Shown one piece after another: positions 1-64,000 of a stretch of 64,000 nucleotides of DNA. Position 1 is the stretch's first letter. Every line of letters begins with the position of its first letter. The DNA lies in assembly GCF_002234675.1 (NCBI RefSeq), contig NC_019866.2:11685261-11749260 (forward strand). Reading direction: 5' to 3'. Source of the stretch: Oryzias latipes (taxonomy: Eukaryota; Chordata; Actinopteri; Beloniformes; Adrianichthyidae). Made by a program: the position numbers and the translations under genes. A model generated the notes under the pieces. That model saw only the letters and a list, made by a program, of their open reading frames with translations, did not search any database and had not been told where the DNA came from.

Positions 1-780
1 TCCTTGATTCTGATTATTTGGATCGGGGAGCCAATACTTTTGGTAATATAGTGTATTTGTTCATATGTATAATTTTCAGTTCCTATCACTGTGACTCTGA
101 GATTCTAAAGAAATCAAATAAACAGATTTCTGCAATCTTTAGAGTCACTATATCACTACAATAACAAATGTTTTAGTTTGCTATTACAATTAGTGCATTG
201 TCTTAATACTGCATTTTACAAAGAACACTGCTTTATTCACAATACAGGTTGAAAACTTCTGTGAAGTAAAACTATAACATTTGTCAATGTGTTCCTAGAA
301 AGGTTTCATTTCTGTTAGTCCTCCTCAGTCCTAAAAGCTGTAGACTGTTTTGAAAGGCATTTTTTCACATGAGACAAAAACATTTCTCTTTTAATACTTC
401 TTTGATCTGGCATTATGAATAAAATAAGCTGTTTTTTACTGAAGACTTTGAAGTTGATGCATTGGGTTTTTACTTTACCTTTTCACTACATTTTTAGAAC
501 AGTTATAAAAATAGGAAATATTACAAATAAAATTGTCATCTAAAGATTCCAAATCTACTCTCGTATTCAAGATAGGATTCTCTCCTAAAATGGTGCCGGA
601 CTGGTTAGAGGCAACACCTACAACCAAAAAGCAACCTCAACGTTGAAGTTATGTAGATTAAATCAGCACATTTAAAAACGTATTTAGACCATTTAGTTTC
701 TATATAAACTACATAGATTTTCCAAGACAGTGATAATAGTATATCAGATAGTTTGATGACCAAACCAGTCATAAAACACA
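1..780. other. AT-rich spacer, no gene seen
   Basis: No reading frame with recognisable similarity, no splice-bounded exon and no clear repeat ends are visible on either strand. The sequence runs directly into the 5' end of the LINE that follows. Confidence 0.6.
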
Positions 781-793
781 GTTCTCATCAAAA

Positions 794-2170
794 ATGGCGG
801 ACGGAGAAACAGCAGTGGTGAGTCCAGACCAAAACTTGGGAAAAAACCCAAATCCAACCAATGATCTGGTCTCACAGTCTCTGAGTAAAGCTACTGGAAT
901 GATCACTGACCTCAAGGAAGACATCCGTCTTCTGAAAGCTGAGCTGGAAATGAAGGACGCTCTCCTGTCCAGATTCATGGACGTCTCCTTCGCTCAGTCT
1001 AAGCGGCTAACCTCGCTTAGCGCCGCACTCCAGGACACAGCTCCATGGGACCCGTCCACCTGCCCACGGCCTTCTTCATTCTCAACACCCAAGCAAAGAT
1101 CCCTGGATGAAGAAGTGGTTGTCCGAAGGCCCAGAAGGAGGAGATCTGACGAGACCCGGAAGGCTCCTGTCCTGAGTCTCTCCAACCGCTTCTCCGGCCT
1201 GGCTACGGATTCTCCCGCTCCTTCCGCAGCGATCACAGCGGCACAGACTCCACCAGACCTGGGCTCCACTATGGATTTCCCCGCTCTACGGAGAGACGCC
1301 ACTGTGATCCCGAAGGAGGACGGACGCATCGCGGTATGCAGCAACCCGGACCGGGCCTCGGGGATCACCGCTAAAGCCCCATCAGGATCAGACGAGCGTC
1401 TGGATCTCCCCGCGTCCTCGCGGGCTCCAGCTTCTTCCTCCCGCCGTCGGATCCTGAAGGAAGCCGTCCGCTTCCATTCCAGCAAGGCTCGGACCTCGCC
1501 GCCGCAGATGAACCACCGGCCGCAAGGTGAGGCCGCCGCTGCCGCTGTCGTCACGCAGGTACCTGTCGGCTCTGCACCTGCGCCCGCGTGTCCTCCTCCA
1601 CTGTTCACACCGACAACGGCGATAATCGGGGACTCCATAATACGGAAGGTCCGCTTCTTTAACGCGGTCACACATTGCTTTCCAGGAGCCACAGTTCTGG
1701 ATATTCTGGAGAAACTCCCAGACCTGCTGCGATCTTTCCCTTCCACAGTCAGGAGGCTGATTTTACATGTTGGTTTTAATGACACATCTTATCGAGAGTC
1801 TGAAACGACTAAAAAGGCGTTCATCAGACTTTTTAATTTTTTAAACTCTTGTCCATTGACTGTTTTTATCTCGGGACCCCTCCCCTCCCTCTCCCGCGGC
1901 CAGGGCCGCTTCAGCAGGCTGCTGAGTCTGAGCACCTGGCTCCACTCTGCTTCCAGTAGGAACAGATTTGTTTTTATTGACAATTTTAATCTTTTCTGGA
2001 ACAGAACTTCATTCTATAAAACTAACGGGATTCACCTCAGTCCACTGGGCAGCAATATTTTAGCTGCCAACATCAGACACTCAGTCCAGACATCACCAGC
2101 CCCCATCATGCCCCCACCAGTCCAGATCTCCTCCTCATCCATGCAGACATCGGTCTGTGGAAGTGACTGA
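794..2170 (+). CDS. LINE ORF1: coiled coil plus SGNH-esterase-like domain
   Basis: A 458-residue protein of the esterase-bearing ORF1 type found in CR1/L2 elements, thought to bind RNA or lipid and act as a chaperone for retrotransposition. Residues about 28-72 are charged and heptad-like, consistent with a coiled coil. The middle (about 75-265) is low-complexity, rich in Pro, Ser, Ala and Arg. The esterase-like domain covers about 270-430, with a GDSII block (nucleophile Ser), an HVGFND block (oxyanion Asn) and an NGIHLSPLG block carrying the catalytic His. In the last block the usual Asp of the D-x-x-H motif is Asn. The start ATG at 794 has GCG after it and is the first in frame. The stop is a lone TGA, and the same frame continues into ORF2. 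Confidence 0.82.
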   Translation: MADGETAVVSPDQNLGKNPNPTNDLVSQSLSKATGMITDLKEDIRLLKAELEMKDALLSRFMDVSFAQSKRLTSLSAALQDTAPWDPSTCPRPSSFSTPKQRSLDEEVVVRRPRRRRSDETRKAPVLSLSNRFSGLATDSPAPSAAITAAQTPPDLGSTMDFPALRRDATVIPKEDGRIAVCSNPDRASGITAKAPSGSDERLDLPASSRAPASSSRRRILKEAVRFHSSKARTSPPQMNHRPQGEAAAAAVVTQVPVGSAPAPACPPPLFTPTTAIIGDSIIRKVRFFNAVTHCFPGATVLDILEKLPDLLRSFPSTVRRLILHVGFNDTSYRESETTKKAFIRLFNFLNSCPLTVFISGPLPSLSRGQGRFSRLLSLSTWLHSASSRNRFVFIDNFNLFWNRTSFYKTNGIHLSPLGSNILAANIRHSVQTSPAPIMPPPVQISSSSMQTSVCGSD

Positions 2171-2176
2171 CTGGAT

Positions 2177-5100
2177 TTGGTATCACCTCCCCACATTCCC
2201 CAAAAAACTGCTTCGATTGACAGTGCTTCCTTGCCACGACCTCCAGCCCCCCCAGTCTATCCCATTAAGACCATTATTACAGACAGGTCTTCCATGAGGG
2301 GAAGTGCTGGGAGAAAAGCAAACGCTAACTGGCTTCGTCCACTAAAGGAATCACCAAAACCTGAGGAAGCAGCTTCCACAACCACTCCACCCCCCTCTCT
2401 TAACTTGGCACTTTTTAATATTCGATCTTTGTCCAACAAAACATTTATCATAAATGATTTTATCCATGATTATAAAATTGATGGACTCTTTTTAACTGAA
2501 ACATGGCTGAGCACGGATGCATCTACTGTTCTCACAGAGGCCTCTCCACCCAATTTTAGCTTTGTTTTTTCAACCAGGGAGGGCAAAAAGGGTGGGGGTA
2601 CTGCATCTATAATGTCCAACTCCTTTGCAGTAAAGCAGATTGCATTAGATGAGTACCCCAGCTTTGAACATCATGCCTTTGTTTTTAACAGCCCTCCAGT
2701 TTTATGCATCACAGTATACAGACCACCCAAACCAAGCTCTGTTTTTATTGAGGAGTTTTCTGAGTTTTTAGCATCTGTCCACACTTCTTTTAACATGATT
2801 TTAATAACAGGTGATTTTAACTTGCATACAGACGGGAAGTCGGACTATTGCACTACTCAGTTCTTGGACTTGCTCTCCTCTCTTGATTTTAAACAACACG
2901 TCATGCAGCCGACTCACAACAGAGGGCACACTCTTGACCTTGTCATCAGTCATGGTTTACCTACCAGTGTGTCCGCTGTTGTGGATCTGGCTGTATCTGA
3001 CCATTACTGTGTGCTTTTTAACATCACTGGTTTTATAAAGCAAGAGACCTCTGTGAGAACGGTGAAGAAACGCTACTTGACTCCTGAAGTGGTCGAAAAG
3101 TTTATTACATCTGTTCGCTCCTACTCTCCGCTTGTCTTGCCGGCCCCCTGTGATCTACTCGTTGAAAATTTTAACAGTAAATTAAAATCCAGTCTCGACT
3201 CAGTAGCTCCACTAACGTCTAAAAAGATAAGAACCAAAGCCACACCCCCTTGGAGAACTGAAGAAATTAAACAATTGAAGAGACGTTGTAGATCTGCCGA
3301 AAGACTTTGGAGAAAACACAAACTTGAAATAAACTATCAATTATACCAAAACCAGCTAAAACTATATAATCAAACCGTAAAACAGACCAGAAATTCATAT
3401 TTTGCTAACATCATTTCTGTAAATAAGAATAACCCCAGAGTCCTTTTCACCACAATTGAGTCCCTGATCAACTCAAATGCAAACAAAAACCCAATGCCAG
3501 CCTCCGCCTCATTGTGTGAGGACTTTGCAGACCACTTCAGGAGCAAGATCGATTCTGTCAGATCTAACATCATAAAAGAACAGAAAAGCCTCTCTATTGG
3601 TTATGTTGGCTTGATGTTACCTGAGGAAGCACTGGACAGTTTTGACCTGGTTGAAGCTGCAACACTTGGTCGAGTTTTCTCCCAAGTTAATCCAACAACT
3701 TGTTTTTTAGATCCCATCCCTACTTCACTTTTTAAATCCTTTTACGGGTCTTTTGAGAGTGAGATTTTAAATATCATGAACTCCTCTCTACAGACGGGTA
3801 TTTTTCCTGCTGCCTTTAAAACGGCAGTGGTGAAACCGTTACTCAAGAAAACTAATTCAGACCCTTCAATTTTTAATAACTACAGACCTGTGTCCAACTT
3901 GCCATTTTTAAGTAAGGTTTTAGAAAAACTTGTTTTTATTCAGCTGAATGAGTTTCTCTCTCAAAACAACATTTTTGAGATAAACCAGTCTGGCTTTAGG
4001 ACGAACCACAGCACAGAGACAGCCTTGTTAAAAATCGTTAATGATGTCAGATGTGCCTTGGATTCAGGTCAGATCTCAGTACTAGTTCTACTAGATCTAA
4101 GCGCAGCTTTTGATACTGTTGATCACCTGATCCTTGTAAACAGACTTAAAAGTCTTGGCCTTTCAGGGACTGTTCTCAAGTGGTTCGAATCGTATCTCAT
4201 GGAGAGAAACTTTATGGTAAGCATGGACACGCACTTCTCTGGGGTCCATGAAATTAATTGTGGTGTGCCTCAAGGTTCCATCCTTGGCCCCTTGCTTTTT
4301 AACATTTACATGCTTCCTCTGGGGAATGTCATCAGGAGCCACAACATCAGCTTTCATAGCTATGCTGATGATACCCAGCTGTACATAGCTATGTCTCCTG
4401 ATGACACAAGACCAATAGAAGCACTTTTTAACTGTATTTTAGATGTAAAATTATGGATGGCAAATAATTTTCTGCAGCTCAACCAGGACAAAACGGAAAT
4501 TTTAGTTATCGGTCCTGAAGCCAAGAGGGAGAAACAGTTTCTGAAGCTACAGGAACTTTCATTAAGTCATTCAGAAACAGTCAGAAACCTGGGTGTTATC
4601 TTCGACTCTAAGCTAACTTTTATCCCCCATATAAAACAGGTGGTTAAAACTGGTTTTTATCATCTCAAAAATCTGGCTAGAGTCCGCCCACTACTCTCTC
4701 TTGCTAATATGGAGATGCTAATGCATGCTTTTATCATGAGTAAAGTTGATTACTGTAACGCCCTGCTTTCTGGTCTTCCAAAAACCAACATTAGGAACCT
4801 TCAACTTCTCCAGAACTCTGCTGCACGAGTTCTTACAAAGACCAGGAGGCGAGCTCACATCACCCCAATTTTGAAATCCCTGCATTGGCTCCCCATATGC
4901 TTCAGGATTGATTTTAAGATACTTTTAACAGTTTTTAAATGTCTTAACGGTCTTGCGCCTTCTTATTTATCAGATCTTTTAGTGAAGTATGAACCCTCGC
5001 GGACCCTGAGATCCTCTGGCACTGGTCTGTTAACCATTCCAACTGTAAAAAGTAAAACCTATGGAGAGGCTGCATTTCAGCACTATGGCCCCCGTTTATG

Positions 5101-5194
5101 GAACAGTCTGCCGGAGGACCTGAGAGCCGCAGAGAGCATTAATGCTTTTAAGAAAAGGCTCAAGACCCATCTTTTTAACCTGGCTTTTAGCTAA
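2177..5194 (+). CDS. LINE ORF2: endonuclease-reverse transcriptase
   Basis: About 1000 residues. The N-terminal endonuclease (about 75-290) shows the NIRSL start, the TETWL motif, GDFNLH and the terminal SDHYCV block of the APE-type nuclease. The reverse transcriptase (about 545-800) shows NNYRPVSNLPFLSKVLEK, LLDLSAAFDTVDH (first catalytic Asp), GVPQGSILGPLLF and YADDTQLY (the catalytic Asp pair). The C-terminal region has the HITPILKSLHWLPI type of sequence shared by L2/CR1/Rex elements. The frame is open from the codon after the ORF1 stop. The first ATG in frame is at 2294, still upstream of the endonuclease, so translation could begin there or follow stop read-through. No inactivating change is seen. 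Confidence 0.88.
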   Translation: MVSPPHIPQKTASIDSASLPRPPAPPVYPIKTIITDRSSMRGSAGRKANANWLRPLKESPKPEEAASTTTPPPSLNLALFNIRSLSNKTFIINDFIHDYKIDGLFLTETWLSTDASTVLTEASPPNFSFVFSTREGKKGGGTASIMSNSFAVKQIALDEYPSFEHHAFVFNSPPVLCITVYRPPKPSSVFIEEFSEFLASVHTSFNMILITGDFNLHTDGKSDYCTTQFLDLLSSLDFKQHVMQPTHNRGHTLDLVISHGLPTSVSAVVDLAVSDHYCVLFNITGFIKQETSVRTVKKRYLTPEVVEKFITSVRSYSPLVLPAPCDLLVENFNSKLKSSLDSVAPLTSKKIRTKATPPWRTEEIKQLKRRCRSAERLWRKHKLEINYQLYQNQLKLYNQTVKQTRNSYFANIISVNKNNPRVLFTTIESLINSNANKNPMPASASLCEDFADHFRSKIDSVRSNIIKEQKSLSIGYVGLMLPEEALDSFDLVEAATLGRVFSQVNPTTCFLDPIPTSLFKSFYGSFESEILNIMNSSLQTGIFPAAFKTAVVKPLLKKTNSDPSIFNNYRPVSNLPFLSKVLEKLVFIQLNEFLSQNNIFEINQSGFRTNHSTETALLKIVNDVRCALDSGQISVLVLLDLSAAFDTVDHLILVNRLKSLGLSGTVLKWFESYLMERNFMVSMDTHFSGVHEINCGVPQGSILGPLLFNIYMLPLGNVIRSHNISFHSYADDTQLYIAMSPDDTRPIEALFNCILDVKLWMANNFLQLNQDKTEILVIGPEAKREKQFLKLQELSLSHSETVRNLGVIFDSKLTFIPHIKQVVKTGFYHLKNLARVRPLLSLANMEMLMHAFIMSKVDYCNALLSGLPKTNIRNLQLLQNSAARVLTKTRRRAHITPILKSLHWLPICFRIDFKILLTVFKCLNGLAPSYLSDLLVKYEPSRTLRSSGTGLLTIPTVKSKTYGEAAFQHYGPRLWNSLPEDLRAAESINAFKKRLKTHLFNLAFS

Positions 5195-5787
5195 TTTTTT
5201 ACTACTTTTATGTATTTATTCAGTTATTTATTTATTTATATGTACTTTTTATTTTATTTATTTATCTATCCATTTTATCTTGTTTTATGAACTTGAATCT
5301 GATTTTAACGCGTTATTTTAATTTACCTTATTTTAATGTTTTATTGTTTTTATCAATATTTTTACTTGTTTATTCTCATTTTTATTCATTTTTATTTCCG
5401 GTGCTTCCTCAGCTGGAACCCCTCCTTCTGGGTCGGCTGCTGTTCAGCCACTGCAGCTCTAGATGGGGACCTGCATCACCACTTAGCTGTGGTGGAGCGG
5501 TCCCCGCCTGTGAAGCTGCATTTGGCTGTCTATGCCGCTGTTCACGGAGGGGGAGGTTCCAATTATTAGCGTTTCCAGCATCCTCTTTTTGTGCTCAGCT
5601 CACATTGTCCTTTGCCATCACTTAGGGGGTGGGAGGTGTGAAAGGAGTGGGGGGCTAGGTACGGGGAGGGGGGCCCCATTTATTTATTTATTTTTAAATC
5701 GTCAATGCTTGTTTTTATATTTTGTTGTGTTTTAATGTAAAGCACTTTGTGTTATATTTATATATGAAAAGTGCTTTATAAATAAAG

Positions 5788-5808
5788 TTTGATTTGATTT
5801 GATTTGAT
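5788..5808 (+). repeat. Tandem TTTGA tail of the LINE
   Basis: About four copies of a 5-base TTTGA-like unit follow the AATAAAG at 5781 and mark the 3' end of the LINE. This kind of short tandem tail is used by L2/CR1 elements in place of poly(A). Confidence 0.8.
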
Positions 5809-5962
5809 AAATAAAACCACAATAAAAAGCTTTATTACAATTTAAATCCATAAATTGATAACTTTTGGCTCCCCCTACTGGTCAATGACAGCATTTTTTT
5901 CTTAGGAATGTAATCCCCTTACCAAATAACTTTTGAGTGAATATATAAAAAGACTATACGAC

Positions 5963-7592
5963 TACGACGGAGTTTTAGGGCCACGGTGAGGAAAAAAAAT
6001 TCTGGCCAACGTGACGAGATTAAAGTCGTCATGTCGACTTTAATCTCGTCATGACGAGAAAAAACTCGACACAAAGTTTCGAGAAAAAACTCGTCGTGTC
6101 GAGATAAAAGTCGAAATAAAGTTTCGAGATTAAAGTCGCAATGTTGCGCGAGAGCAGTGAAGCTGAGTCTTTCAGGAATATTCAGTGTTATGGCTATTGT
6201 TAGAGAGCTAGTGGCTTTGTACTTCAGAGTTTACGACAGAGTTTAATGGCCACCAAAAAAAAGTAATTTTATTAGGAGATAAAAACTCGTAAATTTACGG
6301 GAAAAAGTTCATTGATTAACAAGGAGAAAACACCGAAGTTGTCTGTTTATCGGAGCCTAGCTTGAAGATGAAATATGTGGAGCCTTTTGTGAAGCTTTAT
6401 TTCAGGATTATAGGTTTAAAACAAAGAGATTTTGAGCCTTTTGGCGACTCAAAATGAAATTATTTTCCCTGTAGCCGTCTTTCCGGGGTTCGGTGTCAGT
6501 AAAGCGGAGTTTCATCTGTAAAATAAGGAGCTCAGAGACACGATTGGGTGTAGAGGATCGCTGCAGCCTTTATTCTCCTTTTCATTCACATAACCTGAAG
6601 TTCATCTGTCACATTACGTCATGAACCTGTCATCCGATCACCCATGCGGAAGTAAACAGTGTCACATACGCCCCCTCCTGCAGATGAAGCGACCCGTTTG
6701 ATCATTAAAAAACAAAGATGAATGAAAATAGTCTGTTATATTAGCATTACAACGTTGATAAAGGCAAAAAGTGCTTCTCCTCCTCAGACAGAAGCATCAC
6801 ACAAACATAGAGATCTGGTCTCTGGTGGAGGAAGAAAGGATTCAAGCAAACAGCTGCAGGGACACCCGATCATGGCTTCATCGGGCTGCAGTGATCCTGC
6901 AAACCAACCATCAATAAATAAAACTTTAATAACTTGTGAATCAATCAAATGAGCCTCCAGACATTTGGAACGTTATCAATTAACATTCAGCTCACCTGTT
7001 CAACAAAGTTTAGTCGGTCTGCTCTGCTGCTGCACGGCGATCACCTGCTGCTCTGCGTGCTGCTCACTTCCACAATAATCTCGTAAATTTACGAGTTTTT
7101 TTCTCTCGCGCGCAACATTGCGACTTTAATCTCGAAACTTTATTTCGACTTTTATCTCGACAGGACGAGTTTTTTCTCGAAACTTTGTGTCGAGTTTTTT
7201 CTCGTCATGACGAGATTAAAGTCGACATGACGACTTTAATCTCGTCATGTTGGGCAGAATTTTTTTTCCTCACCGTGGCCCTAAAACTCCGTCGTAGTTC
7301 AGCTACGTTTAGTCGGTCTGCTCTGCTGCTGCACGGCGATCACCTGCTGCTCTGCATGCTCACTTCCACAATAATCTCGTAAATTTACGATTTTTTTTCT
7401 CTCGCGCGCAACATTGCGACTTTAATCTCGAAACTTTATTTCAACTTTTATCTCGACAAGACGAGTTTTTTCTCGAAACTTTGTGTCGAGTTTTTTCTCG
7501 TCATGATGAGATTAAAGTCGACATGACGACTTTAATCTCGCCACGTTGGCCATAATTTTTTTTCCTCACCGTGGCCCTAAAACTCCGTCGTA
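5963..7592. mobile_element. Non-autonomous element with very long, internally palindromic terminal inverted repeats
   Basis: The left end (5963 to about 6160) and the right end (about 7395-7592) are inverted copies of each other, beginning CGACGGAGTTTTAGGGCCAC. A second right end lies at about 7009-7296, so a block of about 290 bp including the right terminus is tandemly duplicated. The arms consist largely of repeated modules such as CGAGATTAAAGTCG and its complement, making them internally palindromic. A TA lies outside each outer CGACGG end, compatible with a TA target duplication of the Tc1/mariner type, but this is weak evidence because it is only two bases. The interior (about 6170-7000) shows no transposase. 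A single end of the same family is found at 12937-12967. Confidence 0.7.
7009..7592. repeat. Tandem duplication of the element's right end
   Basis: Two copies of about 290 bp (about 7009-7307 and 7308-7592) start with the same TTTAGTCGGTCTGCTCTG sequence and end with the same CTCCGTCGTA terminus. They differ by a few substitutions and a short deletion in the second copy near 7355. The first copy therefore contains a complete element terminus buried inside the composite. Confidence 0.75.
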
Positions 7593-7946
7593 AAAGACAG
7601 CAGCTACTGAGTTTCATTTGTAATCAGATATTTAATGCAAAGCAGTCCGCATAATTTATCAAACTACATGAACTAATACATAACTGATTTCAGTTAAAGA
7701 TACAGAATAAGAGTATAGTCAAGTTTACTGTTATTTTACATTGATGTACATGTAAATTAACAAAAAACCCACAAGACAAACTTCATTGTGTTTTTGTGGC
7801 TCTCTGTGTATGCACAAACTGCAGGGCAGGTAAATGATTACTGACATTTATTAAATTACTGCAAAAGATTCCAGCTTTGAAGATCTTACTTTGGAAATTT
7901 GCAGACACAACAGGCTCAAGATAAAATAATTGTTAATTTTTTTTTT
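7593..7946 (-). other. UQCRC2 3' UTR and short spacer
   Basis: Non-coding AT-rich sequence just downstream of the UQCRC2 stop (TAA at 7947-7949 on the minus strand). A TTTATTAAA stretch near 7848 could supply the polyadenylation signal on the minus strand. Nothing else is seen. Confidence 0.45.
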
Positions 7947-10900
7947 TTAAATTTCATCCACAAAAGGTGTGTTCATGAGGTGTCCACTTGCTGCCATCGT
8001 CTTTGTGCCATCTACAAACGTTTTAGCAGCCTGTAGAAAAGATAAAAATACAATTATTTCATTAAAAATAATTAAAATAATTAAAAATGTTGATGTAAAA
8101 ACTTTATTGACTAACTGCATGAAGCCTTTTAGGACCTGGGTCAACTATCAGTTATGTTTTAATATGGGTCACAAACCTTTTTAATTGTTCTGTGACAGAC
8201 AGAGAAAAGTACTGATCTCTAAAAAATGATTTTTTATACCTCTATTTTTCTCTTTAAAGACGAACACACTGATTATGTGTGAAAAAAGATACTGCAATTT
8301 TATTTATTTTTTTTGCCTCTTCTGAAGGTAACTGCTTTCCGGTAGCGTTGCTGTGACAACAAAGCCAAGATCACATAAGGGAGTGGAGGCATCAAAAACA
8401 AACCAAAAGAAATCTCTATTCTACCATGTTAGTTCTCAGTGGATATCTCTCAGGCTTTTAAATTTATATATATGTTTTATTTTCCCTGAACAATGTGCCC
8501 ACACAAGAATTAGCATTTTTCCTTTCATAATAGCACACACAGGGTCAGAGATATAGAATCAAACCCAAGAGTTATGGTCCATTTCACAAACAGTTTGAAT
8601 AAAACAGAGCTCCAGGCAAAAACGACAGGCCTGAAATAAAACGATTAACACGTTTTCTCAATAGGAACCTACCTGGACTACAGCATCTTGGCTGACTGCT
8701 TCTATAGCCTGGAGGACAGTGTCAGGAGCCTGGTATGCTACAGTGGTCAGAACCTGAGTACCCAGCTCCTCCATCAATCCATCAGAGCCTTCGATTGACA
8801 TGAGATACTCCGCCTTCACCTGATTTCTACGATGAAAAGTTCAGCAGAAATACAGTCATAAAAAAACTCTTGTCTGCAACTTGGCTGGAACAGACGACGG
8901 CTCCTTTAAGTGAACTTACTTTGCTCTAGTAATGTCAGCTTCTGACACATTTCCCTGTGAAACACCTCTCACTTGACTCAGGGCAGCTTCAATCACCTGC
9001 TCACAGAAATACAAAGACAATGGGTTGAGGCTCTTTCACATTCGGTGAAGAAGAGCAAATGAGATATTTACCTCTCCTGCAGAGTCAGCCTGTGAAATGG
9101 TATAGACGCCAAACAGTCCAGAGTCCGAGTATGAGGCATTGAAGGCGGTGGCCTGAAAACAATTAGAGGGCATCCCTTTATGTGAATATATTGTTTTCTG
9201 TTTTATTAAAAACATAAATATTTTCACATGATGATAACATAATCAATGTTTATTTCGAACAAGTGCACCTCTGCGTTCTACAGTTCTTACATCAAATGGC
9301 TTTGTTGTAGCTTTGGCAATACCCTGGCTCAGTTTGCTGGTGATGCTGGACCCCCTCTTCACATGGGGACCTGCTCCCAGGATCCTTTGCAGCACACTAA
9401 AGGCATTAGCCTCGGCACTGCCTATCACCCCACCCTCACTGACGATCAACGCATGGACCAGGTCGTCATTGTTCTGCACTCGCAGCTCACCTAGACACAC
9501 ACACAAAAAAAGAAAAACGCATGAGAATAGAGCAGCGGTAAAGCTGAAGAGCACAGTCACAGTGTTTCATCTGTCTTTACCTCCACGATACAAAGCTCTA
9601 GCCACAGGCGCTCCGGCTCCACTGCGGACACTCAGACCCTCAGCCACTTTCCTAAGGTTGGAGTGATTTACACCTAAATGGATTCAAAAGGGACAGTTCC
9701 CAAAAGATTGATAAAAATCATCCACAAGTTTAGACAAGTGTACCACTCAGGAAGAATGGAAAAGGAAAATAGATCAAAAGAACTACAGGACCCAAAGACA
9801 ACACTCACCAAGTCCTACTAAAGCTATTCGGCCAGTGGTGAAATGATCACCAACAAATGACTGTAGCTAAAGGGAAGAATAAAAGAGGAGCTGTGGATAA
9901 ACAATGAAACAACTATATACAGACATTTTACTGGGTTAAGACATTTATATCCTAATATTTAATTAAAGGAGAAGCTCCCTCCACTATATAATACATTGCA
10001 ACGGAACAATAAAATGCACCCATACCTGTTCAGAAGAGATCTGACCAACCATGTAATCAGGGCAGTACAGGGAGTTGGAGAGGGCATTTTTGTATGCTGC
10101 TTCGTGCAACTTCTCGATTACACCTTCAAAAGAAAACAAACAATTGATTTGAGTCCTAGATAGTAAGAGGAATTTCTTCTTGGACAAGATAAAGGTTTTC
10201 ATTAATCGATTAATCCTGTAGCTGAAAGAAAGCTTTTCTAATTAAGCAAAACTTGATTGCTACAAAATGACAGAAAACCATTCCAATCTCCTTTAAAAAA
10301 CAAACACACAAACAACAAATGTTACTGCTGTATTGCTATACATTTCAGATTGCTCTCACCTATCTGAGGACATTGCTGAGCCAGAGCCTTGTCTATCTGT
10401 ACCCTGGTTATTAGGTCTTGTAACTCCCATGGCCGGAACTCCTGCGCTGCTGTCACATTGATTAGAAACTCCAACAGAGAATCTCTAAAAAGAAAAGTAA
10501 AAAAAACTAAACTTTAGAGCAAAAAAAAAAAATCAATTAGGAAAAAGAAATATTTACTCCGTCTTACAGGTCGTCTCTTAGGCAGTCTGCGGTGTAGACC
10601 ATGGTCTCTCGTGACGTTTTCACACTAAAAAAAAGAAGCACAGCTCAATGTTAAACACCCTACTTCTAACACAAGCAGGAGCTAGAAATGAATTCCTGAC
10701 CTCAGGCTTCCCCCTATTGCTTCAACCCCACGACAGAGCTTGAATGCAGATGCTCCCTTTGTTGTCTACAAATGGAATAAATAAAAACAGAAGGTTGAGG
10801 ATAAAGCTATCTCTAACAAATGAAACAAATAGATTGTGATTTTTTTTAAAAAGTAATTTATTACAGTAATTTGACTTTACTTAGAAAAAGTTATTTTGAT

Positions 10901-12778
10901 TTTCTATTGCAAATACTTTCTTATATTTAAATCCAAATATACAATCTTCAAAGTTCACACTTCTCACAGTTTAATTAACTAGTTATGAGGAAATAGCTTC
11001 TCTTAATCAAATTTGGGATAAAAATTTAACAATTATTTAAGTGCATTGTTAACTTGGGCATAAAATTCTAAAGAATTCAGTATTTGGGCAGTGTTACCCA
11101 GCATTGGTCACAAATGTAAACTATGTTTAATTTATTCATAATTTGGAGATTGTTTTTATTTTTCTACAGAGACAATGTAATTACAGTTACAGAAAAACAC
11201 TCGACTTATAGACTTATAGGCAGGTTGTCATGGGTTTTAATCGAAAAGATTCAATTAAAAATGGGTTTGTTTATCTTTGCCAACTGCAAGATTCTGTTGA
11301 ATCACATCCCCATCTGTGAGAAACAATAATCTGTAACCGAGGACAGGACATGTTAACCTATAAAGACGATGCTAACTTTAACATTTATGTAATTGGCAGT
11401 TGGATTACTTGCAAACTTGAGTGGAGGAAAATGTAGCAACCTTTTAAAAAAGGGATAAATATCCAAGAAATGTATTGCTTCCTGAAAATATGACACTAAC
11501 ACAACCTCATGCACAAATTACCAGGTTCGCTGCCAGCCGCAACACGTGAGAAACACCTTGGTTTTCTGCCGTCTCATAGCGACTCCCAGCCTTTACAAAC
11601 ACACCCACACTGGAAACTGGGGAGTAGTTTTCTATTGAAGCTATCACCAGACCATTTGGGAGTTTTGACACCTGAAACAGCAAAAAGAAAACTTCCACTG
11701 AAACTATTTAGATCCAAGACACGGAGATTGCACTTTATGTGATACAAGATTGTGCTGGCCAGAATTAACTATTCAAGCATTTCAGACAACTACACGAACC
11801 TGGACGTCTTGTGGAGGGAGAGGTTTGGAGGGTTTCAGGCTTTCCAGCGGCTCAGTCAGAGTTTCCCTCCGTCTAGCAGCAGCATAGCAGCGTTTCTGTG
11901 AGAAGCAGTAGCATCAAATTAAAATGATTTGAGGTATGCATTCATCTTGAGACATGGTAAAAAAAAAAAAGGACAAATATTTAAAATCCACCCATCCATC
12001 CATCTATCTATATAGTATAGACCAAAAGCTCATTTGAATGAGAAGGTGTGTCCAAACGTTTGGTCACTCTGTAGTTTGTTATATCTTTGTTAAAGATACA
12101 GCTAAGGTAATGAAATATGTATTCGACATAAACTATACTTAGCAAAAAGTAGTTTATTTAAGTGTACAACAAGTATACCTATAGTATTTGCCATACGTCG
12201 TATACTCAAGTATTCATAATAAACTAGACTTCAACTGTAAACCATCTGTAAAACCTGATCAAGAACTTTATAAAGTTAAAATCTGTTAGACATCTGATCT
12301 ACACGAAGTTTCACATCAAAAAAATATACAAAACAAATGAAACCTCAAAGCATAGCCCTGAAACTTTCTTCTTGAAAGTTGTCAAAACAGTCTACATATG
12401 TCGAAACAAACTAAGGGTAATGATGAGTATAAGCAAGCTAGATCGGGGATGACCTTCATGCACATCAAGGCACCGCACCAAAAAAATAAAAATAAAAATG
12501 GGAATGTTACATTCGGAACTTTTTACTTTATTATGATAGGTCTTAAAAAAAAATTACAGTTTATGCATCGACTAGTACTACTGCAGTTAATCATCAACAA
12601 ATCTGACTACCTACGTTAGCTAGCCAACTTGCTAACTTTCCCATTTCATTTAGGATTTTTAGCCAAACAGATGCTAAGTTTTCCACTGAAACACGATAAA
12701 ACAGTACATATTGTTGTCATAGTTGTAAATGCTTTAGGGAGTTACCGAGAAATTATTCAGGGACCGGATTCCTCTCAT
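7947..12778 (-). CDS. Cytochrome b-c1 complex core subunit 2, mitochondrial
   Basis: UQCRC2 is a core protein of respiratory complex III in the inner mitochondrial membrane. It is structurally an M16 (mitochondrial processing peptidase-like) protein without the active zinc site, needed for complex assembly. I place 14 coding exons: 12746-12778, 11800-11895, 11522-11671, 10701-10765, 10568-10624, 10360-10484, 10026-10123, 9809-9866, 9581-9673, 9291-9490, 9072-9152, 8920-8996, 8673-8826 and 7947-8030. Together they give 456 residues, against about 453 in human. Recognisable stretches are [80 protein letters not shown] and the C-terminus MNTPFVDEI. The N-terminus is Arg-rich and suits a mitochondrial presequence. 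The start is the ATG of [10 protein letters not shown] in the first exon. All introns are GT-AG. Confidence 0.95.
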
Positions 12779-12936
12779 GACTCCTAAATCTCTCCTTCAC
12801 CCGGCCGGTCCAGAATCAGCTACGGCGTAGAAGTGACGTATCACCCACAAGGCAATGCGCGAGCAGCAATCTCAGGGAAACAAAAATCTTTTTCTTTTTT
12901 TAATTAAGTTTATTTATTCGTATAGAAACCAAATTG

Positions 12937-12967
12937 ATTTTTTTTGTGGCCCTAAAACTCTGTCATA
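12937..12967. repeat. Solitary terminus of the long-inverted-repeat element family
   Basis: The sequence TTTTTTGTGGCCCTAAAACT followed by CTGTCATA matches the right terminus of the 5963-7592 element with two or three differences. No matching left end lies nearby, so it is a broken remnant. It sits about 160 bases upstream of the UQCRC2 start codon. Confidence 0.55.
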
Positions 12968-13219
12968 AAATCTAAATGTGCATACAAAAAAAATTAATAA
13001 ATACAATTAAATAGGTAAGGGCAAGGCAAAAAAAACAATTTAAAATAACTACAATTTTAAACTATTTTGATAAATTACTGTAGTTTTCCAGTTTTTGTTT
13101 AAAAATGCATTTAAGACACTTAAAATAATCAGAAAATTAATTCAGAAAGATACTAAACAAAGGGCTTTTTTACATTGACATAAATGAATGATGTGTTTGC
13201 ACAAAATACGATTGATGAC

Positions 13220-13458
13220 ATCAGAAACTTCCGGGAAATTTCATCCTTCCAACTATCATGAAGCAGGGTGTCATAACCCTTATCCCTAAACCTGGGAAAC
13301 ACGCCAGACTAATTGATCATTTGATACCAACATCTATATCCCTTCTCAATGATGATTATATAATTTTAACCAATATTATAGCATCTGAAATGAAAACAGG
13401 ACTGAATCAGATTATTTCAGACACACAATCAGGGTTTTTAAAAGGACGAAACTTTCAG
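13220..13458 (+). pseudogene. L1-like LINE reverse transcriptase fragment (+ strand)
   Basis: The translation MKQGVITLIPKPGKHARLID, followed by SISLLNDDYIILTNIIA and SDTQSGFLKGRN, is the N-terminal part of an L1-clade reverse transcriptase (the KQG...ITLIPK, RPISLLNxDYKIL and QxGFxxGR blocks). The fragment stops abruptly after GRN and is followed by an oppositely oriented LINE scrap. It is a truncated copy with no endonuclease or catalytic palm. Confidence 0.75.
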
Positions 13459-13869
13459 GTAGGGTTTCCATAAAAAAGAGATCAGGTAAAGAAAATGGGG
13501 GGAATTTAAAAAACTGAGAGACAAGTAATGAATATCAGTCCAGAATATTCTCTCTCTGCAACTAGAAAAGATATGTTCTAATATTTTGGTTTCAGATGAA
13601 CAGAAAATACATGGTTCGGATTTAAATTTGTATTTATGAAAAAAAAAATCCAACAGGGTAAATTTTTGATATTTCAAAATGACTTTCATTTGAGGTGTAA
13701 ATATTTTGTGTATAAAGTAAACGATTTGTCCATCAGGGTAGTTTTCTAGGTCGTGTACATTTATTATTTTATCTTTTTTTTGTAGGAAGAGTGTGATTGA
13801 CATCTGTTCTGTTCTTTTGTTCATATATATAAAAAAAAGAGGGAAAAGGGAGTACAAAATGATAAGCAC
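13450..13869 (-). pseudogene. L1-like LINE C-terminal fragment (- strand)
   Basis: On the minus strand an open stretch contains HKIFTPQMKVILKY and CIFCSSETKILEHIFSSC, then FLWKPYL. This resembles the C-terminal zinc-knuckle-like region (CxxC...H....C) of fish L1-clade ORF2 proteins. It lies tail-to-tail with the preceding + strand fragment. Neither piece is complete. Confidence 0.6.
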
Positions 13870-14924
13870 GTAATTCTTATTTACTGACTGAAAATATACT
13901 GTACATGTAAAACTATGTGTAACTTGGAAACAATGTATCTGTTGTAAATGTTGATATTACCTTTCAAATAAGAATATTCTAGCAATCAGCTGACCAAACT
14001 TTAAAGACAGATTTAACCATTTTCCTCTTTTCTTTAGCAAAAACACAAAAACGAGTGCTATATTTTTTCCAGTGGGGGCTCCTTCACTGCATGCGGTCTT
14101 AAATTCAAATGATAACTTGTTAAACCAAATCATGTACTTGAATGATCATTAGGGGAACAAAAGCAAGACATTACCAGTTAGTTGATCGAACAGGGGAAAG
14201 GCAAAATATTAAAACAGTTAAAATAGAAACATACCGATCCGACCTCCATGTAAAAAAAGAATATCAGCCAATGATAAAGACATATTACAAATGTTTATTA
14301 CAACATATCTTTACTTACAATTCACCATAATGATGGACTCACACCACATTACAAAAATATATTTAATAAAATACATATTGAAAAATACAAACATTTAAAA
14401 CTTAAAGGATCTAACTAAAGACAAGTGCACATTTCTTTTTACCACAGGAAATCTCGAACATATCTATAAGATGCTGTGTCCAACAGAGCTTGCATTACAA
14501 CATGTAAACTATGTACAAAAGGTTGATCTGACAGTTAACTCCCAAATAAATACACCACATAATACAAAAATACATTGTATTGGCTGGGAGCTTCCTTAGA
14601 TTGTGTTGCTTGGACACTAAAATATCCTCCACACACAGAGCAAAGACGCACTCCTGAATTGAAAGTGGGTCATAGTAGTAACTCAAGATCCTCTAGATGA
14701 ACACCTATTTTAACCACAATCGCAAACTGAGTAACTCAAGTAAACTAGACTTACTCCACAAGCAGTCACTGAATGGAACTGATCACCATCATGTCAAACA
14801 GTCACAGCTTTGCGCCGCTTCTCAAGTTCGAAGGCCTCCACAGCTCTGAGCTCGGCAGCCTGCGGCCTCCAAGGATTGTGCAAGTGTTATTAAAACCCGT
14901 CAGCAGGAAGTCTGACGGGGTGCT
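13870..14924. other. Spacer and probable 3' UTR of the Kelch gene
   Basis: AT-rich sequence between the LINE scraps and the Kelch stop codon. On the minus strand a TTTATTAAATAT stretch near 14360 contains an ATTAAA hexamer and may end the Kelch transcript. No other exon or repeat with defined ends is seen. Confidence 0.4.
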
Positions 14925-17900
14925 TCAGCTGTCGGTCGTCGTGTCAGGACAACTGTTTGCAGGGATATCCTTCCGGAGCTGGAGAGACACGCAGCTGAGC
15001 CAGCTTCGACTGGTGGGCATCTCCCCGCCAATCTCCCAAGTGTCGGCTTCTTCACAGTACCTCTCAATAGTGTCATGATATCTGCGAGCAAAGAGCAAAC
15101 GGTATTAAATGACTCAAAACTCCCAATTCTAGCAGATCCATCTTTTTCCTATAAATATGGACAGCTGCTCACCTGTCCCAGCCTTCTTCTCCTCCTAGGA
15201 CATAAATCTTGCCATCAACTACAGCAGCACCAGGCCTGTACCGCCTTTCCTTCATGGGGGCACACATCGTCCACTGATTGGTTTTTGGATTGTAGCACTC
15301 AACCTTGTCTGTGTTCTCAGTTGACGCATGCCATCCACCTGAAAAACAAGGAAAAGAACTTAACCAGTTGTTAATGAATAGCCAGATCAGATGAGGATAG
15401 GGAGCCGCCGAGTTTCTTACCTATGACATAGATCTTCCCTTTCAGAGTACAGGCAGCTGAACCTGAGCGAGCAATCTGCATTGGGGCAACCTCTGTCCAC
15501 GTTGCAGTTTTAGGGTTGTAAACTTGTGCTAGGTCAGTACCATCGCCGTCCTCGAGAACTGCACCACCTGGACAAATTTCAATTTTATGCAACCCAAAAG
15601 AACACAGATGAACATGAAGTTAAGAACGGAAGGACCCAAAAAAAGAAAGAAAAGAAAGTGAAATAGATTAAGTTAGAAAACTAGAAAAAGTTATAGAAAA
15701 GAACTATAAAAAAATAAATAAAATAAAGGCTGAACATTCCCTACCTGTAACATACAGTAGGCCATCTAGTGCTACGACCGCAGGACTTGTGACGGCCATT
15801 TTTACAGACTTCGTAAACTGCCAAGAGTTTGTGTGAGGATTGTAGCATTCCACAGAGTCCAGGCGGGAGCGGCCCTCCCACCCACCGACAGCATACACGA
15901 AGCCATCCAGCATCACCAAACCTAAGACCAGGAAATAGATGGATGAAAAGACGGATTAGCCAGTTCCGCTACGTAGAACAGAGAGCAAACAACAAACAAA
16001 TGTGTGTCTTTGGAACAATGTTCTTTAACAGGGTTCTCACAAAAAAAAAACATTTATTTTTATATTTTCCACTTGATTGTGTTTCTTTTTTTCCCAACAG
16101 GATTACGTTTAGGACATTGGAAAATTAAAATCAGAAGTCATTCGAAATTTCCCATACATTTTCTGACGTCATAGTAACACAAACTACATATACCGATAAT
16201 ATAAAAAATGTAATGAATACTGATTTATAGTGATGCAAGTGTTCAATGGATAGAAGAGATGGTACTGACCCAACTCAGAGCGAGCTACATTCATGGGAGC
16301 CATCTCCATCCACGAGTCGAAGCAGGGGTCATAGCGCCACATCTCTCTGCTCGCCGAACCGTCTGGAAACTCTCCTCCTGCCAGGTACAGAGTCGAATCT
16401 ACAGAGGGTGGAAGGAGACAGCCATTCACAGCCTTTAATCTCAACCTTTATTAGCTCAAAGATACGACCCGGTGAACTCTGACTCAACGGCCCTCACCTG
16501 ACACGACCAAGCCGTGTTTGCTCACAGCAAAGGGCAGGCACGCTAGATTCTTCCACTGGTTTGTCACCGGGTCGAAACTCTCGACGCTGCGCAGCACCAC
16601 CTTGTCATCCTCCCCGCCAACCGTCACGATGACTTCAGCGGTCCCTGTTGCCATGGAAACAGAGGAGCAGAATAAAAGCTGTCGCCTTTGGATATACATT
16701 AATCTAAAAAATTAAAACACTCAAAGTTCAGAAAAGCAATTATTTTGTTATTAAAAAGACTATAAAGGCTGCACAATTCAGAACCAGATTAAACCGCATA
16801 AAGTTGGACTAGAGACATGAGAGATGAGCTCAGCAGAAAACAAATTCAGTTGTAGATGTCAGAAAGCCTACCGGTGGACCTGCGAGGCCTGGCACGGGAG
16901 CAGTAGAGCTCCCCACGGCGGTCTTTAAGCAGTAGGTAGTCCTTGGCCTCAGAGATGAGCTTTTGGCAGGCCTGGCTTTCTTTCACTACATCCAAAGACT
17001 CAATCACATCGTGGAGATAGTAAGGACTGATGAGAGGCAGGTGAATGTGCTCAAGCACCTTTAAGAAAAAAAAAAAAAAGGAAAAATATTATTATTATTA
17101 TTCAAAGAAACTGTTAGTGCTCCTGCAATCACTCCAATGAAATTGTGTTTTTAATATGTTCTTGTGCCATTTTTCTGATTATAGATGCCACATATAAGAT
17201 AAAATTAAGCCTAAAATTGCATTTCTTTATTCAAATTGTTGTGAATCAAGAGCAGAAAAAAGGCCATTTGAAAAAGCTTGTATATGTGGCGTGGAAACTA
17301 CAACGGTAGGACCACAAGCTCCCTGCTCTGCTCCATCCTAACGCATCCACTCGTACATGACTAGATCCATGTACGTCTTCACTTTCCTCGTCCAAGCTGG
17401 CATCTGGCTCAAACTCTACGACTGGATGGCTCCAATTTTGCTCGTCATATTTGTTGCACCAGTAATGCTGGGTTGAGGGGTGTGAGGGGCTGTAAGCTAG
17501 CTAGTCCCAACGACAACTCAGACACATTTCTAATGAACTACTGCCACTCTGCAGAAACCATCCTAAAAAAAACATTTACAAAAGCAGTTTTTTTTTTAAA
17601 TGGTGGCTAAATATGACATCATTATAGTTAAAAGACAACAGGGAATGCTTTGAAAATAAGACAAACGATAATCAGGGTAGGACTTTAAATTAAAGAATGC
17701 TTTTTATCATGACAGACACGTCACTGTTTTTAATTAATTTTTAATGTGCTTGGAGTTGCTTTTCTGTGTATTTTACTCTAAAAAATGAGTAGATAAGATG
17801 ATTATAATTAAAACAAAATAAAAAACAGGGGGGAAATAAAGCAAGAAATCACCCAGTGCAATGATGTTTTCATGAGCACATGAATGCTTTTCTCATTTCA

Positions 17901-19111
17901 GTCCTATAGTTGTATTTTATCTTTCTTTGACAGACATCTGAATTCCCAAAAGGGGCTGAGATGAGCCGCTTTGTGACACCAAACAAAAGACAGCAGCCTG
18001 TGGATCAATCTATAAGAGCCAAACATAAGTCAGAAGCTTGAACCAATAAAAACCAAAACTGACCTTTTCAAAGCTGTGCTTGCGAGATGGACATTTATTC
18101 AACCACAACATGACAGCTTCGAACACCATTTCCTCTTTAGGCACATTGAGAAGGTCACTGGAAATGATTTCTGTCAATTTATCCACACACAAAGATTGAA
18201 ACTCCTCCTGGAAAAAAATTAAAAAGTGTGTATAAGAAATATTAAACATTTTCTATGTCAGTGATGGAAATGAAGTGAAACAACAATTGATCTCTCTTGC
18301 CTGTTGACAAACGGTCGTGAAATGCTCCAGGATGTAGTCCATGCTCCGTTTCTCTAGCACCTTACAAGAATGGGCCTCGGCGAAGCAGTGAATCCCCACG
18401 CAGTTCATCTCATCCATCTGACGCTCCATGAAGCGACAACAGGCCTCTCGAACAGCCATCACGTCCAGCAGGTTGGCCGCTGCAAGCAGCGCCTGAACGC
18501 AGGCATATCCAGGATCAGCCATCGATGACGGACACATTAAAGGTGTGAGCGGATTTGATACCTGCACGTTGGCTTTGGAGATGTAGACCTCTGATGTGTA
18601 GGCATAGCTCACCAGCATGCCGATCATCTGTGGTTCTACACCATTGATGGCAACACGCTCCTGCTTAGACTCTATGAGATCAGCTGAGAACATGGCCTGC
18701 AGGGATTGGGTTGGAGAAATTGCAAATATTAATAGCGTGAGGTGGTGTGCATGGAAGGTTTTATGGGGGGGGGGGGGGATTTACTTGGAAGTAAGAGCTG
18801 AAAGAAGCCAGCACGATGCGATGGCAGGGGAACTCCTGCCCCCCACAGCACAGGGTCACGTCGCAGAAGGCGTTGTTCAGCCGCAGACTGTTGAGGCCCT
18901 GCAGGACTGTGTTGGGGTGCCTGGTCTCCACGAATAAGTAGTCCTCGCTGCTTTGAGATGCTGGAGGAGCCGCAGAGGCAGCGGTACCACCAGCAGTGGC
19001 AGCAGCAGCAGCAGCAGCAGTAGCGGCGCAGGCTTCCTCCTGGACCTGGAATATGGCGTTCATAGTGGAAGGCAGGAGAAAACCAGCGCCGACAGCGTTT
19101 ACTTCAGCCAT
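14925..19111 (-). CDS. BTB-BACK-Kelch protein, KLHL family, member not assigned
   Basis: Eleven coding exons: 18785-19111, 18562-18696, 18301-18492, 18064-18207, 16872-17058, 16498-16644, 16270-16398, 15745-15921, 15421-15567, 15173-15338 and 14925-15081. They give 635 residues. An Ala-rich N-terminus (about 28-55, from GCT/GCA repeats) precedes a BTB domain (about 75-185, FCDVTLCCGGQEFPCHRIVL), a BACK domain (about 190-300, CVGIHCFAEAHSC, KEEMVFEAVMLW) and six Kelch repeats (about 325-610, with GGEDD, AGGEFPDG, VGGWEGRSRLDSVECYNP and LGGEEGWDRYHDTIERY). Proteins of this build are substrate adaptors of CUL3 ubiquitin ligases. The RARPRRSTG linker is shared with KLHL6/24/35-like members. The start chosen is MAEVNAVG; a further in-frame ATG at 19147 lies before a likely acceptor and is probably not exonic. 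The intron at 18300 uses a GC donor. Confidence 0.9.
17187..17692. repeat. Dispersed repeat, copy A (Kelch intron)
   Basis: About 500 bp that aligns by eye with 19780-20287 in the same orientation. Shared stretches include the AACTACT-CCCGCT-like and GTAAGCTAGC segments, TTTTTGTTGCACC and the closing GGACTTTAAA. The family is unnamed here. The two copies are clearly diverged, so it is not a recent tandem duplication. Confidence 0.6.
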
Positions 19112-19530
19112 TTCTGACACTGCTGGGAATCCTACGAGGCGAAACAAAGCAGGACTCTGTCAGTAAACACAGTTGGGCTCTAGCTGGTTTATTCTAACGT
19201 GTGTAGCACGCAGTGGGAAAACTCCCCGAAAGTAAAACTCCAGCAAAACTTAAATGTGTAAAGAAAGTGAGTCGAGCGGTAACGAGGCAGTGAGCCGCCT
19301 AGTCTCCCAGTAATGAGGCTTAGCTAACACGCGAAAAAAATAACCATTCTGCCAGTTAAAGTAGACATTCAGCTCGAAGCAGAACAAATACTTACAGAAA
19401 GGTTCAAAGAAAGGGTTAAAAAATGGCCAAGGGTGCGTATTTTACCTGCAAAACATAGTCGTGACTGCTCCACAGCGGCCCCACATACAGTAAAAAACCG
19501 ATTTTCAGTCAGGACTTGAAAGCCTCTCAC
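19112..19530 (-). promoter_or_regulatory. Kelch gene 5' UTR exon and promoter region
   Basis: A likely acceptor lies just upstream of the coding exon (CTCGTAG, near 19132). A likely donor lies at about 19443 (TTTACC on the + strand), so a non-coding first exon probably spans about 19445-19530. The region is richer in GC and CpG than its flanks, as expected for a vertebrate promoter. The exact transcription start cannot be read from sequence alone. Confidence 0.4.
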
Positions 19531-19779
19531 AGGAAGCCCCGCCCATATGTACCCAAAACCTTCAAGTAATTGGTCCTCTTCTGTGTCAGTAGCGGTTAAA
19601 TACCCGCCCCTTACTCATCTTAACGTCCAATCAGCAGAGACATCATGTGAGCAAACACCAATCATACTTCAGCATTGTTTTCTCACAGTCTCCGACCCAA
19701 TTCTAGGTTTAAATGGGGAAATTATAATTATAATATTATAATAGTATAAATTAAATTTGTGAACATGGTATTTTCTCAC

Positions 19780-20287
19780 AATGTAAGACATATGTAAAGG
19801 AAATTAAGCTTAAAATGGCATTTCTGAATATTTCTTTTTTCAAATCGCTGTGAATCAGGGCCAGACAAAAAATACAGTTGGCAAAGCACATGTTCCAATC
19901 TGATGCATCCACTTTGTAGACAAATAGATCCATGTGCCTCAACATTTTTCTTGTCCAAGCTGGGATTTGTCTCTAAACTGCATGACTGGATAGCTCCAAT
20001 ATTGCTTGTTATTTTTGTTGCACCGGAAATTTTAGGTTAGGGTTGTGAGGGGCTGTAAGCTAGCGTGCAAGCGTGTAAACAGATAGGTGATGGGAAGTGG
20101 GGGCGCTTTGCTAGGTCAGCCACAATTCAGGGGGAAATTTTGAATGAACTACTCCCGCTTTGCAGAAACTGTCCTAGAAAATGACTCAGGTTTTTTCATC
20201 TAGGCTAAAATGATATAATCATAATAAAAGACCACTGGAAACACTATTAAAAATAGATCAAAAGATGATTGGAGTGGGACTTTAAAC
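19780..20287. repeat. Dispersed repeat, copy B (upstream of Kelch gene)
   Basis: Second copy of the repeat seen in the Kelch intron at 17187-17692, in the same orientation. It ends with GTGGGACTTTAAAC. The TTTAAAG-type end is also shared by the intronic repeats at 29407-29958 and 32124-32510, which suggests a related group of short non-autonomous elements. Confidence 0.6.
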
Positions 20288-20606
20288 TGTTTGATTCAAA
20301 CTTGCCAGGAGATACTTTTTTTTAGTGAATTAAGTTATCCAATCTTGAACAACGGATCATTTATATGGTTAAAAGAATCACTTGGTCTTTTGTCACGTTT
20401 TCTATGGAGCCCCTAGAGCAGAGGTGTCAAACATATCCGGCCCGCCAGGTGGTTTAGTCCGGCCCACACATGAAGAGTAAAAATCACAAGAATGTTTAAA
20501 AAAGAAAGCAAGTTTCTAGTCCATTCCTGTGGCGAGTTGTGATTTTTTAAAGAAATAACCGAAATGTGCAATTCCGCCACTAGGGAGAGCAAAGAATAGC
20601 TTAACA

Positions 20607-21727
20607 CAGGGGTCGGGAACCTATGGCTCGCGAGCCATATATGGCTCTTTTGATGGTCACATGTGGCTCGCAGACAAATCTTTAATTATACTTTTTTTTT
20701 CATTAGACCAGTCCTTCTCGGGCGCGATGCGATGCCAGAGGCGCGCAGTAGTAGCGGTGCTTAGAGAGAGAAATCTGCGCCAGCGCTATCAGTTACTATT
20801 ATCTATTATTTCACAGAGTTTGTACCAGCTGGAAACCTGTGAATTGACGTGCCTAAAACTACGCGCTCCCGTCTCTGAGAAAGAGCGCGCAGATGCGGGG
20901 ACGGGATGTGAGGAAGAAAACAGAGGGTGGGGGTGAGGTGTTGTGGGGACAGGCAGCAGGTGAATCGCGCAGGGATTGTAAAAACGTAAAACCCGCTTCC
21001 CGTCACTCACTGCAGCGTGTGAGTGTGTGTTTGGCTCCCCGTCTGCATGTGAGCAGTCTTTGTCACATCTACAGAACATTCAGACCTACGATGACGTTTA
21101 AAGTCTCAACGCCTGCATGAAGCAGAAACTCACCACGTATCAACCAGACTAGACCATCAGCAAAACTACCACGAGAAATACTCATCATTTATTAGCAACA
21201 GAATAACAATGTTATTAAAAAGAATCCACAGACTTATTGTACTTTAAAAATGTTGAAATTACATCAAATGCACACATTCACTTGTATATTTAGTTTTAAA
21301 CAAATTGTCGCGGACTGAGTTGGATGGCTGTTGGGCCGCGTTATAAGTTCTGGAGTTCATGAACGCATCAAGCAGAGATCTGATTGGCTCTCAGTTCTGT
21401 CGCTCAGCCTGTTGTTAGGTAGTTTGGACCAATGGGGTTCAGCTATGGGCCGAATAAGGGAAATGGGAGGGCTGGAGCGGGAGCAGGTGAATATAAAGTA
21501 GGGCGAAGCGCTCTTGTCTCAGCGGGAGAGAATCAGGAGTTGCTGAATTAATTGAACGGCGTTTGTTGCGGTCTGCAGTAATCGGAATAAAGAAATTTAA
21601 AAGAGGTTAAGTCTCCGTGCCTCAGTGTGGGGAAGGGACACTACATTACTGTATGGCTCTTTCGAAATTACATTTCAAAATATGTGGCATTTATGGCTCT
21701 CTTGGCCAAAAAGGTTCCCGACCCCTG
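20607..21727. mobile_element. hAT-type non-autonomous element (inner, nested)
   Basis: The ends are CAGGGGTCGGGAACC and GGTTCCCGACCCCTG, perfect 15-bp inverted repeats. They are flanked by a perfect 8-bp duplication GCTTAACA at 20599-20606 and 21728-21735. It sits inside the outer hAT and so is younger. Subterminal TATGGCTC repeats occur at both ends. No transposase was recognised in it. A probable solo LTR occupies 21306-21645. Confidence 0.9.
21306..21645 (+). mobile_element. Probable solo LTR, Ty3/Gypsy-like, inside the inner hAT
   Basis: A 340-bp block begins TGTCGCGG and ends GGACACTACA (TG...CA). It contains a TATAAAG promoter-like motif at about 21493 and an AATAAAG signal at about 21588, the order expected in an LTR. 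Its base composition (richer in GC) differs from the surrounding hAT sequence. Only a few bases of possible target duplication are seen, so the call is tentative. It is a fossil remnant with no internal genes and is the youngest layer of the nest. Confidence 0.5.
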
Positions 21728-23134
21728 GCTTAACAGGTGAAACAACATAACTCTGCATGTGCCAAAAACGAAACCTAACAGCTCTGTGTCTGGGTAGGCA
21801 GTAGTTTGGTTCCCTGTGAGCTTCACACTGAAGGATGATCAGTAGTGACACAATGATGACCAGAATGTTGTCAAAAAGAAAAAAAAAGGTTGAAGTGAAG
21901 TCCTGAGCTTTCCAGGAAAATGGAAAGCGTTTTATTTGTTCACGGAGCTGAATGCAAACCTGCATGCTTGGTATGTCTTTAACAGGTTCTCCAAGAACAT
22001 AACATTCAGCACCACTATGAGACTCTCCACAATGAAAAGTTTCACCATTTGCAGTTAAGAAAAAAAAGATTTACAAACTATTAGCTGGACCGATAAATAA
22101 CCATCTGGATTTACTGTTGCCGTGACGTCAGTGATGGAGCAGTGACACCTAGCTAGTTCACCATTTTCTGATGGTGAACTTATTGAAAAATGCTGAAGGC
22201 TGCAGAAGTCTTGTTCCCAAAAAGCAGTCGACCTTGAACATGAGTCTGTCAAGAATTACAACTCCAGATCCAAGATCTCTGAGGAAACATGGGCAGCCAT
22301 ATGAATTCAGTCATTTATTGTATTTTCAGTCACTATTGATGAAAGCACCAACATCACAGATATGTGCAGATGTGAATATTTATTTAAAGTGTTGAAGAGA
22401 CTGTCACAGTGGATTTTCTTGAATTGATGGACACAACAACAACTGATGACACAGTCAGCTCTCTAGTTACTGTGCTGGACGATGTTGAACTGGTCAAATG
22501 AAGTAATGATGGTCACTGATGGCGCTTCCATCAAAGGTCAGGAAGAAGGCAGGTGTTGCCTCAAAATTCAGGCAGAAACCAGGAAAAGATTCTTATAATA
22601 ATGAATGATAATAATAATGGACATTTCATTGTGTTTTGCACACTTGAATGACAGTAAATGTGTTTCTGCAAATGTGTTTCTGATTTGAATCCTGATATTG
22701 ACGGTCTGGTGAAGTTTCAGGAGAGAAAGGAGGTTAACTCCAAAAATGTTTGCAAGTTTAATTTAGTGTAATTTTGTCATCGTTTGGACGTTTACATTTT
22801 AGGAAGATGTTTCATTTTTTTCTGTAGCCCCTCTTAAATTTATTATCAGGATTGCTTCAGTGTCAGATTTAAAATATTCAGGCTGTATGAAATTGAATAA
22901 ACCAATATTTTTTAAAGTGAAATTCATTTCATTTAAGATCCATTGGCCTCTGTGAATGAATGTGTAATAAGAAATGATTAAGCTACCATGTTGGTTGAGG
23001 CATGTTTTCCAATTGGGTAAAAAACAAGAATAAAGCTTTATTTTGCCTTTACGCTACTGGTCCGGCCCAGTTGAGATCAGACGGGTTGAATGTGGCCCCC
23101 GAACCAAAATGAGTTTGACACCCCTGCCCTAGAG

Positions 23135-23723
23135 GGACATAGAAGTAAAAATTAAATATTACTGTTTTATCGTTCGCACGAGAAACCATCTGGTACACAC
23201 GAGAAACATACTGGTGCACACAGTGAACCAGAGTGTTTAAAAATTCTATACGTCCCTTTAGGGGCTCTGAATTTTTTCAACATTTAGAATTCACCACTTT
23301 TGACATATCTGCTGTTCTTGCTTGTAGAAATCAGATAAAGGACACCAGTTATGTCTATTTGTTTATCTACTTGTTTATTTATTTAAAGAAATAATTTACA
23401 AGCTCAAATTAATTCAAAGGAAATATTATTTGAGGGAATGGTGGTTTAAAGCAGAAATAGGATATACCTTTACCTGCAAATAACCTATATATATTGCAGG
23501 TATATACCTATACCTGCAAACAACAAAGAAGTAAACAAAAAGCCTATCTTACTTTTGATTAGCACATTTCTACATTTACAGATTTGAAAGAAGAATGCAT
23601 CTTTACATTATTACATACATTATTAACCCACATGACAATCAAGTGTCAAATGAAATATTTGATTCCATGTCAGTGAAACTTTCTAAGAGCGTATCAGATG
23701 TGACACAAACACACATGCACAGA
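23135..23723 (-). other. ANKS4B 3' UTR and spacer
   Basis: AT-rich sequence between the outer hAT and the ANKS4B stop codon. It contains a short internal duplication around 23460-23520 (ATACCT...CCTGCAAA twice). No coding exon is seen. Confidence 0.4.
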
Positions 23724-26246
23724 TCATAGGCAGCTGTCCTTCATGATGCCAGGACTCTCGATTGCTTTTCTCCTGCGAGCCACAGCATCTAAGATCTTCT
23801 TCCTGGGCCCCAACTGAATGCGAATGCTTTTCAGGTCATCATCAGAGCAAAGCAGAAGTGCTTCCAAGTCCAGATGCTCTCGACTAAATGCAAGTGTGAA
23901 CTGTGGCAGGGAGAGGGCAGACAAGAACACTTCTAAAGGAGAGTTTTCCTTGTCTTCATCATCATCAAGTCCCAGATCGTCCTGATCCCAATTAAGGTCA
24001 TCGTCATCAACCTCCCCATCACCGCCGGCATTTTCCTCCCCCTCAAAGAGCTGATTCTGAACAAGGTAGCCGAGACTTTCGTTGTTCCCGCTGGGAAGGT
24101 CTTCCGCATCCATGTTCATCTTCTTCATGAAGATCAGACCTCCAAGACCAGGTCGGTTGAAAATGGATTGCTGGACTTTTCCTGATTCTTCCTCGCCGTC
24201 CTCATCAAACTGGTTTGTCATTTCCTCTTCTAACATATCTTCGTCCTGCTCGTTGAAGACTCCGAGAAATTCTGGCTTATCAGGTGCTCCATTGTCCTGT
24301 TTGCCGTAGATAACGTTCGGATCTCCTGGCCTCTGCAAAGTGCCTTTGTCTTTCATACCAAGCCTCTTCTGCAGTGTACCTTTGACCCTGGCTGTAACGG
24401 AGCCAGTTTTTTCTGCAGCAATCAGCTTGGAGAATTGCTCATTAACTCCAATCTTGTTTCCATCCGTAGATTCAGCTGATCCCATGCTTTCATTATCAAA
24501 ACTGCCTGATCCTCTGTTCATTTTGACCATCTTACTCTGATGCTTCTTCTTCACCTTTTCGCAGAGTTTTACTCGTCTCTCTGCTTCTTTCTGAGCCTCC
24601 TTCTTCAAGTTGGCAACCTTTCTCGAATTCTGATTGGTCTGCCTCGAAGCAGCGGCATCCAGAAATCGCACGATTTCCATGTGGCCATGAGACGCCGCCA
24701 CATCCATGGCTGTGTGGAAGTCATTATCCAGAGCGAAGAGGTTGGCGCCAAAGTTGACCAGGAAGCTTACGATGTGCATGTGGTTGTTTGATGCAGCATG
24801 ATGCAGCGGTGTGTTCCCCCAGATGTCACTTTTGTTGGGATCTCCTCTGTGTGACACAAAGGGAAAAGGAATTTTTAAATGTTTGAATGTTAATATTATT
24901 GATACTTTTAACAAAATGTCTTGCTTCACAAATGTTAATCGCAGTATAATTTAAATTATAAGTCTAAAGAAAAAAGTTGGATGCAGGCTGATGTCATTCT
25001 GATGCAAAATTTGTGTGGGTAAAAAAAAAGTTTAGAGCTAAGGGAAAAAAATTACAATCCAAACTGTTTTTTAGCATGTTTAGAGTCAACTTTCACTGCA
25101 AACACTCTCTTTTTCATTAAAGTTGTACATTTATAAAAAAGATTACTTCATTTTAAAGGTTCAGTTCACTGGGATTTTATGTTGACATATCTTGGTTAAG
25201 ACCATGGCAACCAGCACATGATTGTGGGTTGTTAACCTATAAAATAACTGCTCACAAAATCCACTCACAGCCCAGAGGCTCTGAGGCCGAACATATGTTT
25301 TCTTATAAAATCCATTCACAGCCCAGTTACTAATCATCTGCTCCACATTTCTAACTTGATTGTTAATGATATTCTCAGGTTTTATGGCAAGAAAGCACAA
25401 AAAATGAGATTTCTTCAAATTGTATAAACAAGAGAACACAAAGGAATAAAGGTCAAGCTAAATGGTAAACTATTAAGATTGGAAATCCTCCTGTGATTGA
25501 CCTTTTTGCCACAGCAATAAAAGTTTTGATTGCTGTATTCCAACCACGCCTTGTTATAAATTTTATCTCCTGCGGGTTACGACAAAAGCAGAAGTGTTTT
25601 CAGTTAATTTAGACATTAAAGACAAAGCAAGTTAAATGTATTAATTATGTTACAGACATTTTCTCTGATGCTCATGCTACATTTTAGCCAGATGGTGAGA
25701 GGCTTGAAGAGGGGGTGGTGAGGATAGATGAATGCCTCTTTTGTTTCACATCAAGGATGTGGCTGATTGAACATTTGGTTCAGCTCATGGGAGAGAATTG
25801 AGTTATTTGTTTTTTGTTCATAATGAGGCTGGGGGAAAAAAACAAAATTCATAACATGAGGAAATAAACCAGTCAAAATTTTTCTTTTTAACCTTTGGCC
25901 AAATATTTCTGTTTATTTCACCTGTGTATATATCTACTTGGTTCAGTTTTGAACAACAGAAGCCATCATATTTACAGTATTTTTTTCATGGTAAATTTTA
26001 CTCCCTCCTCAAATATATAATTTTTACAGATAAACAATGTGAAAAATGTAAATTTTCAGAGTAAAGTGACAGACAAATTCCTTACTCTCTGCTGCATATG
26101 AGCTGAAGAGCTTCGACGTGTCCGTGAAAAGCAGCCAGGAGGGTGGGGGTCATACCATCTTCATCTGCAGTGTTCAGGTCTTTCCTCGTGGCCTCCTTCA
26201 GTAGGTCCAAATAACCATCAGCCGCTGCTTTGTGGTACCTAGACAT
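23724..26246 (-). CDS. Ankyrin repeat and SAM domain-containing protein 4B (Harp)
   Basis: Two coding exons, 26086-26246 and 23724-24846, give 427 residues (human about 417). ANKS4B is a scaffold of the intermicrovillar adhesion complex at the tips of brush-border microvilli; in mammals it binds harmonin (USH1C) and MYO7B and links them to protocadherins. Three ankyrin repeats occupy about 1-125 ([56 protein letters not shown]). A basic region that may form a coiled coil follows (about 130-165), then a low-complexity acidic middle with the conserved [11 protein letters not shown] motif, and a C-terminal SAM domain (about 345-415, [29 protein letters not shown]). The last residues DSCL fit a class I PDZ-binding motif. 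The start is [11 protein letters not shown]. Confidence 0.95.
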
Positions 26247-27295
26247 CTTCACAAAGAACTGAAAAGAGAGATCTGTTTGTGTCTCTTCTTTCGTCCTCTC
26301 ACCACAGTGCAAGATGAACAGCGGCCGCTGCAGATCCAAGCTACAAAGTGATCACTGGGCGTATAAGCAGCTCAGAGCCATAAAACAAAAGCAAAGTCCA
26401 GTTCTCTGCTGTCAGCTGCATCAACTCATCATTGCTGCTCTTTTTAGCTCACAATGTCACATAGGAATGTCTGGTGTGAACTAACAGCTATGACATTCTT
26501 TTTTTGAATACAGTCCCATAATATTAATTTGTAAATAATGATGATGATGATAATGTCTTATTCCAGAGATATATCTTAAAAGTCAATACAAATATGAAAA
26601 TATACAAGAAATATCCAAAAGGGAGTGAGAAGAAGTAAATGCTTTATAAATTCTCACCCCTACGCCCGCCATTACTACTATTATTAACTTTAATGAGTAC
26701 ATATTCCGTATCATTTATGGATAAATATACACATAAAAACATAAACAGGTGGAAACATCTGAGACACATTTTTCACGTGTAAACACTCATTTCATTCCTT
26801 TTAAATCTTACACAATTCAAGTTTTACTGATAAATATTTCAAAGTTTATTTATGTTTTGTAAATGTAACGATAATAATTATACTTACTGAATTATAAATA
26901 TGTTTACTGATTGTTGTAGACAAAATATATAATAGCTCAGAGTTGTTTCTATTTTTATTTTATACATTTTGCGCCTCAACACAATGCACAATTATTGAGT
27001 GGATTTTATCTTTCTGTCCGCTAGGTGGCAAAAGAGATTTGTCGTTGAATTTTTAGTATGGGCCGAAGAAGAACTTGTCAACAGAGCTTGACCAATCAAA
27101 AGCAATCATCCTCCCTGCTGTTTCTTCCGGGCCGCTCAGACTCTGAACTACACCATGAAGTTGTGGTTGTCAAACACTCTTTGGTTAATGTTTTCACCGC
27201 TTGACAGATCAGACTGACCTCCAGCTATCCTCCCCTAACTTACTGTGGTGAATTCCGTTTTTAATCGTGTTCTAACCGGAAACTCTCGCGCAGAG
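26247..27295. promoter_or_regulatory. Intergenic region between divergent ANKS4B and SLC25A17
   Basis: About 1.05 kb between two start codons facing away from each other, so it should hold both promoters. The stretch near SLC25A17 (27000-27295) is less AT-rich. The middle (26500-27000) is strongly AT-rich with no recognised element. No specific factor site is claimed. Confidence 0.4.
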
Positions 27296-30200
27296 ATGTC
27301 AAACAACGGCGGTTCGGCTGTCGGCCTTCTGTCCTACGAGACGTTGGTTCATGCGGTGGCAGGTGCGACGGTGAGAAGTCGAGACAGAAACGAAAGTCTA
27401 AAACCCGATTTATATGTACATGTACTTTCAGTCCAGATGATTCCCGTGTTTGGTGTGGGTTAGTTTTCACGCAGCCCTGTTTTACAGGGGAGTGTGACGG
27501 CCATGAGCGTGTTCTTTCCTCTGGACACGGCCAAAAGCAGATTGCAGGGTCAGTTATTGCTGGTTTTACTACATCTGATATTCTAGTTCATCATGAGGGT
27601 AGGCATTATTTAAGATGTAAATTTGTCCTTGTTTAAATCAACAGAAATGGTAAGACAATTATATTATAATCCCATTTGTCAGCTTATTTTTTTTAGTTTG
27701 GTATTTTATTATAATATATTATTGTTTTAGTATTAAACACTGGTATAAACATAACCTTTATTGCTTTTGTTTCCCATTTGAAAGCTAAATTAAGTGAAAG
27801 TCTAATACCAGTATAATTTTTTTTGCATAATATATCTCTTAAGCACAATTCCCAAGTTTATATTGAAGTATAATATTTTCCTTTAGTGGATGAGAAGCGG
27901 AGGTCTCGCTCCACCCCTGTCATTCTGGCTGAGATAGCAAAAGAAGAGGGCTTGTAAGTTTTGTTTTCTACCAGTACACCGCATTAAAACTTTTATAACT
28001 TTGTTTTTATAACTTAATGATTTCACTTTTTTTTTAATCCTTTAGCCTATCTCTGTACAGAGGCTGGTTTCCAGTCATTTCCAGCCTCTGCTGCTCCAAC
28101 TTTGTTTACTTCTACACCTTCAATGCACTGAAGAAGGTGGCGGCAGCTGGACCAGGCAAACCCAGACCAAGCAAAGACCTGCTGATGGGGGTTGTTGCTG
28201 GTAAGGCCGCATATAAATGAAACATCAAAAACCCTGACCTAAAGATGTATATGGGATCTTATAGTTCTTCTTGCTTAAAAAAAAGTTACAGTAAAGTTGT
28301 TGCCTTTTTTGTTTTCTAGTTGGTTCATTACAAGTTTAAACAAATAAAGAACTTCTTATGTTTGTTAGTAAAAGTTTTTGTATGGATTTAGTTGCACAGT
28401 CCTGTGACTAGAAGTGACAAATCTTTCATATATACTATACTATGTCTAACCAGGAGAATTACTAAAACTCCAATCTTGTTAAAAAGTGATAAACTTCTAC
28501 ACCAATTCTTATCAATGTAAAAGTTAATCCCGGACAAGCCCCCAATTGTTAAATTCTACAGATTGTAGAAAAAAAAAAACTAAAAGGTGCACAGTGCATA
28601 GTCAAAAGTTATGCAAAATAGATGCAAGGTTAATTTGACAAGTATCTATATTTAGAAACTAGTAGACTTTTCTTCAAAAGTGATCCATCAGCAGCAGCAA
28701 TCCTCAGACTTAGAGTAGTCTCCCAGCTGATATGGACTACATTGTCACTTTGTGACAATTTGGAGGGAAAAATCCTGCAGATCACAAACAAAAAGAACAC
28801 AGATGCACATAACATCCCATGACCCAAAGTTTGGAACAGTGTCGTCAAATAATGCTCTGTAATCCATCTTAAATGCCAAAATTACTTTTTCATTGCTGCC
28901 ATAAAATAAAAATGTGTTTTTCAGGGGTTGTGAACGTGCTCCTGACCACGCCCATGTGGGTGGTCAACACTCGTCTGAAACTGCAGGGGGTGAAATTCAG
29001 AGACGAGGATCTCCATCAGACTCATTACAGAGGCATATTCGGTTCGTGGTATTTCTTTGTGCAAAAAGATAAAATAAAAGGAGTCTACAATATGTGGATC
29101 ACTTTCACACCTCATTTAATCCTGATTTTTCTTGTCAGATGCTTTTTCACAGATCATTGCCAACGAAGGAGTAGGAACACTGTGGAACGGCACTCTGCCG
29201 TCTCTCATCCTCGTCCTCAACCCGGCTGTGCAGTTCATGTTTTATGAAGCCTTGAAGAGGAAAGCAGGAAAGGGAGGGAAGAAGGTGAGAGGACACAAGA
29301 AAAATGGAGGAGCAGAAAGCTTTTGGGGTTCATTTAAGCTCCACCTAACTAAGAGAACCAATTTCTATGGAGATCTGGAAAATTAGTTGACACTTAAGTC
29401 AAGAATTTAAAGATAACGCCGGGTAGTTGGAACTGATAAAAAAAAGTGTGAAAATTCTTTAACATTGGAACCTTAGCTCCAGTGTTTACATTCTTTCGTC
29501 TACCGCATCTTTTCACCAATCAACGCATTAAACAGAACTCCAACGGATGCTGCCGCAGAGAAAAGCGGCGCCGCAGCCGTCTGTCAGTAATGTGTTGCAC
29601 ATCGGTGCAAAGCCAGAAGGAAAAGTCGCTTTTCTCTGCACCAGAATCTGCTGATTTAAAGATTTCCGGTATGTCAAAAGAACCAGTGTCATTTAGGTGT
29701 TGCTGTGACATAATTGGTGTTAAAGGATTTACTATGGTGGCCCTAAAGTTCAAATCACATCAGCAATCACTGAATGCAAAAACACCAGAAAGATCACAAC
29801 AAGTAAAAGTACAGTTTTGATCCAGTTACCAGCTTAGACGAGGAAAACAAAAAGACATACTCAGAAATGCAGTTTAATCCTGAAATTCCTTTATACATCA
29901 TGCCACAATAACATGTTCAAACACCAAAAGTGTGAATTTCATTGGAGTTGGTCTTTAAACACCAATTTTTTCATTTAATTTATCATCATTGCAGAACTTT
30001 TGTAAGTTAATTTTTTTCAAGTCTGAATGCCGATATTGACAGCAAATGAAAAGGAAAGTGCAACCCTGTAAAAATAAAGTCTAGAGTCCTGAACTCAGTA
30101 TTGCAGTCATGTTCCAGGATTAATTTAAAAATAAAAACAGTTTTTTCTCTTCATTTAACCACAGATATCCTCAGCACAGATTTTTCTCATTGGAGCCATT

Positions 30201-30663
30201 GCCAAGGCCGTTGCTACCACGGTAACATATCCTCTACAGACAGTTCAAGCCATCCTGAGGGTAAATTCTTTGTTTGAAGTATTTTAAGCTCATTTAAACA
30301 TGAATTACTGAATTTTTGAGACGAGATCTAACTCTTCAGAATGTTTGTTTCCTAGTTCGGCCAGTACAAAGGTGACGGTAAAGGCGGTCTGATGGGCAGC
30401 CTCTCCAACATTTTCTTCCTCTTCATGGACAGAATCAGGTCAGTACAGCAGGAATTAAAGCCACATACTCAAATATCCGGGTCTTCGTCATTTCTATAAA
30501 CGTTCTGTGTTGCAGGAATCACGGTGTTCTTGGTCTGTACAAAGGCCTGGAGGCCAAGCTGCTGCAGACGGTGCTGACTGCCGCCCTCATGTTTGTCGTC
30601 TACGAGAAGATCACTTCTGCTACTTTCAAAGTCATGGGTCTGAATAAGAAAATGAAGCACTGA
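27296..30663 (+). CDS. slc25a17: Peroxisomal membrane carrier SLC25A17 (PMP34)
   Basis: Nine coding exons: 27296-27370, 27488-27548, 27887-27953, 28046-28200, 28925-29041, 29139-29284, 30165-30260, 30356-30438 and 30516-30663. They give 315 residues (human 307). It belongs to the mitochondrial carrier family but is located in peroxisomes, where it exchanges CoA, FAD, NAD and adenine nucleotides. Three carrier repeats are visible, with signature turns [10 protein letters not shown] (about 35-44), [11 protein letters not shown] (about 130) and [10 protein letters not shown] (about 240). Conserved stretches include [20 protein letters not shown] and [20 protein letters not shown]. The start is [10 protein letters not shown]. 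All introns are GT-AG; the donor of exon 5 (GTTCGT) is weak. Intron 6 carries a repeat at 29407-29958. Confidence 0.96.
29407..29958. repeat. Short non-autonomous repeat in SLC25A17 intron 6
   Basis: The ends show TTTAAAGA (left) and TCTTTAAA (right) as short inverted repeats. The right end (GAGTTGGTCTTTAAAC) resembles the ends of the repeats at 17187, 19780 and 32124. No coding capacity was recognised, and the boundaries are approximate. Confidence 0.4.
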
Positions 30664-31818
30664 GAGCTGCTGTTTGAACACATCAATGCACTTTTCAGCA
30701 GATTTGGTCTGTGTCTACAGATGATGTGCAGTGAGTAATGCTTGTTGAAGTCTTCAGCATGTTCTAATAAGGGCAGACAATTAAAATCAGGGGCATTGCC
30801 TTAACAGCTTTGATCTATGCTAGAAAAGTTCCTTCTTTTTGTCGGTTTCCATAAATCTATTTTAACTGGGCATTTATTTCATTTAAACAGCTGAAACACA
30901 GGTGGTTATTATTTTGCATTTAATTATTAACCAGTAAAACTGTTTCCGCCCTTTTCCCAGACTCTAGGTTTTACATTAAAGAATTGAACTTGCACTGATT
31001 TTTAACTTAAATCTTGATTTAAAAAAAACTAAAAACGTAAGAGATTTGTGATCATTACATTTAGCCTGAATCACTGGTGCCATTCCATAAACTCTTAAGT
31101 GTGAACTGCAGCCCGATTTTGGAGAAATATAACCCATCTGTCAGTTCTTGCACCTTGAATCGACTTAAACATTTACTGATGTGTGGAATTGTTAAAGATA
31201 TGAATCAAAAGCTTCATCTGATGCCAAGCGGACCTTCAGTCCTAGCAAGACAATGTTTCACTGTGGCTGATAGTTGACGCCAAACATGGCTCTGAGTTAT
31301 TCCTAGAAAATGTTTACTGCACTCAACTTTCAGCATTCAAGTCACCTTTTTTTTTTTAAAAAAGGTTTGTTTATCAGATGACAATATTTTTGCTGGCTTT
31401 GCCAGCTGATGTGCTCCAAAGGCTGAGATCTGCAGCTACTTTGGTTTTGAGACCAATCACGTTTTCTGAGAAACAACCAGGCCTTTCCTTTTTTTTTTTT
31501 CTTTTTTAATACCCATACCTAAAAGAATACTGTTTCTTATCAGATCACCTCTGTTTACCTTTAATTTGACTCACTTGTACAAATTGGGTCAGTTAATTTC
31601 ATAATGAATAAAGATGCATTAGGACAAAAGTTACACTTCATCACTGATGTCACTTATTGTCCCACCCTGGAATTGTACTTAAAATGTTTACAGAAGTATT
31701 TTGTAAATGTTAAGAGACTTGTCTTTATATCATTTTACTAATTTACAATGGTTTTTGAATTTTTTTTTTTCTTTAAATGAACTTCTCTTTTTTATGACTG
31801 TCACCACAGAACAATAAA
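30664..31818 (+). other. SLC25A17 3' UTR with AATAAA signal
   Basis: About 1.15 kb of non-coding sequence after the stop codon, ending at an AATAAA hexamer at 31813-31818. The DXO stop codon lies on the opposite strand at 31925, so the two genes converge with only about 100 bp between their ends. Confidence 0.6.
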
Positions 31819-31924
31819 GCTTAAGGAACAGAAAAATCACTTGTATGTTTAATAACATTAAGAATGTTTATTAAAAACTCATTAAAAAATTCATACAGTT
31901 AGGAGTTGTGGAAGAGCTGGTGTG

Positions 31925-34000
31925 TTAGTGATGTGATTCCTGATTTCCGCTCATCCCATCTATGAACCAGCGTGGCAGGAAGGAGTACTGGGAGTCCCTG
32001 TGCACAGAGTAGGTCACGTCTTTGTAGGGTTCCCAGGAAAACAAATACACCAGGCTGCAATGAAAGCATTTTGTTACAACCACAACATTTATTTGCTCTA
32101 AATATGTAAAAGCTGTGGCTCTTTTAAAGACCCTCTCCCAGCAGTCTTAATTATGAGAATGTGCTTTTATAACCCAAATCAAACAGCCTGTGACCTTTTC
32201 TAGGATGTATTTTCTGCAGTTCATCACAAATTTGCCTCTCATTTGTGGGTGGGACTGTTGGCACAGAACAACCCCGCCCCCCTTTACGGTGCCAAGAGCT
32301 TAGAGCAGGGAGCCTGTGGGTCGCCCAACATATTTTCTACCTCACAAACGAGCTCTTTTACAGCATTTTCTGTGGTCTACTGATTCACAATAACCTCAAT
32401 AAAGAAATACTCATAGCTAAATTGTCTTAATAACTGTCCTCCATCAGAAAAATGTCACAAGAACATGTTAAAAACACCAAAAACATTGTTTTATTGGCGT
32501 GGGTCTTTAAGCAACTCGCCTGTGGTCGTTTTCTGTGACGATCGCCTTTACAAAGGACAGGAAGTCGCAGCAAAAGTTCATGCAAACGGTGGGCCTCCAG
32601 CAGTTGTATTCATTCTGCAAAAGATAAAAAGAAGACTGTTTTCACAGATTCAATCCCTCTAACCATCAATTCTGAAACTCTACCTTGATGAGTTGGGACA
32701 CTTTAGAGACGAGGAAAGTCTCCGTGGAAACGACCACCCCGTCGTGATCCTTGAAACCTGCCACAATACGAGGAACTCCAGGTAGAAAAGACTGCGCCCA
32801 CCACTTGAGTAGTTTGAATCTGAATTTAGCCATTGAAAGGATAGTCATCAACGTTTGTTTGCAAACTTTACAGGCCAATGATGAGTCTCTCATTCACCTG
32901 TGGAAGTTGCTGCGCTGTTTTGGAGTACAGATCTCTGGAGAGGTCTTGAGCTCCACATAGCAGGCAGGAGGAGGAGGAGCGTTGGGATCTTTATCCCGAC
33001 AATCCACCTCCCCGGAGAACAGGAGTTTGTGATCTGCAAGTCGAGTCTGAACCACAGTGCAGAAGGCCTCGTTGGTGTTAACCACTCCACTGGGGTCAGG
33101 TAGGCTGTCGGCGTTATCTGAAGACAAAGTTTGAGTCTCATCGCTTAAGCATCCGTCAGTCTCCATGACAGTAAAAAGATTTAGCAAACCAAATAACATG
33201 GAAACTCCTACCTGCACAGGTGTACTGCTCAAACTTGTAGCCCCAGTACATCATCTCTTTGTTTCTTTCAGGACGCTTCTCCCGTTCAATGCGAGCGGCT
33301 TCCGTTTCCACTTCACTGATGTAAACAGTGCCGTTGAACTTGGTGGCTGCCAGCAGCCAGCCCTCCTTTGTCTCGTACGGTGTGGTCAGCAGCTTGGTCA
33401 GGTGGCCTCTCCATGTGACAAAGTCGACATCTAAAGCACTGGACGAAGCAGAAGTTGATTGAACAGGTAGACGTGCTGCTAAAGGTCAAAGGTTATTGTT
33501 CATCGGGAGCCAGACATAGAAGTAAGAGGGTAACCTCACCGTGGCGAGTCTGCAGTCCCTTTTGATTTAAGCGTCTCTTTGTTGGCTAAGATCCAGCGAA
33601 GAATATGGTCCAGCTTTTCTTTCACATTTTCATCTCTTCTTACGTAGCGGTCCTTGTAACCGTCTTTCAGGTCAAAATTGGGATTTTTGTCCGGTTCCAC
33701 ATAGTATCTCATTTGTCGTCCGTCATTAAAAAATCTGCGCTGAGAGTCGAGAGAGAAACATCCCACTTCCACCGGCTGTCTGTACAAAGGAAAGTCTCTC
33801 TCGTAGAGGTCCTTCCTGGTGCTCAAAGTCTGAGATCTTAGAGGGGTTTGCCCTGTTTTTACGTCTAACTGATCCCTGTGGTGAGTTAGGGGATCACCAT
33901 CAGAATGATTTCTTCTACCATGGCCTCTTTCTCGCCTGTATGCTGAATGATGATGGTTGTGGTATCTGGAGTTGGGACTGCGGGATCTGTGATGGTCCAT
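31925..34000 (-). CDS. dxo: Decapping and exoribonuclease protein DXO (DOM3Z)
   Basis: Six coding exons: 33540-34000, 33212-33438, 32898-33117, 32684-32819, 32520-32614 and 31925-32054. They give 422 residues (human 396). DXO removes incomplete or non-canonical (including NAD) caps from RNA 5' ends and degrades the body 5' to 3'. The N-terminus (1-50) is a His/Arg-rich low-complexity tail. Conserved parts are FPLYRQPVEVGCFSLDSQRR, NFDLKDGYKDRY, TWRGHLTKLLTTP, PDPSGVVNTNEAFC, FSGEVDCRD (metal-binding Glu and Asp), CYVELKTS (metal-binding Glu), KWWAQSFLPGVP and the C-terminal YLFSWEPYKDVTY. The last intron has a GC donor at 32518-32519 and is almost filled by a repeat. It lies head-to-head with STK19, as in the human MHC class III region. 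Confidence 0.95.
32124..32510. mobile_element. MITE-like repeat in the last DXO intron
   Basis: A 387-bp block with short inverted ends TTTTAAAGACCC and GGGTCTTTAA. It ends only eight bases inside the intron from the GC donor. The interior is GC-rich relative to the intron and has no coding capacity. The ends match the TTTAAAG-type repeats elsewhere in the window. Confidence 0.55.
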
Positions 34001-35444
34001 TCCTGTAGGTCAATGGAACGATGAGTCCAACCGCATGTAACAAAATCTCCTCTGGGATAAACTAAGAAAAAATGTATTTCTTTCTAGCTGTCATCAATGA
34101 GCTTTTATCTCATTTAAGGAAAAATAAAAAAAGTTTCTTCCAGCATCTACCCCAACTTAACTTATTTACTTTTTTCTATTATACCTCAAAATATTTGGTA
34201 GAAAAAGACTAAAGACGATTTTAAAAAGAACCTATTGAACTTTTATTCTCGTTGATTTTAAATAAGGACAAAAGGAGATCTCTTTTTTTGGCAGACCAAC
34301 AAGCACTGTGGAAAATATGCAACACCAAAAAAAAAAAAAAGAGAGACTAGACATTCAAACTGACAGTTTAAGTCTTTTTTCTTAGGCCGTTAACTAAAAA
34401 AGCAAGATTCATTGAAACTAAACATATAAACCAGAATCATTCAATTTCCTTAATGCTTTTATGCAAGTCTAATTCGATTACTGGTATATTATTATTCGAC
34501 GGCTTCCAGTTGTCACGTGAATTATTGTGGCCACGTATGTAAACAAAACAAAAAAGTGATATGCATTTTGTTTTAACCTTTGCTTGTGGATTTTAGAATT
34601 TTACTTTTCTTCAAAACTTCAGGTCATTTTGGGACAAATGCATACGTCAAAAGTGCATTTGTTGGGATTAAATGCACTAAGTTAATTTGTTGGAACTTGA
34701 TACATTTATTATAATGTACAGATTTACCTCTGATCGGATGTATTTTTGTTTACTTTAATATTCATATCCTATCGTAAAAGCAAAGCATAAAGCAATGAAA
34801 TGAACACATACCTGTAGATCAGCAAACACTTCAATATTAAAAAAAACAACAGTTGCGTCGTATTTACATGTTTTTCTAACGTCCACGAAAGCGACGTTGT
34901 GGAAAAAATGTATGCAAACGTTAGTAAACATGAGGCAGCTAAGCTAACCGGAACAAACGCTAACCAATACTGTGACGCACCTTCCGCGTGTAGTTCCACA
35001 TCCGGTCCGCTAGATGGCACTACTACATGAATCTTCCACTCCATCTTTAAAGAACAGTTTGGAGTAAAAAGTCGGTAAAATTGAATGAACGAACTGTTGT
35101 GCGTTGTTTGAGAGCAAGTCATGCGCAACTTAAGTCTTTCCCTTAACAGATAGGTACGTACGTATTTAATAAACACCTCAAACTTCCGAACAAGCTAACT
35201 CATGATATTAGCTTTGTTTACAAATACGTGTACGCAGTTGAACTTGAACCACAAATCGTTTGTCTATATTCAGAAAAAACATAAATGCAATATATTAGCA
35301 GCAAAACAGTAACTAACTATAAGTGTGTTGTGTGATAGTATGTTTTTGGTATGATGCCTTCCGTGTCTACTTTGAGTGAATGTGCTAGTTCAGCTAGCAA
35401 TAGTCGTCATGTCATGTTCACCCAAATACATTTGTGCCGCAGGT
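34001..35444. promoter_or_regulatory. Shared upstream region of DXO (-) and STK19 (+)
   Basis: About 1.4 kb between the two start codons. The 34960-35050 stretch, with several CpGs and CCGGTCCGCTAGATGGC-like sequence, is a plausible promoter core. AT-rich stretches and an A-run near 34328 lie on the DXO side. A 5' UTR exon for STK19 may end at an acceptor-like CCGCAG just before its start codon. Confidence 0.4.
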
Positions 35445-37025
35445 ATGAACAGGAAACGGGCTCTGGTTTCAGACACTTTCAAGGTGAAGAAAAGAAAAAC
35501 TGGAAGCGAAAAATTTGGAGTTGTGGATGATCATGGAGATGGTATGCTTATGGCTGTTAACGTTTTTATGTATATATTTTTTTAGATGCATAAGGAAAGC
35601 TAGTCACATCTGTTTTTTATTTTATTTTATTTTGAAGGACAAGGTGATATTAAATCCACCATTATGGACCTGATGACTCTGTTTCCTAGGAAACTCTTTA
35701 ATGATGCGGTACCTCAAATTGTGCTAAAGCACCAACTGTACAGCATACATGACAAAACAATGGTTGACAAGGAAGTGGTAAGAGGATTTCTTCAGCTTCT
35801 GGTATGTTCCAATTGTGTAACAATTAAGGGTGTCCTTCCTAAAAGTGACGCCTTGGAATCTGGACTTAAAGCCTTCTTTCTTGATGTCAATTAGCTATAA
35901 ATCATTTATAAAAGCCAAAGCAACTAAAGTGCTGTACAAGTAAGTAAAATAAAACATCTAAAGATAAAAACACTAAACAAAGGGGGAAAAAGTGACAGTA
36001 AAAGGTAGCAGACTGGTTAATTGGTTCTGGTTCACTACTGAGTCATCTTAGATGAAGTGATGAAACGTTTTTAAGTTCTGATAAGTCCAGATGCCATGAT
36101 TCAACTTCAAACCATCTCTGGCATGTTGTATGTTTGAACTATTTTTGTGCTTCTGCTTGCCCTCCTTGTTGCTCAGAATAAACTGCGCGAGTCCGGATCA
36201 CTGCTGATGTTCCAGCTTGGCTTTGATGCAGAAGCTTTTGGACTCGTTTTTGCGTCGGACTACAAGGCCAAAGTTCTGGCGGGAGAGGAGGGGAAAGCGA
36301 CCCGGGCGACGGTGGAGAAGTTCTTGGAGAAAGTAGTGTCCAAGTGCACAGATCTGAGCTTCAGCAAAGACAAAATGCTGAGGGAGTTTCTCTTCACAGA
36401 TTCGGAGATAACGTATGATTTCTCCTAAGCGCTCCAAGTTCAACGTTATGATTCCTTTCCCTATGTTTTAAAAGTCAATTCTTACTCTTTGTCATCACTC
36501 AGGCAGTTGGTGAAATCCGGAGTGTTGACTGTGAGGGATGCAGGCAGCTGGTGGCTGTCCATTCCCAACACTGGCAAATTCATCAAGTACTTTATACAAG
36601 GTTGGTGTCTGATGTGATTTTAACCAGCGTTTACTCCTTTAACATGTCTTGTGTCTCTCATTTGAGTGTTTTGGTATTACTAAAAAGTAACGGGACAACC
36701 TTTCATTAGGGCGTAAAGCAGTGCTCGGCATGGTGAAGAAGTCCAAGTATGGCGAAGTATTAAAAGATGACCTAGAACAACGAAGAACAACCTCTCATGT
36801 GAAGTTCCATATAAAATACCACATCAATGACATTGTTGGTGCAGAGCTGGTAGAAAGGTAACACTTCTTTACTTTTTTTGTTCATGCAGAGACTCCAAAG
36901 TCTGATTTTTAACGTTAAGTTAGTTTCTAATGTTTGATATTGCTCATTATATTCCTTTGTTTTTTTGTTTTTTTTCCAGTGTGCCTACAACTTCAGGGAC
37001 GTTGTTACGATATGTGGACTCGTGA
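35445..37025 (+). CDS. stk19: STK19, winged-helix nucleic-acid-binding protein (serine/threonine kinase 19 by name)
   Basis: Six coding exons: 35445-35541, 35638-35777, 36177-36412, 36503-36600, 36710-36857 and 36980-37025. They give 254 residues, equal to the short human isoform. Although named a kinase, the family consists of tandem winged-helix domains without kinase motifs, and it has recently been tied to transcription-coupled repair. Visible stretches are MNRKRALVSDTFKVKKRK (basic N-terminus), LMTLFPRKLFNDAVP, FQLGFDAEAFG, DSEITQLVKSGVLTVRDAG, SWWLSIPNTGKFIKYFIQGR and the C-terminal VPTTSGTLLRYVDS. An upstream in-frame ATG at 35409 would add 12 residues, but an acceptor-like CAG lies between, so MNRKR is preferred by comparison with the family. 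Confidence 0.94.
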
Positions 37026-38642
37026 GCTGTCTGAAGTCTCTCAGCTGAAGAGGACAAGTTTCGTTAAATTAAAAATGGCTGTAAATAGTTTGTTTTTTAA
37101 ATGGCTGAACTTTTCTTTTAAGTTGGTGCCAAATGATCAACTCCACTGAGGTGTTATGAGATGTAAATATTCACACAACTGTCTGCCTTTGTGTTTTGAT
37201 AAAAACTTTTTGTAATGTGAGATTTTACTAATGTGGGTCAGACCAGCTAGGAGGCAGGAAGGAGGCTCCGTAGATTAGACAAACAGCACAGGGCAGGTTA
37301 TGTAAGGTGTAAAAGTCTGGAGCCTTTAGAGCATTTTTTTTTTTTTTTTTTTTTTAAGTGTTGCAGGAGAGCTACGTTTTTGTCGGGTCTAATTAAAATA
37401 AGTTTGTGTAGAGTGCAGATGGGATTGTTTAGAAATCAGTGGTTATAAAATTAATGACAGTCCCTGAATGCAAATTCTTTTAAGAACAAAAACTGACTGA
37501 TGAAATCCTAAAAGCTTCATCAACCTTTTATGGTTTTAAACTAAAGCTCAATCAGCACCGACCAGGATAATCCAGTCGACCAAAAAAGACGTCAATGGAG
37601 TAATACATTGTGTTTTTACCCTAAATAACACATTTGTTCGTCAGGATGCTGCTTAACTTAACTCAGATTATTGGGAGTAACTTCAACCACCAAAGTGTCA
37701 GGTATTTTCTGACAAATTCACAACCTTAACTTTATATGTTGGTATGCATCCCAAATGATCCTACAGAAGAGATTTTACTACATGCGTGTCTAAAATTGTC
37801 TGCATTTTGCTAAAAATGTTTAATTTACCTGCAGCTTTTTCTACCTTACCAACAAAAGTTGCCAAGATGGCATTATTTACTCCAAAATGGAATTCACTCT
37901 GATCTGCACTTCTACATGAATTCTGTGGAACCAAAACAAAATAATCCTGTGGTTCCTATAGATCCTGCCGACTCATGTGCGAGAAGCCAAAATAAAGCTC
38001 AGTTCCGTTTGGTAATCTCGCTCCCCAACAAGTTAGATTCACTCGGCTACCGTGGCAACAAAGTCAGACATTCAGACTTCCACTTCAGGTTAAAAATGTA
38101 AACCTTCATTCATCTTTTGGGTTATACCTGCTGATTCTGAGCAGGGTTAAAGTGTTGGAGGAAGCCAACTGGCTACTGTCAGGTGAAAGTGGGGTACACA
38201 CACACACACACACACACACACACTCAGCTACCTGAGGGGCAATTTAGGATATTGTGTCTCAACCACCCATTCTAATAGAACATGGATTTAAACCAGCACC
38301 ATCTCACGGTTAGTTGAGAGTGCAAACCACTACACCTCCTTGTGCATTCCCTGCCATTTAACTTTTGTGAAAAAGCATCAAATACATTTTTTTCAAGCAA
38401 ATGTACCAAATATAGATTTTATTTATATACAAAGATCAACATCAAATTCATAGCTTTGTCTGTACAGTATGCAATGAAGGTTTCTATTAATAAAACTTTC
38501 ATTAAAACAGCTGTAATTACATTTATGGAAGGAAAGAATCTGAAGCACATTGTTTTTACATACTAGTGTGTTTCTCCTGTGAATGCAGCCGCGCTCCCCA
38601 CTAGGAGTCACATCCCCTCTAACTGCTGTGCTGCAGGACGTC
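37026..38642. other. STK19 3' region and spacer, with a CA microsatellite
   Basis: Non-coding, with a poly(T) run at about 37336-37357 and a CA dinucleotide run at 38196-38223. No exon was recognised. The last part (38447-38642) is the 3' UTR of the Rac paralogue on the minus strand, which resembles that of the second Rac gene. Confidence 0.5.
38196..38223. repeat. CA microsatellite
   Basis: Fourteen uninterrupted CA units. It is likely polymorphic in length. Confidence 0.9.
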
Positions 38643-39066
38643 TCAAAGGAGAGAACACTTCTTGCTCTTCTTCTTTGCAGGTGGGGGGCACAGGACGGCC
38701 CGAATAGCCTCATCGAAGACCGTTTTAAGGCCACGCTGAGTCAGGGCTGAGCATTCCAGGTACTTGACAGAACCTGAGGAAGAAAAAAAAGACAAGAGGA
38801 GCCTTTGAGTCCCCTAAAGAAAGTGGTTCTTTTCTGATCCCTTTTATTTCAACAAATTCATCCAAAACATGCAGGATGAGAAAACACTCCTACCGATCTC
38901 TTTGGCCATAGCTAGACCTTGGGGATAAGTGATGGGGGAGAGTTTCTTCTCCTTCAGCTTCTCCGTAGTTTCCTTGTCATCTCTTAGATCCAACTTGGTG
39001 CCCACCAGGATAATGGGAGTGTTGGGACAGTGGTGTCTCACCTCTGGGTACCACTACACAAAAACA
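38500..39066 (-). repeat. Gene-conversion block, copy 1
   Basis: 567 bp that aligns without gaps to 46611-47177 (offset 8111) with a single difference found by eye, in the 3' UTR. It covers the end of the 3' UTR, the last coding exon, the intron between the last two exons, the penultimate exon and 13 bases of the next intron. Outside the block the two genes diverge abruptly. Confidence 0.88.
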
Positions 39067-41591
39067 GCCATTTCAAGATGTACATAACTCTCTAAAACAT
39101 CCTACCTTGGTAAAAGTAAAAAAAATAAAAAAAATACTGCTTCTATTAACACAAATGAAATATGTTAAAATGAGTAATTTTGAAAATTGTATGACCTACA
39201 ACCTTGTAGCTGCAATCATCCAACTGTTGATTGCTGATCTTCCTCATTTGTTTATTGGATTTTTAATCAGAAAACTTTAAATAGAATTCCTTAGATTTAC
39301 CAGAAGCAGTTTCATGCATCAGGACTTCATACTAGTTTTAGCGTCAGACGTTTAGCTGTTTTATCACCATTTGGTTATTTTTGACCTCATCAAATGACTT
39401 ACAACTTTATTTAAACTGCTAACAGAAAATTCACAAAAGGCTTAAAGACACTTAAAAATAATTCAGAAAGAATTATTGATACAGTTGAGCTACACTGCAC
39501 GAAATTACCACAATGGCTTAAATGCATCCTTTCATGGAGTATCCCACTGCTGCTAAAAGCAGATGGTTTTCTTCATTACCTGAACAGGGACTACTCACCT
39601 TGGCAGAAACATTATGAAAAGAGGCAGGACAGACGAGCGAAAAGCAGACGAGGAACACATCCTGCTTAGACAAAGAGAACATGTAAACCTTTCTGAAAGA
39701 AATAAAGCTGATATATGCCCGTTCATATTTTCTTAAAACTGCTTTCCTTGATTTATCAGAAATATTTCAAATCAATCAATTTAGTTATCAACTGAACAAT
39801 CAATTGTCTGCTTGACTGTCATTGTACCGTTTCTGCGTGTGAGAGCGGGCGAAGTTTGTCATTATCGGGCCGTCCTCCTGTGTCCCAAAGGTGCAAAGAA
39901 ACCAGTCTACCATCCAGTACAACGTCAGCTAAGTACTCATCAAACCTGAGAAGAAATGAACAGTAAGGATTGATTAAAAAAAAATATAACAGTGTACACT
40001 TGAACACTTTTGTTTAGTTCACCAACTCTGGTTATAAAACTCCTAGAACTGAAATAAATAAAAAACACAAATCAGATATGAACTGTTAAATTAACCTTAT
40101 CATTTAAATATGAATTAACTGAGTAATTTAGCAGGGACATACAAATCCAAATAAATGAGTACAGTGTTTAGTCTTTTATAATAGTTGTAATTTTTTTAAG
40201 AGAAACTACCCATTTCGCTTTAGTATACCTCTGCTGTTTTTAACGCTTGTATTTAAAAACACTAAAAAAAACAGGGTTTACCAAAGTCCAGCAGTCAGTT
40301 CACAAAACTTGAAAAAGAAAAAACAGAACTAGCTGGTCAAAAACCTCTTAAGGATCAGGCTTTACTCACAACTTCCTGAAATACATTTCTCTGAGTTAAT
40401 GACAGTCTACAGCAGAGATTCATACCACTAACACACAAAGAAGCAAATAACCCACAATGTAAGCAGCTGAGGAATAAAAGATTGCAGTTTCAGATACTCA
40501 CACTGTAGGAATGCAGTGCTCAAGAAAGGAATTGGTGGTGTAGCTGTTGAGGAGACAGGTCTTACCTACACAACTGAGAAGGAAAAGGGGTTGTTCGGTG
40601 TTTGGAGAGGAAAAAAAAAACCCATCACAAGCTTGTTACGTCAGATATGAAACAAGTAGGATCCCAATAGGAAATGTCACTGGACAAATACCAAAAAGTT
40701 TTGAATGGTGTTGTAGACCATTTTAAAGAAACAAACTTTGATAATCTGCTGGTGTTCCAGCACTGCTTCATAGAGAGTATTCCATGTTTCCCAACCCTGG
40801 TACTGGAAGCACATTGTCCTGCATGTTTTTGATGCTACGCTATTCAAATGCACAGGATTTAGCTCATTGTTGACTTTTGTAAAGACTTTGCAGTGGCACT
40901 CATCAAAGGCAGCTGCGATTAAGCAGGAGAAGCTAGAAAACACACAGGAGAGTGTGCCCCAAGAATAAAAGGTTGGGAAGCACTGTTCTAACATACTGTG
41001 TAAACCACAGAAACAGGTGCAAACAGGAGAGAACTCCAGAGTCACCATCACAGTCCTGTGTGGTCTCCAACCCTGTTCTTGCTGAACTACTGCCCTGCTC
41101 GTTTTCGGGTGAACCCTGCTTCAGTAATTACTGGTCACCTGGATCCGGTGTTTTCAGCCAATCAGAAACTGGGTTCACTTAATGCACCTCATCAGAAATT
41201 AAACAGCGGGGTTCGCTGCATTCGGCAAAACAAGCAGGGCAGTAGTTCACTAGAAACAGGGAGGGTAAAGAAGACAACCAGCTGCCCTGTCAGCTTTTTA
41301 AAAGAATTTTAACAGTTCTCAAACATTTCTATAGGAATTCATCCCAATTCAAACATTCAATATTTGTACTATTTTTTAATAGTTTTTTTTATCTGTGTAC
41401 TATGAATTTCCTGTATCGTTTTTGCCAACAAAAATATGGCCGTTTGAAACACAACTTTAGCTAATAATGTTAACTTACCTGTCACCGACGGTGACACACT
41501 TTATGGTCTGTAATTCGCAGCGGCTAAGCCTTTTGTTTGAAGTCTTCGAAGTAAGAGTACCACGTCTAGTTTCTGTTTGTATATGAGCCAT
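38643..41591 (-). CDS. Atypical Rac-family GTPase, predicted GTPase-deficient
   Basis: Six coding exons (41479-41591, 40502-40573, 39828-39945, 39599-39661, 38894-39053, 38643-38773) encode 218 residues with GT-AG introns at the same positions as in the neighbouring canonical Rac. Relative to Rac numbering, the P-loop reads GDSCVGKT (Ser at 12, Cys at 13). Switch I lacks Tyr32 ([12 protein letters not shown]). Switch II reads [14 protein letters not shown], with Gly59, Arg61, Pro62 and Asn64 in place of Ala, Gln, Glu and Tyr. Thr35, Lys16, the TKLD base-binding motif and the SAL motif are kept, so nucleotide binding should persist. Positions 12, 59 and 61 are those whose change impairs GTP hydrolysis in Ras and Rac. 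A 26-residue extension ([16 protein letters not shown]...) precedes the Rac start. The C-terminus, [10 protein letters not shown], keeps the polybasic and CaaX prenylation signals. Membrane-bound, GTP-locked signalling is an inference. Confidence 0.88.
40690..40990. repeat. Probable interspersed repeat in first-half introns of the Rac paralogue
   Basis: Contains TTTCCCAACCCTGGTACTGG and, at its right side, GGTTGGGAAGCACTGTTCTAAC. Both resemble ends of common fish hAT-derived short elements. No target duplication could be fixed, so boundaries are approximate. Confidence 0.35.
41083..41249. repeat. Fold-back element with 24-bp inverted arms
   Basis: TGAACTACTGCCCTGCTCGT at the left and its near-perfect complement at 41226-41249 form arms of about 24 bp around a loop of about 120 bp. 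It lies in the first intron of the atypical Rac gene. It may be a short inverted-repeat transposon or a cruciform-prone sequence. Confidence 0.6.
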
Positions 41592-42994
41592 TTGACCGAT
41601 AATGCTAAGCTAGCCAACAGCGGGAAACGTCACTTTCTTCGTCCACAACTTTTCGCCTATAAAACAGTATAGTAGCCGCCTGCTAACAGCTTTTCGAGCA
41701 ACACAAACACATATGGAGGGGAAAAACTGTACAGTAACACAATTCAGACTTACCTCGCAACATTCCTAAGCGCTTCCTTAGAAGTTATGTTCAGGGCATA
41801 CCGGGGATGGCAATCACCCACTCTCCGAGATAAAGCTTCAAAGTGGCCGCTTGACTTCAAGATGCTGCGATTGGTGTTGCAAGGGTCACGTGATAAATGA
41901 CGTTGACTTCTTGTCATGGTCCGAATCAACAAATCAGTAAATGCAAAGGCTAAAAGGTTATTACTAAAAATAGTTCTGTTTTCAATTTTATCTTTGGCCT
42001 TGTAAGTACACTGAAAAAATGTGGGACAAATTAACAAATAAAAACTAAAATTTACACACTTTTTACTTTAACACGGAAAAAAACATCTTATTTGGTTTAA
42101 TTAATTATGATAATACACTTTCATCTTAATTTTATTTAATAAATCTCCCAATTTTACTAACCAAGTATTATATTCTATTAACTAAATTTAGCAATAAAGT
42201 TCCTAATTTTTTTTAATTTATCAGCCCAGATTTGACTTACGTTCCATTTCCCCCAGGACAAACACAATATCAATGAAAACATGCCATTTTGCTCAGCTCT
42301 ATAATTTAATTTAAATCAAGTTTGTTTTTGTGTATTTATTCCCCTGGTGTTTACTTTGGATGTACAGTTGTTCCTGTGTGAAAAAAATGGGCCAAACCAG
42401 GAAGTCCCGGGAGCAAATCACGTGACTACTTCAAAACAGGCAGCACTGCTTTATGCTTTATTTTTACTTTTTGAGATGCTGAGATTCAGGCCTTTCAACT
42501 CTTTTTTTAAACATCGCACAATCCACTCATGATTTGAACACAGTGGGAAAATCCCCAATAACTGGCCTTTAAATGAGTCCTTTAGTTTAATGAAGAAAAA
42601 AAATGCTACTTGCTATTTATTAATGTTTTACTTTAAGAATAAGTGCTCTTGGGCGATGTACAGATGGGGCAAGAGCACGAAAATGCTGCACATGCCAGTG
42701 TCACGCCCAAACTGGTAGTGGTGTGTCCAGAATATTTTACCAGGATGGCAAAGATGGTTCATACCGACGAAGTGGGGTGATTACAATGTACCAAACTTTA
42801 GTTAATATAAAATATGTCAAAAAAGTGTTAATCATAAAGGTTAAATAAACATTTCCATGACTTACACTTTAAATTAAGCTTATGTGACAAGTTTGTAAGT
42901 AGAAAGCCAAAGTCTTTCAGATCTGTGTCATTTGTATTACTAGCAAGAAAAAAATGTAAAGAAAATAATTTACATGTATAAAAATTCTGTTTTA
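41592..42994. other. Upstream region of the atypical Rac gene
   Basis: The first 200 bases are relatively GC-rich and include a CGCAACATTCCTAAGCGCTTCC stretch (41757-41778) that resembles GGCAACATTCCCATGCTTTCG upstream of the canonical Rac gene, so part of the promoter may be shared by descent. The rest is AT-rich with no recognised exon. Confidence 0.45.
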
Positions 42995-44865
42995 CAGTTT
43001 TTCTCCATTGGTTTGGCTCTTTTCTTGAAACAGAATTTACATTCTCAAAACAACATGGACAAATCTCCAAACCCCTTGGCAGTTGTTCACAGAATGGCAT
43101 TTCTCATTAGTTTCATCAAATTGCAAATGTCTTCGTACATGTCTCAATGTACAGTACATCTTTGCAAGTGATTAAGTACAGGTAGCCTTCATTTGGCACA
43201 ATTTCCAAGTGAATAGATCTTGTTGATCTAAACTGATTGTTGATTCTCAGTCTAATGGTTGTTCGCTCCAAAATGAGTCAGCATCATTTCATTGTGTCAG
43301 TCATCACATGCACAATTGTCAAAATTAGTCAAGAAAATAATACCATGAATACGATATATGAATCCCTTGGAACATTTGATAAATTTATTACAGCAATTGA
43401 CAATCAGGTGAAACTAGAACTTGACTAACTAAGGAGGATGTCCCAGGCCAGCGAGGGGGCAATATAACTATGTGTGCTGCCATATCTGAGAATGGTGTAG
43501 CCACTCACATCCCCAGTCTTGGCCCATACAATACACAGAAGCTCCTCATTTTCTTGGACCGCCTTCGTTTTGATTTGATCCCTGAAAATGAGAGAGATCT
43601 CGTAGGGCCTCACCTACCACTATATGTTATTGTATGGGACAATGTGAACTTCCACCATGGCCCGCTCATCAGGGCCTGGTTCACCACTCATCCAAGGATG
43701 GTCATAGTGTTCCTACCACCTTACTCTCCTTTCCTCAATCCTATTGAGGAGTTTTTCTCCGCTTGGAGGTGGAGAGTGTATGAGCATCGGGCTCAAGATC
43801 AGAGGTCCCTGCTCCATGCAATGGATGTTGCGTGTGAGGATATTACAGGAGGTCAGTGTAGGGGATGGTTGCGACATGCACGCCGTTTTTCCCTTGTTGC
43901 ATTGCAAGGGAGAATATACGCTGTGATGTGGACAAAAATCTGTGGCCAGACAGACAGCAGCGTGAGGATGGCCAGCAGGGTGAGGACGATGACCAGGAGG
44001 AGGGTGAGGACAGCGACCAGTGAAAAACTTTTAGTTGTGAAACTCAAGCATTATTTACAGCACTGTAGGCTACATATAATTTTCATTGTTTTTTGTTTGT
44101 GTTTGTTTATAAAGTATATTATGCTGTATACATTTTCTTTTTACTCTGATGTATGACAGTTACTTTATGTGTGTGAATGATAATGGTTAGAATTTACTTG
44201 GCAGTATGAGCGCAATGTGTGCTGTTAAACCTAAGAAGCAGCTCTTACCCTAAAATCCCTTTTCTTTTTTTCAGTTTTAAATAAAAATTGTATTCGGTTA
44301 GCTATACAAAAACAGTACAGTTACCATTGTCAATAAAGGACTGAGCTAAGACTCAAAGGTGGACATGAGGGTTATTTCAATGATCCTCTGCTACACTGTA
44401 GTGACAAAACATCTAATCATTTGACTTGCAGTGCCTTCACAATGCCAAAGGGACAAAGTATTTTGGAGGCACTGACTTTTAAATGAGAAGGAAAGTTAGT
44501 TTTGACACATGAGTGAATTGTTTTGGGAGAGATATGAGCTTTGGCAGGTGAACCATGGCGTTGTGCTAAACCATCCACATTATTTTGACAAAAGCACCAA
44601 GAGTGTTGAGAACGTCCAGTCTGATCAAGAAATGAGCCATATGCAAATTGAGAAGGATCTTCGCCATTTTGGTGGCACTGACTCTTGACATGGGAAAGGA
44701 ATTTAGTTTTGAAGCATGATTTAACAGTTTTGGGAGATATATTAGATTTTGCAAGTGAGCTATTGTGTTGTGCTAAACTTTAAGACTGTTTTCCCAAATG
44801 ATCTTAGAGTTTTCAGAATGTAATTTCTGTTTTAAGAAATGAGCCAAACCAATGGAGAAAAACTG
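42995..44865. mobile_element. Tc1/IS630-type DNA transposon, internally deleted
   Basis: The inverted ends are CAGTTTTTCTCCATTGGTTT, continuing GGCTC, and the complementary right end (near 44840-44865). Both ends are flanked by TA (42993-42994 and 44866-44867), the target used by this superfamily. The length is 1871 bp. The interior holds the C-terminal part of a transposase (43427-44023). Near the right end a segment is repeated twice in direct orientation (about 44480-44590 and 44670-44780), with shared TTTTGGGAGA and GCTAAAC motifs. The element lies between the two Rac genes. Confidence 0.85.
43427..44023 (+). pseudogene. Transposase C-terminal part, IS630/Tc1-like DDE
   Basis: The frame opens after a stop at 43424-43426 and reads EDVPGQRGGNITMCAAISEN, then VIVWDNVNFHHG (second catalytic Asp), then FLPPYSPFLNPIEEFFSAWR with the third acidic residue. 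There are 35 or 36 residues between the Asp of WDN and the Glu of PIEE. The N-terminal DNA-binding part and the first catalytic Asp are missing. Near 43915 a frameshift separates this frame from the natural acidic C-terminus (CDVDKNLWPDRQQRED...), which ends at TGA 44021-44023. The copy cannot be autonomous. Confidence 0.8.
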
Positions 44866-44867
44866 TA

Positions 44868-46610
44868 AAAGCCTATAAGAGATTAGTTGTCTTGAATGAC
44901 AAAAAGTATGTTTCTAATTCCAAACTCATAATTTTTAGATATTTTAACAACAAATATCGTAGCATCACTAATATTGATGCGAACACTTACCAGAACGTGG
45001 TAAAAAAAATGACATTTTACCTGATTTACTATCAAAGGTCGACACGTCAAACATTTTTGTCTCTTAAGGCTTATAGTAAACATAAATCACACCACTGTTA
45101 TGACTCGTATGTTCATTTGTTACCAATAGAATCAGTTTAATTCAGCTCCATCATCTACATAATCTGATTTTAGCAATTTATTAGAAAATGATGGACTAAA
45201 ATATATTTAAAAAAATTTTGAGTGCCTATTGTGGGGTTTTCTTTCATAACCATTTTTTGTGTGTATTTATGAGGTAAACAGTAAAACAAATTTGACAGCC
45301 AATACAAATGAGCCATAAACTGTACCAATTTAACTATTTTTGTCATTTAGTAAAAATTAGGATTAAACAATCAGACGAGTGGAGAAAAAATGTTTTATTT
45401 ACTTTATTGGCTTCTTCAAAAAGTGACAATAGCTTTTTTATTGCATAAAACTAAAACGTCACAACATTGGCTTGAATAACAGCACAGTTTGATATCTGGC
45501 TACAATACCGATGAGCAACATGTACTTTACCCCTGATCTAGTAGTTCAAATACATTTTGTAAATAGGCAAAAAATATATAACTAGCAGTTCTAAATTTAG
45601 TTTTCAGTATATGATGCACAGGCATGCTAGAGCATTAATTACAAAAAGCTAGGCTCTTAGGAAGATTAAGGTAGCGTTAAATGTAGAAGTAAAAAAAAAA
45701 AGATATTCATAGTGTTAGTGAAATGGTACAGTGAGGATGTGTAACGTCTGAAGAAAGATACAAGAATCAAATCAAGATTATAACAAAAAGATGAGTACAC
45801 TCTTTACTACACCGAACTGACAGTAACTTATTTACCTTTATTGGCAGACATAAATGCTCTTCTTTGTGACATTGCTTAGCCAGTAGTGATGCTTACAAAA
45901 AAATCAATGTGCTGCAAAACGAAATTGATAAATGCCCTTAAGAGTGTTAAATGTGCTCTTACTCCCCCGTTACAACACATCTGAACATTTCTGTTCTGAT
46001 TTTGAATAAAGTCATTAATCACCTTAACAGCTGAAAAATCTCAGGAGGGCCTACAGGAGGGAATACTTTTGGTACGTCCAATTGATTGATAGCAGTAAAT
46101 ACTGGAATTAATTGCACCTTCAAAAATATACTCAAATGCTCAGAACGTTACAGGCATCTTTTCTTTTTTGGATTGAACAGATACAGGTATTAGGATTAAA
46201 GTGTTTGGAGGATAATCTGAGGCGAGAAGATGGTTATTTATCTTTGTTTACAGTGGGACGACATAACTGCTTTCACAGAGTAAAGTTGTGACACAAACAC
46301 GCCATTAATCGAAGAGCAGGTCGATCCTTAACTGACAATAAATCGGCTGTTCTCCTTTTTTTCTTTGTTTGAAATACAGTGTGTGCAGAATGTATTTGGC
46401 AACATTTCTTCCACTTAAAACAAAGATTGTAAACGATAAAGGTGGATAACCGGTGGGAGAATATAATGAAGACATTCTACTGTTTTTTACAAAACATCCA
46501 ATCTGTTTAGAAGGCCTCAAGAAATTCATAGCTTTGTCTGTACAGTATACAATTATCAAGGGTTCTCTGAAGTCCAAACCCCTCTCCTACATCTAGGTTG
46601 ATTTTTTTTT
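44868..46610. other. AT-rich spacer between transposon and canonical Rac 3' UTR
   Basis: No exon or delimited repeat was recognised. The part nearest 46526-46610 is the 3' UTR of the canonical Rac gene. It contains a short stretch of about 85 bp that is not shared with the paralogue, flanked by shared sequence. Confidence 0.4.
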
Positions 46611-46753
46611 CATTAAAACAGCTGTAATTACACTTATGGAAGGAAAGAATCTGAAGCACATTGTTTTTACATACTAGTGTGTTTCTCCTGTGAATGCAGC
46701 CGCGCTCCCCACTAGGAGTCACATCCCCTCTAACTGCTGTGCTGCAGGACGTC

Positions 46754-51819
<5,066 letters not shown>

Positions 51820-52222
51820 GTCTTTAATGCAAACCTTTGGACTTTAAGAAGTGAACGGTAAGACCTCCCATGCTCAAGATGGGCTGACAGTGATTTCTTA
51901 CAATCAAACTTGGAACAGAAGTTTAAATTTGGAACAATGTCCAAACAGATAGAAGTTTAGGACTAACTATAGAAATGTTATTATTGATAGAGATGTATAT
52001 ATACAAAACACAACCAAACTATAAATTTGAATCCAGCAGGGATCCACTTGGATGTGTTGGGGTTTAATCATGCCAAATGTGGGTCAGATTTTCCCCTGCG
52101 TGTATGTTTCTATTAATATATTTGTTTATGTGTAGTTATATGAGTGTATATTGGTTGCATCAAATATTTCTTTTTTTAATCTTCCCCTACTTTTCCTTTT
52201 AAAGTATGCGTCCGAAATAAAA
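51820..52222 (+). other. SMIM10-like 3' UTR with AATAAA
   Basis: Non-coding sequence after the stop codon, running to GAAATAAAATACC near 52217, which contains a standard polyadenylation hexamer. Confidence 0.5.
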
Positions 52223-55200
52223 TACCATCATTATCATCAAGCTGGTGTCTCAATGCAGTAAAGTGACGTGTCTTCTTCTCTCCTCATCAGTTCGCCTCAC
52301 AGAGATGTGCTGCCTTTGCCGGTCAAAGGTGGTCATGATGTGCGGAAACGGAGAACCCGGTGAGAACTGACTCATGGATGTGGATTGGAAATAAGCCTCG
52401 TAGTTACTGATCCAGTTTAAACTGTGAAGACTGCCCTGTTCTCTCTCACTGACAGCGACGAAACAAGAAATTGAGAATGAAATCAGATGATTGTCTCTTG
52501 CTTGTACGCTCATTTATCCGACGTGTCTCAGGTCACAGCCAAAATCTGGATGCACTTTGCTTTCCTCTTAGAAAGGTTTATCTTCACAACAGGATATAAA
52601 CAAGCCTGTTTGTGGCTCTGACACTTTACGTGAGGTTGAGATTACTTATACAAGCGGTACATGTTTTTGTTTTTTACAGATATTTGAAGGGAATTTGAGA
52701 CGCTTAGACTGGAAGTCTTGCATGTACAGGATAAGCAGAAATGTTACACTGCTTTCTTCTCATTAACAAGTTCATCTTTTGTGATTCTGTGTCTCAGTAC
52801 GACTGGAGAAATGAAATCATTATTACTTACACTGTTGCGTAACTGTTTGATTGGTTTACTGTCAGGAAATTTTAAAAGGTCTTGAGCACCGATCTCTGAT
52901 ATTTAGAGTCTGTTGCACCAATGAAAATAGTTGAACTTTGAAGAAATAAATGAATGAGAGCAACTTTTTCTTTGAACTATTGTTTTTCATATTTTGAAAC
53001 ATGTTTTAGGTACTGTAACAAAAAATGTTAAATAAGACTATTTAAAATGACTAATAATTAAGAAAAATGTATACGCACCTACACATAGCATTGAAAATGC
53101 AGCAAAGTATGATGACCTAGACTTTTGAGATTGTTCAGGAAAATCGTAAAAAACTACTAATAAAATACATTTGAAAACTGCAAAAAGTGAATTTTAGGAA
53201 AATATGTTAATTTTTTATTTTGCAAAATAAACAAAAATGTCTGTTTAATTTTAGTTGAATGACACATAATTAAGGCTTTCTTGAGATTTGAGCTAGTTTA
53301 ACAGGGAACTTTCCAGCTTTTGATCATGAAAAAAAACCTTAACATTTAAGAAAATTGTTTGTTAAGCTGTGCGGCATTTGTTTGGTTTTGACAACCCTTG
53401 TGACAAAAGTATTTTTGGCTCTTTTTTTCATCCCACTGATAAAAAAAGTATGTATTTTTGTGTACAAATCTAACTTCTTTTTATATGGGCTGGTTTTGCA
53501 GTGGAACCTGAGATCTCTGGAATCAGAGGGCCTCCTGAAACCCAATATCTGCTCTATAAATGCATAGAGATGACTGCTCAGAACTACTTTATATAGATTT
53601 TTCTATGACCTTTCTTTGGTAAAAATCGCATTGAAAAAATGTTTCTTTTTCAGGTTTCCTTTCAAGGCAATTATATCTTTATTTTCTTCAAAACAAACCT
53701 TTGTTCCATTAAAGTCAATCACTGGCCTTTAAAAAAAAAACGTTGGTCCAATTTGAACTAGTCAGGAGCTTTCCAATGGACAACAGTCGGGCTTTGTGTA
53801 AATGATTGTTTCTCTGTATAATTGATATTATACCATAAAAGTGCTACTTCTTTTTCTTCTGCTGGCCAAAGAAGTTGTGGTTGTAGCACTGTCTGACCAC
53901 TAGGGGGAAGCAGCCAATACGTTTTTCAGTGCTTTTACATTGACAATCCTTGTGCTATCCTATGGGGTCAAGATGACCATTGACGTGTTATTCCTACCAT
54001 GAAAAAGGTGGATAAAGGTGAAGAGGATTTCATGTAATCCATGGACACCAGTGAAGATCACAAATCATTGAAGAAAAATGTTCAGCGCACTTTCTAGTGG
54101 GGTCTAGATGACCCAACTTCCAATGTTGCCTAGTGCACAAGGGTTAATGAGCAAAATTCAGCAACTGTCAGTCAGTTTCAGAGTGGGTGAGACTATATCA
54201 TAATAAATTTGTCAAAAAATTCAGGAGTTTATAGCTCCATATATGTTTAGTCTTAAAATACATTTTTTACTTTCTTAGAACTCATCGCAAAGACCAGATA
54301 TGTGATGACACAACCCAGTATGTTTTTTTTCTTCACCTTTAAAAAGAAAAAATTCAAGCTATGTTTTCTTGATGTATAATGTCTCCAGCAAAACTTCCAA
54401 CTAGTCACTCATGTGCCAGGCTGCAGCATAAAACCATCTATAGTTGCCTAGGCAACTCAATTTCCCAGTGTGACAGTCAAACCCCCCTTTTCTAGAAAAA
54501 TAAAAAGAGGATTTATCGCTCGGGGATTTGTTGGGGAAATATTTTAATAGGGTTTTCATAGAGGACTGGCAGAGGGAGGGATGTATAGATGAGGGATAAG
54601 TGAAGTTATCTTTACCCTGTTTTTGCCCACCGACTGTTTGTACCCTCAGAAAAAAAGAGGGGGAGTGGGATAAAGATAAAGTTTAGCCTTTGGCATCCGG
54701 AGCAGCTCACATGTTTTATTGAATGGGTGAGAATGAGTGATAATACTGCAAATGGAAATTGTTATGATGGGACCCATGACTGCAATGCAGTATTTTAATG
54801 TGCAACCCACTTTCACACTCATTAGTCTTTGAGCCCAAATTTAAATTTGTGTGAAAAAATGAAATTCTAAGCTTTTTTCTTTTGGAAATCTGACATCTTT
54901 ATCAATTAAAATCCTTGTTTTTTATTGAATCTCTAAAAAACAACAACATTGTGTTGTCTTAACTCAACAAACCTTATTTTTTCATGCAAAGGTATTTATT
55001 TGGGCAAAATTTAAACACTTGAATCCAATTGTTGGAGACTTGACCAGAAGCTCTTCTTTTTGTTTTCATTTTAGAAATACAAACTATTATAAAAGTTGAA
55101 AAAAATGCATACAAAAAAGTATATACAAATGAAAAAGTACAGCTTTGGAGAATAACTTTTCTGTATTTTTACCAGTAAGCAGTGTTTAGCACAAAAAAGT

Positions 55201-58200
55201 TATGTTTGGAAAAGCTGACATGCATTATTGAAGTGGAGCTGCTTCTCACTATCTCATGTTAAACTTAATGGTTGACAGGAGTCACTATAACTAATGAGGA
55301 CTATCTTTATGCAAGATAAGAAATATGAAGCAGTTTGATATTGCATGCAAAAGACATAGCTATTATCTTCAACAACAAAGTATTTTGTTCATTAAAGTTC
55401 CATCCAGCTCATATAACAGAAAAAACAAAAGTTTTTGACTCAGACCTTTGTTTTATCAAAACCAAAATGCATTCAATTTCATATGTTCAGCTATTTATGT
55501 TTCTGCAGTTTTAGTCAAAAAACTATTTAATGAATTTAAAGTTCCATTTATTAAACAAACAGCTTTATTTGTTCCGGAGTTGAGAGGAATTCATCCCACC
55601 TGACACTGAAGGGTTTTTGTGTGCTTACAACTTTTGAACTTCAGGTAAAATATATATATTTGTAAAATATATATATACATGTTTGAGTGTAAATGACTCA
55701 CACCACATGTAGACTCATTGCTTTGCTGCATTTAAATGATTTTTCTTTATTGATCAGAGTTAACGTCAGTTTGTAACATATGATAAAGCATTTGGAAGAC
55801 ATTCTAACACACATGCATAGACAGAGAACAGACAACCATACATTCATCTAAATGATGTTAGCTACAATGCATTAACGTTGATGGTCATGTAAAGTTTTGG
55901 TGAGACTGTCTGTCTGTATCGGATGCCGATGTTCCCTTTAAAAGCAGTTCTTGCTTTTACCCCAACCTTGCTGATGGAGGCGAAGAAGCATATGCAGCAC
56001 GAGCAAAGCGCTCTCAGGGAGGATATCAAATGCAGTAATGAGATTTGAGCTGACCTGAAAACTATATCAAAGGAGTGGGGGGAGGAGGAGGAGAAGAGGA
56101 AGCAAGAGAACAAGGGAGGAAATTTGGAAGAAGAGGAGGAAGGATGGGTGTTTACATTCACAGATGTCATTTTGTGATCTTGAAATGGGTAAGAGGCTAA
56201 AAAATGACTTAATTAATAAAAATGCAAGTGTAAAATATTTTGAAAAAACCTTAATAAAGATATTATTAAAGACTGCCTTAAAGATTACCCACAATTATTT
56301 GCTTTCCTGGCAGCAATACAAAATATGTGATTTTTTCTAATCTTAAATTTGTAAGTTTTGGTTGGAAAGAAAGACAACATGATGTTCTTAAACTGGTGGA
56401 TATTTTTTTTGTATTTTTTTGTAGTCTCAGAATTAAGAAAAAAAAGTAAATAAACTAGAGCACTAGCTTCAAGTGAACTTGTGTGACCTTATTAACAAGA
56501 ATAATCCCTCTTTGGGTTTTAACTGCAGCAAGTTTTGGAAGGTCGTCCTCCAGACGTGGGGTCTCACTCACAGCTTTACATTCAAGGTCTCTGGCACACA
56601 CTGCCGCCTTTGTGAGCCCACATAAAGACTCCACTCATATGTGTCCTTGGATCCAGTGAATCCGCTCAACTTTGCCCTTCGGTCAGATGATGGCAGGAAG
56701 GACGTGGTGGCGATGCAGGGCTGGATTTTTGAACTTTGGAGGGAGGAGGTCCTGCAACACTCTGTGACCTCTGTCACATTAGCCAAAATGTAGCACCATC
56801 AGCCCCTTCAACAGGAAGAACATGGGGGGCCCTGGTTTTGCTTAATGTTGACTAATAATTGGTGAATTTCCAATTACAAAAGAAGATGTATGTTTACCTA
56901 AGAACTTTGTATTTCTTTATCAGATAAAAGAAAAAAACTATTTTCCATCTCGTCTTTGATTTACCCAAAAAAACTGTCCGTTTTTTTGAAGTGGCACTAC
57001 TAAAGCTTTTTTTTTTTGCCATTATAGATAAACAAAAAGCAAATTGATTCTAAATATTTGTTCATTGATTGTTTAAAGGTTTCCCCACCGTGGTTTAACA
57101 TCGATCTCTATGTGGTTGAGGGCAAACATGAAGATGGAGGAATGTTAATTTCGAAAGACAACTTGTGTGTTTCTAAAAAAACAGCAGAGTATCGAATGAA
57201 TAATTAAAGGAAAGGTGGAAGTCTTACTTTGAAAGGATGTGATTTTAAAGGGCTAGGGGTGCTGGGGGTTGTTTATCTGGGTAATTAAATGTTGGAGGGG
57301 GGGTTGGAAAGGAGGAAGGGGATCACCCCGGGGCATTTTCACAGTGACTGAAGCATATGAAGCGGTTTGACTGCTCAATCAGGTCACGTGAAGTCGGTCA
57401 GGAGCACCACAAATATTTCCCATGATAGTTGTCCTAATCTGTAGAGCGTGCACCACCCCAAGGGTGTTTACTGTCTGCAGCTCAGGAGACAAGCCACACA
57501 TGGTCACTTCAAGCCACTGGTGTATTTTAGTGGTCTTTTTACCCAGTTTTTTTTTTTTTTCATGCAAATCTCAAAAACCCAAAGTACACTCTCTATAATG
57601 TGACTGAGACAGTTTAGTTGTTTAACTGCATACATTTTGAGCCTACGTGTTAATTTTTGTTTATGACTGAGAAAATCTGGGCCATGACGAGGTTCTATTT
57701 ATGAGTCATAAACTCATAAACATGACATTTATGAGGAGCAGAGCAAACTGAATGGGCTTGTGAGAAGCAGACCCAGGAGCATGGAAGCTTTTAATGAATC
57801 TTTCAGTGAGGATGTTCTGTTTGACAAATCCTGCAGTGGTGGGCAGTAAAACATTCATCTAGCCATATTCTCAAGCTATCTGAAAAGTTTTGCACATGAC
57901 CTATTTAACAGTTGTAGTCAATTTCCCAGCTTGCGGTTAGTATGAACTGCTTTACAACAATCCCTCACTTCAAATAGAGGAAGTAAAGGAAAGCGTGGTA
58001 GTTTAGGCCTCAAAACAAGGCGAACTTCCAACAAAATTTCCCGCTAACTAAATATTTCCTATCTACATCCATGTTTTCTCCGGCCCTTGCAACACCAAAC
58101 AAAAAAAGTATCAGGAAAAGTCTGGTACGGCGATTTGTTTTGCCCTTCACAAAGCGTTGCTTATCTCTAAAGTTTCCTTCAAAATACAGGATTATTTCCA

Positions 58201-59700
58201 CAAGAGTTGCTAGAAGCCTAAAAGGCAAAGAAAACAAATACTAACTGATGTCTAAAACCTCATATCCTGTCTACCTCCAAGCAGAAAAAAATCCAAAAAC
58301 TTAGTTTTTTTCATTTCTCTCTTATTTTTATATTTTTTTTACCACTATAGTGCATTAATCTGGATTGTGCTAGACTGATGAATCTCAGGGTTGTGTGTAA
58401 TCCTTTCATTCTGCTGATGTACACTTGCCAAAAAAAAGTCATTTGAGCTTGTTATTGTTCACCGATGCTCTTTCTTTGTTTCCTCAGTGGAATTCCAAAG
58501 CTTCTTTCACATACAGTTTAAGTTAAAAAAAATCCGATTGGCCCAATTAAAATTACAAGAGTGAATAAATCTCTTTTCTTTCTAAATAAGCCAAGAAGTG
58601 TGCGCTAACTTTGTCAGTAGGACTGATTGTGTTATGGCTGGATAACGCCGTTCTGTTTAGATTGGGACTGAGACCCTCTTCTCAAAGTGACACCTCCGAC
58701 TAAATGAATGAAGACATTAAAACATCTGTTCGTGCTTGACCATTCGAGTAATGCACACGGGAAGTGAAGGCACTCCTTCTCCGTGGAAGCAGGAATGCTA
58801 TAATTAAAACCACGTGTGTGGAAAAGAAGCCATCCCTTCAAATATAGGAGTGTGCATGCATGTGATCTAAAAGTGCACTTATTTTGAAATACAATTAGTC
58901 TCTGTGGGATTTTACAATGCCAGCATGCAGTCTGTTGAAAGCATCTCTTAACCCAAACTATTTCAGTTATGTTATGCTTTTGTTTATCTGGCACCTTTAT
59001 TAGTTCAAATAAAAACACAAGTCTAGAATACTGACAAAATAAAAGATTTAGGATTACGGTAAAGCCCCGTAGACTAGTATGGATTACTTGTTATGCATTA
59101 TTAAACTCAAATATCATATACCCTTCTTTACTTTTATTATGATTATTATTATTGTTCTAAATAAACACAGTTATTTTAAAACAACTTTTGTTTAGATCAC
59201 TATTTTAAGCTATGCACTGGTAGGAAAATCATGATATCTAAAAATGTATACATTAGATGATTGCATTTTGCTGAATTTTGCGACTAATTTTTAGCCACAG
59301 AGTTGTGTATGCAGAACTTGAAAATGAAATACAAAGATGGAAAGTGAAAAACTGTTGTTTCAAAGGATGGGTAAGGAATACGTTCAGTAAACCATCCTAT
59401 AATTCAGTTTTGACAGCAGTTTTTCCTCCCCTTTTAGTATGGACTTGAAGAGCATGGCCCACAGCAACTCCCTGTTTGTAAATTCATTCCGGGTGATTTG
59501 ACCAAAGGTCGAACAATCATTATCGATTGGTTTGTTTTTAAATCTCACTGCTGTCTGGAGTCACGTGATACTTAATCGGCATCTAGCGCTGACGTGCAGT
59601 ACGGGCATTGACGTGAGTTAAGGATGGTGACAAAAAAGGTTTCCTGTGTGGTATTTCAAACTAAAAGCCACGTGTTCAATAACAGAATGTGGGATTTTAT
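52223..59700. other. Long gene-poor region
   Basis: About 7.5 kb, AT-rich, with no recognised exon on either strand. Open stretches at 52250-52513 (-) and 56568-56786 (-) are short and not recognised. It contains one short inverted-repeat element (53945-54145), a purine-rich tract (about 56075-56150), simple T-runs, and AT-rich segments around 54850-55700. Regulatory sequence for the downstream gene may lie here but cannot be identified. Confidence 0.5.
53945..54145. mobile_element. Short inverted-repeat element (MITE-like)
   Basis: A 201-bp block with ends AATCCTTGTGC and GCACAAGGGTT, inverted and imperfect. Internally it shows GGGGTCAAGATGACC and GGGGTCTAGATGACCC, a repeated motif near each end. 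It has no coding capacity. The superfamily is not determined because no target duplication was clear. Confidence 0.55.
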
Positions 59701-59739
59701 TTTGGTTGAAACAAAACACACTTCCGGTTATGTCTTTCC

Positions 59740-60121
59740 TTCACCACGGTTAACTTGACGCTACTTTCCAACCTGCTGTGGCAGTGACAGCGGAGTGGAG
59801 GCGCATTTGGAGAGACCTCGGAGGCGAGCTCCGTCACTGCTGGTTAAAATACGACCAGCTTCTCCTCCAGAAACAAATCTCTCTCTCAGTGACGGGGAGA
59901 CAGACGGTGACGGGAGGAGTTGGCTGCCGGCTGTGAGGCGTAAATGGCCACAATAATACCAAAAGAGACGCTGCAGTTAATGAGACTACCTGTATAGCAA
60001 ATGCGCCCTGTGCGTTTTGGACGTATTTCTTTTTATAAGATACACTCGACGGAGGTTTCTTTCTTTTCTTTTTTAATTCTTTGGTCAGTTTTTGAAAGAT
60101 TTTGATCTACCAGCTGCAGTC
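59740..60121 (+). promoter_or_regulatory. GC-rich promoter and 5' UTR of an unidentified + strand gene
   Basis: Relative to the AT-rich flanks, 59750-59960 is GC- and CpG-rich (GGCGAGCTCCGTCACTGC, GACGGGGAGACAGACGGTGA) and leads without stop-rich repeats to a start codon in good context (GTCATGG). This is the usual look of a vertebrate CpG-type promoter. Confidence 0.5.
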
Positions 60122-60140
60122 ATGGACGACGACAACCAAG
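60122..60140 (+). CDS. First coding exon of an unidentified gene (MDDDNQ...), partial
   Basis: A start codon in strong context is followed by MDDDNQ and one base of the next codon (probably Gly), then a consensus donor GGTACGTTGG. The rest of the gene lies beyond the window. Too little protein is visible to name it. The last bases of the window (TTTTGATCTTTCAG) form a polypyrimidine tract and AG, so exon 2 could begin exactly after 64000; the intron would then be about 3.86 kb and the second exon would start at codon phase 1. Confidence 0.45.
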
Positions 60141-63100
60141 GTACGTTGGTTTTTAGTGTCACAACTACCTCTGACTAAAAAACGTGTAAAAATGATAACA
60201 ATAATAATATCAACAACTATTATTATAAATGCAAATAGCTCCAATGACTACATTTACCAAGATTTCTGATGATTTCTCCTGGATTTGTTGAATTTGAGCA
60301 AAAAGATGACTTAAAAGTTAAATGAGGATGAGAGCATCACAGTACTGGAGACCATAGCTTTCTGTTCAGACTTCTAAGTTTTGTTAGTTATTACCCCTAG
60401 ATCTAGCTAAGATCACTTTACTTTGCTAGAATTCATTTTTTTAGCTTTTAGTTTTAAATGAAAGTCCTCCATCAGGGACTATAGCAGACTTGATTGAAGT
60501 ACTTAAAAACACAAAAACTGCTTTGGAAACTTTGAGCAGGGCACTTTCAGAGTGGAAGCACTGACAATAGTGTTAAATAAGAGACTATATGCAGCTATAA
60601 GCCTTATTTTTTAATGCAACAGCATGTAACGCATGATATTGATGGAATACCAGATTTAGAATAGTAATCTAAAACAGAAATTTTCCTGCAGGTGAAATTC
60701 TTTATCCTGTGTGTTCACTCCTGCAGGATATGACTAATTGCAGGGGAAGAACCTACATGGCACCTGGGTATAAAGCTGTTGGTTGAGCGTGGCTCATGTC
60801 CGTGTAGGACCTCAGACATATGTGTGCTGTTATACTGCCAAGCATAGCATTCTATCATGTATGCATGGCTCAAATGTCTTTTTTTTAAATGTACTTTTAT
60901 GCTGATGGCATCTTTTCTCTGTGATGATTGACAGATCTGAAGTGATAGTGTAGTTTATTCTACAGTCTGTTCCTTTTACCCGAAACTCACTGTATTACAG
61001 ATTTAGCCAGAAAATCAGCTTCTTGTGCATTAAACAGCGTTTGCGGCCTAATAGTTGGAAACGAGTTAACACCTACTCACACCCACGTATGTGGCCACTT
61101 TGTGTAAGAGATGGTGTTTGCAGGTATGAGGGGAAAGCAGACCGCGTGACTCGGTGCTAAGCTTGCTTGGATCACAGGGAAAAAAAATGCACTAGGTGAC
61201 GGGTTGGTTAAGAAAGTTTCTCCCATGTTGCCTACACTTTGCCAGGCCACAAGCTGAAAAGGCAGCAGCAGAGTGAGATCTAGTTGTAGCCGCAAAGAAG
61301 CTGAGATGTCTGAAGGGAAATGGGAAATGTTTGAGTGAGGAAGAAGTGCCAGAGTAAAGATGGAAAACTGCCCATGATGGATGGAACACTGCCAAATGAA
61401 AGCCGGAGAAAAAAAATCTGCAATGCACTGAACATTGTTATTGAATCAATCTGTTTTACAGGAGACTCATTCAGTAGAGTATTCTGGCCTGATTTACCCC
61501 CCAAAACAACAAGTTGTCTTCTACAACCAGCTGTCAAACTGGGTCACATTTGCATGAGGGACTCATTTATTCCTCCATTCCTCTCTTTTATCTTTTTTTT
61601 CTTCTTCTTGCTTGGATACATATCCCCAAAACCATCATCTGGAATGATTCACATCCCGCTTTGAGTGAAGCAACACTTTTATGAACTGAACATTTGTCCA
61701 CCGTAACCATAAAAAAAGGGGAAACAAATGCACTGTAGTTCATCTGAAATAAACCCCTTTTCTGTGCATCAGCATCCCATTTTTTCTTGTTTTCTCTGCA
61801 TTTACAGGGTTTACTTTTGGTGAGACGATGGAAAAAAGAATTGAATAAATGCCAAAGGTTTTTCACACCAACTCCCATCTCGCCAACCAAAGTTGAACGG
61901 ATGTGGAGGAACATTTTTACAAGAATGAGCCTCAGATTTGTTGGTTTATCTGTTTGTTCTTTGTCTAATTAAAGAACATGATGACTCACCTTGGCAGAAT
62001 TGTTTGCTCTTTACAAGGTTTAGAGATAATAGATTGGTAGTAATCTGCCTGACACGTGTGGCATTCAGCTTCACAAAGCCTTCTGCTCCGATACTCTCTC
62101 AATGCACAATGTGGGAACAAAAGACCGAAAGGCTGCATTGGAGCTTTGTGGCACAGTGTGGCTTGCTGTAAAGCATTCCTGCTCTGCATGACTGCATTTG
62201 ACAAACTTTGCTTCCACTGCTTCATTACTTTTCATTACGGGCTGCTTACAGTGTGTGCAATGGGGGGTTTGTGGTTTGAATCGGGGCTTCACTGTCATGT
62301 GATGGCTTATGATTTTTTAGGCTGCCGTGCTGAGTGATAACTAGTCATTTAAACTTGGCGGGTGAGTGTGTGTGACTCCATGTTACAGAACGGGGTTAGG
62401 AAGGTCACCGCAACTCAAATCAGGCAGTGAAGTGCTGAAATCTTTGAACGGATCTCTTAGATTATCATGTTTCAGCTGCAGGATGGCTCGAGCAGTTTAT
62501 TGCAATAAATGGGATTTAGGATTCTGGAAAATTAGTTTAGCTTTTCTTCATAGGCCAAAGTCTGTGAAGTGGTGGAGGTGGGAGATCCCCAAACCGTCTG
62601 GGGAGCAGTAAGGCTTTCCAGACTGAGAGGTGGATTCACCTGTGTTCTAGGAATTCAAAGGACCCTAGTTTTAGACATACAGAAGTTGGGACAGATTGTG
62701 AGATGGTGAAAGATCGAGGCTCCAGCTGACAGTGATGGTTTTGTGGTTGTTAAGAACCAGAGGGGCCAGCAGGATGTCAGGGACCCACAGTACAGGTGGT
62801 GTAGTTTAAAAACTTTTTATTTTATTTTTATTTCCTGGTAGTAGGAGGAATGTTGTTGCTTCTTTTCACTGCATTACAGCCAACACTGTGGCTTCCACAC
62901 CTACTTCAGTCAACCTTGCCTTTGGCTCTGACTTTGATTCACCATTTCCAAAGTCCTAAAATTTCTCATAAAGTCTTGACACTTGACACCAAACCTGTTG
63001 TGGTCTCCTAAAGGGGCATTTTGGTGGAGAAAATTCACACAACAGAGACACAAAAAGTAACTTTAAAGTCTTGTTTTGAATTTGATAGCTCGGATTTTTA

Positions 63101-64000
63101 CATCAATTAACCATTCAGTCAGCAGCAACATTAGAAAAGTTAGAAAAGACAATTGAACGTTGGAGGAACATGTGGAGCAGAACCGAAAGACGCTGACAGA
63201 ATTAAAATAACACCAGAAAAACCCTGAAATGCTTTCAGGATTTGTCTGAAAAATGCCAGTTTTGAATAAAACTTGAGCAATCTTTTGAGAGACCTTTGGA
63301 AATCCTGATTTATATACTTGGACATCTTTGTGTGTGTTGTGGTTTCTTAGTCTCTAACTCATGCTGAGTTTTTCCACCAGGCTGGTTTTAGTCCCGTCAG
63401 TCGGACTCGCCTTTGTGAAAGAGCATGTGTCGTCCTCTGTTGCGATCGCGCCGCTCTCTGACTGCTCCTTCGCTCTGGTGGCCGTGCTCATGCAGTCAGA
63501 CTCATTCTGGCTCATTGACTCTCAAAAGTCGGCACAGAGAAGCAAAAGAAAAAAGAAAAAGAGAGAAAAAAAAAGTCTGGTTTCCATGAGAGACTTTTTA
63601 GCTTTACTATAAAGACTTAAGTGTGGGTTTTTCATCTCTGGCTGAAAGGTCACCGAACACAGAGGGTCCTTGTTGAGTTTGGCCTTGCAAGGATATCAAA
63701 TAGCACGTCATATTTAACCTTGACATCCCCGTATTGACTCAAACGGGACTCAGCAGACTTTAAGACACAGTGAATGATACAGAAATTAACTTTAGATTTA
63801 CCAGGCTGGAGCTACTGCAACAGTATGGGCCAAGTTTCAAGTGAGCATGATCCATGCGTATAAACCTCCAGGGACCTCATTCTGCCCTAAAAAAACAATT
63901 GTACAGCTCTCTTTTAGAATTCAGTAATGGGAAGACTTATGTTCTTGTTTGGAGAAGAAGGAAAAGTAGGGTAAAAAACGATTTTCTTTTGATCTTTCAG
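60141..64000 (+). other. Probable first intron of the MDDDNQ gene
   Basis: No coding exon was recognised. The open frames here (for example 61335-61664 and 62056-62337) show no family resemblance. The segment ends with an acceptor-like sequence. Confidence 0.4.

Follow-up and report, generated by a model that had tools for sequence, protein, structure and literature searches.

An atypical tandem copy of Rac in Oryzias latipes, predicted to be GTP-loaded, with a C-terminal half best explained by gene conversion with its canonical neighbor

The window considered in this study, meaning the whole stretch of 64,000 nucleotides that was analyzed (C8:11685261-11749260), contains two Rac genes in tandem. 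I will refer to the canonical copy as C8b and to the atypical copy as C8a. My reading of C8a, to which I give a probability of roughly 0.55 from what its sequence offers, is that it is a retained, fast-evolving Rac duplicate, whose product would be GTP-loaded and outside the control of GAP, GEF and GDI, similar in this respect to RhoH and the Rnd proteins but derived from Rac.

The gene model of C8a is as follows.

41591..38643, minus strand: C8a, whole gene, six exons joined in frame (657 nt, 218 codons plus stop)
41479..41591, minus strand: exon 1, coding for a 26-residue N-terminal extension and Rac residues 1-11 and ending two bases into codon 12
41511..41513, minus strand: position of the ancestral Rac start codon, here TTA (M1L)
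40502..40573, minus strand: exon 2, completing Ser12 and followed by Cys13, GKT, Leu29 and Thr35
39828..39945, minus strand: exon 3, with Gly59, Arg61, Pro62 and Asn64
39599..39661, minus strand: exon 4
38894..39053, minus strand: exon 5, without difference from C8b
38643..38773, minus strand: exon 6, with the polybasic tail, CSLL and stop, without difference from C8b

The initial annotation had described six in-frame exons with canonical splice sites and a product of 218 residues, and the rebuilt gene bears this out, with a GT donor and an AG acceptor at all five introns. The intron positions and phases of Rac, expressed as a 35-nt Rac part of exon 1 followed by exons of 72, 118, 63, 160 and 131 nt, fit splice sites in C8a and in four other modelled Rac genes; these lengths were imposed in the scan of Rac genes, but the borders of C8a had first been read without them. 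The marks of a pseudogene were not found in C8a: all five introns are GT-AG, the frame contains no stop, and exons 1-4 have no indel relative to C8b. The predicted start in this model is an ATG 26 codons upstream of the position of Rac Met1, the first ATG past an in-frame stop (ORF 41475-41609). The extension of 26 residues that results is basic, and the stretch encoding it can be aligned, though weakly, to the sequence 5' of C8b.

The protein's top match among solved structures is Rac1 (chain 5fi0_B; 344.3 bits, E 2e-102), which rules out a chance open reading frame. Among the best 60 of 164 matches, the scores are 344 bits for Rac1, 336 for Rac3, 325 for Rac2 and 250 for Cdc42, and all 60 carry the name of Rac or Cdc42/G25K, none that of RhoH or Rnd. 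The names of the listed matches, together with the tandem Rac neighbor, set C8a apart from RhoH and Rnd, and its nearest sequence relatives and canonical tandem sister place it in the Rac subfamily, in keeping with the earlier claim that it arose from a Rac.

The sister gene is likewise encoded on the minus strand.

46754..49829, minus strand: C8b, canonical Rac, complete, 192 aa, in tandem with C8a
49829-49795, 48677-48606, 48125-48008, 47793-47731, 47164-47005 and 46884-46754, minus strand: exons of C8b

It was encountered in searches of the organism's own genome (734,051,031 bases in 25 contigs), where exons 5-6 of C8a found a second matching exon pair 8.1 kb away that is part of C8b. The 96 residues encoded by exons 1-4 of C8b recur unchanged in two other Rac genes (C19a and C19b), and a fourth gene (C1) agrees with C8b at 94 of them. 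Since this protein sequence is common to C8b, C19a and C19b, the amino acid changes that separate C8a from C8b fell, by parsimony, on the C8a branch. Among the 54 matches listed in a search by exon for other copies of C8a exons 1-4, four are the exons of C8a itself, one belongs to C8b, and each of the remaining 49 has at most 67% identity.

The surroundings of the two genes are mixed. Between C8a and C8b lies a frame resembling a DDE_3 transposase (43425-44156, plus strand; Pfam E 1.1e-14). A nuclease frame of the RAI1/DXO type (Pfam E 1.5e-17) adjoins another frame (33536-34009, minus strand, and 36138-36428, plus strand), which I take to be STK19-like, although it had no Pfam match at E 0.001. 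In the human genome DXO and STK19 are neighbors within MHC class III; at this locus such a pair adjoins Rac. A frame with ankyrin and SAM domains (23724-24950, minus strand) presumably resembles ANKS4B or USH1G, and at 18253-19159 (minus strand) and 28873-29247 (plus strand), BTB/BACK frames and a mitochondrial-carrier frame mark ordinary neighbor genes. Farther off are an open frame of 1007 residues (2171-5194, plus strand), which by eye has the look of a LINE endonuclease and reverse transcriptase, and a set of repeats, some direct and some inverted, 192-299 bp long and with 95-98% identity (5961-7592).

C8a differs from C8b at 32 of the 96 residues encoded by exons 1-4. The changes are M1L, A3T, V8T, G12S, A13C, I21N, A27S, P29L, G30E, E31H and Y32C within residues 1-32; N39E, S41L, N43D, M45V, V46L, K49R, P50L, N52S and G54H within residues 39-54; and A59G, Q61R, E62P, Y64N, R66K, Y72H, P73A, Q74E, I80V, S86C, E91H and R94S within residues 59-94. 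The initial annotation had named Ser12, Cys13, Gly59, Arg61, Pro62 and Asn64, all of which are present (as G12S, A13C, A59G, Q61R, E62P and Y64N relative to C8b), and had noted that Thr35 is kept, as the alignment with C8b confirms. Beyond that list, C8a also carries P29L, G30E, E31H, Y32C, N39E and R66K. If GTPase-deficient proteins are recognized by substitution of Gly12, Ala59 and/or Gln61, then C8a would belong with them on all three counts (G12S, A59G, Q61R), and with Gly12 and Gln61 both absent, a normal cycle stimulated by RhoGAP would not be expected. None of nine positions that I take to contact nucleotide or Mg (G10, G15, K16, T17, C18, F28, T35, D57 and G60) has changed. In the effector loop, V36, F37, D38 and Y40 are kept, and Y32, N39, S41 and N43 are changed.

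Several of the substituted positions are known to activate Rac proteins when changed in published assays, which lends support to the initial interpretation. In a study of human RAC3, all 11 variants tested are termed active, to a variable extent; hydrolysis is strongly suppressed by Q61L, G60D and G12R and moderately to weakly by A59G, which leaves exchange unchanged, and P29L speeds exchange with hydrolysis unchanged (PMC9473360). P29L in Rac2 is termed transforming in another report (PMC5003542). In a study of Rac1, R66A and Q61L show little or no binding to RhoGDI and G12V, P29S and Y64F about half, and activity is not raised by Y64F (0.8-fold) or R66A (1.1-fold) (PMC8274835). No measurement of G12S, Q61R, E62P, Y64N or R66K in Rac was found in the parts of the published texts examined. 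Six of the nine RAC3 variant positions that fall in exons 1-4 are changed in C8a, two of them (P29L and A59G) to the same residue, but the enrichment is not significant (6/9 versus 25/86 other positions; Fisher p = 0.055, post hoc), and G60 stands in both this list and that of nucleotide and Mg contacts.

The same substitutions lend themselves to a different reading, that C8a acts as a dominant-negative or pseudo-GTPase, filling places at membranes, in the prenylation machinery, or on regulators or effectors while giving no GTP-dependent signal. Uncoupling from effectors could follow from the substitutions Y32C, N39E, S41L and N43D in the effector loop together with E62P and Y64N in switch II, the tail is that of the canonical Rac, and GTPase-deficient RhoH is described as an antagonist of Rac1 (PMC2565660). 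The listed nucleotide and Mg contacts are intact, however, and several of the changes lie at positions where published changes activate (PMC9473360). I regard this reading as improbable.

The second half of the gene has a history different from that of the first. The two copies share a block with sharp borders.

38497..39066, minus strand: presumed gene-conversion tract in C8a, identical at 569/570 positions to 46608-47177
46608..47177, minus strand: partner of the tract in C8b

The tract covers exons 5 and 6 and the whole of intron 5 (120/120 bp identical), together with the last 13 bp of intron 4 and 146 bp of 3' flank, and its sole mismatch is at 38522. Outside it, at a threshold of E 0.01, introns 1-3 of the two genes yield no match and intron 4 has a single 21-bp match besides the 13 bp within the tract. 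The DNA of exons 1-4 is 72% identical, with dN 0.226 and a dS of 0.98 that marks a divergence long ago. Gene conversion is common among tandem copies, and since a young block lies within an old duplicate, the shared exons 5-6 are best explained by recent conversion. That the locus arose by tandem duplication followed by a recent exchange of exons 5-6 seems to me highly probable. One might suppose instead that the 570-bp block was doubled by misassembly or by a mixture of haplotypes, and that the real C8a has other exons 5-6, as the sharp borders and the 569/570 identity would allow. The two blocks have different flanks, however, each lies within its own gene in the right order and phase, and conversion offers a commonplace route to the same pattern, so I consider such an artifact very improbable. 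Because conversion best accounts for exons 5-6, neither the CAAX tail nor the G4 and G5 motifs, intact as they are, count as evidence of selection or function. A more general caution follows: conversion with a neighbor can make half a gene look perfectly conserved, and integrity is then a poor guide to function.

The question of function thus turns to exons 1-4, for which the initial annotation had proposed a dN/dS check. A branch codon model gives an omega of 0.30 on C8a versus 0.0035 elsewhere, about 85 times the background, with branch lengths that are rough because synonymous sites among the other Rac genes are near saturation. The likelihood ratio statistic for the C8a branch is 5.94 against neutrality and 45.1 against equal omega; setting omega on this branch to 0.7 costs 1.7 units of lnL, and setting it to 1.0 costs 3.0. 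In all nine combinations of three topologies with three codon-frequency models, omega lies between 0.28 and 0.31 and the statistic against neutrality between 5.9 and 10.3. Three of 160 neutral simulations reached a statistic of at least 5.94 with omega below 1. Exons 1-4 of C8a are, then, strongly relaxed yet probably non-neutral, and only moderately distinguishable from neutral. The lack of stop codons was considered as proof of selection and rejected as weak, the probability of a stop-free frame in exons 1-4 under neutrality being 0.11 at 76 substitutions (0.27 at 40 and 0.03 at 150).

The main rival explanation is met here: that C8a is a dying duplicate, its function recently lost or its expression gone, with a frame still open and a C-terminal half tidied by conversion alone, in which case the loss of catalytic residues would reflect lost constraint and no new role. 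An omega about 85 times the background is what such decay might produce, as is the disappearance of the ancestral start codon; the identity of exons 5-6 is accounted for by conversion, and the chance of 0.11 just given is not small. Omega being an average over time, a value of 0.30 is compatible with recent decay after long function. What lowers this explanation are the branch dN/dS, the stop simulation and the splice check. Omega stays near 0.3 in 9/9 settings, with null simulations as extreme in only 3/160; exons 1-4 have accumulated no indel although introns 1-3 have diverged past alignment; GT and AG persist in 5/5 introns; and the listed nucleotide contacts remain unchanged (0/9). I judge decay to be somewhat unlikely. 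The earlier statement that C8a is not a decayed copy therefore stands in part. The absence of stops and of indels in exons 1-4 and a dN/dS below 1 speak for it, but the integrity of exons 5-6 is most likely the work of conversion, and the constraint on exons 1-4, relaxed some 85-fold, is only moderately distinguishable from neutral.

If C8a is indeed a retained and GTP-loaded Rac, the following picture emerges. A duplicate that arose long ago in tandem with a canonical Rac was retained and went on coding for protein; its switch half (exons 1-4) changed quickly, and its exon 5-6 half was probably homogenized with C8b by recent gene conversion. The protein would bind GTP and hydrolyze it poorly (G12S, A59G, Q61R), with nucleotide exchange perhaps sped up by P29L and with poor docking to GAP, DH-type GEF and RhoGDI predicted from E62P, Y64N and R66K. 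Its tail (10 protein letters, not shown) would place it at the membrane. Such a constitutively loaded Rac would be controlled by its own expression, and because the effector loop is partly preserved (V36, F37, D38, Y40) and partly altered (Y32, N39, S41, N43), it may act on only some Rac effectors, or vie with canonical Rac for them. The 32 changes together could also leave C8a misfolded or unable to bind nucleotide.

It is possible, and I offer it tentatively at somewhat less than even odds, that this is a fish lineage with a permanently GTP-loaded germline Rac, in which activating changes are stacked and conversion from a neighboring Rac renews the membrane-targeting half. If so, GTPase deficiency would have arisen once more among Rho proteins, independently and this time from a Rac. 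Changes of the kinds stacked in C8a are linked, singly, to cancer or brain malformation when they occur in human Rac genes. Single activating changes in human RAC3 lead to a neurodevelopmental disorder (PMC9473360), so a vertebrate that keeps C8a must restrain it, through expression, choice of effectors or weakened output. The gene would then let one test directly how an organism tolerates a Rac that is constitutively loaded, and by what path cycling Rho proteins give rise to GTPase-deficient ones. No Rac of this type is described in the titles and beginnings of abstracts of the open-licence literature that was searched.

With canonical Rac1, Rac2 and Rac3, C8a has in common the layout and phases of its exons, the motifs that bind nucleotide, exons 5-6 and the polybasic CAAX tail; it differs from them in its catalytic and regulator-docking changes (among 32/96 residues of the N-terminal half that differ from its sister), in its N-terminal extension of 26 residues and in its shifted start codon. 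Rnd1-3 have the constitutive GTP loading without GAP control that is predicted for C8a. Rnd proteins also have an N-terminal extension, as does the model of C8a, but Rnd1-3 belong to another subfamily with another tail, that of C8a being the polybasic CSLL of the Rac type. RhoE (Rnd3), like C8a, has Ser12, and so does RhoH, which has also lost Gln61 (Asn61 in RhoH, Arg61 in C8a) and is reported to be GTPase-deficient, as C8a is predicted to be; according to the same text, RhoH stands apart as a Rho protein of its own that carries an ITAM-like motif, in contrast to C8a, an offshoot of Rac with Arg61 and Gly59 (PMC2565660). Gain-of-function human RAC3 shares P29L and A59G with C8a and is also hit at 12, 61, 62 and 64 (PMC9473360). 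Gain-of-function RAC3 and Rac2, however, are single mutations in patients or tumors, whereas C8a combines such changes in the reference sequence of a gene.
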